A stretch of 64,000 nucleotides of DNA from the IMG/VR virus record IMGVR_UViG_3300046009_000910, positions 1 to 64,000 of that record; one strand, 5' to 3'. Below the pieces are notes generated by a model. That model saw only the letters and a list, made by a program, of their open reading frames with translations. It was not told the DNA's origin and did no database searches. Position numbers and translations under genes: made by a program. Source of the DNA: a virus. Shown here piece after piece: positions 1 to 64,000 of the stretch (position 1 is its first letter; every line of letters begins with the position of its first letter).

Positions 1-38
1 AGGTACACCAGCCACGGGCCAGTTGTTGTTCTTGATGG
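1..38. repeat. Terminal redundancy (left copy)
   Basis: These 38 bases are identical to positions 63963-64000. The reading frame of the large fibre gene continues without interruption through the match, so this is the overlap of a circular or circularly permuted genome and not a chance repeat. Unique genome length is 63,962 bp. It is too short to be called a physiological direct terminal repeat and more probably reflects assembly of a permuted molecule. Confidence 0.95.
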
Positions 39-132
39 CGGCGGCTTGATCGTCCAGCGTCCAGTTACCCGATGCGCTGGTCTGGGTAGGAGTTACCTGA
101 GTTTTGGTTATGACTTTACCGGGGTAGTCCAT
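1..132 (-). CDS. Large tail-fibre protein, N-terminal part (continues at 64000-61119)
   Basis: This is the first 44 codons of the fibre gene whose remainder lies at 61119-64000. ATG is at 132-130, seven bases after the stop of the preceding fibre gene (140). The joined protein would be 991 residues. The first ~40 residues read MDYPGKVITKTQVTPT then SASGNWTLDDQ and NNNWPVAG. They match the N-terminus of the polyglycine fibre at 2244-3869 (YPGNIIT, SASGVWTTEQQ, NWPMA), which supports this start and suggests a shared attachment segment that docks different fibres to the tail. A GTG at 63977 would give 952 residues but would discard this conserved segment. Confidence 0.85.
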   Translation of the reverse strand, partial: MDYPGKVITKTQVTPTQTSASGNWTLDDQAAAIKNNNWPVAGVP

Positions 133-139
133 GTCGATC

Positions 140-1891
140 CTATCGGGCTAAAGCGTACTTAAATGGGAACTCGGCAAAGCAAGCGTAGATTATTGTCTGT
201 CCGCTGCCGTTTATTTCTGCATCAGAAGTTCTAATTTTAAATCCGTTAGAAGTAAAATCCAGAATGTCAGAATTGGTTGCTTCTGCATTTGAGTTGTTTG
301 CAAACAAACGACCATTCATTACGTTGTAGGTATTTCTTGCTGCGTCTAACATATACCATCTGTATGCTTGTGTGGCTGATTTCAGCATAACCCACTCCGG
401 CCTAAATCCCGTGTAAACAAACACACCATCATTGCTGCCATTGCCAGTGAAACTACCAAATGCACTATAACCTGCCACGGGTGCGAAGCAGTAGGCTACA
501 TAGGTGTAAGAAGCGCTTTGGTTTACAGAAACGTCATCACCAATCGTAAATGTTGTTGAACTAACTGCACGAATGTACTTGGATGGAGAACCACCGGAAA
601 CTTCTGCTCCTGTTGTATTTAATCCTTCAAGAGCATAATTTGTAGTTAATTTATCAGTCCATACCATCCAGTTAGTAGCATTACTTCTGGACTTAATAAT
701 AATCCACGATGGAGACGCACCAAGACCATGACCTACCGTAGCCCCGCCAGAGCCGTTACCTGTATAAGTAACAACACTAAAGCCAGCAGTTGTACTCGCT
801 CTTACTTGAGAAGATATTGTGCCGCTAGTGTTAGTTACGGTTGAGCCGCCAGCGTTCCAGTTCCATGCGACGTAAGTAAAACCAGTACCGTTTACATCAG
901 TATTTGCACCTAACGTAAAGCCGTCAGACCCAAAGGCCGTAAGTTCATCGGTTGTTGTGGCTTCTGCCGCCGTAGACGAACTCATTATTCTTTTATTTGC
1001 ACCACGGACAGTATCAAACAATCTATGATTTTGTACGTCATTGCGTACTTTCAACCAAGTAAAGTCTGGCGCAAATCCAACCCCGGTAATGTTTTGTGTT
1101 GATGAGTTTCCGCTGTACAACACCACATTCATGTAATCATTTGCCTGTGTCGTGCTAGTTGCACCGATAGTCGGCGTAGGCAGATTCTGTGTGCAGAGTG
1201 CTTTGTATCCGGTTGGCGCTGCATACGGGAAAGCACTTGCCCCGAAGCAAAAGTCTCTAATCTGCTGCGTGGTGTTCGTGGTATTGTTGAACGAAACATT
1301 GTACGGAATGCCTGTCGTAAAGCCAGTTAGTTGCGCCGTTGAAGATATGTTGGGTGTGGCGTTCTTCGCAATATAAAGTCTTCCGTTATCAGCATCAAAC
1401 GCAAAGGTATATACGTCTCCATCAGAAGCAGATGCTGGTGTTGAGTTGGCTGTTACGCCAGCAGCCTTAGCGTATGTCCCATCGGCACGGAATGATGCAT
1501 AAGTCCCGGTCAGCGTTCCATAACTAACTTGCACAGATCCCGGAGTTACCCCTACTCCACCACCGCCTCCGGCTTCGGTGTATGTGCAAGTCCAATACCA
1601 CTTGCCTGTAGTCGGTATCTGTATTGTTGCGTGAGTAAAATCATCCGGAAAGGTTCCAGACGGACATACAAGTTTTAAATTGCCGTTTGATAGATTGTAT
1701 GAAGACGAAGAATTAATTGGATTCATTGTGGCGTAATTTCCACGCACCTCACCACCAACACCAGTATCGGTTCCGTAGGATGTGGGCGTGTCTGTCAGGC
1801 TGTCGTTATTTACTCCCGGCGTGGACGAGAGGTTATTGGCAGTCCAGTTGTTGCCCCTGCCCGAAGCATCGTAACCAAAGTCAATAGGCAT
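140..1891 (-). CDS. Tail fibre protein, SPRY/concanavalin-like and repeat modules
   Basis: The 583-residue protein is rich in Ser, Thr, Gly and Asn, typical of beta-structured receptor-binding fibres. Residues ~50-230 look like a SPRY/lectin-like sandwich (KWYWTCTY, AFDADNGRLYIAKN). Residues ~245-580 hold modules also present in the fibre at 61119-64000: DYxNxVLYxGN, a TAGFSVVTYTGNG/GATVGHGLGxxP block, and a C-terminus FAEFPFKYALAR against FAEYPFQFANAR. It is therefore a paralogue of that protein lacking the N-terminal LamG-like domain. Its ATG shares one base with the stop of the gene upstream (TAATG), so it is translationally coupled in the late operon. Receptor binding is inferred. Confidence 0.75.
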   Translation of the reverse strand: MPIDFGYDASGRGNNWTANNLSSTPGVNNDSLTDTPTSYGTDTGVGGEVRGNYATMNPINSSSSYNLSNGNLKLVCPSGTFPDDFTHATIQIPTTGKWYWTCTYTEAGGGGGVGVTPGSVQVSYGTLTGTYASFRADGTYAKAAGVTANSTPASASDGDVYTFAFDADNGRLYIAKNATPNISSTAQLTGFTTGIPYNVSFNNTTNTTQQIRDFCFGASAFPYAAPTGYKALCTQNLPTPTIGATSTTQANDYMNVVLYSGNSSTQNITGVGFAPDFTWLKVRNDVQNHRLFDTVRGANKRIMSSSTAAEATTTDELTAFGSDGFTLGANTDVNGTGFTYVAWNWNAGGSTVTNTSGTISSQVRASTTAGFSVVTYTGNGSGGATVGHGLGASPSWIIIKSRSNATNWMVWTDKLTTNYALEGLNTTGAEVSGGSPSKYIRAVSSTTFTIGDDVSVNQSASYTYVAYCFAPVAGYSAFGSFTGNGSNDGVFVYTGFRPEWVMLKSATQAYRWYMLDAARNTYNVMNGRLFANNSNAEATNSDILDFTSNGFKIRTSDAEINGSGQTIIYACFAEFPFKYALAR

Positions 1892-2247
1892 TACGACTTC
1901 TCCCAGTTGCCAACGGATTCATTCCAAGTGTACCGATCACCATCTACCGGATATGGTACAGGGGCATCCCACAGGCAGGTTGTTTCATTGAGCACCCACG
2001 AGGCAAAAGGCTTGGGAGGAATAAACGCATCCCGACCCGCATCATAGGTGTAACCGATACCAGCGTAATTCTTACGGAAGGGCGTGCCACCTAGAGCGTG
2101 TACGCCGCCGTATGTATTGTACGAGGTCTGCTTGTAAACGTCACCAGTACGGGCAGACAACTCTGCCTCTTTACCGTCATCTTCTTGACGGCCCACGGTC
2201 ACAAAGACCACGACATTGTTTTCATCTAATTTGGCAAAATGGCTCAT
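1891..2247 (-). CDS. Conserved small fibre-associated protein
   Basis: 118 residues, starting MSHFAKLDENN. It has aromatic/proline-rich conserved-looking stretches: QTSYNTYGGVH, PFRKNYAGIGYTYD, FIPPKPFASW, and a Trp-rich end. I recall similar proteins encoded next to tail-fibre genes of cyanophages and other aquatic phages, where the function is unknown. It overlaps the upstream polyglycine fibre by ATGA and the downstream fibre by TAATG, so it sits inside the fibre operon. It may be a fibre tip, trimerisation or chaperone component. That role is inferred only from position. Confidence 0.7.
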   Translation of the reverse strand: MSHFAKLDENNVVVFVTVGRQEDDGKEAELSARTGDVYKQTSYNTYGGVHALGGTPFRKNYAGIGYTYDAGRDAFIPPKPFASWVLNETTCLWDAPVPYPVDGDRYTWNESVGNWEKS

Positions 2248-3869
2248 GAGAATGTCACCGTTTCAGATGTTGTAGAGGTGGCAGTCACGGTGTAAATCTT
2301 AAATCCGCCAGATGTTGTGGAAGTCTGGGTTACACCACCAGAAAAGGTAGCCGTGCGAGTATCTGCAATTTTGATGATAACTACGCCAGAGCCACCGCCG
2401 CCAGATTGTGCGGAACCACCAGAAATTCCACCGCCTCCACCTCCACCTCCAGTATTGGCAGTTCCACTAGTAGCGGCAGAGCCTGTTCCGGGGGTCAGAT
2501 AAACACCGCCGTTGCCCCCGCCTCCAGAGCCACCATTACCCGCTGTGCCGCCATTATATGTACCACCGCCACCGCCACCGGCACGAGTTACAGATGAGCC
2601 AGTAATGCTAGATGCGGTACCTGCTGCTCCCGTACCACCAGTGGTTCCTGACCCATTGCCGCCCGTAGCGCCAGCACCACCTCCTCCAGCACCGCCGTAG
2701 TTTGGAGAGGATGCACTTCCTGTTCCACCGTTATTACCCTGAGATGGAGATGTTGACGGAGTGTTTCCAGCGCCAGCGGCTTCCGTTCCCCAGTTTCCTC
2801 CACCTCCGCCACCACCAGAGCCGCCTGATTTGGCTACCCCGCTACTAAACCGAGTATCGCCGCCACCGCCACCGCCACCTGTGGACGTGATACTAGAAAA
2901 CACTGAGTTAGAACCATTGCCGCCGTTAAGGCTAGTTCCAGCAGTTCCGCCAGCGCCTACGGTGATTGTATAAGCAACTCCAAGAGCAACTGTTGTTGTT
3001 GATGTACGATAACCTCCCGCTCCACCGCCACCACCACCCACTACGCCACCGCCGCCGCCGCCAGCAACAATTAAACTCTCAACCTCTAGGCCCTCTTTAT
3101 TAAACTGCAAATAAAACCCGTTTGTACCAAATGAGCCGGTGTACTGCCGAGGCTCCCATACGCCGGTATTCGAGTTAGTCTGACCAAAGGACGCGGGGGT
3201 GAGGGCTAGGCCGTCGATGAAGTTAAATTCTGTTATGTACCCATTTAGGTATTGGTCACGAGTGCTTGTGCCCCTCTGCGAGACCCCGATGTTATGTGTG
3301 TTCGTGCTATTAACTAGCGTGTTGGCATTTGTGATGGCGCTCGAACCAAACAAGAATGAATATGCAACCGAAACCCCGTTTACATAAATTTTTACACGGT
3401 CTCCTGATGTTGCTTGTGTTGCATCAACTGCGAGAACAATGTGATACCAAGAGCCGGGGTCTCTATAAATAGGAGTTGTACCAATATATGTTGGAGACAA
3501 AACACCATCGTCAAAATAAACACCTATTGAGTTAGTGTCCAACCATTCAAATGAAAACCCATTGTTACCTACATTTGGAGAGTTCACACTAAAAAAGTTT
3601 TGTCTTGTGCTTAGGGTGCTTCGTTTTGCCCACAAAGAAAATGTGTAGGTTTTTCTATTGCTCGCAACCGATGGGGTTCTGTTCAGATACGCACTATCCG
3701 CAGAGTTAAACCTTGCAGACAAACTCACCTGCGTAGCCGCCATGGGCCAGTTCCCGGCAGACTGATTTATCAGTTGTTGCTCAGTCGTCCAAACGCCAGA
3801 AGCCGAACTAACTGTCGGCGCTGTTGGGTTGGCGGTAATTATGTTACCGGGGTAGCCGTGAATGGGCAT
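2244..3869 (-). CDS. Polyglycine tail fibre/adhesin with LamG-like N-terminal domain
   Basis: 541 residues. The N-terminal ~45 residues share the YPG..IT..SASG.WT..NWP attachment motif with the junction-spanning fibre. Residues ~48-260 resemble a LamG/concanavalin sandwich (RFNSADSAYLNRTP, FTLWAKR-type and GWYHIVL-type segments). Residues ~265-505 are extremely glycine-rich, with runs of four to eight Gly broken by short loops and closing with GGGGSGVVIIKI. This pattern is known from phage adhesins that fold as packed polyglycine-II helices with variable loops. The C-terminal ~35 residues (SGGFKIYTVTAT) are a short beta tail. It is likely a host-recognition protein whose loops vary. Confidence 0.8.
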   Translation of the reverse strand: MPIHGYPGNIITANPTAPTVSSASGVWTTEQQLINQSAGNWPMAATQVSLSARFNSADSAYLNRTPSVASNRKTYTFSLWAKRSTLSTRQNFFSVNSPNVGNNGFSFEWLDTNSIGVYFDDGVLSPTYIGTTPIYRDPGSWYHIVLAVDATQATSGDRVKIYVNGVSVAYSFLFGSSAITNANTLVNSTNTHNIGVSQRGTSTRDQYLNGYITEFNFIDGLALTPASFGQTNSNTGVWEPRQYTGSFGTNGFYLQFNKEGLEVESLIVAGGGGGGVVGGGGGGAGGYRTSTTTVALGVAYTITVGAGGTAGTSLNGGNGSNSVFSSITSTGGGGGGGDTRFSSGVAKSGGSGGGGGGGNWGTEAAGAGNTPSTSPSQGNNGGTGSASSPNYGGAGGGGAGATGGNGSGTTGGTGAAGTASSITGSSVTRAGGGGGGTYNGGTAGNGGSGGGGNGGVYLTPGTGSAATSGTANTGGGGGGGGISGGSAQSGGGGSGVVIIKIADTRTATFSGGVTQTSTTSGGFKIYTVTATSTTSETVTFS

Positions 3870-3878
3870 CGCTAATCC

Positions 3879-4256
3879 TTACGAGTTTAATTCTTCCCAC
3901 GAAGCAGTAACCACTAGGTCACTTGCCGAGCCTGCCGTAGCACCGATGGATTGGTTCTCAAGCAGGTAGAACGATGTGGTTTTGTCCGTTACGATCAGGG
4001 TAGCATCAGCCGGGACAGAGATGGTTGAAGCGATTGGGTACGCCGTTCCACCTAAAGCCGCTTGGCTGTATACGTTGATCGTAATGTCTGCTGCAGAAGT
4101 TCCGTCTACGTTAGCAACTACAATCGAGTTGATCTTGAAGACTTTGCCACTAGCCGCAGCGTTGCTGACCAATGAGGTTGCTGAGGTTGTAGACAGCGAT
4201 GTACTGGACGAGTTGCCGTAAATCGCCGCTACGTTGACTATATTTGGGTTTGCCAT
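3879..4256 (-). CDS. Small virion-type beta protein
   Basis: 125 residues, beginning MANPNIVNVAAIYGNSS. The sequence is Ser/Thr/Ala-rich with alternating hydrophobics and no helix-rich segment, consistent with a single beta-sandwich. It ends with VVTASWEELN. A purine-rich ribosome site lies upstream of the ATG (AAGGAGTAAGTAA on the minus strand). Proteins of this type lie in fibre/decoration regions of many environmental phages without an assigned role. It is probably structural; no specific family is recognised. Confidence 0.65.
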   Translation of the reverse strand: MANPNIVNVAAIYGNSSSTSLSTTSATSLVSNAAASGKVFKINSIVVANVDGTSAADITINVYSQAALGGTAYPIASTISVPADATLIVTDKTTSFYLLENQSIGATAGSASDLVVTASWEELNS

Positions 4257-4280
4257 TTACTTACTCCTTAAATAGGGACA

Positions 4281-5009
4281 CTAAAAGCCGAAAATCATTG
4301 CCATTGCGATACTTTTGCCCGTTGTAATACCGCTAGACGGGGTTGTAAAAGAAAGCGTTCCTGAACCATTAGTTTGCAAAACCTGTCCAGTTGTACCGTC
4401 TGCGTTAGGCAGAGTAAACGTCACGTTTGCAGCCATGCTGTCAGCCGCTTTAAGACTAACGTAGTTTGTACCGTTGTCTGTGTCTTCATACAATTTAAGG
4501 TTTGCACCCGCCGCTGAAGTACCAGCCACATCTAACTGCGTAATCCCTGCAATCGTGCCACCAGTAATCGTAGCGGAAGGAGTTGTGACAGCTGGAACAT
4601 AATCAAACGCAGACTTAACATCGGTGCCATCGTTATAGATAAACGCAGTCTTGCCATTTGGCACAGTGACAGAAGCACCGGCTACGATGACTCGGATTGA
4701 CTGGCTACCAGTCGTATTGTTCTGAATGATGTACGGCTTCTCAATGCCCGGAACAATTAAATCCCGCGTTGCAGAAAGCGATACCGTGGATGTGACATTT
4801 AGAACAAAGTTACGGGCTATCTGAGTAGCGTTTGTGTTTGTTAGGGTCAACGTCAGATTGGCGTCTGAGGTGAACTCAGGGTTTGCCCTACCTACTATGG
4901 CTTCCTCAAGGGCTGTGCCAAGGTTAGTGTTAGTTGTATTTCCCCAAGTGCCAGACTGCTCACCAGTGGCGATAAGTTCGACTTTTAGGGCTGAATAAGT
5001 TGAGGCCAT
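4281..5009 (-). CDS. Tail fibre/tail-associated protein
   Basis: 242 residues. The N-terminus MASTYSALKVELIATGEQ followed by GTWGNTTNTNLG is a signature I recognise from fibre-like proteins of many tailed phages. The middle is beta-rich, with YIIQNNTTGSQSIRV and a GKTAFIYNDGTDV element. The C-terminal ~90 residues form a second beta domain (LKLYEDTDNGTNYVSLKA, TFTLPNADGT). It follows the repeat-fibre gene by 11 bp in the same operon. A role in host attachment is inferred from family resemblance and position. Confidence 0.7.
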   Translation of the reverse strand: MASTYSALKVELIATGEQSGTWGNTTNTNLGTALEEAIVGRANPEFTSDANLTLTLTNTNATQIARNFVLNVTSTVSLSATRDLIVPGIEKPYIIQNNTTGSQSIRVIVAGASVTVPNGKTAFIYNDGTDVKSAFDYVPAVTTPSATITGGTIAGITQLDVAGTSAAGANLKLYEDTDNGTNYVSLKAADSMAANVTFTLPNADGTTGQVLQTNGSGTLSFTTPSSGITTGKSIAMAMIFGF

Positions 5010-5019
5010 GTTTTTTCCT

Positions 5020-6252
5020 TTACGCTGCTATATCGACCCAATTTGCGGTTTGAGCGTCATTAACTGCCACCCATCCACCGGTCTGTGAATCATTAACATT
5101 TTGCCAGTTGGCTGTTTGATTGTCATTAACGGAAGTCCACACTGATACAAAAACTGGCGTAACTGAAGCATTACCTTGAACGCCCGTAACGTTGACTGTG
5201 ACCCCTTGACCGGCAGAAACGGTACCAATTGCCGTAAGAGCCGTAACACCTGTAACAAAGACACTAACACCCGGGACAGCCGTTGCTTGCCCAATAAACC
5301 CAGTTGCGGAAACACCTGTGACATTGACTGCAATGTTTTCTTGAACAACTGCTTGCCCGATAAAGCCGACTGCCTGAACGCCAGTAACAGTAACAACTCC
5401 GTCACCTGTAACAGAGACTTGTCCGACAAAGCCAGTGGCTTGAACTCCCGTGAGAGTGACTGAGGCATCGCCTGTTGTGGCAACGCTTCCGATCTGACCA
5501 GACCCGCTAACCCCTGTAACTTGGACTCCTGCCCCGCCTGTGGCTTGCGCTTGCCCGATGAAGCCGTTTGCACTGACCCCGGTAACGGTGACACTAGCCC
5601 CTGCGCTGGCGGTAACGGAGCCAACAGAACCGCTACCTGAGACACCTGTGAGGCTGGTAATCGCACTTCCACTGACTGCGACTGATCCAATCTGCCCTGT
5701 ACCTTGGACCCCCGTAACGGAGACAGAAGCACCGCCGGTTGCTTGGGCTTGCCCGATGAATCCCTGTCCTTGAACACCAGACGGGAAGACGTTGGCATCG
5801 GCAGCGACGGTAACTTGACCTGCGGCACCTGTGCCTTCAACCCCTGTTGGGAAGACGTTGGCTGTGCCTGATACTGCGGTCTGCCCAATGAACCCGTTGC
5901 CCTGAACCCCTGTGACAAGGACTCCGACACCTTCGCCAACTGAGACTTGACCAATCTGACCTGTGGCCTGAACTCCGGTGACTGCGACGTTTGCATCGCC
6001 AGAGACAAGTACTTGACCAACTGATCCTGTCGCAGATACGCCGGTAACATTGACGGATTCATTTTTCTGGGTTTGAACTGTGACTGATCCAACAGAGCCG
6101 GTGCCTTCGACACTTGCAGAGCCTTCGCCCCACGGAGTTTCGCCCCACCCACCGTAGCCCCACCCATCGAGCGGGACTTCAACGTCGGTGCGGTCTGACC
6201 CCCAAGGAACGTATCCCCAAGGGCCGTCACCCCAGCCACTGTATGTCGCCAC
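5020..6252 (-). CDS. Repeat fibre protein with tandem 22-residue repeats
   Basis: 410 residues in three parts. (1) The Trp/Gly-rich head, residues ~1-45, has GWGDGPWG, YVPWG and GWGETPWGEG. (2) Residues ~50-360 are about fourteen near-perfect 22-residue repeats with consensus V-T-G-V-x-A/G-x-G-F/S-I/V-G-Q-V-x-V-x-G-x-A-x-V-x, equal to a 66-bp DNA period. (3) The tail has three NDxQTxxWxxV copies. The regular spacing suggests an extended beta shaft. Because the repeat is a multiple of three and lacks stops, a second frame on the same strand stays open for 440 codons. The frame chosen here has the recognisable repeats, the ATG near a ribosome site and a stop just before the next gene. Confidence 0.8.
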   Translation of the reverse strand: MATYSGWGDGPWGYVPWGSDRTDVEVPLDGWGYGGWGETPWGEGSASVEGTGSVGSVTVQTQKNESVNVTGVSATGSVGQVLVSGDANVAVTGVQATGQIGQVSVGEGVGVLVTGVQGNGFIGQTAVSGTANVFPTGVEGTGAAGQVTVAADANVFPSGVQGQGFIGQAQATGGASVSVTGVQGTGQIGSVAVSGSAITSLTGVSGSGSVGSVTASAGASVTVTGVSANGFIGQAQATGGAGVQVTGVSGSGQIGSVATTGDASVTLTGVQATGFVGQVSVTGDGVVTVTGVQAVGFIGQAVVQENIAVNVTGVSATGFIGQATAVPGVSVFVTGVTALTAIGTVSAGQGVTVNVTGVQGNASVTPVFVSVWTSVNDNQTANWQNVNDSQTGGWVAVNDAQTANWVDIAA

Positions 6253-6264
6253 ATTTCAGTCCAG

Positions 6265-6702
6265 TTAGGCGATACGAATGATTGCCCCGGTAGCCGTAGC
6301 CGCAGGGAAGATAATCGTAAAGGTGCCTGAAGTCGAAGTCTTAGCACCACCGAAGTCTAGAACCGCACAAGCAGGGTTTCCAGTTGCCGTATCGTTATAG
6401 ATCAAAGCGCCATATGCGGTAATAGTTGCCGTTGTAAACGAAATGTCAGCAAAGTCAGTAAACGCGGTAGTTCCAGAAGAAACTGGAGTTACCTTAGTCA
6501 ACGCACCGCCACCAGCCACATACGAGCCAGAAGCACCTACTTCGTTAGTTGTGGTGTAAGCCGTGGTTGCAGCCGTAAACGAAGCGCTGTTGTTATAGAG
6601 CGCCAGTTTGAACGTCTGACCAGAGCCAGTCGAAAAATTATGTACACCTTTCAGGATTTCTACCTTGAAAGATGTTGGCATGTAGTTACCAGTGAAGGCC
6701 AT
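6265..6702 (-). CDS. Virion structural protein
   Basis: 145 residues, beginning MAFTGNYMPTSFKVEILKG. The protein is beta-rich, with FKLALYNNSASF, ALIYNDTATGNPACAVLDFG and a hydrophobic, alanine-rich end. A good ribosome site precedes the ATG (AAGGAGAAGTTAA). I recall similar small proteins in structural modules of environmental podoviruses and siphoviruses. Head decoration or tail-associated roles are both possible. It lies between the repeat fibre and a short helical protein, in the same operon. Confidence 0.65.
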   Translation of the reverse strand: MAFTGNYMPTSFKVEILKGVHNFSTGSGQTFKLALYNNSASFTAATTAYTTTNEVGASGSYVAGGGALTKVTPVSSGTTAFTDFADISFTTATITAYGALIYNDTATGNPACAVLDFGGAKTSTSGTFTIIFPAATATGAIIRIA

Positions 6703-6990
6703 TTAACTTCTCCTTAATAAATGGGCGGCTTTTTCTTCACCACCCTGTAAACAAACTTGTATGCAGGTCGCCCTTTCGGACTGTGCTGCGCGCTTTAAAT
6801 ATTCAAGAATCGTCTTTTCAATCTGTTGCCGGAAATACTTGGCCTGCTCACGAATGGCAGGGGGCGCAGAATCCGACACACCTACAATCTTGTCTGCACA
6901 AATCTCAGCCAGATCTTCTAGCGGCAATCCACCAAAATCGCTGGTTTTAATCATCGGGCTGTGGATCTGTCCCGCTTTAATCTCAAACAT
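6703..6990 (-). CDS. Hypothetical small helical protein
   Basis: 95 residues, mostly helical, with a conserved-looking centre (LAEICADKIVGVSDSAPPAIREQA) and a following amphipathic helix (FRQQIEKTILEYLKRAA). No family is recognised. Its start codon overlaps the stop of the upstream Rossmann-like gene, and its own stop lies directly before the next gene, showing tight packing in the late operon. Structural or assembly role unknown. Confidence 0.6.
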   Translation of the reverse strand: MFEIKAGQIHSPMIKTSDFGGLPLEDLAEICADKIVGVSDSAPPAIREQAKYFRQQIEKTILEYLKRAAQSERATCIQVCLQGGEEKAAHLLRRS

Positions 6991-7691
6991 TACGTCCTCA
7001 CCGCTTCCGGCGCACGGTATTCATACGCCTTTTCTTCTGTGGATTCTTTGATTTCCGAGTACTTCTTGGTTACGAACTTACCATCTTCTAGCCCAACAAC
7101 CAAGGGGTCAGCAAGACGGTGGTAGCCATACAATTTGGATTGCACCGGCTCATTAGAATCTAATAACGACGACTCATGGGCAATACCAATCTTGATGCCT
7201 CGCTCCATAGCTTTTGACAGCAAGAACTCGCAGCAAGCTCGCCCAGCCTCGGCAAAATGCACAACCTTCTTATATGAGAAGTCAATACCATAGAGGTGCA
7301 TCTCAGCCACTTTTGCTGCAATACCGTACCCAATAGCGTAGGCAACCGTATTATTGAAGTACCCAGTACCGCAGGCGTTCATGACTTCATCAAGCGGAAA
7401 CTCCACCAATCCGGGGCAACGGCTGTCTAACTCACAGGTGTAGATCGGACCGGTATGCGACTTCAGAACAGAACGCATGATGCCCGTCTGGGTGCCAGCA
7501 TCCTCAGAATCCAAGAACCGGCTTGCCGGGTCCATCATAAACACCCTGTCGTGATACACCACCCCCGCCATAGCGTTAATAGCCCAGACCTCATCAATCG
7601 GTTGGGAATGGGTTTTAGCCAGCACAAACTGGGCGTGGGACTTACCCATAGCCACGATTGCAATCTTCTTGCCGGACAGATCAGGGATCAT
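6990..7691 (-). CDS. Rossmann-like phage protein, possibly DUF115/MptE-related
   Basis: 233 residues. The N-terminus has a beta-strand/glycine pattern (GKKIAIVAMGKSHAQFVLAK) followed by IDEVWAINAMAG and a DRVFMMDP element. The centre has ACGTGYFNNTVAYAIGYGI and LYGIDFSY. These features resemble the DUF115/6-hydroxymethylpterin-pyrophosphokinase-like Rossmann proteins carried by many aquatic phages in the structural gene cluster. Substrate and function are unknown. It overlaps the adaptor gene upstream by ATGA. The assignment to DUF115 is tentative. Confidence 0.6.
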   Translation of the reverse strand: MIPDLSGKKIAIVAMGKSHAQFVLAKTHSQPIDEVWAINAMAGVVYHDRVFMMDPASRFLDSEDAGTQTGIMRSVLKSHTGPIYTCELDSRCPGLVEFPLDEVMNACGTGYFNNTVAYAIGYGIAAKVAEMHLYGIDFSYKKVVHFAEAGRACCEFLLSKAMERGIKIGIAHESSLLDSNEPVQSKLYGYHRLADPLVVGLEDGKFVTKKYSEIKESTEEKAYEYRAPEAVRT

Positions 7692-8383
7692 TTTACTGGG
7701 TACCTTACCTGACCAGAACGATAAGCATCCTGACGATCTTTGGCGTCGCCAAGCTGTTTGAGAAGCGCTATAGCCTCGTTGTAGCGGTCTGTGTAGTTCT
7801 TAAGCACGTCCGCATCAGACTTCATAAACGTAGCTGCCTCAAGTAAAGACCCGTAAAGCAGAGCCGACTCAAAGTTATCTCCAAGCCACGACGTACCAGC
7901 CGTAACAATAGACTGGGGGTAGTAGAAATAGTGCAGCTCTACCGTGTACGCGGCATTAGGCATCGGCCCAAGAATGAACGTGTTGTAATCAAAGACTGCG
8001 TAATATAAGGGTAAACCCGTATCAGTCTGACTTGGATACGCCTCACGAATGAAGTTCACATCCTTGTTGAGTAGATATAGGTAGTCGCCAGCCACAAAGG
8101 TACGCCCGTCAGGCAGCGTAGTAGGGCCGTTACAAACCACCGCTAAAGAAAACGTCGAAAGCCAGTCCGGGGGAACCGATAAGTACTTATTGCCGGAAGT
8201 AGTAGTTCCAGTCATATTCTTACGAATAGCTGGGATCTGAACCGTGTTGTAAATCCGTTCTTCCGCGTTCTCAATAAATGTATTTATCTGCTCCGCAGAC
8301 GTAAGCCCGCCCGATCCCACAACCTGTGGGAAATCATTTTCGGCATATGCCTTGATGGTTTGGACGAGCGTTGCGTAGTTCAT
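7688..8383 (-). CDS. Head-tail adaptor protein (SU10-type adaptor-like)
   Basis: 231 residues. The N-terminal helices (TLVQTIKAYAENDFPQ, INTFIENAEERIYN), a central beta region (YLSVPPDWLSTFSLAV, LPLYYAVFDYNTFILGPMPN, VELHYFYYPQ) and a C-terminal helix with ESALLYGSLLEAATFMK match the layout of phage adaptor proteins of the SU10 type, which form the ring under the portal. It has a stop/start ATGA overlap with the gene on either side or nearly so. Assignment is by family resemblance; a tail-completion role is the alternative. Confidence 0.7.
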   Translation of the reverse strand: MNYATLVQTIKAYAENDFPQVVGSGGLTSAEQINTFIENAEERIYNTVQIPAIRKNMTGTTTSGNKYLSVPPDWLSTFSLAVVCNGPTTLPDGRTFVAGDYLYLLNKDVNFIREAYPSQTDTGLPLYYAVFDYNTFILGPMPNAAYTVELHYFYYPQSIVTAGTSWLGDNFESALLYGSLLEAATFMKSDADVLKNYTDRYNEAIALLKQLGDAKDRQDAYRSGQVRYPVK

Positions 8384-8649
8384 TAACCCATCTTCCCGCT
8401 GATTTTACGACCTTTAGTTGCGGCTCCGTAACCACGCATCGTACCTGTTCCGTACGGATTAACAGAGGCATAGGTGCCTTTGCTTACACCGGCAACAGAC
8501 ATGTTCATCTCATTCATGCAAGCCGCACCCGTTTTATAGGCACTGTCTTGCTGAATAGAAGTTTTCTGCCCAGACATGTTGTGCGGTTCGGCATAAAGAG
8601 AAGCCGGTCCGACTTCCTTGCCTTTAACTTTCATGCTGAACTTAGCCAT
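8383..8649 (-). CDS. Small basic phage protein
   Basis: 88 residues, Lys/Met/Gly/Ser-rich, beginning MAKFSMKVKGKEVGPASLY, with ACMNEMNMSVAGVSKG and GTMRGYGAATKGRKISGK. It contains no known motif. Its start overlaps the stop of the gene upstream and its stop meets the adaptor gene start. It belongs to a run of very small basic proteins (8383-11643) in the middle of the structural module. A role in binding DNA or packing inside the capsid is conceivable but is only an inference. Confidence 0.6.
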   Translation of the reverse strand: MAKFSMKVKGKEVGPASLYAEPHNMSGQKTSIQQDSAYKTGAACMNEMNMSVAGVSKGTYASVNPYGTGTMRGYGAATKGRKISGKMG

Positions 8650-8846
8650 TATCGCCCCCGACCAGAAGAACGCTGGTTCATTACCCGCGCCATATTGCGT
8701 CCCATACGCTTCATGTCCATGGATGTTGGGCCACCGGCTTTCATACCTTTGGCACCGTGCATACGCTTTTCGTGGCCTTTGACCGCCTTTTTAGCGACCT
8801 TCTCCATCATGGGTTTGTCTTTCTTGATGTCTTCGTGCTTTGCCAT
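8649..8846 (-). CDS. Very small basic phage protein
   Basis: 65 residues, strongly basic (many Lys, Arg, His) and methionine-rich, with GAKGMKAGGPTSMDMKRMG and ending RSSGRGR. It has a clear ribosome site (AGGAGTAAAAC before the ATG). The KGMKAGG tract is shared with the neighbouring 103-residue protein (10567-10878), so parts of this small-protein cluster probably arose by duplication. Nucleic-acid binding is suggested only by composition. Confidence 0.6.
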   Translation of the reverse strand: MAKHEDIKKDKPMMEKVAKKAVKGHEKRMHGAKGMKAGGPTSMDMKRMGRNMARVMNQRSSGRGR

Positions 8847-8855
8847 GTTTTACTC

Positions 8856-9287
8856 CTAAGTAGTTGTTACAGATACCGACCCAACACTTCCTTGGGCAAC
8901 CAAATTATTGGGCGTTAGCCCGTCATCCTGCGGTCCGCCAACAGGGTTCCACCCCCATTGAATGATCCTACTACCCCCTTCAGGAAAGCCAAAAGCATCC
9001 TCATCAGTTGGATTTGGGGGGTTAATAACATCAATCTGCAAACCACTGTAGCCTGATTGAGTGTAGCTGCGATCAGGGCGAGGATCACGCAGACCTTGCG
9101 GGTCATCCACCGGATACATACCAAGTTGTAACTGCGGCTGGTCTGGATCCCAGCATGTAGGGCAGACCAACATGTTGATGTTTTTGGTCTTGATGACCAG
9201 TTTTCTGAGGTCTTTAAGCGGGTAACGAAAGTCGCAGCGGTCGCACTGCGAGATTGCCCACTTCCCAGACGCGAACCTATTGCCCAT
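8856..9287 (-). CDS. Zinc-ribbon virion-module protein with C-terminal fibre-like tag
   Basis: 143 residues. The first ~50 contain CDRC and CPTC (Cys pairs ~15-18 and ~42-45), a probable zinc ribbon. The middle is Pro/Asp-rich (PDQPQLQLGMYPVDDPQGLRD), and the end has FPEGGSRIIQWGWNPVGG and AQGSVGSVSV. The last motif closely matches the 22-residue repeats of the fibre at 5020-6252 (GTGSVGSVTV). It is two bases downstream of the tail-tubular-like gene. Probably a structural or assembly protein of the head-tail joint; exact role unknown. Another same-strand frame is open here but lacks the zinc ribbon and ribosome-site context. Confidence 0.65.
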   Translation of the reverse strand: MGNRFASGKWAISQCDRCDFRYPLKDLRKLVIKTKNINMLVCPTCWDPDQPQLQLGMYPVDDPQGLRDPRPDRSYTQSGYSGLQIDVINPPNPTDEDAFGFPEGGSRIIQWGWNPVGGPQDDGLTPNNLVAQGSVGSVSVTTT

Positions 9288-9288
9288 A

Positions 9289-10038
9289 TCACGTTATATA
9301 CATCTGACGCGGAACTAACCGGTCAGCTGCCTTTTCTCGGTCTTCACCTGCCGCAAAGGTCCAGTCTTCGTCGTACATGGCTTTAAGTGTTGGGAGCCGT
9401 GCTTGACCTTCTGGTAGTTTTAACGCGATGTAATAGGCCAGTCCCGATGTCAGACATGGTAGGAACCGGAACGGAATATCAAAGGTATTAACACCGTTGC
9501 CTGCGTCTTGTATACGCCGCATGCGCCAGTAAACAAACGTGTAGTAGGGGCTAGCCTGCGTGCCTTGGTCAGGCACAGGCCAAACCGTAATTTGTGGGCT
9601 TGCCGTAGCACCGGGCGAATAAGCGCTTGTTGCCGGATATGCCGCTGCCGTATTACGCTGAACCCAGACTTGGATAGGCCGAGCCTGCTGTAGTTTATTA
9701 GGCAGTGTGGCGTAGGTACTTACGGAAATACGCGTAATGGTCAAGTCGGCTTGGGTACTGATATTCCCTGCGTTCGTACGAATAACGTGCTCAAGCAAAT
9801 CCACCGTGTCATTAGGTAGCGGGTAAGTAGCTTGCCCTTGATATAAACCTATTGATCCTTGCTCGATTGTCCACAGGTTAATGCCTCGGTTAGCCCAATC
9901 GGCAAACAGCAGATTCATGGAACGACGCGCCGTGCGCAAGTCGTAGCCCGTACGCATCTCGCCGCCAGCGCGCTCGAAAGCTTCCTCAACTATCTCGTTG
10001 AGTTGTAGATTAAACGCGGTGGTGCCGGAAGTAGTCAT
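9289..10038 (-). CDS. Head-tail connector / tail-tubular-like protein
   Basis: 249 residues. The N-terminal helices (FNLQLNEIVEEAFERAGGE, TARRSMNLLFADWANRG) are followed by WTIEQGSIGLYQGQATYPLP, a beta region with ITVWPVPD, and a helical end with RFLPCLTSGLAYYIALK. This layout is common in connector or tail-tubular proteins of podoviruses (T7 gp11-like fold class) and related adaptor proteins. The ATG overlaps the stop of the upstream basic protein. Together with the gene at 7688-8383 it suggests a two-ring neck. Confidence 0.7.
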   Translation of the reverse strand: MTTSGTTAFNLQLNEIVEEAFERAGGEMRTGYDLRTARRSMNLLFADWANRGINLWTIEQGSIGLYQGQATYPLPNDTVDLLEHVIRTNAGNISTQADLTITRISVSTYATLPNKLQQARPIQVWVQRNTAAAYPATSAYSPGATASPQITVWPVPDQGTQASPYYTFVYWRMRRIQDAGNGVNTFDIPFRFLPCLTSGLAYYIALKLPEGQARLPTLKAMYDEDWTFAAGEDREKAADRLVPRQMYIT

Positions 10039-10286
10039 TTTATTTTCCTAAACCGAGCCGCTTTTTTAGCCACGCTTTTAGGTTGCGCAACAAACTGCTT
10101 TCCGGCTGCTTTACCGGCTCGCTTGGCACGGGTTGTGGCGGCGTACTCTTGGGGGCTGAGCGCTTTGATGGCTTTTTCGGGGAGGTATCTTTCCCCGGTG
10201 TCCGTTGAGCGTTTGCCGCTTTTGGTGCGCCACTTTTGGGCTGTCCATGCTTTAAGGCTACGTTGGCTTTTTGCGAGTCCACTCAC
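10035..10286 (-). CDS. Small Lys/Ala-rich conserved phage protein
   Basis: 83 residues: KAWTAQKWRTKSGKRS, GERYLPEKAIKALSPQEYAA, TRAKRAGKAAGKQFV and a basic end. I recall the tract from SLKAW to KQFV from many unrelated tailed phages, always as an uncharacterised small protein. It ends in an ATGA overlap with the connector gene and starts within four bases of the end of the next small gene. An 80-residue ORF in another frame of the same strand (10040-10282) is rejected because only this frame has the conserved motifs. Confidence 0.7.
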   Translation of the reverse strand: MSGLAKSQRSLKAWTAQKWRTKSGKRSTDTGERYLPEKAIKALSPQEYAATTRAKRAGKAAGKQFVAQPKSVAKKAARFRKIK

Positions 10287-10567
10287 TTATACCCTCCGCC
10301 AGCTGCTTTGTACTTCTTGGCAAGCAGTTGAGCCTTACGTGCCGACCACTGCCCAGCCCCAGTTCCCTGTGTGCTAGAAGCTTTGATCTGATCAAATAGC
10401 TTTTTGCGCATACCCGGATTGGTGTAGTTTCCGGCCTGATTGACCTTCGACTTCACCTTGCCGCCATCAGCAAATTTGGTGAACTTGTCACCGTCTTTGC
10501 GAACAGCAGTTTTAGCCTTGGGCATCTTGGATGGGTTAATTGCCCCCATCCCGCGACTAGCCATCAT
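10283..10567 (-). CDS. Small basic protein with DUF5872-like C-terminus
   Basis: 94 residues. The N-terminal half is basic and Gly/Lys-rich (NPSKMPKAKTAVRKDGDKF, FADGGKVKSK). The C-terminal half, NYTNPGMRKKLFDQIKAS then GAGQWSARKAQLLAKKYKAAG, matches the GKPGQWSARKAQL signature I associate with DUF5872, found in phages and large eukaryotic viruses. Function is unknown, but the basic, helical C-terminus could contact nucleic acid. Overlaps its neighbours by four and one bases. Confidence 0.7.
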   Translation of the reverse strand: MMASRGMGAINPSKMPKAKTAVRKDGDKFTKFADGGKVKSKVNQAGNYTNPGMRKKLFDQIKASSTQGTGAGQWSARKAQLLAKKYKAAGGGYK

Positions 10568-10878
10568 TACTTACAAGCCTTTTTACCCATGCGCATCTTG
10601 GTCATGCCACCGGCTTTCATACCTTTGCCGCCAGACATAACGACTTGCTTGCCCTTGGTTTTGCCTTTAATGGCAACGCCATCTTTGCTAGGAGCAGCCG
10701 TCTTTACAGCGCCCATCTTGGATGCAGTCATACCGCCTTTTGCATATTTCATTTTAGTACCTTCCTTTTTAGTGAATTCACGACCAACTGACTGAGAAAC
10801 CCCAACTTTCTTAGCGAAAGCCTTGTTATGGGCTACCGCCTGCATAAACTTTTCTTGCTTGGCGGATACGGCGGGCAT
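10567..10878 (-). CDS. Small basic phage protein (DUF3008-like N-terminus)
   Basis: 103 residues. The N-terminus MPAVSAKQEKFMQAVAHNKA followed by FAKKVGVSQSVGREF is a pattern I recognise from small phage proteins related to DUF3008. The remainder is Lys/Gly/Met-rich, with KYAKGGM and GGKGMKAGGMTKMRMGKK. No catalytic motif is present. It is part of the small basic cluster between the neck and the decoration-type proteins; the KGMKAGG tract also occurs in the protein at 8649-8846. Confidence 0.65.
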   Translation of the reverse strand: MPAVSAKQEKFMQAVAHNKAFAKKVGVSQSVGREFTKKEGTKMKYAKGGMTASKMGAVKTAAPSKDGVAIKGKTKGKQVVMSGGKGMKAGGMTKMRMGKKACK

Positions 10879-11144
10879 TAGACCATCCGTCCTTTAGTCT
10901 TACCACGCTGGGCGCACCCATCAGCACGGGCAGAAGCAGATTTAACCGATCCACCTTTGGCTTTCTTAATCAACTCTTCCTTGGATTTGTCCGCGTACTC
11001 TTTTTCCTGAGTAAAGCCTACTTTGTCAGCCAGTTTGCTAGCCCCAAGAGTTACCGCACGGACGGCTCTTTTAACCAAAGGCATGTCATCGTCAACCTTG
11101 GTTTCACGAATCATTTTCGTGCGTGTTGATTCTTCAGCCATCAT
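10878..11144 (-). CDS. Small phage protein with conserved ADGCAQRGKTKGRMV tail
   Basis: 88 residues. The N-terminal half is mixed-charge and helical (KMIRETKVDDDMPLVKRAVR, SKLADKVGFTQEKEY). The end, KGGSVKSASARADGCAQRG then KTKGRMV, is a C-terminal signature I recall from many environmental phage genomes, in proteins of otherwise different sequence. It may be a virion-incorporation or processing signal, but no function is established. Adjacent to the TM protein gene with no gap. Confidence 0.65.
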   Translation of the reverse strand: MMAEESTRTKMIRETKVDDDMPLVKRAVRAVTLGASKLADKVGFTQEKEYADKSKEELIKKAKGGSVKSASARADGCAQRGKTKGRMV

Positions 11145-11387
11145 TTACCTCGCTTCAATAAGCCGGTCAATTTTTTCTTCAAACTTGTTAAAGCGCCCAT
11201 CAATGTAGCGTTCAAGCTTTTCAATTTCTGCTTTAGTGACGTTATCACGGGTCACCTCCAGTTTAGTGTCGTTTAACATTTTTTCTAACGAATTTAGCTT
11301 GTTGTTCTTTTCCCATGCAACAAACCCTGCCACACCTACTAAAGCAGACAATACGCCAGACCAAGAAAACAAAATCAACTGTTCCAT
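11145..11387 (-). CDS. Small membrane protein with coiled coil
   Basis: 80 residues. One hydrophobic segment at about residues 4-25 (LILFSWSGVLSALVGVAGFV) is followed by a charged coiled coil to the C-terminus (NKLNSLEKMLNDTKLEV, EKLERYIDGRFNKFEEKID). This topology is common in phage accessory lysis or membrane-anchoring proteins. The canonical holin-like gene lies elsewhere (58816-59217), so this could be an antiholin-type partner or a virion membrane protein. No family is certain. Confidence 0.65.
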   Translation of the reverse strand: MEQLILFSWSGVLSALVGVAGFVAWEKNNKLNSLEKMLNDTKLEVTRDNVTKAEIEKLERYIDGRFNKFEEKIDRLIEAR

Positions 11388-11388
11388 A

Positions 11389-11643
11389 TCAACACTTCCA
11401 TGCCCGCAGGCTCTTGTTGATACGGCTGTTTGGGTCGTTAGCTGTTTTGGCTGAAGTTAGCTTCTTCTTCATGCCTGTCATGCGAGCGCAGAAGGATTTC
11501 TTACGTGAGCCACCCTCGGGTTGCGGGGCTTTTAAGCCGGGTTTACCGGGGTTGGCTCGATTGTAAGAAGCCCGACCTTTGGCGTTTAAGCCGCCTTTCG
11601 GGTTTTTGCCTTCTTTGCGCTGCCATGCAGGAGTCTTAGCCAT
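11389..11643 (-). CDS. DUF6321-like small protein
   Basis: 84 residues: PAWQRKEGKNPKGGLNAKG, RASYNR, LKAPQPEGGSRKKSFCARM, GMKKKLTSAKTANDP and SRINKSLRAWKC. This is essentially the whole signature I know as DUF6321, which occurs in phages and also in large DNA viruses of eukaryotes. The molecular function is unknown; the strongly conserved Cys, Arg and Lys positions suggest a specific role rather than bulk charge. Its 3' end is two bases from the membrane protein start, and its 5' end overlaps the next gene by eight bases. Confidence 0.75.
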   Translation of the reverse strand: MAKTPAWQRKEGKNPKGGLNAKGRASYNRANPGKPGLKAPQPEGGSRKKSFCARMTGMKKKLTSAKTANDPNSRINKSLRAWKC

Positions 11644-11923
11644 AGAACACCGTAATCGAAGTTAAGTCCGTTACGTCAGCGTAAACGCTGGTTTCACAAC
11701 GAAGTCCTTCAGCAGGAATAACGACGTTAAACGGCGCAGGTGTCGTACTGGCAGGCCAGCTTGACTGAAATACTGTTGTGCCGCCTGTGCCGCCATCTTT
11801 TATAACCAGCGAACCTGCTGTTGTGGCAGGAGAAATTAATATCCCCCGAACACGCGCAGGCCCACCAAAGATGTCCCCGTCATTAGTACGATACGTACTT
11901 TTTACGTCCGTCTGCATACCCAT
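11636..11923 (-). CDS. Small virion-type beta protein
   Basis: 95 residues, beginning MGMQTDVKSTYRTNDG, then GPARVRGILISPATTAGSLVI and a terminal LTSITVFYG. The alternating hydrophobic pattern suggests a beta-sandwich. I recall similar proteins next to decoration proteins in cyanophage-like genomes. It lies 14 bp after the decoration-type gene and overlaps the DUF6321 gene by eight bases. Probably a minor virion protein. Confidence 0.6.
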   Translation of the reverse strand: MGMQTDVKSTYRTNDGDIFGGPARVRGILISPATTAGSLVIKDGGTGGTTVFQSSWPASTTPAPFNVVIPAEGLRCETSVYADVTDLTSITVFYG

Positions 11924-11936
11924 ACGGGCCTCCTAA

Positions 11937-12437
11937 TTAGACGCTTTGTTGACCGAGTAATGGATCAGTTACGTAGTAAATGATCTTTCCGGCAACAGTA
12001 CCGCCAGTAGGCGCATCGCCAGTATTTGCACCGCCGGTAATGTATACCAGATCAGTTGCAGACATTACGGTTCCTAAAGAAGTACCCGTACCAGAATCAC
12101 CCCACACTACTTGCTTTTTACCTGCATCAGCAGCGTAGTTGTCGATTAAACCGGTAGGAGTTGCTGTGCCTGAAGTATAGGTGGTGAAACCCATATCCAT
12201 CGTTGGCGTAGATCCACCAGTACCAAGAGCGTTAAATTGAATTGCTGTAATAACAGCGCCTGCTGGCAGAATAACTGCAGGAGCGCCAGTAGCAGAAGAT
12301 GTTTTAACAGTAGTAGTGTTTACAAGCGTTGGGTCAAAATAAAATTCTGCAACCATAACGCCAGAACCACAATAAGCAGTGCGAGTTTGATCTCCACCGC
12401 CAGAGCGCCAAATGCTTTGGGTAGTTGAAAGTGCCAT
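11937..12437 (-). CDS. Decoration-type virion protein
   Basis: 166 residues from the ATG at 12437 (MALSTTQSIWRSGGGDQTRT). The longer frame from 12458 begins inside the leader. The 12437 ATG has a GAGG ribosome site five bases upstream (GAGGACAATATG), which decides the start. The protein is Gly/Thr/Ala-rich and beta-patterned, with VMVAEFYFDPT, AVILPAGAVITAIQF and KIIYYVTDPL. It is the first gene after the capsid terminator and has its own promoter and structured leader, suggesting high, separately set expression, as expected for a capsid-decorating protein. Confidence 0.7.
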   Translation of the reverse strand: MALSTTQSIWRSGGGDQTRTAYCGSGVMVAEFYFDPTLVNTTTVKTSSATGAPAVILPAGAVITAIQFNALGTGGSTPTMDMGFTTYTSGTATPTGLIDNYAADAGKKQVVWGDSGTGTSLGTVMSATDLVYITGGANTGDAPTGGTVAGKIIYYVTDPLLGQQSV

Positions 12438-12461
12438 ATTGTCCTCGTGTAGTAGCACATC

Positions 12462-12504
12462 GCCTTGGAATCTCTACTAAGTCTGCTGGGTCAGTTTCCA
12501 AGGC
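12462..12504 (-). promoter_or_regulatory. Inverted-repeat leader of the decoration gene
   Basis: GCCTTGGAA (12462-12470) and TTCCAAGGC (12496-12504) form a perfect nine-base stem with a 25-base loop in the untranslated leader between the promoter at 12529-12557 and the ribosome site. The upstream arm also takes part in a competing CTGGG/CCCAG hairpin (12505-12518). It could stabilise the transcript or control translation. Function inferred from position only. Confidence 0.4.
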
Positions 12505-12528
12505 TGGGAATCCCCAGTCCTATTAAGC

Positions 12529-12557
12529 GTTTTACTCTTGTTTTGGGGACGTGTCAA
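12529..12557 (-). promoter_or_regulatory. Sigma70-type promoter between capsid and decoration genes
   Basis: On the minus strand TTGACA (12557-12552) is separated by 17 bases from TAAAAC (12534-12529). The -35 is perfect and the -10 matches four of six positions. It lies just after the capsid terminator and would restart transcription of the rest of the late operon from about 12522. Confidence 0.5.
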
Positions 12558-12606
12558 GCTTAGATTTACTCTGCATTTGCTGCATTGCACAAAAAACAGA
12601 GTAAAT

Positions 12607-12628
12607 AAAGGGGGCCGAAGCCCCCTTT
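12607..12628 (-). terminator. Intrinsic terminator after the capsid gene
   Basis: On the minus strand the stem AAAGGGGGC / GCCCCCTTT (nine base pairs) closes on a TTCG tetraloop, followed by ATTTAC. The extra-stable UUCG loop and position 15 bases past the capsid stop indicate partial or full termination, separating abundant capsid mRNA from downstream genes. Confidence 0.75.
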
Positions 12629-12642
12629 ACCGGTTTTAGGGA

Positions 12643-13551
12643 TTAAGCTCCCTGCGAGCCGTAAACACCGAGCGGATCAGACCAGCCGAAGCTGTAACGC
12701 TCACGTGCCTTGTAGCGCACGTTACCGGTGTCGAAGTCTCCGTCCATGGAATTCTGCAACGGCGTACGAATGAAGTGCTTCAGGCCGTTAGGAACATCCG
12801 TGGTCAGGAACCAAGCATCAGGATCAGTCAAGAAGTGGTTGATCGCATAGCCTTCAGGGATCGAACCGTTGTTCTTGAGTGCGTTGATGTCATTGTCGTT
12901 CGTGCCGACGCGGAGTTCAGTCTCCAACAGACGGGTTGCCACGAACTGCAATGCAGGCGGAATAATCAGCTTGCGGGGCTTAGCTGCGATCAGCAGGCCA
13001 CGCTCATCCGTCCAAGCAGCGATCTGAATGACAGCAGCCTCAAGAGCCGTTTCGTTCAGGTCAGTTGCTACCGTTGGGATGTTGCTGTTGGTTCCACCAG
13101 AAACAAGGGGGTGCGAAGCCGAGAACAGAGCCACGTTGTCGCCACCGGGGTAGCTAGACGAGAAGCCGTTGTTCAGGACTGAAGCAGCCTTAACTTGCTT
13201 GGTGTAAGACATGGCACGTGCCAAAGCCTTGGTGTAGCGAGCGGACAACGAATCATACAGGTTGTCTTCGATTGCCTCTTCCGTGATGGAGAAGCCCAAA
13301 GCAATAGTTTCGTGCGAATACCGAGCCGTAAAAGCTTCCTGTGCGTTGTCATAAGCGATGGCAGAACCTTCGTTTTTGACTGGTGCAGCAGAAAAGCCGG
13401 ACAGCTTGGTTTCTTCTTCAAACGAACGCTCAGAGGTCTCGGTTTCGTAGATCTCTTTGTGTTCTTCGCCGTAACGAGCGTACTCAAGACCGAACAATGC
13501 GTTCAAGCCCGGGAGCAGCTCTTTCAGTAGTTGTGCGCGTGAAATAGCCAT
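12643..13551 (-). CDS. Major capsid protein
   Basis: 302 residues; it begins MAISRAQLLKELLPGLNALFG. There is an N-terminal arm (EYARYGEEHKEIYETETSER), then EETKLSGFSAAPVKNEGSAI, a helical spine region (HETIALGFSITEEAIEDNLY and ARAMSYTKQVKAASVLNNGF) and a beta domain with LFSASHPLVSGGTNSN and PRKLIIPPALQFVATRLLE. It ends RERYSFGWSDPLGVYGSQGA. The layout and motifs fit HK97-fold capsid proteins of the Mu-F/encapsulated-phage type. It is placed after scaffold and two head proteins and followed by a strong terminator, as usual for the most abundant late protein. Ribosome site AAGGAGCACTAA precedes the ATG. Confidence 0.9.
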   Translation of the reverse strand: MAISRAQLLKELLPGLNALFGLEYARYGEEHKEIYETETSERSFEEETKLSGFSAAPVKNEGSAIAYDNAQEAFTARYSHETIALGFSITEEAIEDNLYDSLSARYTKALARAMSYTKQVKAASVLNNGFSSSYPGGDNVALFSASHPLVSGGTNSNIPTVATDLNETALEAAVIQIAAWTDERGLLIAAKPRKLIIPPALQFVATRLLETELRVGTNDNDINALKNNGSIPEGYAINHFLTDPDAWFLTTDVPNGLKHFIRTPLQNSMDGDFDTGNVRYKARERYSFGWSDPLGVYGSQGA

Positions 13552-13561
13552 TTAGTGCTCC

Positions 13562-14203
13562 TTATTTACCAAGTACGTTGTTGTAGGACTGATAGCCAAA
13601 GTTGAATTTGACGATCACTTCCGGGTACACCACGTTACCACTCGAAACATAAGAGGTAGCGGGCACCAAATCAACGATACGGAACGGCAAAGCTGAAGTT
13701 GTGTTGCTGTAGTAAATACCAGTCTGGGCGTTGCCATAAGTAGTATTTGCTGTGTTCAACACCAGCTCAACGTTAGTACCGAGGGCGGTCTGTTGCACGG
13801 GGGCAATAACAAGACCAGAAGCATCAGCAGTGTCACCAACAGACGCAACTTGATACAGCGCATCGGGATCATCACTGATATAAGCAAACGCATCAGTAAC
13901 GCCAGAAGCAAACCCGGGCCAGTACTGGCTGTAGGTAGGCTGCTTAGTTGTGGGGTTGGTGTAGCGGCATCCAAGGAATACACCCAGAACACCAGCAACA
14001 GCGGAAGTATTTGCTGCTAGAGCCGAAGCAATTACAGTACCGCTTGTGTCCAGCTGAACTACTTGACCGTTGTACAGCGCGGTGTTGTAGTTAACCGAAG
14101 CAGTAGTAATAGCAATTTGACGAGTAGCACCAGCAAATACCTGACCACCGATCAGATTGATCGGCTTCAAACCATATGGTTTGTCAACGGTAGGATATGC
14201 CAT
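13562..14203 (-). CDS. Head structural protein next to capsid
   Basis: 213 residues, beginning MAYPTVDKPYGLKPINLIGG, then QVFAGATRQIAI. It has beta-rich modules (NTALYNGQVVQLDTSGTVIA, AGVLGVFLGCRYTN) and a Tyr-rich loop (QPTYSQYWPGF), ending VIVKFNFGYQSYNNVLGK. Proteins with the PYGLKPINLIGGQ opening are regularly found immediately upstream of the capsid gene in marine and freshwater phages and are probably decoration or minor head proteins. Ribosome site AGGAGTTTTAA precedes the start. Confidence 0.75.
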   Translation of the reverse strand: MAYPTVDKPYGLKPINLIGGQVFAGATRQIAITTASVNYNTALYNGQVVQLDTSGTVIASALAANTSAVAGVLGVFLGCRYTNPTTKQPTYSQYWPGFASGVTDAFAYISDDPDALYQVASVGDTADASGLVIAPVQQTALGTNVELVLNTANTTYGNAQTGIYYSNTTSALPFRIVDLVPATSYVSSGNVVYPEVIVKFNFGYQSYNNVLGK

Positions 14204-14222
14204 TTAAAACTCCTAAAAAGGG

Positions 14223-14696
14223 TTATTTAGAACCAGAACCAAACCCGACACCCTTAGTTACAGACGTTTTCTTTTCGCTGAACAAAGGCATACGGGCATC
14301 GCTTGACCTCATGAAGTTGTTATCAACAGACTCCATTTGGGCTGTGGCTTGTCGGTTGTAGTACTGGTTGCGTGACTCAGCCAATTCTTCTGGCATTGAA
14401 CACAGCATCAGACCGCCAATCTCGACATTGCCGTTTGCATTACCTTGCAGTAGCAACTCGGGATAATCCGAAGCGCTAACTGGTTCCCATCCTTCACGCA
14501 TCTTTTTGGATACGTTAGACGCGTGTGACTGACCAAGAAGCTCAGTGGCTACCCACCGAAACTTAAGGCCCGGACGCGGGTCTGGGTTGGGGAGAGTGCT
14601 TGCTGGTCGATAAACCATACGTGCATCGCTCTCACGTGTTTGAAGGTTTCTAGGTTTGCGCTCTTGCGCACCATCACGACTAATTCTTTCAGACAT
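14223..14696 (-). CDS. Conserved head-module protein
   Basis: 157 residues, highly charged. The N-terminal part is disordered-looking (RDGAQERKPRNLQTRESDAR). The centre has RWVATELLGQSHASNVSKKM, REGWEPVSASDYPELLLQGN and EIGGLMLCSMPEELAESR. The GW.PV.A.DYPE and GGLMLC.MP motifs are conserved in capsid-adjacent proteins of many environmental phages. Lying between scaffold and head protein, it is probably an assembly or minor capsid component. No enzymatic motif. Confidence 0.7.
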   Translation of the reverse strand: MSERISRDGAQERKPRNLQTRESDARMVYRPASTLPNPDPRPGLKFRWVATELLGQSHASNVSKKMREGWEPVSASDYPELLLQGNANGNVEIGGLMLCSMPEELAESRNQYYNRQATAQMESVDNNFMRSSDARMPLFSEKKTSVTKGVGFGSGSK

Positions 14697-14698
14697 GG

Positions 14699-15652
14699 TT
14701 AGGACTCCGAGTTAAGTTTAAGTACTTCACGAGCATACTGTTCATTGGTAAGGTTTAGCCGCTTGGCTAAAGCTTCTTGGGTTTTGGTCAATTTGACCCC
14801 CACCTTCTTACCTGCAGTACGAGTTGGAGCAGCAACAACGGTTGCCGGACGTTTCGGTTCCCTCCGCGCCTCACCGAAATAATCGGGAAACACTTCACGC
14901 ATGCGAGCGTCAATTCGCTCGTAATAGGTGTCAGTCCGAGGATCAACACCATTTTCGACCAGCTTTTTATGCACAGCCAGCGCGAGACTGGTCATCTCAT
15001 CATCGTTCCCGAACCACTGGTTACGGGACTGCCACTTCGCCGCTTTAGGGTCGTATGTGGCACCAGATTGCTGTTGCGTTGGTTGACTATATACATCAGT
15101 CTCAGGGATTTGTAAAGCACTAGGTTTAAAAGATTTTGCTTGCTCCAATCGGTACCGAGCCGCAGCCAGTTCTTCTTGCGCTGCAATAATCTGATCGGTG
15201 TCGTAGGTTTCCTGAGCTTCCTTGAGCTTTTGACGGGCGAACTGCATCTCCATCTCAGCCTTCTGGGACGCCATTTCCGTATAGGTCTGGGCGCCTTGGT
15301 TGTAGGTTTCCCGCAAACGCTTGTTTTCTTCCAGTAACTGCTGGGCGATACGAGTAGCTTCTTCACGTTCCCGAAGCGCCGCTTCTTTGGCGCGACGCTC
15401 ATCGTGGCGGGCATGACTCAACTCCTTAATCCGCTTTTGGACTTTGTCGCTGTACTCTGCGACTTCATCATCCGACGGATCCTCAACCTCACGGTCCAAA
15501 GGCTTGCGCCCACGGTCTTCTGGCGGCGTGTCGTCCACAACCTCCAGTTCGATGTCGGATTCTTCAGAAGTGGACTCATCCACGCCAGCACTGGCTTGGT
15601 TTTCTTCCATCTCGTCAGGGAACTTAAACTCTTCTTTATCGTTAGTTGCCAT
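14699..15652 (-). CDS. Scaffolding protein
   Basis: 317 residues. The N-terminal ~75 are very acidic (EEFKFPDEMEENQASAG, ESDIELEVVDDTPPEDRG). Residues ~80-190 are a long coiled coil rich in Glu, Arg, Ala and Gln (RRAKEAALREREEATRIAQQ). The C-terminal ~90 are more basic (KRPATVVAAPTRTAGKKVGV) and end with a small helical segment. An acidic start, central coil and basic C-terminal capsid-binding tail are the usual scaffold architecture. It lies between the co-chaperonin and capsid genes, its expected place. Confidence 0.8.
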   Translation of the reverse strand: MATNDKEEFKFPDEMEENQASAGVDESTSEESDIELEVVDDTPPEDRGRKPLDREVEDPSDDEVAEYSDKVQKRIKELSHARHDERRAKEAALREREEATRIAQQLLEENKRLRETYNQGAQTYTEMASQKAEMEMQFARQKLKEAQETYDTDQIIAAQEELAAARYRLEQAKSFKPSALQIPETDVYSQPTQQQSGATYDPKAAKWQSRNQWFGNDDEMTSLALAVHKKLVENGVDPRTDTYYERIDARMREVFPDYFGEARREPKRPATVVAAPTRTAGKKVGVKLTKTQEALAKRLNLTNEQYAREVLKLNSES

Positions 15653-15664
15653 TTTTAACTCCTA

Positions 15665-16036
15665 TTAAGCGCGGGTATAACCGCGTGGATCTTCAACAAC
15701 CGCCTCAATTTGATCGTCATTGAGTAAGCGGAACTCACGTCCGTGGATTTTGAAACGTGTACCGGAGTAAGCCCTAACTAACACAAAGTCACCTTCTTTA
15801 CACCACGCCCCGCTGGGGAACTTGGCGGTGTCTTTGTACGCGTCGGGACCAACACCCACTACGAAAAGAACAGTGGTGCTGTGTTCTTCGATCTTGGATA
15901 TGGACTCCGGTTTAAGCAGGTCCGTACCACTAAACCTGTCTTCTACTTCAGGAACGGCACACAAAATCTTCCAACCTTGCGGTTTGGGGAGTTGTGTGGC
16001 TTTTTGGTCAATTGCTTCTTCAGCCATCGTTGTCAT
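15665..16036 (-). CDS. GroES-like co-chaperonin
   Basis: 123 residues from the ATG at 16036, which has GAGG six bases upstream (GAGGAATCAGATG). A longer frame to 16159 runs through the preceding gene and is rejected. Features: PQGWKILCAVPEVEDRFSGT at the N-terminus, then STTVLFVVGVGPDAYKDT (in place of the GroES mobile loop to roof region), KFPSGAWCKEGDFVLVRAYS and GTRFKIHGREFRLLNDDQIE. These match phage-type GroES/T4 gp31 analogues, which replace or modify the host GroEL cap for folding phage proteins, often the capsid. Location between portal and scaffold fits this role. Confidence 0.85.
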   Translation of the reverse strand: MTTMAEEAIDQKATQLPKPQGWKILCAVPEVEDRFSGTDLLKPESISKIEEHSTTVLFVVGVGPDAYKDTAKFPSGAWCKEGDFVLVRAYSGTRFKIHGREFRLLNDDQIEAVVEDPRGYTRA

Positions 16037-16223
16037 CTGATTCCTCAGCTCTCTTTGCAAGGTCGAGTAAGTGAGACTCCGCAAGCGCCAGACCTTGAAT
16101 GACGCCGCAGAGTTTTTGGTACTCCTCAAAAGTGCGACATGCCCCACCAGCGCAATCATCTGCGTAGTTATTCATGTCGTCCCGAATCTTTTTGCGTAGA
16201 ACGTCTACGAACGAGTTAATCAC
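16020..16223 (-). CDS. Small conserved protein between portal and co-chaperonin
   Basis: 67 residues: FVDVLRKKIRDDMNNYADDC, AGGACRTFEEYQKLCGVIQG and LALAESHLLDLAKRAEE. I recall this short helical protein after the portal gene in many phages, where it is annotated as hypothetical. The two Cys (AGGAC, KLCG) are regularly placed. It overlaps the portal stop (ATGA) and reaches 17 bases into the co-chaperonin gene. It could be a portal assembly factor; unproven. Confidence 0.75.
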   Translation of the reverse strand: MINSFVDVLRKKIRDDMNNYADDCAGGACRTFEEYQKLCGVIQGLALAESHLLDLAKRAEESDDNDG

Positions 16224-18679
16224 TGTTTGCTACCTCCTTTAGTTTTAGATCTGTTTAGCCGCAGGGTGCTGTGCGATTTGGCTATGTCAATGCCTGTTCG
16301 GGCACTTTCTAAGTCAAACCTAGCCTCTGCTTCTTCCTGTTTCATACCCGCCATCTCAGCCTTCAACACCAGTTCCCCGGCTTTAAGCTGCGCGTCAGTC
16401 TGCATTTGCTGGGCTTTTAGCTGGGCATCCATCTGATCCTTGGCAGCTTTGCGCTGGATCTCTGCCTGCTGTAGGCCAAGTTTCTGCATCTCCACCTGCA
16501 TGACCGGATCCTGCATCTGCTCTTGAGCCTGTGCTTGGGCGGCTTCGGACTGATGTTGCGCCAATACAATCTGAGACCCTTCCGCCACCATACGTGACAG
16601 CTCCACCTCAGCCTGCTCCGGCAGCTTCTCATCTGGATGTGGCAACGGAACCCCGATGGCATCCTGAACCTGACGACGGTATGCAAAGGCCAAGTGCTCG
16701 GCAATATGTGCCTGCGCTGCTGCCATAATCTGAGTAGCCATGGGTGACTGCCCAATCATTGCCTGAATAGACGGATCCTGAATTAAGTTCGTATGTGCCG
16801 TGATGTGGGCGTTGTGATCCTGATACATAAACGCCTTGACTGGCTTTAGCCGCAGCATATTCATGTTCTCTGACAGGGGGTCTGTAGGCTTCTCGTCATC
16901 AATGCTTGGCACCAGCTTGGCTACGTTCTTAATACCCAGCACTTCCAACATCTGTCGGTGGAGCGCAGGGATGTCGTACACCTGTGGGGCTTGTTGCGAG
17001 AGCTGCAGCACAGCTTGATACTGCACAATCCGCTGAGACATCGTCGCCGCGTTGGGGTCTGATACGGGGATAACTTCGACCATGTTGTAGTCGCTAGCCT
17101 TAGCCCGTGGCTGCCCATCTTCCGGCTCGTAGTCATAGCTGTCATCCGTGTAGTCCCGAATGATCGCAGCAAGGAGCTTTAACTCTTGCTTAAACGCGTA
17201 GTGGACCCGAGCCTGAACTGCCGACATAACCTTGAGCATACGCTCCAACAACGCCAGCGTCGTACCCACCGGAGCCTGCGCGGACATATCGCTGATCTTC
17301 ATGTCAGCCGTAGCGGCAAACCGACGGCCTTCGTCAACGATGGTGTTCAATAAGTTATAGAGCGTCTGGCTTGGCTCTTTATATGGCAGAGGCAGGATGT
17401 TGTCCCGAATAGCACCGGAGCCAACGTCTACGTCTCTAAACTCACCCGGAGCAATTGGGGTGTCGTCGCCCTTAATTCTTAAACCACGACTCTTTAAACC
17501 ACCCGGCAGGTTAGAAAGCGTACCAGCGTCTACCAGCTGACGAATGATGCTCGTTGCAGACTTGGCAAACCCACCAATTAAGTGGAACAGACCAAAGCCA
17601 TACACACCGAACCCGGGGATGTAGACGTAGTGAACGAAGTGGTTACGCTTTTGTTTGGTCTCATCATCTTCGTAGAAGTTGCGACGGATAGCCAGAATCT
17701 CACCGGTACCCTCCAGCACTGTGACTACGTACGGCAGCGCGATGCCTGTTGGCTCCCCATCTTCCTCGTCTTCGTACCCATCAAGATCAAGGTTTACGTG
17801 CATTTCATAAAGGATATAGCGGTCATCATTTAGGCTACTGATCCCTGTTTCTTTGTCCTTACGTTCTTGAATCTCATTTTTCTGCCGTGGTGGGTCTCCA
17901 AGTTCTACATCGCGGTAAAACCCCGCCACCTGCAGTTTACGGATCTCGTTCTTAGTCTTGTACATCCGGTGCGTTACACGCTCGGCAGTCTCAATAGCGC
18001 TGGCGCCATAAGAAATGATTACGTCTTCGGCTGGCACAAACACAGACATCTGACGCTGCTGTGACGGATCATAGTAGACCTTCTTAAACGCCGAACCCGT
18101 AGCTGGTAGGTTCCACAACATGCGCTCATGCTCACTACGAAACTCTGGCATACGCTCAGTCAACTCGTAGTTCATGTCTTCTTTTACACGCTGAGCAGCT
18201 TCATCTTTCTCTTTGGTCTGCTTACCGATGATCTTTGTCTTAACTGGTCCCTGCGCAGGGAAAGTCTCCATGATCGTCTCTGATTGGAAACGCACCACAG
18301 CTTCAGTGATCATTGGGTGGAACACACCGCAAGCGCCGTTCCATGGCTCCGTGCGCTCCTCGTACTTAAGACCAAGCAAAGTCAGACCTTGTTTATACGT
18401 ATCTTCCCACTCCTTACGAGACCCCATATCGGTCTTAATATCTTCCAGCAAATCAGAGCCAAGCGTATCCAATTCGCCTTGTTCAATTTCTTCAGCGAGG
18501 TTTGCATAGAAATCTTCGTCTGCTTCTCCCGGCTCAATCTCAATTTCCAACCCATCGGCACGAATACGTACGGCTTCAGGATCTTCGATCTCAATTTCAA
18601 TATCTGGCTCACCTGCCATTTGCTGAGCCATTTCTTCGATACCCACAGGCATCTGCGTTAGTGCTTTATCTACTGCCAT
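16220..18679 (-). CDS. Portal protein
   Basis: 819 residues. The acidic N-terminus is followed by EWEDTYKQGLTLLGLKYEER and TEPWNGACGVFHPMITEAVV, typical of large portal proteins of podo-type phages. The central clip/stem features are near FVHYVYIPGFGVYGFGLFHL, then LSNLPGGLKSRGLRIKGDD. The crown region includes KISDMSAQAPVGTTLALLER. The last ~150 residues are a long Gln/Ala-rich coiled coil (QAQAQEQMQDPVMQVEMQKL). Length and the long C-terminal barrel helix fit a P22-like portal with extended barrel. It directly follows terminase, in the usual order for packaging genes. Confidence 0.9.
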   Translation of the reverse strand: MAVDKALTQMPVGIEEMAQQMAGEPDIEIEIEDPEAVRIRADGLEIEIEPGEADEDFYANLAEEIEQGELDTLGSDLLEDIKTDMGSRKEWEDTYKQGLTLLGLKYEERTEPWNGACGVFHPMITEAVVRFQSETIMETFPAQGPVKTKIIGKQTKEKDEAAQRVKEDMNYELTERMPEFRSEHERMLWNLPATGSAFKKVYYDPSQQRQMSVFVPAEDVIISYGASAIETAERVTHRMYKTKNEIRKLQVAGFYRDVELGDPPRQKNEIQERKDKETGISSLNDDRYILYEMHVNLDLDGYEDEEDGEPTGIALPYVVTVLEGTGEILAIRRNFYEDDETKQKRNHFVHYVYIPGFGVYGFGLFHLIGGFAKSATSIIRQLVDAGTLSNLPGGLKSRGLRIKGDDTPIAPGEFRDVDVGSGAIRDNILPLPYKEPSQTLYNLLNTIVDEGRRFAATADMKISDMSAQAPVGTTLALLERMLKVMSAVQARVHYAFKQELKLLAAIIRDYTDDSYDYEPEDGQPRAKASDYNMVEVIPVSDPNAATMSQRIVQYQAVLQLSQQAPQVYDIPALHRQMLEVLGIKNVAKLVPSIDDEKPTDPLSENMNMLRLKPVKAFMYQDHNAHITAHTNLIQDPSIQAMIGQSPMATQIMAAAQAHIAEHLAFAYRRQVQDAIGVPLPHPDEKLPEQAEVELSRMVAEGSQIVLAQHQSEAAQAQAQEQMQDPVMQVEMQKLGLQQAEIQRKAAKDQMDAQLKAQQMQTDAQLKAGELVLKAEMAGMKQEEAEARFDLESARTGIDIAKSHSTLRLNRSKTKGGSKQ

Positions 18680-18690
18680 GATTTAGTCCT

Positions 18691-20193
18691 TTAATAGTAA
18701 GCAGCCTTGCGGCTTCTCCAGTTTGTCGGTGCATCCTGCTCATCGGTAGGTAGGCTAATAAACCCACCGTTCCTAAACCGCAGCAAGGCTTGCGTCATCG
18801 TATCCACATAGTCATCGTGCTCCCCAACGGGGAAGGCTACGATTTCCTCGATTACATCTTTTGCCCAGCGGCGATCTGGTGCCCAAACAGCGCCCGACGC
18901 GAATAAGTCTGATACCGCATTGACCCGCGCAATCTTGTCATTACCCCGGCTGGGTGAAAACTCGTCTACAGGAATCCCCATACGACGCAGCTCTTGAATA
19001 AGTGGAGCGCCAGCCGCCTTTTTCTCCACTAAAAACGAATCAGGATCCCACTCTTTATATTGTCTGAGCGCTACTTCCTTTAGCTCCGGGAACTCCATCC
19101 GATCTTTAAACGCATCAAGCAAAATTAAGCTTGGTCTATCGCCTTCTTCTTCGTTATACCAAACTCCCCACGTCGTACACGCCGTGTAGTCACTGGTTGT
19201 CTTTGTTTCGTGTGCCGTATCCCACGACTGAATGATGAACTCGCACTGCGGTGGGTCTTCTTTCTCCCAAATCCGCCAATGTGTTCTTTTAATAAACGCG
19301 GCTGAGTCTAAAGTCGGCTGCTGCATGTACTGTGCGTTCCAGTACCGTGCATCCATGTTTGCTTTTTTGGCTTCTAACTGTTCAACAGGCCACTGCTCGG
19401 GCCATAAGCTTTTCCCTGACGGCAAAATCGCCGGTAACTCCACGATCTCCCACTGATCTGCGTCAGGATTACGCATCTGGTACTGCAAAAGTCTGCCAGT
19501 TAAGTCAACTAAGCTCCAACGCGTCATAATTACTATGATCGCACCACCCGGCATCAGTCGTTGGAGCGGGCCTGTCTGGAACCAAGACCAAGCGTTATCA
19601 AATGTAGCCCTACTATTGGCTTTTATGTCTTGCTCAGAGTGTGGATCGTCAATAACAAACAGGTCAGCACCACGGCCTGCAAGAGCGCCCCCCACACCAA
19701 CGGCATAATACTGACCACCAACGCTTGTACTCCACTTACCGGCAGCTTTCTGGTCATCTGCGACCAGAGTTTTTGGAAATATCTGCTTATATTCATCGGA
19801 ATCAATCAAATTTCTGACCCGTCTACCGAAATCTTCTGAAAGACCGGCGGTGTGGGTCGCCATAATTATCTTTTTGTCTGGGTACTGTCCCAAAAACCAC
19901 GCCGGAAACAGGTAAGAACTGAATTCAGACTTACCCATACGGGGTGCGATGTTGATAATCACACGCTTTTTATGCCCTGCAGCTATGTCTGCAAAGATTT
20001 TTCCCAGTTTTCTGTGGTGCGGGCCTTCTTTAAACCCCGGATATACCGCATGAGCAAAGGAAGTCATGCTCCCCTGCGCTTTTTTTAACCCTGCTCGCCT
20101 ATGTTGCTCCTCAAGTTCTTCCAAAAACTCAAGTTTTTGCGTCGGAGTCATCGTCGCCAGCAAGGCGTTGATCTCAAGCGGGTTCAGAGTCAT
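18691..20193 (-). CDS. terL: Terminase large subunit
   Basis: 500 residues. Packaging ATPase: Walker A at ~81-91 (NIAPRMGKSEF), DNA-clamping segment SSYLFPAWFLGQYPDKKII, Walker B/catalytic acid at ~177-184 (ADLFVIDDPHSE). C-terminal RNase H-like nuclease starts about residue 310 (IIQSWDTAHETKTTSDYTAC), with a further acidic site near 468 (EHDDYVDTMTQALLRF). It cuts and pumps genome concatemers into the portal. Its start overlaps the end of the small subunit gene by 20 bases, indicating translational coupling. Headful cutting is plausible given the permuted-looking ends. Confidence 0.93.
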   Translation of the reverse strand: MTLNPLEINALLATMTPTQKLEFLEELEEQHRRAGLKKAQGSMTSFAHAVYPGFKEGPHHRKLGKIFADIAAGHKKRVIINIAPRMGKSEFSSYLFPAWFLGQYPDKKIIMATHTAGLSEDFGRRVRNLIDSDEYKQIFPKTLVADDQKAAGKWSTSVGGQYYAVGVGGALAGRGADLFVIDDPHSEQDIKANSRATFDNAWSWFQTGPLQRLMPGGAIIVIMTRWSLVDLTGRLLQYQMRNPDADQWEIVELPAILPSGKSLWPEQWPVEQLEAKKANMDARYWNAQYMQQPTLDSAAFIKRTHWRIWEKEDPPQCEFIIQSWDTAHETKTTSDYTACTTWGVWYNEEEGDRPSLILLDAFKDRMEFPELKEVALRQYKEWDPDSFLVEKKAAGAPLIQELRRMGIPVDEFSPSRGNDKIARVNAVSDLFASGAVWAPDRRWAKDVIEEIVAFPVGEHDDYVDTMTQALLRFRNGGFISLPTDEQDAPTNWRSRKAAYY

Positions 20194-20863
20194 CTTCTTC
20201 TTTCACGACAACGTCTTCTGCGTCCGCGTTGCGTTCTTCTTTTTCTTCCGCCTCGACCTCTATGGTCTTTTGCAGCTGTGCCAGCTTCTCACGTATGCGC
20301 TCATCAAGCTCGTGATCCGCCAGTTCTTCTTTCTTAATACTTACCCGCTCCGTAAACAACCCTATCTCAGTTACTTTACCCAGTAACTCAATAGCTTTTA
20401 GGCGTATCCGGGCATCTGGGTGCTCCATTTCTTCAACCAGCTGGGCCACAGCTTTGCCCCTGATCTTCCCAGCCTCCTCCACAAACTGCCAGTCATATGC
20501 CGAGAGCATAGTCACAAGCTTACGCACTGCGGGTGGGGTGCTTATTTTAGAAACGATAGTTTTGGCGTCGGGTGCCCCCGTGGTGAGTGCAGCGAACGCT
20601 TCTCTGGCTGCGCCAGCTTGGGCAGTCTGCTCGATAGATTCGTCGTCTTCGGCGCCCAACTCTTTTAACCAGTCAGCCGTATTGATCTGGGCGTCCAACA
20701 GTGTGTGGGCCGTAGTTTTTTTAAGCGACACGAAGCCGTCGTCTGGGGCGTCCAGAACTTCCGGCTCAAACTCAATTGTCTGCAAGTGATCTAACAAAGC
20801 GGGGTTCCCCGTAAAGCGTGGGGTTGACCCACGTTGGGCGAAGTGTATACTTGACCGTGACAA
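20174..20863 (-). CDS. terS: Putative terminase small subunit
   Basis: 229 residues from a TTG at 20863. The middle is helical (AVRKLVTMLSAYDWQFVEEA, KAVAQLVEEMEHPDARIRLK, AIELLGKVTEIGLFTERVSI) and the end is very acidic (EEKEERNADAEDVVVKEEDD). It directly precedes terL, the normal place for DNA-recognition subunits. The start is unusual. The frame stays open upstream to 20914 with no ATG, GTG or TTG before 20863, yet it encodes a plausible extension (IQTEDPPCGLSRSS) with AAGGAG two bases before an ATA at 20890. Either a TTG start or a rare ATA start is used, or one base is wrong. Confidence 0.7.
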   Translation of the reverse strand: MSRSSIHFAQRGSTPRFTGNPALLDHLQTIEFEPEVLDAPDDGFVSLKKTTAHTLLDAQINTADWLKELGAEDDESIEQTAQAGAAREAFAALTTGAPDAKTIVSKISTPPAVRKLVTMLSAYDWQFVEEAGKIRGKAVAQLVEEMEHPDARIRLKAIELLGKVTEIGLFTERVSIKKEELADHELDERIREKLAQLQKTIEVEAEEKEERNADAEDVVVKEEDDSEPA

Positions 20864-20948
20864 CCCGCAAGGGGGGTCTTCTGTTTGTATGTCTCCTTCT
20901 GGCTTAAGCGGCCTTTACCCCCCGAACCTCCTCTCGGGGGGTTTTTTT
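20824..20948 (+). ncRNA. Candidate small antisense RNA over the terS start
   Basis: On the plus strand TTGACC (20824-20829), 16 bases, TATACT (20846-20851) form a good sigma70-type promoter. Transcription would begin near 20858 and stop at the strong terminator at 20918-20948, giving a ~90-base RNA antisense to the terS ribosome site and first codons. It could delay packaging gene expression early in infection. No expression evidence is available; the promoter half lies inside terS coding sequence and could be accidental. Confidence 0.35.
20918..20948 (+). terminator. Strong intrinsic terminator, plus orientation
   Basis: CCCCCCGA (20918-20925) pairs with TCGGGGGG (20934-20941) over an eight-base loop and is followed directly by seven T (20942-20948). 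The T-run lies only on the plus side, so it stops rightward transcription heading from the terS region toward the early genes. Confidence 0.8.
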
Positions 20949-20994
20949 ATGTGGGTGCCAGTGAGCATGGGCGCGAAGCGCCCAATACCTACTC

Positions 20995-21010
20995 TGTCAA
21001 ATCTTTGACA
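20995..21010. promoter_or_regulatory. Operator palindrome, copy 1
   Basis: TGTCAAATCTTTGACA is a perfect 7-2-7 inverted repeat whose right arm contains the TTGACA -35 box of the promoter at 21005-21033. Near-identical sites occur at 26858-26873, 26878-26893 and (minus orientation) 38342-38357, all on promoters, so a common regulator is likely. Confidence 0.65.
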
Positions 21011-21033
21011 ATTTTCACTATAATTTTTATAGA
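21005..21033 (+). promoter_or_regulatory. Early promoter overlapped by operator
   Basis: TTGACA (21005-21010), 17 bases, TATAGA (21028-21033). The -35 is perfect; the -10 matches four of six. It would read rightward through the control region into the gene at 21345. The -35 lies inside the palindrome 20995-21010, so a bound regulator would block it. Confidence 0.55.
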
Positions 21034-21263
21034 AATTTTTAGCATATCTGTTTCCCCCTTTCGTTTTTATTTAGGCGTTTGAAGGGGTGGGGGTCAAAAA
21101 ATTGTCGTGGGTCTGTACACAGGTTTTACAAAGTTGGCTTTGCGGCTGACAAATAGTGTCCTTGCGGCGTCGTGTCGTCGTCGCCAAATATGGTTGCCCC
21201 CCTGCCGGTGGGGTTCGCAAAACCAAAAAAGCCTCGGCAACAAACTTTAGAAACTAATGATAA

Positions 21264-21272
21264 TGCTATAAT
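21264..21272 (+). promoter_or_regulatory. Extended -10 early promoter
   Basis: TGCTATAAT is a perfect -10 hexamer with the TGn extension, about 73 bases upstream of the first early gene. The -35 at the right spacing (ACTTTA) is poor, as is common for extended -10 promoters. The transcript would start near 21279 and carry the 17-bp palindrome in its leader. Confidence 0.6.
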
Positions 21273-21305
21273 ATAGGTGTGGTCAGGGATTGGCTCTGCC
21301 CATAC

Positions 21306-21322
21306 TGTGTGACTGTCACACA
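21306..21322. repeat. 17-bp palindrome, copy 1
   Basis: TGTGTGACTGTCACACA is a perfect inverted repeat around a central T. It is repeated at 21780-21796 and, with central A, at 22807-22823. Copies 1 and 2 share the following AAACTT too, and both precede a ribosome site and start codon. It could act as a DNA operator or as an mRNA hairpin in the leader. Confidence 0.7.
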
Positions 21323-21344
21323 AACTTGTTTAGGAGATACACAA

Positions 21345-21779
21345 ATGAAACAGCATCACATCACAGTTAGCATTGAGCAGTTGTTCGCGGCTTGTGCCGT
21401 TGCCACAAAGAAGTTAGTAGAAGTGCAGGCGGACATACTGCGCGAAGTACGAGGCATGGATATGCCTGAAGCATGGGAGTTCGTGGGCAAGCACATCGTG
21501 CCCGTTGTTGCAAAGAAGTATGGCGCAGTCGCGGAGCAGACACGCAACGGCACATGGACACTCAAACGCAAAGACGGCACACGCCACGACACCGCGTACT
21601 CGTTCCTACGCTCATTACTTGCTACGACTAACTTGTTGGCAGGAGCAGGCAGAACTAACAAGGGTGCTTCGCGTAACAAGACCGAGAAGGATCTGATGTC
21701 ACAGCGCGACTTCGTACTCAAAGCCTTTAAGTTGTTATCCGCAAAAGACCGCGCTTGGGTTATCGCCAACGCATCGTAA
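21345..21779 (+). CDS. Early protein of unknown function
   Basis: 144 residues from the ATG at 21345, which follows AGGAGATACACAA; a longer frame from 21279 would include the leader palindrome and is rejected. Mostly helical: ITVSIEQLFAACAVATKKLV, EAWEFVGKHIVPVVAKKYGA, SQRDFVLKAFKLLSAKDRAW. The centre is basic (WTLKRKDGTRHDTAYSFLR). No family recognised. As the first gene of the rightward block with strong promoters, it is a candidate host-takeover or regulatory protein; that is inference from position. Confidence 0.7.
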   Translation: MKQHHITVSIEQLFAACAVATKKLVEVQADILREVRGMDMPEAWEFVGKHIVPVVAKKYGAVAEQTRNGTWTLKRKDGTRHDTAYSFLRSLLATTNLLAGAGRTNKGASRNKTEKDLMSQRDFVLKAFKLLSAKDRAWVIANAS

Positions 21780-21796
21780 TGTGTGACTGTCACACA
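21780..21796. repeat. 17-bp palindrome, copy 2
   Basis: Identical to copy 1 (21306-21322) and extended by the same AAACTT. It lies directly after the TAA stop of the first early gene and 20 bases before the ATG of the next, so it could set differential expression of the two. Confidence 0.7.
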
Positions 21797-21816
21797 AACT
21801 TACTAAGGAGAATCAA

Positions 21817-21981
21817 ATGAGCAAGACTCACAAAGATGTTATGAAATACTTTGACAAGAACGAAGCGAAGAAGCGGGAGCGCAAGGCTCTGTTGCGGTTC
21901 AAGACCGAACACAAACGCAAAGATGACAAGCGGTTCTACAACTTCACCACATGGATCGAGCGCACAGCCGAGAAAGACTAG
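21817..21981 (+). CDS. Tiny basic early protein
   Basis: 54 residues: MSKTHKDVMKYFDKNEAKKR, then ERKALLRFKTEHKRKDDKRF and a C-terminal NFTTWIERTAEKD. It is highly charged and helical, with net positive charge. The ribosome site AAGGAG lies seven bases before the ATG. No family recognised. The size and charge resemble small phage proteins that bind host factors or nucleic acid, but nothing specific can be claimed. Confidence 0.65.
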   Translation: MSKTHKDVMKYFDKNEAKKRERKALLRFKTEHKRKDDKRFYNFTTWIERTAEKD

Positions 21982-22363
21982 TGCTTGCTTCCTACAAACT
22001 TGTTAGCAGTAAGGGGTGCTTTTTCAGACCCCTCAGACATTTGTCCACTATGTCCACTTCGCAAAATTTTTGTGGACACCCCCAAACCCGCGCCAACACT
22101 AGCGCTGTCCACTTACTACACTATATACATATCTTTTTATAAATTACTTATGTATGTATGGGCTAGTGTACTTATGGACTTATTTTGGCGTACAAAAAGA
22201 AACAAAAAGAAGTTGGTTAGCAATCTCAAATTTGGTATGTACCTAAGACGCTACCTGCTACAATCAAGGCGCGACAAGGCTTACACGGTGTCCAGAAAAT
22301 ATTCAGCAAGTGGACATAGTGGACACAACCGAAAAAAAGTGGACATTTTTAAGGAGCACCCGC
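21982..22363. other. Repeat-rich gap: candidate replication origin or operator array
   Basis: 382 bases without a convincing gene. TGTCCAC or its complement occurs at 22042, 22051, 22072(-), 22106, 22310(-), 22319(-) and 22339(-), with a one-mismatch copy at 22289. Two 18-base blocks, TGTCCACTATGTCCACTT at 22042-22059 and its exact complement at 22308-22325, face each other about 250 bases apart. Between them lies an AT-rich tract (about 22115-22160). Repeated short sites around an easily melted segment are typical of iteron origins; a large repressor array is the alternative. A 135-codon frame crosses it but shows no protein-like features. Confidence 0.6.
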
Positions 22364-22717
22364 ATGGAAAGCATGATCTGTCCTGTCTGTAAAACAGCGA
22401 AGCAACGCAAAGATTTCAAGCGCATGGCTACGCTATCTCAAACAAGGGCGTGGCTACGCAACGCTCTCGCAACCCAACGCATGACCTACATTGGAAAGGA
22501 GTGCAACGATTGCCATAAACAAACTAGGCGTAAGAGCAAAGACCTTACACCAAACGAATTACATAGAAGGTTGATCAACGAGGGCGTCAACCCCTTGGTA
22601 GTCGAAGAACTAATTGCGCGACGCCGAGCGCGTGGTGCGAAGAAGAAGTCAGCAGTAGCAAGCAGGGTGATGAAAGCCCATTGGAAATCCAAGAAGTCCA
22701 ACCAAGAAGAAAGGTAG
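22364..22717 (+). CDS. Zinc-ribbon/HNH-like early protein
   Basis: 117 residues from the ATG at 22364 (AAGGAGCACCCGC upstream); the longer frame from 22310 starts inside the repeat array. It has CPVC near residues 5-8 and CNDC near 46-49, a four-Cys zinc site, then a basic helical half (KQTRRKSKDLTPNELHRRLI, RRRARGAKKKSAVASRVMKA). The Cys pairs followed by basic residues suggest nucleic-acid binding. It lies right next to the repeat array, so it could be the protein that reads it; this is speculative. Confidence 0.7.
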   Translation: MESMICPVCKTAKQRKDFKRMATLSQTRAWLRNALATQRMTYIGKECNDCHKQTRRKSKDLTPNELHRRLINEGVNPLVVEELIARRRARGAKKKSAVASRVMKAHWKSKKSNQEER

Positions 22718-22724
22718 GTGTGTC

Positions 22725-22931
22725 ATGAACTCGAAGGCAAACGCAGTATTGCTGATGGCAAAAACAAAAGCACTTCAAGATAAACCTAACAGGTACAAGA
22801 CCGAGATGTGTGACAGTCACACAAATCCTCAACGGGTACTCACCGCCTTACCTGATGCAGGGCGTGACGATTGGGCAAGGTTTAAGCGTGAGTGCGTGCT
22901 GTTGAAACCAACCAAAAGGAAATCGAAATGA
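22725..22931 (+). CDS. Small early protein
   Basis: 68 residues: MNSKANAVLLMAKTKALQDK, then PNRYKTEMCDSHTNPQRV and DDWARFKRECVLLKP. The third copy of the 17-bp palindrome lies inside the gene and encodes the CDSHT stretch, so the palindrome is tolerated within coding sequence. It overlaps the next gene by ATGA. Ribosome site AGGTAGGTG upstream is fair. No family. Confidence 0.55.
   Translation: MNSKANAVLLMAKTKALQDKPNRYKTEMCDSHTNPQRVLTALPDAGRDDWARFKRECVLLKPTKRKSK
22807..22823. repeat. 17-bp palindrome, copy 3
   Basis: TGTGTGACAGTCACACA: same arms as copies 1 and 2 with A at the centre. This copy is inside the coding sequence of the gene at 22725-22931 and about 120 bases upstream of the next start. 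Confidence 0.65.
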
Positions 22932-23164
22932 TTGAAGTCAAAACCGAAACGCTCAACTGCGTGGACTGCGGTGACGAGTATCCGCTAGGGCGGTGGTATG
23001 CCAACCAAGAAAGCAAAGCGCACCGAGAACGATGCGAGGACTGCGCTGAACTTCTCCCGCCTCCTGTCCGCACGGTGGCGCACCTGCACAAAAGCAACGC
23101 GATCTTAATCACAGACCGCCGAGATCTCATCGGCATAAATCAGAAAGGTGGGTTAGTTAAATGA
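22928..23164 (+). CDS. Small zinc-ribbon protein
   Basis: 78 residues from the ATG at 22928, which overlaps the preceding stop (ATGA) and follows AAGGAAATCGAA; the longer frame from 22892 is rejected. It has CVDCGDEYPLGRWYANQ and CEDCAELLPPP, giving a two-CxxC zinc ribbon, and ends with a charged helix. Single zinc-ribbon proteins are frequent in phage early regions and may bind host polymerase or nucleic acid. It ends in an ATGA overlap with the next gene. Confidence 0.65.
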   Translation: MIEVKTETLNCVDCGDEYPLGRWYANQESKAHRERCEDCAELLPPPVRTVAHLHKSNAILITDRRDLIGINQKGGLVK

Positions 23165-23259
23165 GCAACTTCATCGGGTACACGATTGCCTTTGGTCTGA
23201 CGGCATACACGCTGTCACATCTTGTTGTTAACTTGTTAATGAGAGGAGGGTTGCTATGA
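23161..23259 (+). CDS. 32-residue membrane peptide
   Basis: MSNFIGYTIAFGLTAYTLSH then LVVNLLMRGGLL: a single hydrophobic span with a short basic end. Its start overlaps the previous stop (ATGA) and its stop overlaps the next start (ATGA), within a string of coupled genes; this coupling is the main support for such a short frame. The internal GAGAGGAGG serves as ribosome site for the next gene. Confidence 0.5.
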   Translation: MSNFIGYTIAFGLTAYTLSHLVVNLLMRGGLL

Positions 23260-23369
23260 GTGAGATCGCAGAGTTTCTGCGCGCACTTAACGGTGCGCTT
23301 GGTCTGATCTGTATTGCGTTCTGTGTTTACTTTTTGGCGTGTCTTTTAACAGGAGGTGATGACAAATGA
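23256..23369 (+). CDS. 37-residue membrane peptide
   Basis: MSEIAEFLRALNGALGLICI then AFCVYFLACLLTGGDDK: a charged N-terminus and one hydrophobic span of about 20 residues. Coupled by ATGA overlaps on both sides and preceded by GAGAGGAGG. Like its neighbour it may insert into the host membrane early in infection; no family is known. Confidence 0.5.
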   Translation: MSEIAEFLRALNGALGLICIAFCVYFLACLLTGGDDK

Positions 23370-23539
23370 ACGACAACATAACAGTAACCCTGACGGAAGA
23401 ACAAGTTGGCGACATTATTAGTTGGTTGGACTATGTCATCGACGGTATATGCGGTGACGAAAAGAATGACGCCCAAGTAGAAAGACTGCAGGCGATATGT
23501 AACTTGTTATTAGACGCATTGAAAGGAGCAGGTAAATGA
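23366..23539 (+). CDS. 57-residue acidic early protein
   Basis: It reads MNDNITVTLTEEQVGDIISW, then LDYVIDGICGDEKNDAQV and a helical end with LQAICNLLLDALKGAGK. The pattern of a beta start and two helices is common for small phage proteins of unknown role. ATGA overlaps on both sides; AGGAGGTGATGACAA precedes the ATG, a strong ribosome site. Confidence 0.55.
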   Translation: MNDNITVTLTEEQVGDIISWLDYVIDGICGDEKNDAQVERLQAICNLLLDALKGAGK

Positions 23540-23748
23540 GAAAGCAACTTCGATTTAACTGGACTACTAGCGTGACCACAACGGCGGGGCACATAGCCAC
23601 GAGCCTTATACCTAGCGACACATTCACGCGGGAGTTCATCAACAAGCACATAGGCATACCGGCTGGGTGCTATGGGTTTGATCCGTCGTATCTGCAAGGC
23701 AAGGCGTTTAGCAATCTACCAATCAACATCAAAGGAGCAGGTAAATGA
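23536..23748 (+). CDS. 70-residue early protein
   Basis: MRKQLRFNWTTSVTTTAGHI, then SDTFTREFINKHIGIPAGCY and GFDPSYLQGKAFSNLPI. The mix of hydrophobic and polar residues suggests a small folded domain. No family recognised. AAAGGAGCAGGTAA forms the ribosome site inside the end of the previous gene, and its own stop overlaps the next start. Confidence 0.55.
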   Translation: MRKQLRFNWTTSVTTTAGHIATSLIPSDTFTREFINKHIGIPAGCYGFDPSYLQGKAFSNLPINIKGAGK

Positions 23749-23948
23749 CTAACAACTTTGTGTACATCGTGTACTACTACGATCCAAGCATGGGCAGGGA
23801 AGATGTGCTCTTTGCCTTTGAATCATTCACACAAGCGGAGGACTTGGCAAACAAGATCAACGCAGAGCGTGATGACGCATACAAGACGCACTTCGTGCGG
23901 TCACTACGCTATTTCAAACGGGAGGATTTAGATGACGACAGATGCTAA
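23745..23948 (+). CDS. 67-residue early protein
   Basis: MTNNFVYIVYYYDPSMGRED, then VLFAFESFTQAEDLANKINA and a charged end with RYFKREDLDDDRC. The pattern of strand, then helix starting with an F/S-EAE-like motif, resembles small alpha/beta phage proteins. Same AAAGGAGCAGGTAA ribosome site as the preceding gene, which hints at local duplication of the gene junction. Function unknown. Confidence 0.55.
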   Translation: MTNNFVYIVYYYDPSMGREDVLFAFESFTQAEDLANKINAERDDAYKTHFVRSLRYFKREDLDDDRC

Positions 23949-23966
23949 CAACAAAGGAGATGACAA

Positions 23967-24125
23967 ATGAAAACATCATGGTGGTATGAATCAGGACAGG
24001 CAGCACAAGCCGCGCAGGAGTTGGTGTGGTTCGTGGTGTTGGTGTTTATAGGTATTGGTGTAGTGATTTGGTTGGACATAAGAAAAGAGAAACCAAAAAG
24101 AAAGGAGCACAAAGATGGGATATAG
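23967..24125 (+). CDS. 52-residue membrane protein
   Basis: MKTSWWYESGQAAQAAQELV, then a hydrophobic span WFVVLVFIGIGVVIWL, then a strongly basic tail (DIRKEKPKRKEHKDGI). The topology is one membrane span with a positive cytoplasmic end. AAAGGAGATGACAA lies just upstream. It overlaps the next gene by 11 bases. It is the third membrane peptide in this small-gene string. Confidence 0.55.
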   Translation: MKTSWWYESGQAAQAAQELVWFVVLVFIGIGVVIWLDIRKEKPKRKEHKDGI

Positions 24126-24522
24126 ATCCTGTGTAGCACTAATGCTGTACGGCACGCCGGACAAGGTCGATATGGTGGAGGCGATGTTGGTGCAAAGACT
24201 TGACCCTGAGTATGACCGCGCTTTGTTTGAGCGCGTAAAGCAGATGCGTGATGAGAAAGGCGAGCGCACAATCCTGTGGACATTCGATGACATCAAGTGG
24301 TACAGCGAATTAGATTCGTACAAAGATGACCTGTTCCGTTGGGTTGATGACATCAATGAAGCATTACCTGACCACGAGCGTGATTACAAACTTGCGGTTG
24401 AGTTTGTGCGTGTTGGTGAGGAGTACGAGGACAACGAGGTGGCGTATTCCAACTACGCAGACAACGCCTTGTGCATATCACGCAAGATAGAAATACCTGA
24501 CAACTTTGAATGGAGGACTTAA
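24115..24522 (+). CDS. Early protein of unknown function
   Basis: 135 residues, beginning MGYRSCVALMLYGTPDKVDM. It is mixed alpha/beta: the strand-like start, a helix EAMLVQRLDPEYDRALFERV, the aromatic ILWTFDDIKWYSELDSY, and acidic ELDSYKDDLFRWVDDINEAL. The end contains EEYEDNEVAYSNYADNALC. The start has AAAGGAGCACAAAG upstream. The acidic, aromatic surface resembles DNA-mimic or inhibitor proteins only in composition. No family is recognised. Confidence 0.65.
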   Translation: MGYRSCVALMLYGTPDKVDMVEAMLVQRLDPEYDRALFERVKQMRDEKGERTILWTFDDIKWYSELDSYKDDLFRWVDDINEALPDHERDYKLAVEFVRVGEEYEDNEVAYSNYADNALCISRKIEIPDNFEWRT

Positions 24523-24524
24523 TC

Positions 24525-25184
24525 ATGGAACTAACAGTTATGAACAAGCGTCGCTATGACGAACTCGTTGGCAAGATCACTAACCTAGAACTTGAGATTG
24601 CCAAGGCACACACGCAACTCGAAGCGATTCAGAACAGCAACAATCAACTTGCAGAGATTGCGTTTGATGAGTGCAAATTCACAGATGCTTTGCTCAGTCG
24701 TTGTGAGGAGGCAGCACGCGAGGCAGCAAAAGATGCGATTGACATTGATGACATAGCAAGCGAAGTCAGCAACAGCCTTGACATCAGCGAAGATGTTGAG
24801 CGTGAGTTTAATCGACTTGACTGCGTTACAAAAGATGATCTCAACGACAAAATTGATGACTGCGTTGCAGAGTACATCAGAGATAACAACATCTTAGACA
24901 GCGACGAGGTTGAGTCTGCAATTGATACTTACATCAGACACAGTTGCGATTTTGTTGAGAGCGATGTAACCGATGATCTGCGTAGCGATCTTGATGAACT
25001 CAGAGATGAGATGGACACGCTGAAAGAAACCATCGTGCTTGAAGTCTTGCAACTTATCGCTAACAAACTAACAGCAAAGGAGAATGACAATGCCAACAAC
25101 AGTAGAGATAACGGGCTACACATTTCAGGAACTGACACCGCAAGCCAAGGAGCAAGCATGCTCAACGCTCCAACCAATGTATGA
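24525..25184 (+). CDS. Acidic coiled-coil early protein
   Basis: 219 residues from the ATG at 24525 (GGAGGACTTAATC upstream); a start at 24510 lies in the end of the previous gene. The N-terminal coil is YDELVGKITNLELEIAKAHT. A very acidic centre follows (DAIDIDDIASEVSNSLDISE, DDLNDKIDDCVAEYIRDNN), then a heptad-like DDLRSDLDELRDEMDTLKET. It runs 95 bases into the next gene, so its last ~30 residues overlap that gene's coding sequence in another frame. No family. Confidence 0.65.
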   Translation: MELTVMNKRRYDELVGKITNLELEIAKAHTQLEAIQNSNNQLAEIAFDECKFTDALLSRCEEAAREAAKDAIDIDDIASEVSNSLDISEDVEREFNRLDCVTKDDLNDKIDDCVAEYIRDNNILDSDEVESAIDTYIRHSCDFVESDVTDDLRSDLDELRDEMDTLKETIVLEVLQLIANKLTAKENDNANNSRDNGLHISGTDTASQGASMLNAPTNV

Positions 25185-25737
25185 AGATATTTATTGGCAC
25201 GAGTGCATTACTGACAACGCCAAGGAAGAAGGCAAGGCGCTAGGCTTTGACATACGGGACATAGCCTTCTCATGCTCTCACTCACAAGGTGATGGTGCAT
25301 CGTGGTCAGGCTATGTGGATATGGTGGCGTGGCTGGAGAAACACAAACCTGATGATGTACAAGCGCACATCGTTGCTGCTCTGATTGAGAATGGTTGGGC
25401 TGAGAAGAAACTTAAAATCTCATTTAGCAGTAGCCACTACACGCACAGCAACACCATGGTGAGAAATAATTGGTACGGTTATTGGCAAACTAAGGAGAAT
25501 GCACATCTTGAGGTTGGTGTGTTTGCCGGTGCAAGTGCTTGTAATTTGTTTGATGTACTGCCTGAAGACTACGCCGACACTCTTGCAGATGAAGTCTTGC
25601 AATCTGCTCGTGATTACGCTGATGAGATATACAAACAACTGTGTGATGAGTACGAGCGTATGTGTAGTGAAGAATACATCGCAGAACTTTGCGATGCCAA
25701 TGAATATTTGTTTAACAAGAAAGGGGAATTACTATGA
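25090..25737 (+). CDS. Conserved phage protein with SQGDGASW motif
   Basis: 215 residues from the second ATG (25090), seven bases after AAGGAGA; the ATG at 25084 is too close to the ribosome site. It begins MPTTVEITGYTFQELTPQAK. Then come IYWHECITDNAKEEGKALGF, the motif AFSCSHSQGDGASWSGYVD, and a helical end (EDYADTLADEVLQSARDYAD). The FSxxxSQGDGASF/W signature is one I recall from many phage proteins of unknown function. Contacts with host regulators have been guessed elsewhere but I know of no proof. Confidence 0.7.
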   Translation: MPTTVEITGYTFQELTPQAKEQACSTLQPMYEDIYWHECITDNAKEEGKALGFDIRDIAFSCSHSQGDGASWSGYVDMVAWLEKHKPDDVQAHIVAALIENGWAEKKLKISFSSSHYTHSNTMVRNNWYGYWQTKENAHLEVGVFAGASACNLFDVLPEDYADTLADEVLQSARDYADEIYKQLCDEYERMCSEEYIAELCDANEYLFNKKGELL

Positions 25738-26852
25738 TGATTAACACATGGAATGTAGCGCAGATAGAAAACTACAAGCAGGCACATACCTACTTTGAAA
25801 AGACACGCTACCCTGCACGCAGTAAGAAGTGGTTTGAACATCAACGCCCACTACGCAACACATCGTCACCACACCTACGCATCGAGCGCGGTGAAGCGCA
25901 TGGCGTTAAGTACTATGACCTGTGCCTGTACACAACCGAACTCGTGCGCTACTTTGAACCCAATGCACATGGTGAGGAAGCGGTGTGGTTGTTCAATCAT
26001 TACAGCAACTCATCGCAGAGATTCTTGTGGAACGCAGGGTGGTATAACCGCAAAGAGTTTACCAAGCAAGACGGTGAGAAGTTTCTTCTGCAGTTATCAA
26101 ATCAAGGAGAGATTGCTAGGCATCTGTGGGGCGAGCACTTCACCTGCAGGCTTGTGTTCGATATGCACGGCAAAGTAATCACAGAGAAAAGCGTGCATGT
26201 CCCGTTCACACGCAAGGCATCTACCGATACGCACCGAGCCAAACGCAAGCAACTGCGTGAGGACTTCACGCCTGTATTCGACATGCTGGAGATGCAGTAT
26301 CAGTCTTTCATTGACGGTGTTGAGATCAATGAGCGCAAAGGTCAACCGTTTAATGCACGCGGGTACGACAAGGCGGTGTCATCGGATACGAAGGCTAGGT
26401 TGAAGATAGAAGGGTTCAAAGGGCTTACTCCTGACGACTTAACAGCAGTCGTGCAGTACGCCACAAACTGTTGCCACAACATAGCCGAGAGCATCGTCAA
26501 CCGCAGGGCTTATCAGTACGACACAGGTAGGCGTATGGGTTACAACGAGTACCAAGAAATGAAGAGTAAATGCCAAATCCCTGTCGATGGCTTACTGCTG
26601 AGTGCGCATACCCCCGAGGTTATCGCACGCCTGACCCCCACTTGGGAGGACATCAAGAAGGCGGTGGAGATTGACCTGCTGTACCTAGCGGGGTTGGCTG
26701 AGGGCGACGAGTATGTGCCCTACCCCCAACTAGCCAAGACCTTTGCCAAGCGGTGCTACGGGCTGGTTAAGCCTGCATTTGGTGATATTCCCAACATGTT
26801 AGGGATAGAGACTTATGATAAACTTGTTAATAGGAAGGGGGTAGTGTATTAA
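25734..26852 (+). CDS. Large early protein of unknown function
   Basis: 372 residues. The start overlaps the previous stop (ATGA). N-terminal half: YKQAHTYFEKTRYPARSKKW, IERGEAHGVKYYDLCLYTTE and a beta-like section (RLVFDMHGKVITEKSVHVPF). C-terminal half is helical (DLTAVVQYATNCCHNIAESI, MGYNEYQEMKSKCQIPVDGL, LAKTFAKRCYGLVKPAFGD). No catalytic motif or known family stands out. It immediately precedes the operator-controlled AAA+ cassette but is probably in the earlier transcript. Confidence 0.65.
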   Translation: MMINTWNVAQIENYKQAHTYFEKTRYPARSKKWFEHQRPLRNTSSPHLRIERGEAHGVKYYDLCLYTTELVRYFEPNAHGEEAVWLFNHYSNSSQRFLWNAGWYNRKEFTKQDGEKFLLQLSNQGEIARHLWGEHFTCRLVFDMHGKVITEKSVHVPFTRKASTDTHRAKRKQLREDFTPVFDMLEMQYQSFIDGVEINERKGQPFNARGYDKAVSSDTKARLKIEGFKGLTPDDLTAVVQYATNCCHNIAESIVNRRAYQYDTGRRMGYNEYQEMKSKCQIPVDGLLLSAHTPEVIARLTPTWEDIKKAVEIDLLYLAGLAEGDEYVPYPQLAKTFAKRCYGLVKPAFGDIPNMLGIETYDKLVNRKGVVY

Positions 26853-26856
26853 AACC

Positions 26857-26893
26857 TTGTCAAATCTTTTACAACCCTGTAAAATCTTTTACA
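26857..26893 (+). promoter_or_regulatory. Promoter with two tandem operators upstream of the AAA+ cassette
   Basis: TTGTCA (26857-26862), 17 bases, TAAAAT (26880-26885): each box matches five of six consensus positions. Operator copies TGTCAAATCTTTTACA (26858-26873) and TGTAAAATCTTTTACA (26878-26893) cover the -35 and -10 boxes, centred exactly 20 bases apart, i.e. two helical turns, suited to cooperative binding. Transcription would begin near 26893 and read the cassette from 26924. Confidence 0.7.
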
Positions 26894-26923
26894 TAAATCG
26901 TTAATTAAAAGGAGCATATAAAT

Positions 26924-28051
26924 ATGAATACAAACGACTTTCTTTCACACCAACAGGTTGCTGACTTAATCAAAGCAGTTGGCGCTACGCGTACCGTCAT
27001 CGTGATGGGTGAGAACGGCATCGGCAAGACAGCCCTGCATAACACGCTGTGCCAAGACGCCAAGTTCGACAACCACATCAAGATCAAGCCCATCGACTCC
27101 ACGCAGTTGAGCGATGGTTCGCTGACCATGCCTGACCTTGATCGTGAGCGTGGCGTGTCCACAGAGTTGCCCAACGAGCGCCTTGGTGTGTCCAAGTTCA
27201 ATCGCAAAGGCGTAGATGGTTCGCGCCCTGTATTGGGTATGTTCGATGAGATCGCCAAGGTTCCGCAGTTCGTTAAGAACATGTTGGCTCCGGTCCTCTA
27301 CGAGCGACGCATTGGCAACTATGTAATGCCCGAGGGTTCGGTGTGGTTCGCGGCAACTAACCTGTCGTTCGAGGGTTTGGGCGATTCGTTGCAAGCACAC
27401 CTACGCAATCGTTTGATCGTGGTCAAGATGCGTAAGGCTTACACAAGCGAGTGGCTCAACAACTACGCGATCCCCAACGGACTGAACCCCATCATGCTAG
27501 CGTGCGTGGAGGAGTACCCGATGATTGGCGATTCGTTCATGGACTACATGAAGGGTGGCAAGTACGAGGGCAAAGACATCGAGAAAGACAACCCACACAT
27601 CTTCAACCCCAAGGTTGTGCAAGATGCGTATGCGTCGTGGCGTTCTATCCATGCAGCATGCGACATCTTAGATGTGATGGATCAGTTCGACTCCGATACC
27701 CTGCGTCGTGCGTTGGAGGGTACGGTGGGTAAGTCATTCGCTTCTGTTCTTGATTCGTTCATTCGCTTCGGGAAACAACTTCCCCCTATCAACAGTATTC
27801 TTTCTGCCCCTGACACAGCCCCGATCCCAAGCAACAAGATCGCGCAACAAGTTCAGGTCTTTCAATTCATCACTCGCGCAGAGGATCGGGATCAAGCGCA
27901 GGCGTTCACCAAGTATGTAATGCGTCTACAACCCGAGATGCAGTCGTTGTTCTGCCGTCGTGTCGCTGACTCTCAGCGTGTTGGTTTGTTCACAACCGTT
28001 ACGGAGTTCGGGCGCATGCTGGCTGACAACAAGATTTACTACAAAGTTTAA
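26924..28051 (+). CDS. MoxR/CobS-type AAA+ ATPase
   Basis: 375 residues. Walker A at ~29-36 (GENGIGKT); the DxDR-type insert TMPDLDRERGVSTELPN; Walker B at ~105-112 (GMFDEIAK); an insert typical of the MoxR/CbbQ clade (FVKNMLAPVLYERRIGNYVM); sensor 1 at ~143 (FAATN); then SLQAHLRNRLIVVKMRK with the arginine finger. C-terminal helices follow. MoxR-type ATPases remodel partners and nearly always work with a VWA-domain protein, here the next gene. Ribosome site AAAAGGAGCATATAAAT. First gene under the operator-controlled promoter. Confidence 0.88.
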   Translation: MNTNDFLSHQQVADLIKAVGATRTVIVMGENGIGKTALHNTLCQDAKFDNHIKIKPIDSTQLSDGSLTMPDLDRERGVSTELPNERLGVSKFNRKGVDGSRPVLGMFDEIAKVPQFVKNMLAPVLYERRIGNYVMPEGSVWFAATNLSFEGLGDSLQAHLRNRLIVVKMRKAYTSEWLNNYAIPNGLNPIMLACVEEYPMIGDSFMDYMKGGKYEGKDIEKDNPHIFNPKVVQDAYASWRSIHAACDILDVMDQFDSDTLRRALEGTVGKSFASVLDSFIRFGKQLPPINSILSAPDTAPIPSNKIAQQVQVFQFITRAEDRDQAQAFTKYVMRLQPEMQSLFCRRVADSQRVGLFTTVTEFGRMLADNKIYYKV

Positions 28052-28072
28052 TAACAAGAAGGAGGTATCAAT

Positions 28073-29278
28073 ATGAATACCAAACAATCTACATGGGACA
28101 TCATGAGTCCCGAACAGCGCGTGCGTGCTGTCAACATCGACATCATGAACCACATGGACTTCTGCACGCTGTCTGGTCTGGTCACGATGGGTAATGTCAA
28201 CATTGTCGATGGCATGCCAACGGCAGGCACTAATGGTGTCGATGTGTTCTACGGCACAGAGTTCACGCTACGGCAAACACGCAAGCAGTTACGGTTTGTT
28301 CAATGCCATGAGGCGTTACACAAAGCCCTGCGTCATTGTGTCGATTACAAAGACATCGTGAAGAAGTATCCTGACCTGTCTAACATCGCTATGGATTATG
28401 TAGTCAATGCGTTCATTGAGCAGACTGACCCTGACCACAAGTTCATCGAGTTCACAACCAATCCAAAGCCTTTGCTCGATCCTAAGTATTACAACCGTTC
28501 GTTCGTAGATGTGTTGCAAGATTTACTCAAGAACGGCACATCTAAAGACGGTGGTGGTAAGGGTGGGCAAGACGGCGGTGATGAGCCACTCGATGAACAC
28601 TTCCCTATGCCTGAAGATGTTGATGCCAAGGAAATCGAGAAGCAGATTGAAGATGCCCTCAATCATGGCGATATGGTGCAGAAGCGTTTGCAAGCGGGTA
28701 GCAACAAGGGTGGCAACCCTCTGGCTGGTCTTGGTGTCAAGCGTGATACTGATTGGCGCAACGCCCTGCGTGAGTTCATCGAGCAAGTCGTGACGGGTGA
28801 CGAGTATTCCCGATTCAATCCCCCCAACCGTCGCTTTCTTGCCCATGACATCTTGATGCCAACACATTTTGATGTAGCGATCGGTGAACTGATTATTGCC
28901 GGTGATACATCGGGTTCGATGGGTGGTGTGTATCCGGTGGTGTTCGGTGAGGTAGCCAACATCTGCAAGCAAGCCAATCCTGAGAAGGTTCGTATCATTT
29001 GGTGGGACACCGAGGTGTGCGCTGAACAAGTGTTCAATCGCGGTGAGTTTGATGACATCGCAGGGCTACTCAAGCCTGCCGGTGGCGGTGGTACTTCTCC
29101 ACAATGCGTTGCTAATTACATCGTCAAGCACGACTACAAACCAACGGCTGTCATTTGGCTGACCGATGGCTATCTCGATGCGTGCCCTGTCGCTGTCTGT
29201 GCCAACGAGTTGTGGGGTGTAGTTAACAACGATCATTTTCAACCCGCGCATGGCAAAGCCCTGCGTATTCATGCTTAA
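28073..29278 (+). CDS. Metallopeptidase-like plus VWA protein (DUF2201-type)
   Basis: 401 residues. The N-terminal part resembles the DUF2201/putative metallopeptidase domain: VQCHEALHKALRHCVDY contains HEALH at 79-83 (HEXXH), with a downstream IAMDYVVNAFIEQ helix. A Gly/Asp linker (DGGGKGGQDGGDEPLDEHF) leads to a VWA-like C-terminus with the MIDAS-type GDTSGSMGG at ~277-285, IIWWDTEVCAEQVF and VIWLTDGYL. The pair AAA+ and VWA is the classical MoxR arrangement. A linked peptidase-like fold suggests substrate handling. The phage role is unknown. AAGGAGGTATCAAT precedes the ATG. Confidence 0.82.
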   Translation: MNTKQSTWDIMSPEQRVRAVNIDIMNHMDFCTLSGLVTMGNVNIVDGMPTAGTNGVDVFYGTEFTLRQTRKQLRFVQCHEALHKALRHCVDYKDIVKKYPDLSNIAMDYVVNAFIEQTDPDHKFIEFTTNPKPLLDPKYYNRSFVDVLQDLLKNGTSKDGGGKGGQDGGDEPLDEHFPMPEDVDAKEIEKQIEDALNHGDMVQKRLQAGSNKGGNPLAGLGVKRDTDWRNALREFIEQVVTGDEYSRFNPPNRRFLAHDILMPTHFDVAIGELIIAGDTSGSMGGVYPVVFGEVANICKQANPEKVRIIWWDTEVCAEQVFNRGEFDDIAGLLKPAGGGGTSPQCVANYIVKHDYKPTAVIWLTDGYLDACPVAVCANELWGVVNNDHFQPAHGKALRIHA

Positions 29279-29288
29279 GGAGACCAAC

Positions 29289-29831
29289 ATGAAACAGCGT
29301 GATTTGTTTGAAGTAGCCGACGAGGACTTTGATGAGATGTTTAACAACCAAAAGCAACAAGAAGAACAGCAACACAGAAACAAACTAACAGAGGCATTGA
29401 ACAACATAATGGCTAAGCGCCAAGAAAGGAAGGGCAACATGAAACCAGTCCGTGAACTTCGTGATGTACACAAGAAAGCAATTGATGATGCTATGTCTAG
29501 ACTGAAAGCGGTGGGCTGTGCATTTAAGATCGTTACGCCGGTCAACAGCGAGATCATTCACGATCCCAACAAAGTGTTAGACAAGCGCAAGCATACGGTC
29601 AACCGCGATGATCTGCCGTACCACTACGGTGATTTGAAAAGACACTATCTGCCATACATTGCGAATGTGTCTGTGGGTGATGTGGTGGAGATTCCGTACA
29701 GCGACAACCTACCGTACGCTGCAATTCAAAGCAGTCTGTCCGCGCACTTAACTAATACATGGGGTAGAGGTTCTTACACCACAACCACTAACAAGAAAAC
29801 TAAGAATTTAGAAGTACTACGCTTAGCCTAA
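29289..29831 (+). CDS. Cassette protein with C-terminal basic domain
   Basis: 180 residues from the ATG at 29289 (AAGGAGACCAAC upstream). The N-terminal half is acidic then Gln/Lys-rich coil (DLFEVADEDFDEMFNNQKQQ, NNIMAKRQERKGNMKPVREL). The C-terminal half is a compact alpha/beta segment: VGDVVEIPYSDNLPYAAIQS, SLSAHLTNTWGRGSYTTTTN, EVLRLA, a pattern I recall from phage proteins of unknown function and one that looks able to bind nucleic acid. It sits between VWA and coiled-coil genes, so it may be a third component. Confidence 0.65.
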   Translation: MKQRDLFEVADEDFDEMFNNQKQQEEQQHRNKLTEALNNIMAKRQERKGNMKPVRELRDVHKKAIDDAMSRLKAVGCAFKIVTPVNSEIIHDPNKVLDKRKHTVNRDDLPYHYGDLKRHYLPYIANVSVGDVVEIPYSDNLPYAAIQSSLSAHLTNTWGRGSYTTTTNKKTKNLEVLRLA

Positions 29832-29850
29832 ATAATAAAGGAGCATACAA

Positions 29851-30723
29851 ATGAATAGATACAACATTGATTCTTGCGCGTTACTCGTTGAGTTCAACGC
29901 GTCTGTCTGGACCGCCCGTAAGTTGGATAAGAACGCAACTGATGAGGTTGTTGTTAGCAAGCGTGCAGGAGCGAAAGATGCTGCCCGAGTTAACAAGCAC
30001 CTGCTTGCAGGGCGTAACGAGTTAGATGTAATTCAAAAGCATGTTAACGCTGTCCGCACCTATGTGTATGAGAACACCCTGCCATGGTCTGACACCGGCA
30101 TACGCTTACTGCCAACTTCCAAGTTCATGGACTTCAACGATCGCATGGGCAAACTTGAGGAAGAATTTGTGGAACTAGTCAACGACTTCGTGCAAGTGTA
30201 TCCGTCGTTGATTACTGCTCAGGCTATGGCTCTGGGTGATATGTTTGACCGTAGCGAATACCCAAGTGCCGGTGAGATGTCGCATAAGTTTTCGTTCCGC
30301 TTGAACTTCATGCCTGTGCCCAAGGCTGGCGACTTCCGTGTTGATGTTGGTAACGAAGCACAGGAAGAACTACAAAAGAAGTTAGCCAAGTTGGCTGACG
30401 AGCGTATCGAGTTAGCAATGAAGGAAGCGCGTGAGCGTTTGAAGTCGCACTTGGAGCGCATGATGGAGCGTCTGAAGGTAGAGGAGGTCAATGGCAAGGT
30501 CACGAAGTCCCGCATCCACGACTCCCTCGTTGAGGGTGGGCTTGAACTCTGCGATGTCCTCAAGGCGCTCAATCTTACCAATGACCCTGTCTTGGAGAAG
30601 GCTCGCGCTACGCTGGAGAGACTGTTGCGCACCGTCGATGTTGATGATTTGCGTAAGCATGATTCGGCTCGTGTGGAAGTTCGGACTCAGGTTGCTGAGA
30701 TTATGGATAAGTTTAACTTTTAA
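29851..30723 (+). CDS. DUF3150-like coiled-coil cassette protein
   Basis: 290 residues, helical throughout: an N-terminal VEFNASVWTARKLDKNATDE, then LAGRNELDVIQKHVNAVRTY, DFNDRMGKLEEEFVELVNDF, and a strongly charged coil (KLADERIELAMKEARERLKS, HLERMMERLKVEEVNG). The opening W-T-x-RK and the following layout resemble DUF3150 proteins, which, as I recall, accompany CobS-like AAA+ and CobT-like VWA genes in some integrative elements and phages. It may be the oligomeric scaffold or substrate of the ATPase. Ribosome site AAAGGAGCATACAA is almost the same as for the AAA+ gene. Confidence 0.6.
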   Translation: MNRYNIDSCALLVEFNASVWTARKLDKNATDEVVVSKRAGAKDAARVNKHLLAGRNELDVIQKHVNAVRTYVYENTLPWSDTGIRLLPTSKFMDFNDRMGKLEEEFVELVNDFVQVYPSLITAQAMALGDMFDRSEYPSAGEMSHKFSFRLNFMPVPKAGDFRVDVGNEAQEELQKKLAKLADERIELAMKEARERLKSHLERMMERLKVEEVNGKVTKSRIHDSLVEGGLELCDVLKALNLTNDPVLEKARATLERLLRTVDVDDLRKHDSARVEVRTQVAEIMDKFNF

Positions 30724-30734
30724 GGAGCATACAA

Positions 30735-30995
30735 ATGACAACAAAAAAAGTAAAGCACCCTTGGGAAGCCAAGATTACCGCCGTGCGGGTAGTAGACGAC
30801 ATGGACATGCTGTTCAAACTAAGCACCGCCCTGACCATTATTGCTGACGACTTAGCACGAAACGATGAGTGCAATCGCCATCGTTGCGCCACAGCATTGG
30901 CAGGTGTCGGGGGCGCCATGGATGAAATCATCATGCGATTGGGCGCTGACGCAGAAGATGCGGTTGACAAGCACATGGAAGGGGGGAAGAAATGA
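30735..30995 (+). CDS. Small helical early protein
   Basis: 86 residues: HPWEAKITAVRVVDDMDMLF, KLSTALTIIADDLARNDEC and GGAMDEIIMRLGADAEDAVD. Helical and mildly acidic. AAGGAGCATACAA precedes the ATG, the same leader as the previous gene. Its stop overlaps the next start. No family is recognised. Part of the middle operon. Confidence 0.6.
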   Translation: MTTKKVKHPWEAKITAVRVVDDMDMLFKLSTALTIIADDLARNDECNRHRCATALAGVGGAMDEIIMRLGADAEDAVDKHMEGGKK

Positions 30996-31294
30996 GACCG
31001 CTACGAGTATTAAGTTTGCAGAAAGATCACGAGATGGACTTCGTGGCTGACTGCGTGTTGGATTTGTTGAGTGATTTCCCCAAGGCTACGCCAACGCAAA
31101 CTATTGTTGACGAGTGCAACAAAGACAAGGTATCTTCACCAGCAACCACGCACAAGAAGCTGAACGCGCTTAAAAAACTTGGGCTTGTGGATGTAGTCGC
31201 TCACCCTGACGATAAGGATGGGCGTAAGTGTTACATCAAAGTCAGCGCCAAAGGCATGGATTATCTTAACAAGTGGGAAGGAGGTAAAGCATGA
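30992..31294 (+). CDS. Winged-helix regulator (MarR-like)
   Basis: 100 residues. DFVADCVLDLLSDFPKATPT, then the recognition-helix region SSPATTHKKLNALKKLGLVD and the wing VVAHPDDKDGRKCYIKVSAK fit the MarR/LysR-type winged helix. S-A-T-x-H-K-K-L...LGL.D plus D-x-R-x-x-I.S.KG is a usual signature. It probably binds DNA and controls phage or host genes; it is a candidate to read the operators found in this genome, which is untested. Coupled by ATGA with both neighbours. Confidence 0.75.
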   Translation: MRPLRVLSLQKDHEMDFVADCVLDLLSDFPKATPTQTIVDECNKDKVSSPATTHKKLNALKKLGLVDVVAHPDDKDGRKCYIKVSAKGMDYLNKWEGGKA

Positions 31295-31545
31295 GAGATC
31301 TAGAAGAAGAAAAGCAAATCAAAGCCTACATGGAGGCAAAGATGACGCACATAAAGATGTACAACGAGTGCATGAACCTTGCCGATGGCCTTGACGTTGA
31401 GAAGTTTGCTGAGTTAGTCCGGGCTGATGAGCGTGAGGCTTGTGCGAAGTTGGTTGAGGCTGATGCCGATGCTCGTGGTAAAGGCGGCGGCGGATTGGTG
31501 CTTTTGAAGGCTGCGGAACGAATCAGAGCAAGGGGTGAGGAATGA
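31291..31545 (+). CDS. Small phage protein with ADEREAC motif
   Basis: 84 residues: EEEKQIKAYMEAKMTHIKMY and then VEKFAELVRADEREACAKLV, EADADA and AAERIRARGE. The RADEREACAKLVE and ERIRARGE motifs recur in many phage early proteins of unknown function. Helical and charged. Both ends overlap neighbours by ATGA. Confidence 0.65.
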   Translation: MRDLEEEKQIKAYMEAKMTHIKMYNECMNLADGLDVEKFAELVRADEREACAKLVEADADARGKGGGGLVLLKAAERIRARGEE

Positions 31546-32237
31546 GCATATCAGCAATGAAGCAAGCATTGGAGGCTTTGGAAAAACTCTGGGACATCAT
31601 TGATGACATTGATACCTATGGCGACATGGCGAAAAGTGACGACAAGTTGTATCGGTCATTGGTTGAACGCAGACAGCGACAACGCTTTGAGCAAACTGGA
31701 ATTTCTACAGATGGGTACGAATTGAATGGTGGGGCCATCACCGCACTACGCCAAGCCATTGCAGAGGCAGAGAAGCAAGAACAAAAAACACCACTTAAGG
31801 TTTTGGGCTTAACGGTGTTTACTGAAAACCGTTTGCGGAATGGGCGTGTCTACGATGTAGAAACACTACAAGCCATGACCAACAGAGACATTTTGGCTAT
31901 CCCCGACATGGGTAAAAAAGCACTCAAGGAAGTTTTGGAGGCGTTAGAGGTTTACGCCATCAACATATCGCAAGAACGTGTCGATGAAACGGCAAAACGT
32001 GAACATGACATAGTTGGGGCGTGTGTTACTTGTGGTGCGCCTCATGACTTCTGGCTCTCTGCGCCGCCTACCGATTTCATCAGCCCGTCTGTTGTTAAAG
32101 CAATTTCAAAGCGTGAATGGGTTGGGCTGACGGAAGATGAGGCGATAGAACTTTTGCCTGTTGGGGATTGGGAGATTGAATCCACTTTGGATTTTGCCAA
32201 AGCCATCGAAGCCAAACTAAAGGAGAAGAACACATGA
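31542..32237 (+). CDS. Protein with RNA polymerase alpha-CTD-like domain
   Basis: 231 residues in three parts. (1) The N-terminus AMKQALEALEKLWDIIDDID to ITALRQAIAEAEKQEQK is a helical module common in phage early proteins. (2) At about residues 85-135, PLKVLGLTVFTENRLRNGRV, YDVETLQAMTNRDILAIPDM and GKKALKEVLEALEVY strongly resemble the alpha subunit C-terminal domain of bacterial RNA polymerase (LxLTVRxxNxLK, IxxxxDLxxxxExxLLxxPNxGKKxLxEI). (3) The C-terminus has a CVTCGAPHDFW Cys pair and an acidic helix. It may bind promoter DNA or replace alpha-CTD contacts. Coupled by ATGA on both sides. Confidence 0.75.
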   Translation: MSISAMKQALEALEKLWDIIDDIDTYGDMAKSDDKLYRSLVERRQRQRFEQTGISTDGYELNGGAITALRQAIAEAEKQEQKTPLKVLGLTVFTENRLRNGRVYDVETLQAMTNRDILAIPDMGKKALKEVLEALEVYAINISQERVDETAKREHDIVGACVTCGAPHDFWLSAPPTDFISPSVVKAISKREWVGLTEDEAIELLPVGDWEIESTLDFAKAIEAKLKEKNT

Positions 32238-32428
32238 GTAGCGTTCATGCAGTTACAGAAGAACTCAAGTTTTCTGTCAGAGTTGCAAGTTTTTACGAAA
32301 TAAACCAAGACGCTAGGGCCGAGATTACAACTAAGGTTTCAGAACTTATGGCTGAACTTGGCAAGAAGCATGACTTCTTGGTGTGGAGAACTTGTATGGA
32401 TATTGAAGGGAAAAATAATAGTGGATAA
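32234..32428 (+). CDS. Small early protein
   Basis: 64 residues: VTEELKFSVRVASFYEINQD, ARAEITTKVSELMAELGKKH and VWRTCMDIEGKNNSG. Beta-helix-beta-like; no family. Overlaps the alpha-CTD-like gene by ATGA (AAGGAGAAGAACAC upstream), and its stop lies beside the next start. Confidence 0.55.
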   Translation: MSSVHAVTEELKFSVRVASFYEINQDARAEITTKVSELMAELGKKHDFLVWRTCMDIEGKNNSG

Positions 32429-32432
32429 AACT

Positions 32433-32624
32433 ATGATGACCGTTGAAGATCAAGTTTGGAACGATCTTGTTGGGCGCAAACGGTTTTGTACTGCGAGGCA
32501 AATATCTAGGAAACTGATGGTTCCTATCTCAACAGTCCGCACATACCTAATCAGGTGGCACAAGCAACACTTGCTGGATTTACATGTGGTTGGCAAACAA
32601 ACTCTTTACAGGATAAAAGAATGA
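32433..32624 (+). CDS. Winged-helix DNA-binding protein
   Basis: 63 residues from the ATG at 32433; a GTG at 32421 is an alternative. MTVEDQVWNDLVGRKRFCTA, then RQISRKLMVPISTVRTYLIR and WHKQHLLDLHVVGKQTLYRI show helix-turn-helix followed by a wing. It is a short winged helix like replication-initiator or MarR families. Probably regulatory. Its stop overlaps the next start (ATGA). Confidence 0.65.
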   Translation: MMTVEDQVWNDLVGRKRFCTARQISRKLMVPISTVRTYLIRWHKQHLLDLHVVGKQTLYRIKE

Positions 32625-32854
32625 AAAAATGGTGCAAGTCGTGTCAGTCAACACACGCAGACAGGGAAGGAGCAATTGTGTATGGCGAAAACAATCAGAG
32701 TTTGTATTGGATATGCTACGCCTGTGCAAGACAGGCCAAGGTATCAGGTTATGGACGAGTGCGGTCCCTTGCGGATATTTTGGACGAAGGAGGAAGCGCA
32801 GCGGTGGATGCTGCCTTGGATGAAGTTGGTCGTGCTACCAAAACCAAAGCGTGA
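32621..32854 (+). CDS. Small zinc-ribbon protein
   Basis: 77 residues from the ATG at 32621, overlapping the previous stop (ATGA). It has CKSC near residue 5 and CYAC near 36 (QSLYWICYACARQAK) and ends with an Asp/Ala-rich helix. The last 170 bases are also read in another frame by the gene at 32682-32891. Both frames look protein-like, so both are kept. Probable zinc binding; function unknown. Confidence 0.6.
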   Translation: MKKWCKSCQSTHADREGAIVYGENNQSLYWICYACARQAKVSGYGRVRSLADILDEGGSAAVDAALDEVGRATKTKA

Positions 32855-32891
32855 GAAACAGTATCTTGAACTAGAGGAAGCCCTACTATGA
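32682..32891 (+). CDS. Small protein overlapping the zinc-ribbon gene
   Basis: 69 residues, MAKTIRVCIGYATPVQDRPR, then YQVMDECGPLRIFWTKEEAQ and RWMLPWMKLVVLPKPK. It lies in a different frame from the gene at 32621-32854 for 173 bases. Support: AAGGAG nine bases before the ATG, a sequence like small phage alpha/beta proteins with an EEAxRW helix, and an ATGA overlap of its stop with the VRR-NUC gene. It may be read by internal initiation. Confidence 0.55.
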   Translation: MAKTIRVCIGYATPVQDRPRYQVMDECGPLRIFWTKEEAQRWMLPWMKLVVLPKPKREKQYLELEEALL

Positions 32892-33178
32892 CCCCCGAAG
32901 GTAAAGTCAAAAAGAAAGTTGGTGAGTTGCTCAAGCGGTACGAAGCGTACTATTTCTTCCCCGCTATGGGTGCGTTTGGTAGGGCTGGTGTACCTGACAT
33001 CATAGGTTGTTATCGAGGGTACTTCTTTGCGGTGGAGTGCAAAGCAGGCAAAGGCAAGACCACAGCAATCCAAGAAGCCGAGATCGAAAAGATACGCAAA
33101 GCTGGTGGTAAAGCGTTTGTGATAAACGAAACCAACATTGACTTACTAGAAACTTATTTGAAGGAGCATCATGGATGA
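32888..33178 (+). CDS. VRR-NUC domain nuclease
   Basis: 96 residues forming just the nuclease domain. KVKKKVGELLKRYEAYYFFP, GRAGVPDIIGCYRGYFFAVE, then CKAGKGKTTAIQEAEIEKIR. The catalytic set of the restriction-like fold is E (N-terminal helix), D in VPDIIG, and E-x-K in VECKAGK, with Q in the following helix. Stand-alone VRR-NUC proteins of phages cut branched DNA and may serve in recombination or packaging. ATGA overlap upstream; coupled to the gene downstream. Confidence 0.88.
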   Translation: MTPEGKVKKKVGELLKRYEAYYFFPAMGAFGRAGVPDIIGCYRGYFFAVECKAGKGKTTAIQEAEIEKIRKAGGKAFVINETNIDLLETYLKEHHG

Positions 33179-33416
33179 TAAAGATGAACACATAGAACCG
33201 GAAAAAATATTTACTAAAGCCCGAGAATTACTTGCTGAGATGGAGAAAGGCAAAGGTTGTAACGGTTTGTTAATGACATACGATCCAGAAGCAGAGAAGT
33301 TCCAATTCCTAGCCATACACGCTGACGCTGAAGAAGTAATGGCGTTGCTGTTAAGCGGTATGGGTGTAGTACGGGAAACAATTAAAGATACAAGCCCAGA
33401 TAGGATATTAAATTGA
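33171..33416 (+). CDS. Small conserved early protein
   Basis: 81 residues. EKIFTKARELLAEMEKGKGC, NGLLMTYDPEAEKFQFLAIH and ADAEEVMALLLSGMGVVRET. A helix, a beta hairpin and a helix make a small compact domain. It overlaps both the nuclease gene and the polymerase gene (TTG start at 33413). No family recognised; position suggests a replication accessory. Confidence 0.6.
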   Translation: MDDKDEHIEPEKIFTKARELLAEMEKGKGCNGLLMTYDPEAEKFQFLAIHADAEEVMALLLSGMGVVRETIKDTSPDRILN

Positions 33417-35374
33417 GTCAACCATATGAAACATTACTAGTCATCGACTTTGAAACACGCTGGGACCGCAAAGAATACACGCTGTCCAAGATGACCACGG
33501 AGCAGTACATCCGTGACCCACGCTTCAAAGCTTTTGGGTGCTGCATCAAAACCTACGACGTACCGGGAACTGTGTGGGTATCTCACAAAGACTTGCAAGC
33601 AACCTTTAATGCGATCGACTGGTCAACCACAGCCGTGCTTGCGCACAACGCTCAGTTTGATATAGCGATTCTGTCATGGGTATACGGAGCCAAGCCATGC
33701 TTTGTGTTTGATTCGCTGTCTATGGCGCGTGCCTTGCGTGGGGTGGAAGCCGGTAACAGCTTAGCCAAACTTGCTAATGAGTTTGGGCTACCCCCCAAAG
33801 GGCAGGCGGTACACAGCACAGACGGTTTAGAGGAGTTGACTCATGAGGTTGAGTTTGAGTTGGCTGAGTATTGCAAGCACGACACGTTCCTGTGCGAAGA
33901 AGTATTCAAGCGGTTGATTGAAGGATACCCTGCCAAAGAACTACGGCTGATTGACCTTACGCTTAAGATGTTTACAAATCCGGTATTAGAACTAGATCAG
34001 GAGATGCTACGTGAAGCCATCGTGGAGGAAAGCACTAAACGAAAGGAACTTCTTGATCGCCTTGGCATTGAAGAATCAACCTTGGCAAGCAACGATAAAT
34101 TTGCTGTCGTGCTATCAGAGATGGGCCTTGAACCCCCTAAAAAAATCAGTAAGACAACGGGTAAAGAAGCACTTGCGCTTGCAAAGAATGATGCTCACTT
34201 CCAAGCGCTACTTAACTCCGACAACGAAGATGTGGCGCTCCTATGCGAGGCAAGGCTTGCCGTTAAGTCCACGCTGGAAAGAACGAGGGCGCAGCGCTTC
34301 CTTGACATTTCAGAGCGAGGTAGGCTTCCGGTTCCCCTTAACTATTATGGGGCGCACACAGGTCGCTGGTCGGCGTCGAAAGGCTCTGGTCTTAACTTAC
34401 AGAATCTTAAGCGCGGTTCATTCCTTCGCAAGTCTATACAAGCACCAGCCGGGTATTCGCTCGTTGTCTGTGATCTGTCTCAAATAGAACCAAGGGTGTT
34501 GGCATGGCTGTGTGATTACACAGAGTTGTTACAGATATTTTCTTCAGGGCAAGATGCGTACGCTCAGTTCGGTGCGCAGATGTTTGGTATCCCCGGCATG
34601 TCCAAAGAAAGCCATCCTGACCTACGACAGTCTGCCAAGTCCGCGCTACTGGGCTGTGGCTATGGGCTAGGGTGGGCATCGTTTGCGGCGCAATTACTGA
34701 CAGGGTTTCTTGGCGCACCGCCAACCCGATACGACAAGGCTTTCGCTAAACAACTTGGTGTGGGCGCGGAGTTTGTTAACGAGTTCATTTCATACGAGCC
34801 GTTCTTACAACGCATGAAAGACATACCGCACACCTGCACCGAGCCGGAACTAATCGTACATTGTGTATCGGCTAAAAAGATTATTGATAAATATCGTGAC
34901 GCAGCCCAGCCTGTTAAGACATTCTGGGAGATGTGCGATGCGCTGATCAAACGCAGTCTGGTCGAGGGTAAACCTTACACGCACAAATGCCTGACGTTTG
35001 AAAAAGAAAGAATTGTCTTGCCAAGTGGGTTAGCCTTGCGGTATCCTTTGCTGGTTGGAGAACCTGACCCAAAAGGTAGGATCCAATGGTCGTACGGTGA
35101 AGATAAAAAGAAGTTGTACGGCGGGAAGCTGACTGAAAACATCGTTCAGGCGGTGGCTCGTTGCGTCATGACAGACGGCATGCTCAGGATACAAAAACAG
35201 TACCCCTGTGTGTTGACTGTTCACGATGAGGTAGTGGTGCTAGTACCCGAAGCGGAAGTAGTTGACGCTGAAAAATGGGTTCTGGCACAGATGACTATGG
35301 TTCCCAAATACATGCCGGGGATTCCATTAGCAGCAGACATAGGGCATGCGCAACGTTATGGAGACGCAAAGTGA
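33413..35374 (+). CDS. polA: DNA polymerase I-type (family A) replicase
   Basis: 653 residues from a TTG that overlaps the previous stop; there is no in-frame ATG nearby. It has a 3'-5' exonuclease: DFETRW at 12-17, then AHNAQFDIAIL and YCKHDTFLCEEV (DEDD type). Polymerase: motif A near 348-362 (VVCDLSQIEPRVLAWL), motif B near 405-420 (RQSAKSALLGCGYGLG), motif C near 600 (VLTVHDEVVVLVP). There is no separate 5' nuclease domain, as in T7-type phage replicases. It sits with nuclease, helicase and primase genes in the replication module. Confidence 0.93.
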   Translation: MSQPYETLLVIDFETRWDRKEYTLSKMTTEQYIRDPRFKAFGCCIKTYDVPGTVWVSHKDLQATFNAIDWSTTAVLAHNAQFDIAILSWVYGAKPCFVFDSLSMARALRGVEAGNSLAKLANEFGLPPKGQAVHSTDGLEELTHEVEFELAEYCKHDTFLCEEVFKRLIEGYPAKELRLIDLTLKMFTNPVLELDQEMLREAIVEESTKRKELLDRLGIEESTLASNDKFAVVLSEMGLEPPKKISKTTGKEALALAKNDAHFQALLNSDNEDVALLCEARLAVKSTLERTRAQRFLDISERGRLPVPLNYYGAHTGRWSASKGSGLNLQNLKRGSFLRKSIQAPAGYSLVVCDLSQIEPRVLAWLCDYTELLQIFSSGQDAYAQFGAQMFGIPGMSKESHPDLRQSAKSALLGCGYGLGWASFAAQLLTGFLGAPPTRYDKAFAKQLGVGAEFVNEFISYEPFLQRMKDIPHTCTEPELIVHCVSAKKIIDKYRDAAQPVKTFWEMCDALIKRSLVEGKPYTHKCLTFEKERIVLPSGLALRYPLLVGEPDPKGRIQWSYGEDKKKLYGGKLTENIVQAVARCVMTDGMLRIQKQYPCVLTVHDEVVVLVPEAEVVDAEKWVLAQMTMVPKYMPGIPLAADIGHAQRYGDAK

Positions 35375-35673
35375 AGATACCCACAAGTATCAAAGTTGGT
35401 AAAGCGAATTACGAAGTCAAACAAGTTAAGCATTTACATAAGAAGGGTGCTATGGGTGGTACGTGGTACAGAGAAAAAGTAATTGAAGTAGCTACTCACA
35501 GCAACGTACGTGGCGTAAGGTTCAAGCGCGAAGAAATCTACGATACGTTCTGGCACGAGTTGACCCACGCCATACTGAAAGACATGGGCAGCAGGCTGGA
35601 AGCTGACGAGAAGTTTGTAACAGCGTTCTCAGAGCGACTCACCCAAGCGATTATCTCAGCGAGATTTAAATGA
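35371..35673 (+). CDS. Small HEXXH metalloprotease-like protein
   Basis: 100 residues from a GTG overlapping the polymerase stop (GGAG seven bases upstream); the longer frame from 35275 lies within the polymerase gene. KIPTSIKVGKANYEVKQVKH is a beta start; TFWHELTHAILKDMGSRLEA contains HELTH (HEXXH). It resembles small phage zincin proteins of unknown substrate that often sit with replication genes. Could process a phage or host protein. Confidence 0.72.
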   Translation: MKIPTSIKVGKANYEVKQVKHLHKKGAMGGTWYREKVIEVATHSNVRGVRFKREEIYDTFWHELTHAILKDMGSRLEADEKFVTAFSERLTQAIISARFK

Positions 35674-36332
35674 CAATTAAATGGTCACACTCAGGACTGA
35701 AAGATTTTGAGAACTGCCCCCGGCGGTATCACGAAGTCAAAGTTCTTAAGAAGTACCCAATGCCTGACACCGAGCAGATCCGGTACGGTAAAGAACTACA
35801 TAAAGCAGCAGAAGATTACGTACGGGATAACGTACCGCTACCGGAACAGTTCTTGTTTGTTAAGCCTACCATTGACGCGTTACTGACAAAGCCCGGGCGT
35901 AGATACCCTGAACTTGAGATGGCGCTGACTGAAGATCTAACGCCCTGTGAGTTTAAGGCGTCTGAAGTTTGGGTACGGGGTGTGGCTGATTTAGTGATCG
36001 TTGATGACGACAATCTGACTGCTTGGGTGGTGGACTACAAGACCGGCAACAATAAGTACCCAGACATAGGGCAGTTGGAGTTGATGTCGCTGATGGTCTT
36101 TGCAAACTTTCCTCACGTGCGTCAGGTCAACTCAGCGCTTCTGTTCGTAGTCAAGGAGTCGATGGTGAAGTACAAAATGACTATTGACGAAGCACCTGCG
36201 GCATGGCAAAGATACAGAGAACGCGTTGCGAAGCTTGCGGCGTGCCACGATAACGATGTATGGAACCCCAATCAGACACCCTTATGCGGTTGGTGTCCTG
36301 TGCGGGGATGTGAGTTTCACCCTAAACATTAA
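35670..36332 (+). CDS. Cas4/RecB-like PD-(D/E)XK exonuclease
   Basis: 220 residues. SGLKDFENCPRRYHEVKVLK is the N-terminal Cys plus helix; YGKELHKAAEDYV is the typical GTxxH-like helix; VRGVADLVIVDDDNLTAWVV then DYKTGNNKYPD carries the catalytic D-(x)-D-Y-K; QLELMSLMVF is the QxxxY-like helix. C-terminal PLCGWCPVRGCEFHP supplies three Cys, so with the N-terminal Cys a [4Fe-4S] cluster is possible, as in Cas4 and AddB. Stand-alone phage members serve in recombination. Start overlaps the previous stop by ATGA. Confidence 0.85.
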   Translation: MTIKWSHSGLKDFENCPRRYHEVKVLKKYPMPDTEQIRYGKELHKAAEDYVRDNVPLPEQFLFVKPTIDALLTKPGRRYPELEMALTEDLTPCEFKASEVWVRGVADLVIVDDDNLTAWVVDYKTGNNKYPDIGQLELMSLMVFANFPHVRQVNSALLFVVKESMVKYKMTIDEAPAAWQRYRERVAKLAACHDNDVWNPNQTPLCGWCPVRGCEFHPKH

Positions 36333-36341
36333 GGAGTAATC

Positions 36342-36587
36342 ATGGGAACGCCAGCAAATAAACGCAACTACAAAAAAGAATATGCCGACTATCACGGCAC
36401 AGACTCACAAATTAAGAAGCGGGGGCAGCGTGTAAAAGCCAGACGCATGTTGGAGAAAGAAGGCGCGGTCAGTAAGGGTGATGGTAAAGATGTTGATCAC
36501 AAGACTCCGCTACGTTCAGGTGGTAACACAACCAGAAGCAATCTGCGGGTACGTAGCGTTAAGTCAAATCGAGGAGATACTAGATGA
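36342..36587 (+). CDS. Small HNH-type endonuclease-like protein
   Basis: 81 residues. Basic N-terminus (NKRNYKKEYADYH, QIKKRGQRVKARRMLEK), then DVDHKTPLRSGGNTTRSNLR and VRSVKSNRGD. The DHK..L..GG....NLR...N pattern is the beta-beta-alpha metal site of HNH nucleases, with the first His likely replaced by the D-V-D-H layout. Such short proteins accompany replication genes in many phages. AAGGAGTAATC precedes the ATG. ATGA overlap downstream. Confidence 0.7.
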   Translation: MGTPANKRNYKKEYADYHGTDSQIKKRGQRVKARRMLEKEGAVSKGDGKDVDHKTPLRSGGNTTRSNLRVRSVKSNRGDTR

Positions 36588-36790
36588 ACACCATATCGCC
36601 ACAGGAACTTGCGAACCTGTGGTACTTGCATTTTGGAAACGCGTGGGTTACACGTGAAGGGCTGGACGCAGATTGGAAAAACATTAGCAGAGAACTGATG
36701 AAAAACAATCTAGCGGATTACGATTTAGTAAATGATCCGCACCGTTCAACAACAGTTGAAATTATAAAGTTGAAAGAGACATGCAGATAA
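36584..36790 (+). CDS. Small early protein
   Basis: 68 residues, beginning MNTISPQELANLWYLHFGNA, then WVTREGLDADWKNISRELMK and a charged end. Short helical protein with several Trp. ATGA overlap with the HNH gene, and it overlaps the helicase start by ten bases. No family; possibly a helicase partner. Confidence 0.55.
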   Translation: MNTISPQELANLWYLHFGNAWVTREGLDADWKNISRELMKNNLADYDLVNDPHRSTTVEIIKLKETCR

Positions 36791-38346
36791 TCGAAAACAA
36801 AGCGCTATTACTGCGCACACGCAATCCTGACAAGTACAGCATCATTCCCAAGTCAAAGATTGTTAATGAGTTTGATGATGGCATCTTTGAAGTAGCAGTT
36901 AAATGGGGGTTGGATGAAGTACGAGTGCTTAAAAACCTTGGCGTTAAGAATGTTCCATCGCCAATCACGGCACGCTACGACTGGCCCGGGCGGTTCAAGC
37001 CTATGTCGCATCAGATCGAAACGGCTGCGTTCCTCACGCTACATCGTCGTGCGTTCGTATTTTCAGAACCCGGCACGGGTAAAACACTTTCGGCGTTATG
37101 GGCTGCTGATTATTTAATGCGGACAAAACAGGTCAGGCGTTGCCTGATCCTGTGCCCCATATCAATCATGCACTCAGCTTGGATCGCAGATTTACAGAAC
37201 AGCATCATTCACCGCTCTGCAATCATCGCCCATCACCAACAAGCCGCACGGCGTATTGAGATGGTTCAAGGCGACTACGAGTTTGTCGTAACTAACTACG
37301 ATGGTCTGAAGCTTATAGCCAACGAGATTAACAACGACGGACGATTTGATCTCATCATCGCAGACGAAGCCAACGCTTATAAAAACGTCAGCACAGAACG
37401 CTGGAAGGCTCTGCAAAAGATTCTTCGCCCTGACGTAATGCTGTGGATGATGACCGGAACCCCTGCATCGCAGTCCCCCCTAGATGCGTATGGCTTAGCT
37501 AAACTTGTTAACCCTAACGGCGTACCTAGATTCTACACAGCGTGGCGCGACTCCACGATGAACAAGGTCAGCATGTTTAAGTGGGTTCCAAAGCTCGATG
37601 CGCAAGACAAGATTCATGCTGCGCTGCAACCGGCAATACGCTTTACAAAAGCACAGTGCTTGGATCTCCCGCCCGTCATTACCGAGAACCGCGATGTGCC
37701 CTTGACCCCACAGCAAAAGAAGTACTACAACATGCTCAAGGAGCAGATGCTGGTCAGAGCCGCAGGGGAAACCATTACGGCTGTCAACGCCGCCGCAGAG
37801 GTCAACAAACTGCTTCAGATCAGCGCTGGCGCGGCCTACACGGATAACGCGGAGGTAGTAGAATTCGACTGCACGCCAAGACTCTCCGTGCTGATGGAAG
37901 CGCTAGAGGAGACGGATCGCAAGGTCTTAGTATTTGCCCCGTACCGACACAGCATAGATACGATCGCAACGTATCTGGAGCAAAACCAAATTGACTGCGC
38001 CCAGATCCACGGCGATGTATCCCCCAACAAACGCACCAAAATCTTCAAGCAGTTCCAAGAAGAAGCGAGTCCTCGCGTACTTGTAATCCAGCCACAGGCC
38101 GCATCGCATGGCGTAACGCTAACGGCGGCTGACACGGTTGTGTTCTGGGGTCCAGTAATGTCCACAGAAACCTATATCCAATGCTGCGCGCGGTCCGATC
38201 GTAAAGGGCAAGACAGCGACAAGGTAACAGTTATACATATTCAAGGTAGTGACATCGAGCGCAAGATGTTTAAGCGTTTGGCTGAACGCGTTGAGGATAA
38301 CAATATGTTGGTGAAGTTGTATGAGGAGGTGCTTGACAAAAAGTAA
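36781..38346 (+). CDS. SNF2-type superfamily 2 helicase
   Basis: 521 residues. Motif I near 96-103 (SEPGTGKTLSALWAADYL), motif II near 190 (LIIADEANAYKN), motif III near 224 (MMTGTPASQSPLDAYG), the C-terminal RecA-like domain with RKVLVFAPYRHSI, motif V (VLVIQPQAASHGVTLTAADT) and motif VI near 467 (QCCARSDRKGQDSDKVTVIH). It has the phage-type SNF2/DEAD layout and probably unwinds or remodels DNA during replication or recombination. It ends just before the operator/promoter at 38333-38361. Confidence 0.9.
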   Translation: MQIIENKALLLRTRNPDKYSIIPKSKIVNEFDDGIFEVAVKWGLDEVRVLKNLGVKNVPSPITARYDWPGRFKPMSHQIETAAFLTLHRRAFVFSEPGTGKTLSALWAADYLMRTKQVRRCLILCPISIMHSAWIADLQNSIIHRSAIIAHHQQAARRIEMVQGDYEFVVTNYDGLKLIANEINNDGRFDLIIADEANAYKNVSTERWKALQKILRPDVMLWMMTGTPASQSPLDAYGLAKLVNPNGVPRFYTAWRDSTMNKVSMFKWVPKLDAQDKIHAALQPAIRFTKAQCLDLPPVITENRDVPLTPQQKKYYNMLKEQMLVRAAGETITAVNAAAEVNKLLQISAGAAYTDNAEVVEFDCTPRLSVLMEALEETDRKVLVFAPYRHSIDTIATYLEQNQIDCAQIHGDVSPNKRTKIFKQFQEEASPRVLVIQPQAASHGVTLTAADTVVFWGPVMSTETYIQCCARSDRKGQDSDKVTVIHIQGSDIERKMFKRLAERVEDNNMLVKLYEEVLDKK

Positions 38347-38361
38347 AAGATTGGACAAAAT
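38333..38361 (+). promoter_or_regulatory. Promoter with operator, upstream of the ssDNA-binding operon
   Basis: TTGACA (38333-38338, last codons of the helicase), 17 bases, CAAAAT (38356-38361). Between the boxes, 38342-38357 reads on the minus strand as TGTCCAATCTTTTACT, 14 of 16 identical to the operator at 26858. A possible half site, TGTAAAAC, starts at 38362, 20 bases further, echoing the tandem spacing at 26.86 kb. Confidence 0.55.
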
Positions 38362-38388
38362 TGTAAAACATAAAAAGGAGCATATAAG

Positions 38389-38787
38389 ATGGAGAACATA
38401 CCCCTCGATAAACTTGCAAAGGTTTATCGCAAGATTCGTGACCGCGTCGGAAAGCTAACGCAAGAGTACGAAACGCAAGTTGAAGAACTCAAAGCGCAAC
38501 AAGCTGAGATAGCGAACGCGATGAAAGACATTCTGATGTCCACAGGACAAAAGAGTGCCAACACCGACGAAGGAACAATCATTCTGGGTACTAAAACACG
38601 GTACACCACGAACGATTGGGATTCGTTCAAGAAGTTTGTACTTGAGCATGAAGTGCCTGAATTATTTGAGCAGCGTATCGCTCAACGCAACATGACTCAG
38701 TGGTTGCAAGAAAACCCGACCTTGATTCCCCCCGGACTAGATCAAGCGACGGAGTACACAGTTACAGTCCGCAAACCTAGTAAGTAA
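38389..38787 (+). CDS. Coiled-coil protein upstream of the ssDNA-binding gene
   Basis: 132 residues. KLAKVYRKIRDRVGKLTQEY and EELKAQQAEIANAMKDILMS form a coil; TRYTTNDWDSFKKFVLEHEV and FEQRIAQRNMTQWLQENP follow. The layout (helical start, G-T-I-I-L strand, then aromatic C-terminus) is widespread in phages next to ssDNA-binding proteins; Gam-like or recombination roles are conceivable. AAAAAGGAGCATATAAG precedes the ATG. First gene after an operator-bearing promoter. Confidence 0.65.
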   Translation: MENIPLDKLAKVYRKIRDRVGKLTQEYETQVEELKAQQAEIANAMKDILMSTGQKSANTDEGTIILGTKTRYTTNDWDSFKKFVLEHEVPELFEQRIAQRNMTQWLQENPTLIPPGLDQATEYTVTVRKPSK

Positions 38788-38797
38788 GGAGATGTAC

Positions 38798-39697
38798 ATG
38801 AGTAATGTAGTCGCATTTAATCCCGCGCAAGTCCCAGACTTTGCGAAAAAGGGCGAGTTGTCAGCGCTGGCTAAAACCTTGGCTGGCGGTGGTGGTCAAT
38901 CTGGTAAACGTATCAGTATCAAGGGCGGTGTATTCCGTCTGATCTCTGATGGCAAAGAAGTAGCCGCTATTGAGGATCGCTTCCTCGATGTTGTTATTGT
39001 CTCTGCCGCATCTAAAATTAGCCGCACCTACTACGGTGAAGCTTATAACCCTGACACCCCTGCACCCCCGGCATGTTGGTCAGCAGACGGCGAAAAGCCT
39101 GATGCTTCGGTCAAAGAACCACAGCATATAAACTGTGCTGGCTGTCCGCAGAACATCAAGGGTTCTGGCGCTGGTGAATCCCGTGCCTGCCGGTTCTCGC
39201 AACGCTTGGCTGTGGTGCTGGCTAACGACGTTGAGGGTGACGTTCTTCAACTGACGCTGCCTGCTACTAGCGTGTTTGGAAAAGAAGATGGCGAGAACCG
39301 ACCACTTCAGGCGTATGCAAAGTGGCTAGCTGCCCAAAGCGTTGGCCCTGACATGGTAGTTACCCGTATGAAGTTTGATACCAAGGCGCAGTCACCAAAG
39401 CTGTTCTTCAAACCTATGCGTTGGTTGACCGACGAGGAGCACGAGGTCTGCGTTAAAAAGGGACAGACGCCTGAAGCCATCAAGGCAATCACGATGACCG
39501 TGGCGCAGACTGACAAGACAGTAGAAAAGCCTATTGCTCTTGAAGGTAAAGCACCCAAGGCCAAAGTTAAACCCAAGGCTGAGGAGTCCGAGGAAGAAGT
39601 TGATGAACCCGAGGTGCGTAAGGAGAAGGAAGCCCCCGCACCCAAGGCCAAAAGCAACCTCGCTAATGTAGTTGCAGACTGGGACACAGACGACTAA
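38798..39697 (+). CDS. Putative single-stranded DNA-binding protein
   Basis: 299 residues from the ATG at 38798 (AAGGAGATGTAC upstream; a start two codons earlier is too close). The core has KRISIKGGVFRLISDGKEVA, then a Cys cluster: CWS at ~95, INCAGCPQNIKG and SRACRFSQRLAVVLAND, which could bind zinc. A Lys/Pro/Glu-rich linker leads to the acidic end VVADWDTDD, the usual protein-interaction tip of phage and bacterial SSB proteins. It lies between helicase and primase genes. Assignment rests on context, Cys cluster and acidic tail. Confidence 0.7.
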   Translation: MSNVVAFNPAQVPDFAKKGELSALAKTLAGGGGQSGKRISIKGGVFRLISDGKEVAAIEDRFLDVVIVSAASKISRTYYGEAYNPDTPAPPACWSADGEKPDASVKEPQHINCAGCPQNIKGSGAGESRACRFSQRLAVVLANDVEGDVLQLTLPATSVFGKEDGENRPLQAYAKWLAAQSVGPDMVVTRMKFDTKAQSPKLFFKPMRWLTDEEHEVCVKKGQTPEAIKAITMTVAQTDKTVEKPIALEGKAPKAKVKPKAEESEEEVDEPEVRKEKEAPAPKAKSNLANVVADWDTDD

Positions 39698-39777
39698 CCT
39701 AACGGGCGGGGGAAAGCGGAACAAGCGAATTCTGGCAGCGTTGGGATTCGGTTGTTGTACACACCGCAAGTACCCCC

Positions 39778-40068
39778 ATGGATACCATGCCTTACTCACA
39801 AAAAATAATCGAAACAATTAACGAAGCGCCAAAGGGTCTGGGAACAGAACTTGGGCGTTGGGCTGTGCGCCGAGATGTTTCTATGCAGCGTATTAGCCTG
39901 ATCGTTGGCGCTAGCCGTCAAACGATTTACAACTGGTTTACCGGCGTGACCGAAGTAGCACCGTCTTTCAAAGAAAAGGTGGAGAAGGTTATTGCGGTAC
40001 TTTCTAAAACATCACAAACAGAAGATGCGTGGAGGACTCTATGTACGACTTTCAACCTAAAGCTCTGA
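39778..40068 (+). CDS. Helix-turn-helix DNA-binding protein
   Basis: 96 residues. KGLGTELGRWAVRRDVSMQR, ISLIVGASRQTIYNWFTGVT and EVAPSFKEKVEKVIAVL show an XRE/Cro-like helix-turn-helix with recognition helix SRQTIYNWF. A plausible phage repressor or regulator, hence a candidate for the operators found in this genome. The start has no clear ribosome site; an ATG four codons later is possible. The 80 bases before it hold no recognised signal. Confidence 0.7.
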   Translation: MDTMPYSQKIIETINEAPKGLGTELGRWAVRRDVSMQRISLIVGASRQTIYNWFTGVTEVAPSFKEKVEKVIAVLSKTSQTEDAWRTLCTTFNLKL

Positions 40069-40211
40069 CAGATCGGGAACTAATTAAGTATGGCAGGCTT
40101 TGGTTGGATGATGAACCTCTGCCTGAGAACTACCAACGGGAGTTGTTGCTACGTCTTGAAGAACGCTGTGATGAACTCGAAAATGCCTTAGCCAAGATAC
40201 AGTCCAAATAA
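40041..40211 (+). CDS. Small conserved early protein
   Basis: 56 residues from the ATG at 40041 (GGAGGACTCT upstream). MYDFQPKALTDRELIKYGRL, WLDDEPLPENYQRELLLRLE and a coil LENALAKIQSK. A short helical protein of a kind common in phages before replication genes. It overlaps the end of the HTH gene by 28 bases in another frame, suggesting coupling. Confidence 0.6.
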   Translation: MYDFQPKALTDRELIKYGRLWLDDEPLPENYQRELLLRLEERCDELENALAKIQSK

Positions 40212-40223
40212 AGGGAGCACTCT

Positions 40224-43124
40224 ATGCAACCGTTAGATTTTCTAGCGGCGGTTCTTCCTTCCTCTGGACCGTACTGCGTCGCTGAGTTCACGACGCCAAA
40301 GAAGGAGCACGTTTACGTAGACTCTTTTGAGGAGTTAATCACTACTGCTGATTTGTTTGCAGTAGCTGGCTCTGAGAAAAAGGATGCGTACTTTGCGTTG
40401 GCTAGCTTCAAGGAGAAGGGCAAGCGAACGGCTGACAACGCCAAGTTCTTGAAGTCATTGTTTATCGACATTGATATTGGCGAAGGCAAAGACTACTCAG
40501 ACCGCGAAACAGCAATCGCTGCGTATGAGAAGTTTATGGAAAGCAGTGGGTTGTCAGAGTTGGGTCAGCCCATCGTGGTGTCGTCTGGCGGTGGCTTTCA
40601 TATCTATTGGCCTTTGGATGAAGAAGCCGAAGTCGCCCAGTGGAAACCTGTTGCCGAGAACTTCAAGCGCCTGTGCAAACAGGAAGACTTTCTCATTGAC
40701 TGGAACTGCACGGCTGATGCGGCTAGGGTTCTGCGCGTGCCGGGAACGTACAACTACAAAAAGGAAAAGCCCCGCGACGTTAAGATACTTCAGACAGGCG
40801 GCGTCTTTTCTTTGTTTACCCTTGACACGCACATCAAGTCCAAGCTAAAAGCACCGACCTATGAGAGCACGCTGGCTAGCCTGCCGGGGCAGAAACCAAA
40901 AGCCCCTATCAACAGTTCTTCTTTAAAACTGTTGGCAGAAAACAATCAGACGCTTTTCAAAAACATCGTGGACAAAACCAAAGCCGGAACAGGCTGCGGT
41001 CAGTTAGCGCACTACATCGAAAACGCAACCAGTGATGGCATGGAGCCGTTGTGGCGTGGGTTGCTGTCGATCGCGCAGAAGTGCAAAGATGGTGGGAAAG
41101 CGGTGATTTGGCTGTCTGAGATGCACCCCTATGACCCAGACCGCATGGCTCAGAAACTACGGGAAATTAAAGGCCCGTACCCCTGCTTAAAGTTCGACTC
41201 TGAGAACCCGGGCGTATGCACAAGCTGTCCCCATTTTGGCAAGATCACCAACCCCCTAGCCCTTGGGCGGGAACTGATCACGGAAACAGAGGCCAAGGAG
41301 ATTGAAATAACGCCCCCACAAGCGGCTGAAGATGACGAGCCTAGCCCGACCATTACCATCCAGCGACCACCGGCGCCAAGGGGCTTTTCTTACGGCAAGA
41401 ACGGGGCTGTATTTAAGGAGACCAAGACCGAGGATGCCGACGGCAACGAGATGAGCAAGCAGGTCATGGTGCTTCCCTTTAGTTTGTTTGTGATAAATAT
41501 CCTGCGGTTGGAGAACGAGCATATCGTTCACATGCTGGCGTTGCGCCCGGAAGGGGTCACGGAGATCATGCTGCCCCAGAAAGCCGTGGTGTCCAGCGTG
41601 GAGACGGTCAAGTGCCTAGCCGAGCAGAACATCATCGCCAGCTACGGGCAGGGCAACGACAAGAACCTGTTTGACTACGTGCGGGCATGCGTTGAAGAAG
41701 CTTCGATTGGCAAGCGGGCGATCATCGTGCCAGACCACTACGGCTGGCAAGACAACAACACTTTTGTGTTCAACGAGCGTATTTACAGCCCCAACAAAGA
41801 GCCAACCCACATCCCCATGCGGGGGCTGGTCAACATAAACAAAGCCTGCGTACCCACAGGATCGCTTGAGAATTGGCAAAAGATCATCAATATGCTGACT
41901 GCCAAAAAGCTGCACGAAGTGCTGGCGCTCAGTCTGGTGGGGTTTGGCGCGCCGTTAATGCGGTACACAGGCTATGCAGGGATTACTTTTCACCTTGGTT
42001 CAACAGCCACCGGTACAGGGAAAACCCTAAGTCTAGAACTGGCTGGCTCAGTCTGGGGGCATCCCAGCCGCTACCGGATTAGCAATTCCACATCCGACGT
42101 AGCCATGAAGCAACGCACCGGTATGTTGTACAGCATGCCCCTGATCTCCGACGAGATCACATCCAAAAACCGCAACGATTTTGAGTGGGTAGCCCACTTC
42201 ATTTTCGATATGTCTGAGGGTATCGGTAAAAGTCGTATGGAATCAGGCGCAGACAAAGAACGTGAGAACAAAACCTACTGGCATACGATGGCGTTGCTGT
42301 CCTCCAATACGCACATCATGGACTACCTGACCGGCGCAAGAAAGCATACGTCAGAGGGTGAGACACAGCGGGTGCTTGAGTTGACGCTAGAGAAAAAGCT
42401 TAGCTGGGAAACCCATGAACTAGAAACTTTAAAGTTACTGAAAACAACCTATGGCGTAGCGGGGCACATTTACGCGCAGTACCTAGTTGATCACGAAAGC
42501 GAAATACCGGAGTTGATGGCGCAGGTTGAGACCAAGGTTCGCAAAGAATTTAATTTCAGAGACGATGAGCGCTTTTGGATCGCAGGCTGTACTTCACTAG
42601 TAACCGGTGCTTTGCTGGCATCCAAGGCTGGCATCGCTAAGTTCCCGATGGAGGGCATCACGCGGGTTTTAAAAGGTATGGTGGATAACGCCAAGAACAT
42701 GGTCAAAGATAACGTGCGCTGTGCAGAAGATGTACTTAACTCCTATACCCGTGAGTACTACGGCAAGATGGTGGTGGTCAAAGCGCTTGAGGGTGCATTG
42801 GCTGCGTCTATTGGTGAGGAAGGCGTCATAGATCAAAGCATTACCCGTAGTGAAATCTTTGGGCGCGTTGAACATAACGTAACCCCCGGGCATGTGGATT
42901 ACTACATTGAGGAGCAGTTGCTTAAGAAGTATTGCTCTGGCATGAGTTTTGGTTACTCCGACTTTAAGAAGCAGTTAGAGGCTGTGTACAACGTAACGTA
43001 CTTAAAGAAAGACCTGATGAGCAAAACCAAAGGTCCACAGATGCGTGTCAACGCTATGAGAATATCCCGGCGAGTAACCCCAGATGACGAAGTTAGCAAT
43101 CCAATATCCTTGGTCACGACTTGA
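40224..43124 (+). CDS. Primase-helicase (AEP-like primase fused to DUF927-type ATPase)
   Basis: 966 residues. The N-terminal AEP-type primase has FIDIDIGEGKDYSD (~79-92), SSGGGFHIYWPL (~120) and RVLRVPGTYNYKK (~168). A Cys-containing linker (CLKFDSENPGVCTSCPHFGK, ~321-340) may bind zinc. The C-terminal helicase of the DUF927/superfamily 3-like type has Walker A GSTATGTGKTLSLE at ~592 and Walker B LISDEITS at ~641. It would prime and unwind DNA at the fork. AAGGGAGCACTCT precedes the ATG. With polymerase, SSB-like protein and helicase it completes a replisome. Confidence 0.88.
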   Translation: MQPLDFLAAVLPSSGPYCVAEFTTPKKEHVYVDSFEELITTADLFAVAGSEKKDAYFALASFKEKGKRTADNAKFLKSLFIDIDIGEGKDYSDRETAIAAYEKFMESSGLSELGQPIVVSSGGGFHIYWPLDEEAEVAQWKPVAENFKRLCKQEDFLIDWNCTADAARVLRVPGTYNYKKEKPRDVKILQTGGVFSLFTLDTHIKSKLKAPTYESTLASLPGQKPKAPINSSSLKLLAENNQTLFKNIVDKTKAGTGCGQLAHYIENATSDGMEPLWRGLLSIAQKCKDGGKAVIWLSEMHPYDPDRMAQKLREIKGPYPCLKFDSENPGVCTSCPHFGKITNPLALGRELITETEAKEIEITPPQAAEDDEPSPTITIQRPPAPRGFSYGKNGAVFKETKTEDADGNEMSKQVMVLPFSLFVINILRLENEHIVHMLALRPEGVTEIMLPQKAVVSSVETVKCLAEQNIIASYGQGNDKNLFDYVRACVEEASIGKRAIIVPDHYGWQDNNTFVFNERIYSPNKEPTHIPMRGLVNINKACVPTGSLENWQKIINMLTAKKLHEVLALSLVGFGAPLMRYTGYAGITFHLGSTATGTGKTLSLELAGSVWGHPSRYRISNSTSDVAMKQRTGMLYSMPLISDEITSKNRNDFEWVAHFIFDMSEGIGKSRMESGADKERENKTYWHTMALLSSNTHIMDYLTGARKHTSEGETQRVLELTLEKKLSWETHELETLKLLKTTYGVAGHIYAQYLVDHESEIPELMAQVETKVRKEFNFRDDERFWIAGCTSLVTGALLASKAGIAKFPMEGITRVLKGMVDNAKNMVKDNVRCAEDVLNSYTREYYGKMVVVKALEGALAASIGEEGVIDQSITRSEIFGRVEHNVTPGHVDYYIEEQLLKKYCSGMSFGYSDFKKQLEAVYNVTYLKKDLMSKTKGPQMRVNAMRISRRVTPDDEVSNPISLVTT

Positions 43125-43281
43125 ACGAGGTCAGGGCTTTTTTGTTCCTAGCCTAGATACAGAAAAGACGCGAGAAGAAGGACTCCGGGCCGCAGTTAGT
43201 GCCCGGAGGTTTGACGCCAAAGCTTATGTCGGTGTAATTAACGGGCGGCTTGGCGTTCTATTTGTTCGCGGACCACTTTGA
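43084..43281 (+). CDS. Small protein at the end of the early block
   Basis: 65 residues: LAIQYPWSRLERGQGFFVPS, LDTEKTREEGLRAAVSARRF, and VGVINGRLGVLFVRGPL. The L..GQ.FFVP.L....R......A....V..G..G...VR pattern resembles short phage proteins of unknown function. It overlaps the primase end by 41 bases and the convergent giant late gene by 44 bases, so the two transcription blocks meet tail to tail here with no gap. Confidence 0.6.
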   Translation: MTKLAIQYPWSRLERGQGFFVPSLDTEKTREEGLRAAVSARRFDAKAYVGVINGRLGVLFVRGPL

Positions 43282-46200
43282 AGTTTTGAGCCATGTCGAT
43301 CTTGACTTGGCGTAGTTGGTCCAACTGCTTGCGCTTTTCTTCCGGACCCATCTGCGATGACGGTGCTGCTTTGATGGCACGCTCAGCCTTGGTAATCTCA
43401 CCCATGCGCTGACGGAAAGCCCCAGCGTAACCAGCCATACCAATGTCACCAATGTTCTTCTTAATGTAATCCTGCGCTTCTTGCAGTTTGCCTTCCTCAA
43501 TGAGCCGCTTGTACGTACCCTGCTTTTGCTGAACTTCCTTCACAGACTCAAAGGCTTCATTGATTACGCGCCCAGCGTCGTTAGGCTGGAACAGGCCACC
43601 AACTAACGGCATCTCAGATACTCGACCTTCGACTGCGCCTGCCTCGGCTCCGGTCTTCAGCACAGGGTTAGCAATACTTAGTATGCCCACGCCCAAAGCA
43701 CCGGTGTAGCCACGAATAATATTCTCAGCCTGAACAGGCGATAAACCAAGCAACTCCAACACAGGGGCGACAGCCTTGAGAACTTCAGGCGTCTTGTCAC
43801 GATACTGGAACTGTTTCTCAACGCCTTCCAATCTAGAATCTACGATGTCCCGTCCAGTAAAGAATGATCTGTTGAGCGCCGTCTCAATAAACGGTTTGAT
43901 GGCTGTTGGCACTGGTACACCAGCGTCGGCTGGGTTGCCGGGTAGTGAACGGAGCAACTGCATACCTAAATCTTTAGCAACCTTGCTGCCTTTCTCGTCA
44001 CTAAACGCTGCGTTGTATACGCCTTCCGGTACGGCCTTAAAGAGCAGACCAACTTCAAACGGGATCGGCACACGGAACGGCTCGTCAAAGCCCGGGATAC
44101 GAACAAACCAGTTGCCATAACGCTGCTCTGGCTCTGCGTTCTTATAGGCTTCGTCGTCCTGCATCATCGCGGCATAGGCCATGGTGAGAAGCGCCATCAT
44201 GCCGCCACGGACTAACAACTTCTTCTGGACCTGAAGCTTTTGCTCATACGGCATCTGTCCTGTAAACGCACGGTACAGAACGTCAATACCTTGGATACCG
44301 GCGTTGAAGAACGGGATGGTTGCGTTCAGGAAGTAGATACTTGGCGATACCCCACGGCGACCAAAGTTCATGGACTCAAGCGCCGCCAGTGTGGCCTCAC
44401 GCTCCGACAAACCCTGTTTCAGGAACGAGTTGTACATAGCCATGCGAGTACCGGCATCACCCTTCATAGCGATAGAGTCCAGCTTAGCCATCGCCAAATC
44501 CCACCCGGGCTTACCAGCAGCAATCTGCTGCATGATCTTCGCCATATCTTCAGGAGCGCCAGTAATTACCTGACCGCCCAGTACACCCCGGCGCTGCAGC
44601 TTTTCAAAAGTCTCGCTGCCCTTGCCATACATCTTAACAATCTCACCCATGGTATCGACCACAGGCTTCATATTGGCTCCGGTTGTCAGCGTGGCTGCTA
44701 AAGAATCACGGAAGATCTGACGTACTGCGTAGCGTGGATCGCGGGTAACAAACTTACGTAGCCAGTTAGCAGGCGTAGCCAGTGCGCGGACCGCACCCGG
44801 AACGATAACCTTGATACCCTCCATACCCTTAACAACTAAGTCAGAGGGGATGTCACCAAAAATGTCTTCTTTTGCTTGGGTGTTGATTACTGCATACTTT
44901 TTGCGGTGAACGATCTTGCCGTCTTTGTCTTTCTCGTCCATGCTAAAACGAATGATGTTTGAAGCGGCGGGGCCATCACCGTTATGGATTTCAGCAACAC
45001 CAAGGTCCATCAAAGTAAACGCAGCGTTTCTGGTAGCCAGATTACGCAGTGCCATGTCGGTCAACAGGCTGGTGTTTTGAAGCGACGAGGTAAAGAAGTC
45101 CATGATGGCTTCATCGCCACCAACAAGTTCTTGTAAGTAGGGTTGAGATTTAATGTCACCAATACGGATCGGGTTTTCAGAACCAATAATAAGTTCTACG
45201 TTACCCCCACGCATACGGTAGAACGGCACGTAGTCATTGGTCTTAGAGAGCCGCGCACCTTCTTCCTTACTCAGTGCGCCAGTCTGTACGGCAAACTCAA
45301 TCAGGCCACGGTTGTAATCGTTGTACAGCTCCCGGGCTTTCTGAAATGCTTTACCGGTTGCGGTGCTTTCGTTTTTACCTAGTGCAAGCACACGATCTAA
45401 CTCAGCCTTGGTGATCTTGCCGCCAAAGTTTAGCTTCTCAATGCCAACCCGCTGCGCACGCTCAGCAGCCAGATACAGCGTAAACAAACGACCTGTGGCT
45501 TCAGCGTTACCCACACCAGCGCCTAACAATGCTTGGGAAACATCTTTCAAGCTAGCGCCGCGCTCAGACTCAATAATCTTTTCAGTACGTCCGTCAGGGC
45601 GTTTCACATCCTTAAGCTTCAAGGCTCCGTTATTGGCAATTTCTGCCACAAACGAATGACGCTGGTCAGCCATACGGGCAAAGTACATCATGTCTTGGGC
45701 TTTCAGGGAGTCAATGATCCCTTTCTCCACACCCTTTTTACTTAATGCTTCCAGTGCAGCAAAGCGATCCACGAACTGCACCCTAGCCGCCAAACCCGTA
45801 GCGTTGGCTTTAATGCCATCCCACATACCCTGTTGACGACCTACAATCTTGTCAGTCATTTCACCAAGATCTTCCATGCCGGGGTTGTATTTAGTTGCCC
45901 CCAACCGGAAAGCTACGTCGTCATCACCCTTCTTGTACGCAATAGCTTTGCCTTCTTCAAAAGACTTGTTGGCTTGCTTCATCATATAGAACAGGTCAGA
46001 CGTAGAAAAGTCCATGTCCATGCCAAGCTTCTTGAAGAACGCTCGTACTGCGCCAACCAGTTCTTGCAACCAGCGCTTAGCTTTGGCTAAGAAGTCTTGG
46101 TCAACCCGCTTCTCCATGGTGTAAGCGATGATCTCGCGCAAACCTTTGGTCTTTGCAATACGACGAACATCTTTCTCGCTGATCTTACCTTCAGCCAAAT

Positions 46201-49200
46201 CTTGAGCGTAGAACTTACCGGCACTGGCAACGGCTTGAGCGTAGTCATCCAGAACTCCTAGCTCTTTAGCCAGAACTTCCAACCCGCTTTCGTTGTCCTT
46301 GGTAGCAAAGTCTTTGTCAATCTTAAGCATGAACTTCGTCATACCATCTTCACCCATCATGCCTTCAAAGGTGTAGTGACCGATAAACTCGTGAGCAACG
46401 GTCTTCTCTAGATCGGTCATATCGGTGTGGTTTTCACCAATAATAAACACCGTGCCGTCAGGCTTCACACCACCGCGTATACGCGTCTCGTATACATCTA
46501 CCCCTTGCCGCGCCATATCCTTCAGGATGTCCACGGTTACATCGCCCATGGTGGGGAAATACTTAAACTTCAAATCTTTGGGTAGCTTATTTGCTACCTC
46601 ATCCATGCGCTTGTTGGCTTGCTCAAGGTCAATTCCACCACCCGCAGTGTCGCCAATACGGAAGTCAACCACGTCATCCACAGAGAATGTACGGGGGCCG
46701 CCGTAAGCGCTTAAGCCCATGCCAGACATATTGCGTAGTTGATCGGGCGTAAACTTCTTGTCGTAGTACGGTACTTCGCCACCAACAGGGCCACGGGCAG
46801 CTTGGCGCTTTACTTTCTCAGGCTCGTACTGTGTTTCTTTAAGTAAGCGCAGATTCTCACGGATGCTTCGGACATTGGCTTTAGCCATGTCAACTTCAGC
46901 GCTCATCTTCTTAAACTTGGGGAAGTTCTTAGCAGCTTTGCCTGCGTTAACTTCTTTGACATACTTGTTAAGCTGGAACGTTTTAATCTTGGCAAGTTCT
47001 ACCGCAGCTTTTTCTTCTTCCTTTAACTTGTCAAACATAGCTTCGGGGGAAGACACCTTGGCCTTGCGGCGCAAGTCGCTGACAGCATTACGTTGACGCT
47101 CAGCTATTTCCGCATCAAGTTCTGCTTTAGATTTAACTGGAACAACATGAAACTTAGAAGGCAGTTTAACTTTTTTAACTGGTTTTTCCTGAGCTTCTTT
47201 TTCTTTTGGCGTTAACTTTGCATATGCAGCTTTAGCTTTTTTAAATTCAACTGCGGCTTCTTTACGCGCTTTCATTAAGTCATTAATAAATTCTTCACGC
47301 GTTTTAGCTATAAGCTGTGTGCCGGGAAGACCTAAGCCAGAAGCAATTCTTTGATTTAATTCAGTTTCTTTTTTTGCAAGTTGTTCTGCTGCAGTACGTC
47401 TTGCAAGTGCTATTTTTTGTAATGCTACACGTTGTTGTGTAGCTAAAGCCTTAGCTTTTCTTTGTTCCAATGAACCTTTTGCAAACTTAGAGGCTTGATC
47501 TTCCAAATTTTTTACGTCTTTAATTTCTTGTGCAATGCTTTCATCTAATCGAATCCACTTTTGCACAGTTGTATCAGGCACCCACGTAAGCCGAAAACCT
47601 TCTGTAGAAATTTCAAACTCAGCATCTTCAGCTTTTAAATCTTTAGCCGCTTGTTCTAAACGACTAAGCAATAACTGATGCCTTGGCTCTTTAACTTTTT
47701 CAAGCAGCTTATCTGCTTTTTGAAACGAAGCTGTTTGAATATCTTGTTTAGTTTGTTTAACTAAAGCGTTTATTTTGCCAAGTAAATCACGTTGTTTTGC
47801 TTGAATGTTCTGAGGTGAAAGCTCTTCTGCAACTTCACGTGCAGCTTGCTGCGTTTCAATCCGAATTTGTTCTGCTTTTTTCTTTGCCTCTGCAATCCGT
47901 GCTTTTTCTTTCCGAACAGCACCAGACTTTTGCAGACGCTGGAACTGCCCCGGTGTAGCACGCTCGGTAGCTACGGTTTCTGGGAACAAGTCAGGCTGAA
48001 CACGCTCCTCACGGAACTCGCGCCCTTTGGGCACGGTGGTCATTTGTTCACCAGTAAACTGCGTTGTCTCAGCGTCAAACCGCATCTGAGTCTTGATCTC
48101 GTCAACCAACTCTGCCGTACCGGCAGCAGCCATTGCACGACGACCTCCGGGTTGGGTTACATCACGCTCTAAAGTAAACGGGCGGTCAGTCCCACGGAGG
48201 ATTCTGCCAACCTGTTCCTCAACCAAGTCTTCTAACCCAACACTAGCGCCACCTTCTTCCAACCGACGACGTGCCTGCTCTAACGTATTTGCTACATCAG
48301 GCTGTAGATTTTTCATGCGCAGTACACGGTCAAGGTCTTTAATAAGGTCTGTAGGGGCAGCAGCGTACTGTTTCTTAAGTAACGGCTTCTCACCAGCACG
48401 AACGGCACGTTTGCCTGCGTCGATGGCTTCATCTTTAATTTGTTTGATGTACTCAGACAGTACTTCAATAGCACGGCGGGGGTTGCCAAACTGACGTTCA
48501 GATAAAGGGCGTGGATCAATACGGGCAGTCCGGGCTTCTTTAACAATTTCTGTCCCGCGCATTTGAGCGGGTTCAATCTCAATTTCTGTAATTGCTGCAC
48601 CTCTGGGTAATGCAGTGCTACGAGTAATAAGTTCCTGTAAAGCTTCATCAATCCGTATGCCAGCTCCAATAGCTTCATCACGCGTAAATTGACGCAAACC
48701 CCGTAGCTGACGCTCGTATGCAATCTCTTTAATCAGACCGTCAACAACGTCTTTACGCAGTGCCTCAGACTCCTGAATCAAACCCTCACGCTTGGAACTA
48801 GCCAGCGCGCGCTGGGCAGGCGATGCTTCTTCACCAAAGAAACGGCCCTTACGGTAATCATCCATCAGAGCTACGATGTCTTTAAACGATCCGTCCGCAG
48901 TCTTACGGGCATCTTCAGCCTGCTTTTTGTAAACACCACTAGGTTTACCCGGCTCAATCTCAACGGCTAGGGGAGCAGCAGCTTCACGAGATTCAGTTTC
49001 CAAACGACCAACTAGCGCAGCTTCAGCACCAGTCTCAGGCTCAACACGCCCCTCAACAACAGCCTGAAGACGCTTAAGTTCCCTGAGTTTTGCTTCTGCG
49101 CCAACAAGTTTATAGCCAGCAGGGGTTAGCTGGCCTTTGTTGTCCATGAGTTCTTTCTTACTAACCAGCGCTTTTTGCCGTTGTTCTTCTAACTTATCGA

Positions 49201-50965
49201 TAGCAGCTTTGATATTAGGCAGTACTTCGACAGCCTGCTCACCACGGTAGGTGCGACCTTCAAGACCTTGGATGCCCAGTTCACGAGTCACCGTACGGTC
49301 AACAACACCCTCATCAATCTTGCTCTCAACCAGCTTGCGGACTTCAGGCTCAACACCAGCAGCACGCAATCCAAAGTTATCTAGCACCAAGTTGATACGA
49401 TCCAGCGTCATTTCCTGTGCTACATCTTCTTCACGACGCTGCTGCTCAGCGGCTACCCGCTTGGCAGTTTCCTGCATATCAGCTTCTTCAAGTTCACCTA
49501 GCTGCGCAAGGTAGTTCTGTACCCCACGCTGGGTTTCCTCGTACGTTTTCTCTCGCTTAGCCGTAAGTTCAGCTTCTTCTTTTTCACGCAGACGGCGCAG
49601 TGCTTCATTTCGCTCCTGCATCCGGGCAGCTTCACGGTCATACCCTTCAGCATATTCTTCCTCGGTCATCGCAGCCTTCTTGGGCTTGACGATGTTGCCA
49701 AACTCATCGACCACTACGCGCTCAGCAGGCGCAGCTTTACGTTTAGCCAGTTCGGAGGCTAGCGTGGGCGCAACTCCAGCTTCTTTGGTCGAAGCCTTCA
49801 TCTCTGCCTGTAGACCTTTTAGCTCATCTTTGATCTCTTTAGCCCGTGCAATAGCCTCGGCACGTACGTCTTCGTCAATCGTTTTATCTTTAGCTATAGG
49901 TTCTACTTGAGATAACTCATCTTTCAAGTCAACGATTTTGCTGTTAAGTTCCTGACGATACTCGGGCGTTTGTTTACGGGCTTCTTCAGCCGCTGCAGCC
50001 TGTTCACGTTCAGCCGTAGCCAGTTCTTCTTGGAGCCTGCGCTCCTCAGCCTGAGTCTCAGCAACTTTGCCACGGGCTACGCCACGCTGACCTACACGAC
50101 CAACGGCACCAAACGGACCGCCAACCAATCCAGCCCCATAAGCAGCCTCACCGTACTCAGCCAAGGCATCAGGAGTAGTTAGGGGTAGGCCAGCCTGCGC
50201 ACGCTCAAGAATTTGTTGAGTAATCTCAGTTGGGATCTCTGCCAACGCTCCAACGCCAGCCCCCTTGGCTAGTACTTTCCCTAAGCTTTCTTGGGCAAGA
50301 CGCTCAATAGATTCATTGGTACCACGGGCAAGCGCTTTCTCAACTTCTGGTCCCAACAGTTTGCCAACAACGCCACGGCCTAAAGGAATAAAGGTCGCCG
50401 CAACTTCAAGTGCAGCCCCGGGTACAGCAGCGGCAGCAGCCCTGCCACGAGAAACTTCAGGCGCACCAGCTTCGGCTTGACGCTCCAAAGCCGATCCATA
50501 TAACTGAGCAGCCGCAGGTAGCGCAGCACCAATGACAGCCCCGGGTAGACCAAACCTAGCACCGGCACGGGCACCAGCCAACGTAGCAGCGATATTGGGA
50601 GCCTGTTCAGCCAAGGCTCCGGGTATTTGACTTACGGCTTCACCAGCAGCGGGGAGCAACCCACGCTCAGCATACGCACGCTTAACTTCTTCAAGACTAG
50701 CGCCGGGAGCATATTCACGCCCAATAGCCTCACCACGCTCGATACCGCGCTTTGCAGCCGCAGTGGGGTCAAGTACTGATTCAAGAGCCGTTTGCAGCGA
50801 GGAGCCAAAACGTTTAGCGCCGCCTATAAAGGCAGCGCCGATTCCTTCTTTTTGGGGTTCTACGCTTGGAAGTATGTCCCGTTCAATAGCCAACGCAATT
50901 TCTGCGTCAGACATCGTTTCAGGGAACTTTACTGGCCCATACCCCGGTACTTGAATTGTCCGCAT
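43238..50965 (-). CDS. Giant polyvalent/internal virion protein (LPD38-like)
   Basis: 2575 residues. The N-terminus MRTIQVPGYGPVKFPETMSD is followed by hydrophobic Ala/Gly-rich membrane-like segments (~120-280, AAVPGAALEVAATFIPLG). Residues ~280-1300 are charged coil. An HEXXH motif lies at 1525-1530 (HEFIGHYTFEG), with REIIAYTMEK downstream as possible third ligand. Residues ~2065-2300 resemble the large polyvalent protein domain LPD38 (DPRYAVRQIFRDSLAATLTT). Such proteins are ejected into the host or act during DNA entry. Last gene of the late operon. The block 47.1-48.0 kb is notably AT-rich. Confidence 0.8.
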   Translation of the reverse strand: MRTIQVPGYGPVKFPETMSDAEIALAIERDILPSVEPQKEGIGAAFIGGAKRFGSSLQTALESVLDPTAAAKRGIERGEAIGREYAPGASLEEVKRAYAERGLLPAAGEAVSQIPGALAEQAPNIAATLAGARAGARFGLPGAVIGAALPAAAQLYGSALERQAEAGAPEVSRGRAAAAAVPGAALEVAATFIPLGRGVVGKLLGPEVEKALARGTNESIERLAQESLGKVLAKGAGVGALAEIPTEITQQILERAQAGLPLTTPDALAEYGEAAYGAGLVGGPFGAVGRVGQRGVARGKVAETQAEERRLQEELATAEREQAAAAEEARKQTPEYRQELNSKIVDLKDELSQVEPIAKDKTIDEDVRAEAIARAKEIKDELKGLQAEMKASTKEAGVAPTLASELAKRKAAPAERVVVDEFGNIVKPKKAAMTEEEYAEGYDREAARMQERNEALRRLREKEEAELTAKREKTYEETQRGVQNYLAQLGELEEADMQETAKRVAAEQQRREEDVAQEMTLDRINLVLDNFGLRAAGVEPEVRKLVESKIDEGVVDRTVTRELGIQGLEGRTYRGEQAVEVLPNIKAAIDKLEEQRQKALVSKKELMDNKGQLTPAGYKLVGAEAKLRELKRLQAVVEGRVEPETGAEAALVGRLETESREAAAPLAVEIEPGKPSGVYKKQAEDARKTADGSFKDIVALMDDYRKGRFFGEEASPAQRALASSKREGLIQESEALRKDVVDGLIKEIAYERQLRGLRQFTRDEAIGAGIRIDEALQELITRSTALPRGAAITEIEIEPAQMRGTEIVKEARTARIDPRPLSERQFGNPRRAIEVLSEYIKQIKDEAIDAGKRAVRAGEKPLLKKQYAAAPTDLIKDLDRVLRMKNLQPDVANTLEQARRRLEEGGASVGLEDLVEEQVGRILRGTDRPFTLERDVTQPGGRRAMAAAGTAELVDEIKTQMRFDAETTQFTGEQMTTVPKGREFREERVQPDLFPETVATERATPGQFQRLQKSGAVRKEKARIAEAKKKAEQIRIETQQAAREVAEELSPQNIQAKQRDLLGKINALVKQTKQDIQTASFQKADKLLEKVKEPRHQLLLSRLEQAAKDLKAEDAEFEISTEGFRLTWVPDTTVQKWIRLDESIAQEIKDVKNLEDQASKFAKGSLEQRKAKALATQQRVALQKIALARRTAAEQLAKKETELNQRIASGLGLPGTQLIAKTREEFINDLMKARKEAAVEFKKAKAAYAKLTPKEKEAQEKPVKKVKLPSKFHVVPVKSKAELDAEIAERQRNAVSDLRRKAKVSSPEAMFDKLKEEEKAAVELAKIKTFQLNKYVKEVNAGKAAKNFPKFKKMSAEVDMAKANVRSIRENLRLLKETQYEPEKVKRQAARGPVGGEVPYYDKKFTPDQLRNMSGMGLSAYGGPRTFSVDDVVDFRIGDTAGGGIDLEQANKRMDEVANKLPKDLKFKYFPTMGDVTVDILKDMARQGVDVYETRIRGGVKPDGTVFIIGENHTDMTDLEKTVAHEFIGHYTFEGMMGEDGMTKFMLKIDKDFATKDNESGLEVLAKELGVLDDYAQAVASAGKFYAQDLAEGKISEKDVRRIAKTKGLREIIAYTMEKRVDQDFLAKAKRWLQELVGAVRAFFKKLGMDMDFSTSDLFYMMKQANKSFEEGKAIAYKKGDDDVAFRLGATKYNPGMEDLGEMTDKIVGRQQGMWDGIKANATGLAARVQFVDRFAALEALSKKGVEKGIIDSLKAQDMMYFARMADQRHSFVAEIANNGALKLKDVKRPDGRTEKIIESERGASLKDVSQALLGAGVGNAEATGRLFTLYLAAERAQRVGIEKLNFGGKITKAELDRVLALGKNESTATGKAFQKARELYNDYNRGLIEFAVQTGALSKEEGARLSKTNDYVPFYRMRGGNVELIIGSENPIRIGDIKSQPYLQELVGGDEAIMDFFTSSLQNTSLLTDMALRNLATRNAAFTLMDLGVAEIHNGDGPAASNIIRFSMDEKDKDGKIVHRKKYAVINTQAKEDIFGDIPSDLVVKGMEGIKVIVPGAVRALATPANWLRKFVTRDPRYAVRQIFRDSLAATLTTGANMKPVVDTMGEIVKMYGKGSETFEKLQRRGVLGGQVITGAPEDMAKIMQQIAAGKPGWDLAMAKLDSIAMKGDAGTRMAMYNSFLKQGLSEREATLAALESMNFGRRGVSPSIYFLNATIPFFNAGIQGIDVLYRAFTGQMPYEQKLQVQKKLLVRGGMMALLTMAYAAMMQDDEAYKNAEPEQRYGNWFVRIPGFDEPFRVPIPFEVGLLFKAVPEGVYNAAFSDEKGSKVAKDLGMQLLRSLPGNPADAGVPVPTAIKPFIETALNRSFFTGRDIVDSRLEGVEKQFQYRDKTPEVLKAVAPVLELLGLSPVQAENIIRGYTGALGVGILSIANPVLKTGAEAGAVEGRVSEMPLVGGLFQPNDAGRVINEAFESVKEVQQKQGTYKRLIEEGKLQEAQDYIKKNIGDIGMAGYAGAFRQRMGEITKAERAIKAAPSSQMGPEEKRKQLDQLRQVKIDMAQNFKVVREQIERQAAR

Positions 50966-50968
50966 AGA

Positions 50969-52396
50969 TTATTGTCCTGCTGGAACGTACACCCCATTAA
51001 CTACTTTCCCTCTTGGCTGGCTTGCTGGCGCTGAACCAAAGGAACCTGATTGTAAAAAGCCTAGATACTTAATCGCACGGTCACGAATAAAGCTTTCTTC
51101 ATCAATTTTACCCGTAAGTCTTTGTGCTTCGGGCAGGTTTTTCCAGTCACGTTGCGCGGCTTCCAGAGCCGAAGCCATACGCTTATCACCCTTAGATGCA
51201 GCCAACTCAATCCGTTTGAGGTCAAACGCAGCATTAAGCTTAGCTTGCTCAAGACCAATATCGGCAATCTTTTCACGCCGCTTATCAACCTTAGCCAAGT
51301 CAGAATCCGCGCCGGATTTAAGGTATGCGTTTTGATCAAAGGCCAACTTGGCTTCTTCTTTCTTACGATCCCGCTCTAACCTACGGAAGTCTTTCATGTC
51401 TTCCATGGCACCTTTAGCTGCTGCCTGAGAACCTTTACCTATGTTTGTAAGTGCATAGGGTGACTCACCGCCCAAAATACCAAGACCTGCTTCAAGCAAA
51501 CGACCCCAACCGGCTTCACGGCGTGCTTCAGTATCTGTAGCACGGTCTTTTTCAATTGCTTCACGAGCCTTGGCGTACGGATCTGCAAGAATACCTTGCG
51601 CTTTGTAGTACTCAAGCCGCTCTCTGCCCGCTTCTGCCGGTGTAAGTTCTTTTGGCGTGGGTAGTTTTGGAGCTACTAATGAAGCAATACCTTTTTCTTC
51701 AGCGGAAACTGGAGGTATTACAGGCGCGACTTCGGGTACTGTGGGTGCTGCTGCTGCTGCAGCGGGTGCTGCTGCTTGAGGTGTTGCTGGCTTATATCCA
51801 TACCCAGACGCCATACGGTATACGTCAGGCGACTTCAAAGCAGCAATATCTTTATCGCTAAACCCAGCTTCCTTGAGGACTGCCTTGGCTCGATCAAACT
51901 CACGAAGCTTTGCTACATCTTCTTCAGACGGGCTGGTAAGTGCCTCAAAAGCCATCATTGGACCCAACGCTAAGGATCCTACACGCCCAAACAACCCCGG
52001 CATACGTGACGCTGTACTAGCAGCGTTGGGGAAAGCGGAAGCAAAAGTTGGTCCGGGGCCGGGTCTAATCGTACTTTGTAAGGGTGCGCCAGTTGCTCCA
52101 CCAGATTGAAACGCCACAATACCACCGCCAGCGTAGCTATCCATCTGTTCCATGTTAGGCGTGGGCACAGCACCAACACCAGCCTCCATCAAGTCTTTTT
52201 CTACTACCTTCGGGGCTTGGGCCATTTGCTGTGCCATCATGCCCTGCTGCATTTTTTGAGCTTGAGTCTTTTGACGCAGCACCATCTCAGCAATCGACAT
52301 GTCCACTACATCACTTTGACCTTGAAGAACTTTAGCCAACTCCCCGATTGGGAGCCGCTTAGCCATCGCAAACTGTTGTTCAGGAGAACGCATCAT
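50969..52396 (-). CDS. Internal virion-type protein
   Basis: 475 residues. The N-terminal helix (MRSPEQQFAMAKRLPIGELA, RQKTQAQKMQQGMMAQQMAQ) is followed by a Gly/Pro-rich loop, Ala/Pro repeats (PATPQAAAPAAAAAAPTVPE), then charged helices (RDTDTEARREAGWGRLLEAG-type and KKEEAKLAFDQNAYLKSGAD). The SYAGGGIVAFQSGG motif is common in internal or ejection proteins of aquatic podoviruses. The start overlaps the previous stop by ATGA. Probably packed in the virion and ejected; unproven. Confidence 0.7.
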   Translation of the reverse strand: MMRSPEQQFAMAKRLPIGELAKVLQGQSDVVDMSIAEMVLRQKTQAQKMQQGMMAQQMAQAPKVVEKDLMEAGVGAVPTPNMEQMDSYAGGGIVAFQSGGATGAPLQSTIRPGPGPTFASAFPNAASTASRMPGLFGRVGSLALGPMMAFEALTSPSEEDVAKLREFDRAKAVLKEAGFSDKDIAALKSPDVYRMASGYGYKPATPQAAAPAAAAAAPTVPEVAPVIPPVSAEEKGIASLVAPKLPTPKELTPAEAGRERLEYYKAQGILADPYAKAREAIEKDRATDTEARREAGWGRLLEAGLGILGGESPYALTNIGKGSQAAAKGAMEDMKDFRRLERDRKKEEAKLAFDQNAYLKSGADSDLAKVDKRREKIADIGLEQAKLNAAFDLKRIELAASKGDKRMASALEAAQRDWKNLPEAQRLTGKIDEESFIRDRAIKYLGFLQSGSFGSAPASQPRGKVVNGVYVPAGQ

Positions 52397-53337
52397 GTGG
52401 ATTTACCTCCAAGGAGGTTGTAAAGACTTAGACCAGACAGACCCAGACCAGCCAACTGGCTAGCAAATGAAGGCGGCGGGGTAACAGTTGTTTGTGTTGT
52501 ATCGGTCGTTGGAATACCACGGATAAAGGAGCTAAGGCTTTCAAGCTGAGACTCTGGGTAGTTAATGTTCTTCAACAGATCCTGATACCGTACATCTAGC
52601 TGCTGTTGAGACAGCGCACGCTCAAGGTCGCCGTACGCACCAAGGGTTTTAAGGCGGTCAATATCAGCCGCTTGTTGAGCCACACCCAACTGCCCGAACT
52701 GTGAACCCAACGTGCCGTATGTCTGCGCTTGCTGGAGTTTGGCTGCACGCTCTGCTTCCAGACCTTTTTGAGCGGCTTCGTATGCAGACTGCAACCCACG
52801 GGCTTGAATGTCGCCAAGCTGCTGGCCTAATGCCTGCTCACGCTCTGTCTGGGCTAGTAACTGCCGTGCGCCACCATAAGTTCCTTGACGCGCTGCACCA
52901 AGATTTACGCCAAGCTGTGTTTTCTGTGCGTCTTCAATTGCTTTTTGCTTTTGAACATCAACCACATTTTGGGCATAGGGCGACATGTACTGCTGAACTA
53001 AACCTTGATCTAACAGGCTGGGCAGTCCCGATGCAGCTGCGTAACCAGAACCCAAAGCCCCAGTACCCATTTGGAACTGAGTAGGTGTAGTCATTTGGCC
53101 TAATTCAGCGCCAACCTGTTGCTGAGTAGCTGCTAAAGGCGCAATCCGCCCCGCACCATAAAGACCTGCAGCTTTGAGCGGATCTACATATTTAGCTTGA
53201 AAAGCCGCTGGGGTGCCCTGACCGTATAGTTGAAACGCCTGTGGGATCAGACCTTTTTGCCCTTCGGCACCGGACGTGTAATACGTCTCAAACGCTGAAG
53301 GTATCGAACTTGTTTGTATTACTTGTGAGGTTGCCAT
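52393..53337 (-). CDS. Internal virion-type protein
   Basis: 314 residues. N-terminal QTSSIPSAFETYYTSGAEGQ and AFQLYGQGTPAAFQAKYVDP, then a long Gln/Ala-rich helical region (VDVQKQKAIEDAQKTQLGVN, RQLLAQTEREQALGQQLGDI) and a hydrophobic end (SFASQLAGLGLSGLSLYNLL). The Gly/Gln/Ala-rich helical style resembles ejected core proteins of podoviruses (T7 gp14-like in position, not clearly in sequence). ATGA overlap with the following gene. Confidence 0.7.
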   Translation of the reverse strand: MATSQVIQTSSIPSAFETYYTSGAEGQKGLIPQAFQLYGQGTPAAFQAKYVDPLKAAGLYGAGRIAPLAATQQQVGAELGQMTTPTQFQMGTGALGSGYAAASGLPSLLDQGLVQQYMSPYAQNVVDVQKQKAIEDAQKTQLGVNLGAARQGTYGGARQLLAQTEREQALGQQLGDIQARGLQSAYEAAQKGLEAERAAKLQQAQTYGTLGSQFGQLGVAQQAADIDRLKTLGAYGDLERALSQQQLDVRYQDLLKNINYPESQLESLSSFIRGIPTTDTTQTTVTPPPSFASQLAGLGLSGLSLYNLLGGKST

Positions 53338-53347
53338 GTTTTATCCT

Positions 53348-54661
53348 TTAAGCAGGCATGTAGCGTTGAGCGTTTACTGCCGGTGCTTGTCTGGTTTTGC
53401 CAGTGCGCGCCTGTCTAGCGCGGTCCATCATTGCGTACAGTTTCTTGGCCCCAGCGTTGCTTGAGCCGTTACCGATGTGGCTAACTACATCTGCTGGAAC
53501 TACAAACTCACCATCAGCAAGGCGGGCTTCTTGTTTGCCGCCAATACGGGCTGGGATACTGTCTGACATCCCATCACCACCCCCACGTAGATAACGAGGA
53601 GGCATACCACCCTTAGCCAAAGCAGCTAAACCACCCATCGCCATGCCGTCGTCCCTACCTAACTCGTCATCATAAGAAGCCATACCGCCAGAAGCCAATC
53701 CACGGGTACGGACATCTTCAGCGGTCAAGCGCTGATACAGAAGCGGGTAATCTTGTAGGAACTTCTGAGCTTGCGCAACTTCTGCGGCTGTTTTGTTTCT
53801 ACGTTCGTTTAGGATGCGCTCAGCTTCTTCTTTTTGGCGCTCTAACTCTTTTTTAGTTGTGATTGCCCCGTAGCCTGTAAAACCAAGTGTGCCAAGCTGC
53901 GCCGCATCCCTAAGAGTCATGTTTTTTACTGAATCTACAGCTGCTTCACCGACAGACCCCGCCAAATCTAAAAGCGCCTCACCTGTACCTAAAGTCGGTC
54001 TTGCTGCACCTGCACCGGGAGTACCAACAGCTGTTTCAATGGGTGCTCGCCCACCAACGATTTCGGTTCCGCCAGTTACGTCAACAGTCGGTATGGTTTC
54101 TGCAGCTGCATAAGTTGTTGGCGCACCAATAGGTGCCGGGGCTGGGGGTACTGAACCGCTAATGCCTGCAGCCTGTAAGTCCGTAGCTGACCCAAACGGA
54201 TCGTAATTTGCCATTAAACCGCTGCCATCATAGCCGCTTGAAGGAACCGGGAGTGAGACTGACGGAGTTACTGGGGCTGGTACCGAACCGCTAATGCCTG
54301 CGGCACTTAAATCTGCGGCTGAACCAAACGGATCGTAGTCTGGCATCAAAGTACTACCGTCCAGTGTGCCCCCAGTAGGCGCTGTGCCAGCTGCCGCAGG
54401 ACTCATGAGAGACCCAAGCCCGTATGCAAGGGCGCCAGAGGTTAACCCCCGCCCAAGATTAAATTTACCGTCTTTACCCATACCACCCAAAGCACCTGTC
54501 AGTAACGACTTAGTAAGAAGCGAGGACAGCCCAAACATACCGGGGATTGGTATGAAAGGAAGTATTGGGGCGATTGGCTTTAGCGCTTTGGCTACTGGTT
54601 TGACTACTTTGCCAGCGACTTTAGCTACGTCAGATACTATGGGTACACCGGATTTACTCAT
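53348..54661 (-). CDS. Internal virion or tail protein
   Basis: 437 residues from the ATG at 54661, which overlaps the upstream stop (ATGA) and follows GGGAGAAAGCAAT; a TTG at 54676 is rejected. The N-terminal region is hydrophobic (KALKPIAPILPFIPIPGMFG), the middle has imperfect repeats around YDPFGSATDLxAAGISGSVP, and the C-terminus has a coil (KKELERQKEEAERILNERRN) and EARLADGEFVVPADVVSHIG, a motif common in phage virion proteins. Likely ejected or tail-associated. Confidence 0.68.
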   Translation of the reverse strand: MSKSGVPIVSDVAKVAGKVVKPVAKALKPIAPILPFIPIPGMFGLSSLLTKSLLTGALGGMGKDGKFNLGRGLTSGALAYGLGSLMSPAAAGTAPTGGTLDGSTLMPDYDPFGSAADLSAAGISGSVPAPVTPSVSLPVPSSGYDGSGLMANYDPFGSATDLQAAGISGSVPPAPAPIGAPTTYAAAETIPTVDVTGGTEIVGGRAPIETAVGTPGAGAARPTLGTGEALLDLAGSVGEAAVDSVKNMTLRDAAQLGTLGFTGYGAITTKKELERQKEEAERILNERRNKTAAEVAQAQKFLQDYPLLYQRLTAEDVRTRGLASGGMASYDDELGRDDGMAMGGLAALAKGGMPPRYLRGGGDGMSDSIPARIGGKQEARLADGEFVVPADVVSHIGNGSSNAGAKKLYAMMDRARQARTGKTRQAPAVNAQRYMPA

Positions 54662-55071
54662 ATTGCTTTCTCCCAATAGGTTGGGCGGAATCCGTATTTA
54701 CGGGCAACGCGCTCCCAACCACGGCGGTTAGTTCCAAAAATTAAACGATTGCACCCAAGATCTTTGGCAAACTCAGCCAGCATATCAATGCCTTCCCCGA
54801 GGTCATACCCAAGATGCAGGTGCGCAATCCACACAAAAAACGCTTCGTCCGGCTGGGGGTACCCCATAAAAAAACCTACCGCAACGTCGCCTTTAACTCC
54901 TAAAACCGTATACGCACCGCCATTCTTAGCGGCGTTATTGACTGAATCCAGCGTCCACTCGACCGACTCATCCGTTTCCTGTACCGCCTCAAGCCCGTGC
55001 CGTAAAAAGCTCCAGAATCTATCGACTTCTTCCGGGGGCACGAGGTACGGGGTCATAACCGAATTATCCAT
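54658..55071 (-). CDS. GNAT-like acetyltransferase
   Basis: 137 residues. YLVPPEEVDRFWSFLRHGLE, GAYTVLGVKGDVAVGFFMGY, AFFVWIAHLHLGYDLGEGID, then GCNRLIFGTNRRGWERVARK with YGFRPTYWEK. The order of strands, the acceptor-side helix and the NRRGWxRVxxKYGFRP end match the GNAT fold; the acetyl-CoA pyrophosphate loop would be in the LGYDLGEGID segment. Its target is unknown. Two ATGs (55071 and 55056) are possible starts. It is placed amid virion genes, as in other aquatic phages. Confidence 0.7.
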   Translation of the reverse strand: MDNSVMTPYLVPPEEVDRFWSFLRHGLEAVQETDESVEWTLDSVNNAAKNGGAYTVLGVKGDVAVGFFMGYPQPDEAFFVWIAHLHLGYDLGEGIDMLAEFAKDLGCNRLIFGTNRRGWERVARKYGFRPTYWEKAI

Positions 55072-55087
55072 AAATTGTCAAGCATTG

Positions 55088-56503
55088 TCACTGGGTAAGG
55101 TCGTAGAAGGTAATACAGCCAACCCCGTCGCCGGTTGTAGCGCCAGCAATTGTTCGGACGCCCAAGGTATAAATGTCGCTAACGCCTGTCAGGGATACGC
55201 CAAGTTGCTGATCCCAGTTAAACCCAGTAGGAGCCGTCGTGTCTGCTTGGCCTCCGCCACCCGAACTGGCAACGTAACCGGTCTGAACAATCGTGCCTGC
55301 CGTGGCAATCGCCGTAGCCGCAACGTCAAACTCCACATTGCTGTCAGAAGGAACGGTTGCCGCCCAAGTGGCTCCCGTAAGGACTGGGTTTTTAATCAGC
55401 GCAATCTCGTAGTCTTGTAGCGTGGTTGGTTGAAACTGTATACGGTTAGGAAGCACCACTGCACCTAGCGCCGTTGATGCCAGCCGAATTGAGACAACTG
55501 GAAGGAAGTTAGCCGCTGTGTTTATGGTGTTAAGCACTGTTGTACGCCTTGCAACGTGCTCGATTGATATGGCCTCAAAGCCACCCTCGGAAATTACTGA
55601 GGAGCAAATCTGCGTGAGCGTAGCGGCAACCGCCGATGTTGTAGTAGTAATCTCATAGCGGACAGGCAATATGGCAGTGGTCATGTAGACCGTTGTGCCG
55701 TAAACGTTGGCGGTATTAAATGTATGGCAAAGAACATATTGCCCGTCAATAATAAAGCCGCACCGAACTGAACCGACCCCTAGCCACTCAAAATCCATCC
55801 ATAAAATCTGTGGGTGGGTCAGGTCAAGGGTGTATCCAGAGGCACCGGTACCGTCTAGTTTGTCCCCATTCCAGTCTGCTTGATTGACAAACCGTGCATC
55901 GCTTGGAGTACCAGAGGTATTTGAACGCATCACAAGCGAATTAACGCCTCCGGTGCGACGGAAGAATAGCCCGTTTTGAGTATTAAAGTACCCAACTTTT
56001 TGATCGAGGTTGGCAGAAGTGTTGTTGTCCATCTGGAATGTTGCTAGAACCAATAGACTTTTTCCCGGCTGGTACAGCATATTGCGGAATGACTGGCGCA
56101 CCACGGAGCCAACGCCACCACCTGTCACAGCCAGACTAACGCTAGACTGGTTGGTATTGAATGTCGATGTCCCAGTACCCGATGTGGAGGTGCTGAACTG
56201 ATTGTCAGCAGCGTAACGGCTTTGGCTGTCAAATAGGCTGTACGGTTCGCTAACCCGCAGTCTTCCAAACGCATCTACGTTGGTGCCGCCTATTGAAATT
56301 GGTAATGGGGTCATATTTCCCTCGCAAGCCGTTCCATTTAGTATCCCTGCTACTGCGTTTTGAAAGTTATCAATCTGGTTAAAGTACAGCCGCAAAATCC
56401 TAATAAGGTCTGTTGCGTAGCGCTGATCGTATTCAATTGGTGGTACCGGTAGCGCAGGCGCAACAAAGTTCTTCTGTAGATTGTTATCAACACAGATAGT
56501 CAT
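55088..56503 (-). CDS. Virion structural protein (tail/nozzle-associated)
   Basis: 471 residues, beginning MTICVDNNLQKNFVAPALPV, then EYDQRYATDLIRILRLYFNQ and DAFGRLRVSEPYSLFDSQSR. The rest is beta-rich: KSLLVLATFQMDNNTSANLD, WNGDKLDGTGASGYTLDLTH, HTFNTANVYGTTVYMTTAIL. The FGRLRVSEPYSLFDSQ motif is one I recall from tail-tip and baseplate-type proteins of large environmental phages. It overlaps the next gene start by ATGA. Precise role unresolved. Confidence 0.7.
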   Translation of the reverse strand: MTICVDNNLQKNFVAPALPVPPIEYDQRYATDLIRILRLYFNQIDNFQNAVAGILNGTACEGNMTPLPISIGGTNVDAFGRLRVSEPYSLFDSQSRYAADNQFSTSTSGTGTSTFNTNQSSVSLAVTGGGVGSVVRQSFRNMLYQPGKSLLVLATFQMDNNTSANLDQKVGYFNTQNGLFFRRTGGVNSLVMRSNTSGTPSDARFVNQADWNGDKLDGTGASGYTLDLTHPQILWMDFEWLGVGSVRCGFIIDGQYVLCHTFNTANVYGTTVYMTTAILPVRYEITTTTSAVAATLTQICSSVISEGGFEAISIEHVARRTTVLNTINTAANFLPVVSIRLASTALGAVVLPNRIQFQPTTLQDYEIALIKNPVLTGATWAATVPSDSNVEFDVAATAIATAGTIVQTGYVASSGGGGQADTTAPTGFNWDQQLGVSLTGVSDIYTLGVRTIAGATTGDGVGCITFYDLTQ

Positions 56504-58353
56504 CGTCTACCATCCGGGCGTCCGTCAAGGCGTGGAGAACCAAGCTGCCACTGCACATCTAAATCTTCAGAGTAAATCTTAAACCCAAGCTGACGAGCAC
56601 GGGCGCGTATAAATATCTGATCCGTGTACTGTTGAACCGGGATTGTGGCGCTGCGCACTATATCGGGTTGATTGGCGCTAATGTAATTGGATCCCGGGAA
56701 GTTCCTTGGTTTAACTGTCATATAAACCGTAGGGCTAGCGGCAGTCGAACCATTGAAGTCCAAGTCAGGAATAATCCGTTTAATTAGTACGAACTGATCT
56801 CCATCCACTAAATCAAAATCAGACGTTGTGATAAAGGACGACATGGGAAGGATGTCATCATTGACACCTTGCTCATGATTAAATACGTAGTTACCGCCGA
56901 TAGCCTGCGGGTATTCCCTAAGTGGTGAGTCCAGCCACGCAGTCCGAGCAATACTGCCGTAGTACCAAATCTTTTCAACGTAGTTAAAAATTACATAACT
57001 GTCGTTAGTGTTAGATGCAGCGCTGGGGTAGAACCACCAAATTTCCTGCCACCCTTCGTTAGTGCCGCACACAACCTGACTTGCTTGGTCATAGTTAAAG
57101 TTGCTAAACACGTGATTTCTTAGTGTGCAAGGTAGCGTCTCAACCCGTCCAGAATAGGAATAGAACTTATCTGTACCCATCCAATAGGTCACGTTATTAG
57201 CAGAAATACAAGCCCGTGGGGACATGATTGAGATGTTGTCTGCTAACTCTTGGAGTCCAAATACGTCTGTGGTTCCCAAGAACTGTAGCGTGTACAAGTG
57301 AGAGTCAGTAAATACTAGCGTCTCCTGCCGGGTAGGTATCGCCCTGATAATCCTTGATCCACGAGATACTCGTAAGAAGCCTGCCGAATTTGTTGCGGAC
57401 GGCGCCCAGTTGACAGGATCGTCCTGATTAGCCCACCTAATAAGAAGGGGGTCAAAATCATTGACGCTACTAGAACCGTAAGGCACGCAGCCAAAAGCGA
57501 GTAGATGCTTATCGTTTTGTGATACAAGAATTTGCATGGCTTGGACGGGGACACTGGCAGCTCCTGTTAAAGAAGAAAGCAACACGGCACGCGTATTAAA
57601 TGCCCCGTTGTACTCCCAAATATAAATCGGACCGTTGCGGATATTGGCAATCAGGTCGTTGTCAAAGTTGTCCATGAACCAATCACGCTGCGCAATCAAA
57701 ACAGGCGTAAGCGCGCCCTCACCCCAGCCCAATCGACCCCACGTACCAGCACCCCAGCCGTATCCGTAGGTAACTGATGCCCCACCAATATTGATCTGGA
57801 AAGCCGCCGTAATGGCTGTGCCACCGCCGTTTGCCGTGCTTGAGGCAGTTGTACCAACGGTAATAGTGAAGTTGTCTGCGTCAACGATGGATTGGATTTC
57901 AAATTCAGCGTTTAACTGAGAAGCGGGTACCCCACCCACCGGCCCCGTAGCGCCTGAAAAAGTAACAAACGCCCCAGCCGAAGCGCCGTGCCCAGCTATA
58001 TTGACGTTGACCGTGGTAGATCCGCTGGTGGTGTCAAAACAGTTATCTGTATCCGGGCTGGTGAAAGTTGCTCGAATTGGGGTGATGTCAATTAAATTAG
58101 CACCAACTTCTAAATATAGTTTTTGATCAGTCCCGTAGGACATGATGTTGTCAGAGTTGGTAGTTATGTAGTTGTACATCTGTCGGCAGGTGCCGATCAG
58201 AGTAAATAAACCATAGCGCAACCACCCGCCAATCTTTTGCGGGTACCCAGACCGAAAGCGAATCTTGTCGCACTCATGAAAACCACCCTCATTGGAGTAG
58301 TTAGTCTGATCGCGGTTGACGCCCGGTTTGAACTGAAGCTTTTGGAGTGGCAT
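56500..58353 (-). CDS. Tail nozzle-like structural protein
   Basis: 617 residues. It begins MPLQKLQFKPGVNRDQTNYS, then NEGGFHECDKIRFRSGYPQK and GGWLRYGLFTLIGTCRQMYN, repeating W/Y-G-rich strands (YGYGWGAGTWGRLGWGEG), DNDLIANIRNGPIYIWEYN and QEIWWFYPSAASNTNDSYV. The regular beta pattern suggests a propeller or nozzle, as in podovirus tail-nozzle proteins (T7 gp12-type position). The KPGVNRDQTNY start is typical of the family. ATGA coupling on the downstream side. Confidence 0.7.
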   Translation of the reverse strand: MPLQKLQFKPGVNRDQTNYSNEGGFHECDKIRFRSGYPQKIGGWLRYGLFTLIGTCRQMYNYITTNSDNIMSYGTDQKLYLEVGANLIDITPIRATFTSPDTDNCFDTTSGSTTVNVNIAGHGASAGAFVTFSGATGPVGGVPASQLNAEFEIQSIVDADNFTITVGTTASSTANGGGTAITAAFQINIGGASVTYGYGWGAGTWGRLGWGEGALTPVLIAQRDWFMDNFDNDLIANIRNGPIYIWEYNGAFNTRAVLLSSLTGAASVPVQAMQILVSQNDKHLLAFGCVPYGSSSVNDFDPLLIRWANQDDPVNWAPSATNSAGFLRVSRGSRIIRAIPTRQETLVFTDSHLYTLQFLGTTDVFGLQELADNISIMSPRACISANNVTYWMGTDKFYSYSGRVETLPCTLRNHVFSNFNYDQASQVVCGTNEGWQEIWWFYPSAASNTNDSYVIFNYVEKIWYYGSIARTAWLDSPLREYPQAIGGNYVFNHEQGVNDDILPMSSFITTSDFDLVDGDQFVLIKRIIPDLDFNGSTAASPTVYMTVKPRNFPGSNYISANQPDIVRSATIPVQQYTDQIFIRARARQLGFKIYSEDLDVQWQLGSPRLDGRPDGRR

Positions 58354-58354
58354 T

Positions 58355-58819
58355 TTAGGCTACAAGTCCTTTTAGATACACCGTTTTACCCCCCTGCTTG
58401 GTAGCAGTCAAGTTCTCTTTCTTGAGGTTAGCAGGGTCGTAGGAGACGTGAACCCAGCCCGAATCAGGAACCCCGGGGGTGTAGAACTCAAGGATTAACT
58501 GGGTGTAGGTTAGGTTGTCCATAATCCACACGGCTAGGTCTGCGTTGGGCACACCGGGAATCTCAATGTCAGCGGCTTGTCCTTTACAATGGTCGGACGT
58601 TTTGGAGCCTCCCACCTTTGCGTTGACTTCGGGGTGCCTAAAGCCTGAGTTGACCTTAACTCCCCGCTGGAAATGATCACGGACTGGCTGGAGTACCTTC
58701 TCACATAGGGTTTTAAGGTTTGCAATCTCAGCCTCCCCGGGTGTGTTGTCCATGTCGTGCCGAAGAGCGGTCTCGCTTTTGACCAATTCCTCAAGCGTAA
58801 AGTTAGCCGTCAGGTTCAT
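58355..58819 (-). CDS. Peptidase M15 endolysin
   Basis: 154 residues. NFTLEELVKSETALRHDMDN and VNSGFRHPEVNAKVGGSKTS, DHCKGQAADIEIPG, then SGWVHVSYD. The SxHxxGxAxD zinc motif (SDHCKGQAADIE) and the later WVHVSYD with the catalytic His are complete, so it probably cuts peptidoglycan cross-links (M15A-type). Grouped with the holin gene, whose start overlaps by four bases. It likely acts at host lysis. Confidence 0.88.
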   Translation of the reverse strand: MNLTANFTLEELVKSETALRHDMDNTPGEAEIANLKTLCEKVLQPVRDHFQRGVKVNSGFRHPEVNAKVGGSKTSDHCKGQAADIEIPGVPNADLAVWIMDNLTYTQLILEFYTPGVPDSGWVHVSYDPANLKKENLTATKQGGKTVYLKGLVA

Positions 58820-59217
58820 TTCTGCTTGGCCTTCATATCCATGACCTTCTCAAGGGTGCGTCCGCCGAAGTAGAAGGACATCACCAGCATCCCCCACTGG
58901 CCCAAGAGTGACACAAAGTTATCCGAAATATCCAGCCCCAAGGCATCCATCACGGCTAGGGCTAGGTAGGCAGTCAGGATGTAGATCAGCGTCATAGGCC
59001 GGATGTTTTTGGACAGCCACGAGTCCGACTTCATATCAGCCTCAGCCCGCTTGGTCAGGTTATCCTGCTCGTTCATGTCCGCTTGGAGTTGGGCTAATTC
59101 ACCCTTTTGCTGCATCTCTAGAAGCATAGCCTGCGCCTTGGCACGAGCCTCTGGGTCTGGAAGAACCTTGTCCAGTACCTTCTCACCAATGGATAACAAA
59201 GCAGCAACTGGGAACAT
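58816..59217 (-). CDS. Three-TM holin (GTA_holin_3TM-like)
   Basis: 133 residues. LLSIGEKVLDKVLPDPEARA, then KAQAMLLEMQQKGELAQLQA, and SWLSKNIRPMTLIYILTAYL, two hydrophobic spans (~85-105 and ~112-130) with short loops. The DPEARAKAQAxLLEMQ and SWLSxNIRPM motifs are the mark of the three-transmembrane holins also found in gene transfer agents. It would release the endolysin, whose gene it overlaps, from the cytoplasm. ATG in TAATG-type coupling with the gene above. Confidence 0.85.
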   Translation of the reverse strand: MFPVAALLSIGEKVLDKVLPDPEARAKAQAMLLEMQQKGELAQLQADMNEQDNLTKRAEADMKSDSWLSKNIRPMTLIYILTAYLALAVMDALGLDISDNFVSLLGQWGMLVMSFYFGGRTLEKVMDMKAKQK

Positions 59218-59831
59218 TATTTCTTACTCCTTGAAAGCATGGTTGCGGCGATATTAAGCAGCGCCTTGGTCTGATCTAAATCGGCGGGAGGGGTTGCCCA
59301 GCCCACGGTAATCTGCCCCACAAACCGACTCGGCTCAGGCGGGACACTGATCCTGCACGCAAACCGCATACCCTTCTCAATGTACCAAAGGCCAATCTCT
59401 GACTGCGCCGCCTTATATTCCCCACATGGAATGTTGCCTGCCATGAGGTTAACTACGTCCTGATTGTTGGTTTGGTTAGCCGTAAAGAGTCCTACGTCCA
59501 GCCCATCGTTAGTCTTGTCCCTACCTTCCTTGGTATACGCCCGATACTGCACCCGGGTTCCAAGCAAAGGGTTTACTTTAAATACCGCCACGGTAGTCGC
59601 ACCCGTGGTCTTAAACAGATGGGCTACAGCATCCTCAACCCGGTCTTCTACAATCTCAGGAAGTTTCTGACTTTCCTTGTAGGTGCCTACGATTAAGTCT
59701 TTGTTGTCATACAGCATCCAGCCACCGAAAGCCAGCACCCCCATGAGGATCAAGGCGAACAATTTAAACGGCGAGTCAACGTACGCCAGCACCTTTGATA
59801 GCGTGTCATTAGCGTTTAGTTTCTCAGCCAT
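59217..59831 (-). CDS. Lysis-region membrane protein
   Basis: 204 residues from the ATG at 59831 (TAATG overlap with the gene above; the longer frame to 59891 is rejected). One TM span at about 20-45 (SPFKLFALILMGVLAFGGWM), then a soluble part with GRDKTNDGLDVGLFTANQTN and two Cys (PCGEYKAAQ, FACRISVPP). A single-span, Cys-containing periplasmic domain is reminiscent of T4-type holin or antiholin-sensor topologies, though no sequence family is certain. Confidence 0.7.
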   Translation of the reverse strand: MAEKLNANDTLSKVLAYVDSPFKLFALILMGVLAFGGWMLYDNKDLIVGTYKESQKLPEIVEDRVEDAVAHLFKTTGATTVAVFKVNPLLGTRVQYRAYTKEGRDKTNDGLDVGLFTANQTNNQDVVNLMAGNIPCGEYKAAQSEIGLWYIEKGMRFACRISVPPEPSRFVGQITVGWATPPADLDQTKALLNIAATMLSRSKK

Positions 59832-60289
59832 TACAGATGACCCTTCATAATGTAATAAATAGTGACAACCAGAAACGCCAGCATCACACAAATAATCTGC
59901 AACTCTCGTAACTTCGCTACATCCCTGCCCAGTGCATCTTTACTTTTGGCATGACGGGCAATCATGTCCTCTTTAATCTTCTTGACCTTCTCGAACTCTT
60001 CCTCACCCTTGAAGTGCCCAAACTGCTGGATCAGAAAGTCTTTTACTTCCAACTCCATGCGGCGTATTTGGTCTAGCCTGCGCCACTCCGCCATAGCGGT
60101 CATGATTGTTATTTCGCCTTCACTGCTCTTGCGTACGTTCCTAAAAGCATGACGGGCTTTGACCTCCGCCATTCCAAAGTTTTGAATCGACTCGACTGCT
60201 GAACTAATCTCCTTGCCTGATTGAATAGCAGACTTAATACTCTGTGTTGCCGCCTTTGCGGTACCGATAATCGGGTCTAAATCTGACAA
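59831..60289 (-). CDS. Coiled-coil, tail-anchored membrane protein
   Basis: 152 residues. TAKAATQSIKSAIQSGKEIS, AEWRRLDQIRRMELEVKDFL and EFEKVKKIKEDMIARHAKSK form a long coil, followed by a C-terminal hydrophobic span (LQIICVMLAFLVVTIYYIMK). C-terminal anchoring of a coiled coil fits a spanin- or lysis-accessory-like role, but it has no lipobox. Clustered with holin and endolysin genes. Confidence 0.65.
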   Translation of the reverse strand: MSDLDPIIGTAKAATQSIKSAIQSGKEISSAVESIQNFGMAEVKARHAFRNVRKSSEGEITIMTAMAEWRRLDQIRRMELEVKDFLIQQFGHFKGEEEFEKVKKIKEDMIARHAKSKDALGRDVAKLRELQIICVMLAFLVVTIYYIMKGHL

Positions 60290-60300
60290 GATTCATCCTT

Positions 60301-60510
60301 TTAAAACACCCCGCCGCCAGCAGCAGGTAGTGTTGTCGCATGGATTGCTACGTTTTGCTGGAGATCTAGGTCAACTCCACAGTCGGCGCAGGTGTCGGCC
60401 TCTAACTCAGACTCATCCAAGTCATACCCACAGGCTTTGCAAAGCAGTTCTACTTCGTGCTTTGGGACTATGGTGCCGTCAATTTCCTGCGCTTCGACTA
60501 TGCGTTTCAT
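60301..60510 (-). CDS. Small zinc-ribbon protein
   Basis: 69 residues. KRIVEAQEIDGTIVPKHEVE, then CKACGYDLDESELEADTCAD and CGVDLDLQQNV: two CxxCG pairs, a classic zinc ribbon, acidic between the pairs. It lies between fibre-assembly and lysis genes. Possibly an adaptor for host transcription or a structural knuckle; unknown. Confidence 0.65.
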   Translation of the reverse strand: MKRIVEAQEIDGTIVPKHEVELLCKACGYDLDESELEADTCADCGVDLDLQQNVAIHATTLPAAGGGVF

Positions 60511-60512
60511 AT

Positions 60513-61100
60513 TTACCCCTGAACTGCAGCCATTAACTGCTCAACCGTTGTGCAGGCAGCAATCGCAGCCTCTTTCTCAGCACACAGCGCCAATACAGCA
60601 GCACGGTCAGCCATCACATCACCGGGAATCTCGACGTTGCGCTCGGCCTTACGGATTACCATCCAGTCGGTTTGGGCAAGTTCTGAGTTAGCAGCGGCTT
60701 TGGTTTGAGCGATCCACTGTGACTTGAGACCCTTGGTAACCAGACGCTCGGTGGAATCAACCATTGCAGGCTGTCCATTAACCACACCCAAGACCTGAAC
60801 GTACATTGGGTTGCCCTGTGCATCTACTTCTTCCTTGTCCTCAAGCGCCTTGGGAGTAGCCGTGTAGGTTGCCTCAACCGTCTGGTTGGTCTCGTTGACA
60901 CGGTAGGATGGGCCAGTTACCCAGTAGAACCGCTGGTCTTGTTGAGTGCCTTGGATGACCTCGTAGACACCTACTGACTTGCGCTCTGCCTCGGTAGCAT
61001 TGCGGATAAATCTGGCTGAGTATTGCTTCTCGCCAATAGTAAAGGCTACATCCGGCTGGATGAGTTGAACGATGTTACCGTTTTGAACTACTGCGAACAT
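60513..61100 (-). CDS. Tail fibre assembly-type protein
   Basis: 195 residues. MFAVVQNGNIVQLIQPDVAF, RNATEAERKSVGVYEVIQGT, and the C-terminal WIAQTKAAANSELAQTDWMV, IRKAERNVEIPGDVMADRAA, then a helix with ALCAEKEAAIAACTTVEQLM. The L-x-x-T-D-W-M-V-I-R-x-x-E element, then P-x-x-V-x-x-R-x-A, is the standard signature of DUF4376/tail-fibre-assembly chaperones. It directly follows the junction-spanning fibre gene, which is its usual partner. AAGGAGAACATT precedes the ATG. Confidence 0.75.
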   Translation of the reverse strand: MFAVVQNGNIVQLIQPDVAFTIGEKQYSARFIRNATEAERKSVGVYEVIQGTQQDQRFYWVTGPSYRVNETNQTVEATYTATPKALEDKEEVDAQGNPMYVQVLGVVNGQPAMVDSTERLVTKGLKSQWIAQTKAAANSELAQTDWMVIRKAERNVEIPGDVMADRAAVLALCAEKEAAIAACTTVEQLMAAVQG

Positions 61101-61118
61101 AATGTTCTCCTTAAAAAA

Positions 61119-64000
61119 TTATCGTGCGTTAGCAAATTGAAATGGGTATTCGGCAAAGGCTGCGTAGATGTAGGTTGCCGTGTTTTCATTGTTACGAACT
61201 GAAGTGTTTCGCACCTTAAATCCGTTAGATACAAAATCAAGATACGCAGTTGAACTTAAAACAGTAGTTGCCTCTGCATCTGATTTGTTAGGCATAAGTT
61301 GTAGATCCGCCACATTATATGTATTTCTTGCGGAATCTAAGATAATCCAATCTCTTGCAGAAACAGTTGCTTCTTTTACCATTACAAACCTTGGCCTAAA
61401 CCCTGTGTAGATAAATGGGCCATCAGCACTTCCATTGCCAATATACGAACCAAAGGCAGAGTACCCCGCTACTGCGGCAAAGCAGTAGGCTACAAAGTTA
61501 TTAGTATTTCCATTTACATCTGTTGCATTACCTAAAGAAAATACCGTTGAAGTTGGTGCGGTATTGTTCCAAGCCCCGCTAAATGTATTTTCAGTATCAG
61601 TTAAATCAAGAAATAGTCTTTTTGTTGCGCCTAGTACAGAACTATAAACTTGCCAGTTTTGTGCAGATGCAGTTCTATTTCTGACAATAATTAAATTTGG
61701 CGCTACCCCCAATCCGTGACCTACTGTTGCCCCGCTTGTAGCGTTACCCGTATAAGTAACAATCGAGAAGCCAGCAGTTGTATTTGCTGAGACTGTCGAG
61801 GTTATGCTTCCAGCGGTGTTGGATGAGCCTGATCCGTTGGCTTTCCAGTTCCATGCGACGTAAGTAGAGCCAGAACCGTTTACTGAACCCACCGCAAGGT
61901 TATTGTCTCCAAGAGTCATACTGCTTGAACCAATCGCAGTAACTCCACTATCCGCATCAGTTTGTTCTGCGTCAGTTAAGTTTGTAAATAGTTGCTTGCT
62001 TGTTCCACGAACAGAATCAGTCAGAGTATGAGCCGCCGCACCGTTTCTACGCTTAATCCAAATAAAGTCTGGTTGCAATCCTGTGTCTATGGTTTGACTT
62101 GTACCGTTACCCGTATACAGAACAGCATTAAAGTAATCATCACCTTGATTCGTCAGCCCAAAGCCAATAGTCGTTGCTGGTAGGTTAGTGGTACATAGTG
62201 AACGGAATCCAGCGGGGGGTGTATACGCAAATGGGCGTTGACCGAAGTTGGCTTCTACCGTACAAGAAGACGTAGCACCTCCGTTGCTTACTGATGGACT
62301 ATACGTGCCACTAATAGAAGTAAAGGCTGCGTTTGTTCCCGCTACTGGGTTTCCAGAGTTTTGAAATGTACCGTTTTTAGAAAAGTAAATCTTGCCGTTG
62401 TCCATATCCAACGCAACGCCAATTACATCATTTGTTGTAAATGTGTTTCCGTAAGAAGTTGCCGTTGATGGGTTGTATTTATTTCCGGTTGTATAGTATC
62501 CGTAACCATCATCTCCACTTGCAAGGTTGGCGGTTTTGTACTCATACGCAGAACTTGTTACAGCGACCATGCAGCCACCGCTAGAAATTGCAGTAGGAGT
62601 TACTTCCCAATACCATTTGCCAGACGAAACTGCAATAGTTGAAAATATTCGTTCATCTGCTGCCGTTGTTGTTACAGCAGTTAAATTACCGTTTGAAGTG
62701 CTTGATGCCGCTGGTTTTGCTAAAGGACTCCAAGTACAGTAATTGCCCCGTATCACCCCGCCTACATCACCTGTGGTGTTATACGCAAACCACGGGGTAG
62801 GCACATCAGTCAAGCTGTCGTTGGCTGATCCATCGGCAATAAATGCCCCGCTGGATGCGGTAATGGTTAAACTAGGCGCTCCATTGGGATAACCGTAATA
62901 TGCAGTTACTGCATTGTTTGCGCCAAATGCAATTGAAATAACATCACCGCTGACAACCGAAATTCCTGTTTGCGTTACCGTTTGCGCTGTTCGTGACTGG
63001 GTGGCAGTTTGAGTGCCTGAGTTGTTATTTACAGCGCCGCCTTGGACGGTAAACAAAGAACTTCCGTTTTTATAAACGGTGTGAGTTTGCCAATCAGAAA
63101 TAAGTCCGTTAAGCGAACCAATTCCAGTAAACACAGACCCACTAATGTTTCCGCATCCACCAAAAGCAGTTAAATTAACCGTGCCAGATCCAACAACAGT
63201 TGCCGATAAAGTAACACTACCTGATTTTGTTGCATCAACTATTTCTAAAACTTTTGATGAAGTACTGCCAACGCTAAAGTTGTTAGTAGTCCAGTTATTA
63301 GCGTTGCCAGAGTAGTCATAGCCCAGCGTGGTGGTCGAGGTCGCATCCTTGAAGTTCAAGTAGAACCCGTTAGTCCCGTAGGTTCCTGAATACTTAAGCG
63401 GAATCCATTGACCGGTCTGTGGGTTAGTCATGCCGAATGATGATGGGGTTAAGGCTTGACCGTCAATGAAGTTAGTTTCTGTTAGGTAGCCGTTTACAAA
63501 GTCTGATGAATTGTAAGTACCGCGGCCTATATTATGCTCACTTGTTGAATTTATGTAAGTTCTCATATTTAGACTGGGGTATGAACCACTCAAAGTCTGC
63601 AAAGAATTATTTACATAAAGTATTACTCTGTTTGAAGAAGTTGCTTGGGTTGTGTCAACAGACATAACAATATGATACCAAGCAGATGGGTCACGAAATA
63701 CTGCGGCAGTATCTAATGTATAGGATGATGAACTATCAAAATCATAAAAATACACTCTTAATAGGTTGTCACTTTTAAATCTAAGTAGTGCCGTAGCCGA
63801 AGCACTTGCATTTGCGGACAATAAGCAATTATTTGCGCCAGTGTCACATCTTTTTACCCATGTGCTAAAAGTAAATGTGCGTTGGTTTCCAGCACTAGCC
63901 GGGGTTCGGTTCAGATAAGCAGAATCTGCGCTATTGAATCTTAGGCTTTTAGAGATTGGGTTAGGTACACCAGCCACGGGCCAGTTGTTGTTCTTGATGG
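61119..64000 (-). CDS. Large tail-fibre protein, main part (starts at 132-1)
   Basis: Together with positions 1-132 this forms one 991-residue gene across the contig junction. In full numbering: attachment segment ~1-45; LamG/concanavalin-like ~48-260 (RFNSADSAYLNRTP, WYHIVMSVDTTQATSSNRVI), nearly the same as in the polyglycine fibre; ~265-450 variable beta region; ~455-640 SPRY-like (KWYWEVTP, GVALDMDNGKIYFSKNG); ~640-990 modules shared with the fibre at 140-1891 (DYFNAVLYTGN, VTYTGNATSGATVGHGLGV, FAEYPFQFANAR). It is thus a mosaic of two other fibres. Followed by its assembly-type chaperone. It probably binds host receptors. Confidence 0.85.
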   Translation of the reverse strand, partial: IKNNNWPVAGVPNPISKSLRFNSADSAYLNRTPASAGNQRTFTFSTWVKRCDTGANNCLLSANASASATALLRFKSDNLLRVYFYDFDSSSSYTLDTAAVFRDPSAWYHIVMSVDTTQATSSNRVILYVNNSLQTLSGSYPSLNMRTYINSTSEHNIGRGTYNSSDFVNGYLTETNFIDGQALTPSSFGMTNPQTGQWIPLKYSGTYGTNGFYLNFKDATSTTTLGYDYSGNANNWTTNNFSVGSTSSKVLEIVDATKSGSVTLSATVVGSGTVNLTAFGGCGNISGSVFTGIGSLNGLISDWQTHTVYKNGSSLFTVQGGAVNNNSGTQTATQSRTAQTVTQTGISVVSGDVISIAFGANNAVTAYYGYPNGAPSLTITASSGAFIADGSANDSLTDVPTPWFAYNTTGDVGGVIRGNYCTWSPLAKPAASSTSNGNLTAVTTTAADERIFSTIAVSSGKWYWEVTPTAISSGGCMVAVTSSAYEYKTANLASGDDGYGYYTTGNKYNPSTATSYGNTFTTNDVIGVALDMDNGKIYFSKNGTFQNSGNPVAGTNAAFTSISGTYSPSVSNGGATSSCTVEANFGQRPFAYTPPAGFRSLCTTNLPATTIGFGLTNQGDDYFNAVLYTGNGTSQTIDTGLQPDFIWIKRRNGAAAHTLTDSVRGTSKQLFTNLTDAEQTDADSGVTAIGSSSMTLGDNNLAVGSVNGSGSTYVAWNWKANGSGSSNTAGSITSTVSANTTAGFSIVTYTGNATSGATVGHGLGVAPNLIIVRNRTASAQNWQVYSSVLGATKRLFLDLTDTENTFSGAWNNTAPTSTVFSLGNATDVNGNTNNFVAYCFAAVAGYSAFGSYIGNGSADGPFIYTGFRPRFVMVKEATVSARDWIILDSARNTYNVADLQLMPNKSDAEATTVLSSTAYLDFVSNGFKVRNTSVRNNENTATYIYAAFAEYPFQFANAR
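63963..64000. repeat. Terminal redundancy (right copy)
   Basis: Identical to positions 1-38; see the left copy. It shows that this window is one full turn of a circular or circularly permuted genome. Confidence 0.95.

Follow-up and report, generated by a model that had tools for sequence, protein, structure and literature searches.

A phage that carries a MoxR-type ATPase beside a metallopeptidase-like vWA protein poses the question of what such a machine does during infection, and on which substrate. Four consecutive genes in the stretch of DNA analysed here (the window; 64,000 nucleotides, positions 1 to 64,000 of the IMG/VR record IMGVR_UViG_3300046009_000910) raise it in an extended form, since the pair is joined by two further genes. 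The original prediction, made from the window sequence alone, placed an operator-controlled cassette here, and all four open reading frames were found where it had put them (Table 1), in a gene order that is the same in close IMG/VR relatives.

Table 1. Positions of the cassette, its genes and the associated regulatory features in the window
Feature	Coordinates	Strand	Evidence
Perfect operator copy TGTCAAATCTTTGACA	20995-21010	+	Intergenic, between structural (-) and early (+) genes
Promoter with two tandem 16-bp dyad operators	26849..26893	+	Repeat search, promoter scan, shuffles, relatives
Cassette of four genes	26924-30723	+	Open reading frames
MoxR/midasin-clade AAA+ ATPase, 375 aa	26924..28051	+	PHROG 1297, midasin match, invariant residues
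DUF2201_N zincin-like (HEALH, NxAxD) and vWA (DTSGS, T341, D365) protein, 401 aa	28073..29278	+	Pfam, PHROG 1314, invariant motifs
P3, orphan basic protein, 180 aa	29289..29831	+	Own RBS and start, homologues, AF2 model
DUF3150 protein, 290 aa	29851..30723	+	Pfam match above cut-off, AF2 model
Small ORF, 86 aa	30735..30995	+	Leader shared with the MoxR and DUF3150 genes
MarR/PadR-like winged-helix protein, 100 aa	30992..31294	+	Sub-threshold MarR_2 match
Partial operator copy	38342..38358	-	Upstream of gene 38389

Three conserved families and a clade-specific accessory

The predicted families were confirmed for the first, second and fourth proteins. The ATPase was recognized by PHROG 1297 'ATPase' (4.9e-33), and its family profile retrieved midasin from the PDB (2e-33), the nearest relative of the ATPase domain with a solved structure. 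The window protein alone is above no AAA family cut-off in Pfam; AAA_5 is matched by 18 of 41 family members. The predicted GENGIGKT motif is the Walker A (residues 29-36), and among the 41 members G32, K35, D108, N146 and R240 are invariant and R163 is present in at least 90%, so there is little or no variation at the Walker A/B, sensor 1 and Arg-finger/sensor-2 positions. By these residues and the midasin and PHROG 1297 matches, the protein is the MoxR/midasin-clade AAA+ member of a phage MoxR/peptidase-vWA pair.

The second protein matches both DUF2201_N (45.2 bits, cut-off 23.2) and the DUF2201 vWA domain (38.3 bits, cut-off 26.4) in Pfam, as well as PHROG 1314 (2.9e-59). The expected HEALH and DTSGS motifs occupy residues 79-83 and 278-282, and H79, E80, H83, D278, S280, S282, T341 and D365 are invariant in 45 vWA members. 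As in the pair, a vWA domain with a complete MIDAS is fused to an N-terminal HExxH zincin domain. PHROG 1314 and many GenBank entries are labelled 'HNH endonuclease'. No HNH model is among the Pfam matches of 26 vWA members, and in the same scan 26 members of the pooled set match DUF2201_N and 26 match DUF2201; the zincin-vWA assignment corrects a misleading label on many phage proteins.

The fourth protein reaches 27.0 bits against DUF3150 (PF11348; curated cut-off 24.9), a profile matched by 35 of 62 aligned sequences at E<=0.01. A genome search with PF11348 was uninformative, as it stayed silent even where our own profile detects DUF3150. Gene 24510 was rejected as a second DUF3150 gene (15.7 bits against the cut-off of 24.9), its score probably being a coiled-coil chance match. 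The predicted structure is a long helical hairpin with beta elements (AF2 pLDDT 90.9, pTM 0.84), a confidently predicted fold without a solved analogue (best E 0.25 in the PDB fold search), and the eight strong matches in BFVD are all phage proteins named DUF3150, uncharacterized or unnamed. The family carries the motifs TLPW-D-G-RLLP and PVP-AGDFRV. No paper on DUF3150 was found in the PubMed Central library. Its dN/dS of about 0.1 indicates strong constraint, and values for the cassette are 0.05-0.2 wherever dS was estimable.

The true start of the third gene, P3, is probably 29289, which has its own TTAAGGAG site, rather than the ATG at 29250, which falls within the vWA gene. The predicted structure combines a long N-terminal helix with an alpha/beta C-terminal domain (AF2 pLDDT 86.9). 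A nucleic-acid-binding end had been thought probable; the protein is basic (pI 9.1), but family and fold searches gave no match in Pfam or the PDB (best PDB fold E 0.22), so this assignment found no support. Homologues occur in 36 loci, and neither the P3 alignment from viral contigs nor an alignment from genome contigs contains a stretch conserved enough for scanning. P3 is a fast-evolving, clade-specific accessory, found in one clade only; hence, the proposed four-gene unit stands as a core of MoxR, vWA and DUF3150 genes, with P3 outside it.

An operator-controlled promoter and a candidate regulator

The suspected regulated promoter is present: two 16-bp dyads (26858-26873 and 26878-26893, centres 20 bp apart) overlie a promoter with a -35 TTGTCA (26857-26862), a 17-nt spacer and a -10 TAAAAT (26880-26885; scan 10/12). 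The count of TTGTCAAATCTTTTACA-like sites was reached in none of 100 shuffles, a third, perfect copy and a partial copy lie elsewhere in the window (Table 1), and TGTMAAANNTTTKACA recurs 5' of the cassette in distant lineages, where the outer arms differ but remain complementary. On this pattern of sequence conservation, we regard the dyad operator in the cassette promoter as genuine. The leader AAGGAGCATA-ATG precedes the MoxR and DUF3150 genes and genes 30735 and 38389; it is absent from the vWA and P3 genes, two of the four in the cassette, and therefore says little about the balanced expression that had been read from it.

The ORF at 30735 has a homologue in locus L003 (69%) and none in L004, L005 and L007, and is probably cotranscribed with the cassette, outside the core. 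The winged-helix gene comes after the DUF3150 gene in all four of these loci, and a pooled scan including two relatives gave one PadR match (3.8e-4). The winged-helix protein is a candidate operator-binding regulator. It was rejected as a universal repressor: the VWA-first clade keeps the operator and has no detectable homologue within 8 kb.

Linkage in phages, plasmids and chromosomes

The linkage expected in relatives was found in viral contigs, where all 45 well-covered DUF3150 loci encode MoxR and vWA proteins on the strand of the DUF3150 gene, with four or more different gene orders. This constancy, together with the dN/dS of 0.05-0.2, argues that the cassette is not a chance assembly. 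The three proteins also co-diverge (Mantel r 0.88-0.96; permutations reached at most 0.15), to which vertical inheritance in phages could contribute. Viewed from the vWA side, 23 of 39 well-covered loci hold all three genes and 16 the pair alone. A search for a hidden DUF3150 gene among 85 ORFs neighbouring pair-only loci of N4-like and jumbo phages (by HMM, and by hhalign with single-sequence profiles, whose sensitivity is limited) gave nothing convincing, which suggests that DUF3150 is dispensable for some phage pairs.

The phage pair of MoxR and metallopeptidase-vWA genes has been published, with a proposed role in virion assembly (Iyer et al. 2021, PMC7824862). Compared with it (N4 gp24/gp25; PHROG 1297 and 1314), the window genes share both families, adjacency, strand and motifs, with near full-length homology at 20-30% identity. 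However, the window phage has three additions, DUF3150 (constant in its branch), P3 and the operator-controlled promoter, whereas the N4-like and jumbo pair sets examined are without detectable DUF3150; this constant third member is a new addition to the published pair. The pair genes are unmentioned in the CRISPRi-ART paper, which was searched for N4 phenotypes.

Related clusters had also been expected on other mobile elements, and the triad indeed occurs on plasmids. Conservation of the AAA-DUF3150-vWA cluster of pCAR1 (ORF100-103) was reported in R478, Rts1, SXT and R391 (PMC2642839). In pCAR1 and the IncC plasmid pSN254 the same three annotated families run in one direction, with ssb and Bet/RecT recombinase genes nearby, but the proteins are very diverged from those of the window (hhalign E 7e-4 for the IncC DUF3150): pCAR1 has a larger vWA partner with a NorD-like annotation, and DUF3150 has 400-425 aa on these plasmids against 290 aa in the window phage. 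The IncC order is AAA-hyp-ssb-bet-exo-DUF3150-VWA; in pCAR1, compared by annotation only, AAA-DUF3150-VWA lies about 10 kb from ssb-recT. The triad is further found in Dechloromonas (DUF3799 PD-EXK (RecE-like)-RecT-primase/toprim-MoxR-DUF3150-VWA-RadC), on a Rhodovastum plasmid (toprim-MoxR-DUF3150-VWA-ParB) and in Bartonella (ParB-DUF3150-MoxR-VWA). These non-phage settings, with RecE-like nuclease, RecT and RadC, ssb-bet-exo, ParB or primase genes on plasmids and chromosomes, are likewise new. The cassette of the window is followed, on its own strand, by genes for Hjc/VRR-NUC-like, PolA, PD-EXK and SNF2 helicase proteins, and among 26 divergent triad loci PolA is present in nine, SNF2 helicase in six, an Hjc-like nuclease in six and PD-EXK in five.

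A putative remodeller of DNA-metabolism nucleoprotein

Considering the three conserved families, their intact catalytic and MIDAS motifs, constant linkage and co-divergence, the operator and the DNA-recombination neighbourhoods, we propose with moderate confidence that the cassette encodes a three-component AAA+ remodeller, acting most likely on phage DNA-metabolism nucleoprotein under operator-controlled expression in the early or middle phase. The MoxR/midasin-type ATPase would form a ring motor, the zincin-vWA protein would be a MIDAS co-chaperone with a built-in protease-like domain, the long-helical DUF3150 protein might be a dedicated scaffold or substrate adaptor and P3 an extra, clade-specific adaptor. 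Expressed from a sigma-70-type promoter, the machine would pull on or clip proteins that sit on replication or recombination intermediates, in the manner of midasin and other AAA+ remodellers in their own pathways. We infer this biochemical function of the triad from sequence, and with it complex formation, ATPase and protease activity, expression timing and the DNA-metabolism target. Midasin (Rea1/Mdn1) shares the MIDAS-linked AAA+ remodelling logic, but is a single giant chain that contains six AAA domains and serves ribosome assembly, whereas the window system is split, small and of bacterial type.

The recombination and replication settings outside phages make such a nucleoprotein remodeller more likely than a role in virion assembly or cobalt chelation, and the neighbourhood association supports it, short of proof. 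That MoxR and the peptidase-vWA protein instead fold and process structural proteins was proposed for the homologous jumbo-phage pair, on the model of the tail assembly system of an archaeal virus (PMC7824862); roseophage N4-like gp24/gp25 lie close to a second structural module (PMC4193335), and terminase or portal genes are found close to some triads. However, the replication block that holds the window cassette is on the + strand, opposite the head and packaging genes on the - strand, and conjugative plasmids and recombination clusters carry the whole triad with no linked virion genes in the stretches read, so we consider a virion chaperone or protease unlikely here.

To a similar degree we doubt a conflict or counter-defence role, in which a switch-like AAA+/vWA-protease attacks proteins of the host or of competing elements early in infection. 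Conflict systems have been proposed in which a MoxR-vWA couple is combined with a third component and peptidase effectors (PMC7159879), and the window likewise has a MoxR motor, a vWA protein with an effector/peptidase domain and a third component; the triad genes are on mobile elements and sporadic (one genome in 81 across the family to which the Dechloromonas genome belongs), and bpMoxR is matched by five of the 41 ATPases. However, the third component of those ternary systems is VMAP, iSTAND, FtsH or a beta-propeller, none of which was detected by Pfam or PADLOC in the cassette or, by Pfam, in its immediate neighbours; the pair is accompanied only by P3 and by DUF3150, and the triad is found on phages and plasmids. 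PADLOC gave no match for vWA, P3 and DUF3150 and only weak generic AAA matches for the ATPase, and DUF3150 is constrained, not hypervariable. Metal insertion (CobS/CobT-like cobaltochelatase or CoxD/CoxE-like metal-centre maturation) is highly improbable despite the general resemblance of MoxR-vWA pairs and VWA_CoxE matches in five members of the pooled set: CobS/CobT models are unmatched in all member scans, which rejects the cobalt insertion named in the original prediction, the N-terminal domain of the vWA protein is the zincin-like DUF2201_N, and the scan of neighbours matched no metal-enzyme gene.

Within the remodeller reading, a more specific and distinctly speculative version is that DUF3150 marks a dedicated mobile-element AAA+ protease machine that strips DNA-bound proteins in replication and recombination, a functional counterpart in phages and plasmids of Cdc48-Wss1/Spartan, with the zincin-vWA protein as protease and DUF3150 as DNA or recombinase adaptor.

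MoxR-vWA machines are widespread, and few have known substrates. A constant third partner, with RecT/Bet, exonuclease, RadC, ParB and polymerase genes as neighbours, turns this into a testable idea about mobile-element DNA metabolism and calls the published proposal of virion assembly into question, at least within the DUF3150 branch. The travelling of the triad across phages, plasmids and bacterial DNA-recombination clusters suggests that it aids the copying or recombination of DNA, not the building of particles.

Organization and conservation of the cassette

The window covers nearly all of a 64,128-base IMG/VR virus record, and the original prediction of four consecutive genes held: all four ORFs lie where they had been placed, on the plus strand, and profile searches recovered DUF2201_N and DUF2201 for the second product and DUF3150 for the fourth. 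The likely start of the third, clade-specific protein (P3) at 29289 is preceded by TTAAGGAG, and the alternative start lies inside the vWA gene, which it would overlap. Purifying selection acts on all four genes, with dN/dS of 0.05–0.2 wherever dS could be estimated, the P3 pairs being mostly saturated.

Features of the cassette and of other parts of the window
Feature	Position	Strand	Remarks
ORF 1, ATPase	26924-28051	+	PHROG family 1297 (ATPase)
ORF 2, zincin-vWA	28073-29278	+	Pfam DUF2201_N and DUF2201, both above curated cut-off; PHROG family 1314
ORF 3, P3	29250/29289-29831	+	Likely start 29289
ORF 4, DUF3150	29851-30723	+	Pfam DUF3150, above curated cut-off
Third operator copy	20995		Perfect; intergenic, ahead of early genes
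Fourth operator copy	38342		Partial
Palindromes TGTGTGACTGTCACACA	21306-21322, 21780-21796, 22807-22823		17 bp, near-identical; third has central A
Inverted repeat	22042-22080 / 22287-22325		39 nt, 82% complementary, 206 nt apart
RNA polymerase alpha C-terminal-domain-like protein	31542-32237		231 aa; PF03118, 7e-8
Very large ORF	43238-50965	-	2575 aa; on structural strand

The predicted linkage extends to relatives of the phage. Four IMG/VR relatives share the order MoxR-vWA-P3-DUF3150, with 62–88% identity (26–61% for P3 itself), and vWA-P3-DUF3150 is visible in a fifth, which is ended by a contig edge. Among 160 loci from two alignment-based scans of viral sequences, MoxR and vWA genes accompany DUF3150 on the same strand, completing the triad, in 45/45 DUF3150 loci with sufficient flank; the loci are partly redundant (33 DUF3150 groups at 60% identity, with the full triad in 26 group representatives within the scanned loci). 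When the vWA gene is taken as the reference, the full triad is present in 23 of the 39 loci with sufficient flank and the MoxR-vWA pair only in the other 16. The orders seen in the 45 DUF3150 loci are MoxR-VWA-(P3)-DUF3150, VWA-MoxR-DUF3150, MoxR-DUF3150-VWA and DUF3150-MoxR-VWA. The three triad proteins co-diverge over 64 loci (Mantel r 0.88–0.96), to which common vertical descent contributes.

Predicted properties of the four proteins

The window ATPase alone is diverged and falls below every AAA family cut-off in Pfam, and members of its family match AAA_5 (18/41), AAA_3 (8/41) and bpMoxR (5/41). The best PDB relative of the 41-member profile is midasin (E 2e-33); no variation is seen at the Walker A, Walker B, sensor 1 and sensor 2 residues, and at least 90% of members have the Arg-finger residue, these roles being given by analogy with AAA+ proteins. 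By sequence, the protein belongs to the MoxR/midasin clade and is a predicted ATPase.

Little or no variation among 45 diverged vWA members is seen in HExxH, the following His, NxAxD-x3-N, MIDAS DxSxS, the MIDAS Thr (T341) and a later Asp (D365). The annotation 'HNH endonuclease', carried by the zincin-vWA proteins of two homologous loci (L014 and L015), by PHROG 1314 members and by many GenBank entries, looks wrong, because in a pooled set including 26 vWA members DUF2201_N and DUF2201 are each matched by 26, M48 by 11 and SprT-like by 4, and the HNH model by none. The name is probably an error copied from database to database.

The DUF3150 protein is confidently predicted to fold into long helices with beta elements (pLDDT 90.9, pTM 0.84); a PDB fold search gave no solved analogue (best E 0.25), and in BFVD it matches phage proteins that carry the name DUF3150, the label uncharacterized or no name. 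P3 is basic (pI 9.1), with homologues confined to 36 loci, and its predicted structure (pLDDT 86.9, pTM only 0.46) combines a long helix with an alpha/beta domain at the C-terminus; no family was matched by the window protein or in common among 20 members, and the fold search gave no convincing match. The nucleic-acid-binding end originally suggested for P3 drew no support from these searches. In a Ca. Manganitrophus plasmid (L022, 4866-7888), DUF3150 stands beside an AAA protein and DUF1257/DUF2997 genes, which replace its customary MoxR and vWA neighbours; a second AAA system may therefore also be a partner of DUF3150.

Promoter and operator

Upstream of the ATPase gene is a TTGTCA-17-TAAAAT promoter, overlain by two 16-bp dyads, TGTCAAATCTTTTACA and TGTAAAATCTTTTACA, with centres 20 bp apart. 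The same motif precedes the first triad gene in the clade whose triad begins with vWA, a different first gene (chance expectation 0.01–0.08 copies per 220 nt), and the outer arms vary among lineages with complementarity kept (AGGTTGTCAA/TTGACAACCT; GCCTGTCAAA/TTTGACAGGC; GACGAGTCAAA/TTTGACTCGTC). Arm pairing reaches 11–12/14 in the best cases and 8/14 in the weaker window copies, against a 99th percentile of 9/12 for shuffles. Because the motif recurs in other lineages and differing arms stay complementary, the proposed operator control is supported comparatively. A MarR/PadR-like protein encoded 3' of the cassette in the window's clade is a candidate regulator; in the vWA-first clade, none was detected up to 8 kb away. 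At four other loci (L063-L066), a different conserved promoter block, TTTCTATAAAGCAGTATGTTATACTTTCTA, takes the dyad's place 5' of MoxR in 3/4.

In the early region, the TGTGTGACTGTCACACA palindromes look like a second operator family, two of the three sitting immediately 5' of an RBS-like AGGAGA. The 39-nt inverted repeat is rich in TGTCCAC/GTGGACA repeats. An RNA polymerase alpha C-terminal-domain-like stretch is unusual in a phage, and the protein bearing it might serve to recruit promoters or to bind DNA resembling UP elements.

Known systems and genomic setting

MoxR and vWA genes were noted on pCAR1 by Miyakoshi et al. 2009 (PMC2642839), who also reported that ORF100-103 are conserved in R478, Rts1, SXT and R391. 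Iyer et al. 2021 (PMC7824862) described the phage MoxR and metallopeptidase-vWA pair and proposed a role in virion assembly; N4 gp24/gp25 are the same pair, and Bt phage 0305phi8-36 has likewise been described as having a MoxR-type pair of two subunits. The MoxR-vWA ternary conflict systems (PMC7159879) have third components other than DUF3150, and a literature search covering part of the field found no paper naming DUF3150. This analysis adds that DUF3150 is a constant partner, that the operator is shared and that the recombination context extends across elements.

Head and packaging genes of the window are on the minus strand, while the cassette shares the plus strand with Hjc/VRR-NUC-like, PolA, PD-EXK nuclease, SNF2 helicase and primase-helicase genes. 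Outside phages, the triad is found in clusters of DNA-recombination or partition genes. Dechloromonas has PD-EXK (DUF3799, RecE-like)-RecT-primase-MoxR-DUF3150-VWA-RadC; an IncC plasmid has AAA-hyp-ssb-bet-exo-DUF3150-VWA; and on pCAR1, ssb-recT is about 10 kb from AAA-DUF3150-VWA. The triad is accompanied by toprim and ParB genes on a Rhodovastum plasmid, by ParB in Bartonella and by DNA-repair genes on a Cupriavidus conjugative plasmid. By annotation, the IncC and pCAR1 proteins belong to the same families, those of IncC being very diverged from the phage ones. Since the triad persists where no virion genes are linked in the stretches covered, a primary virion role is argued against; the gene neighbourhood, from which the mechanism is inferred, argues that the triad works on nucleoprotein complexes of replication or recombination.
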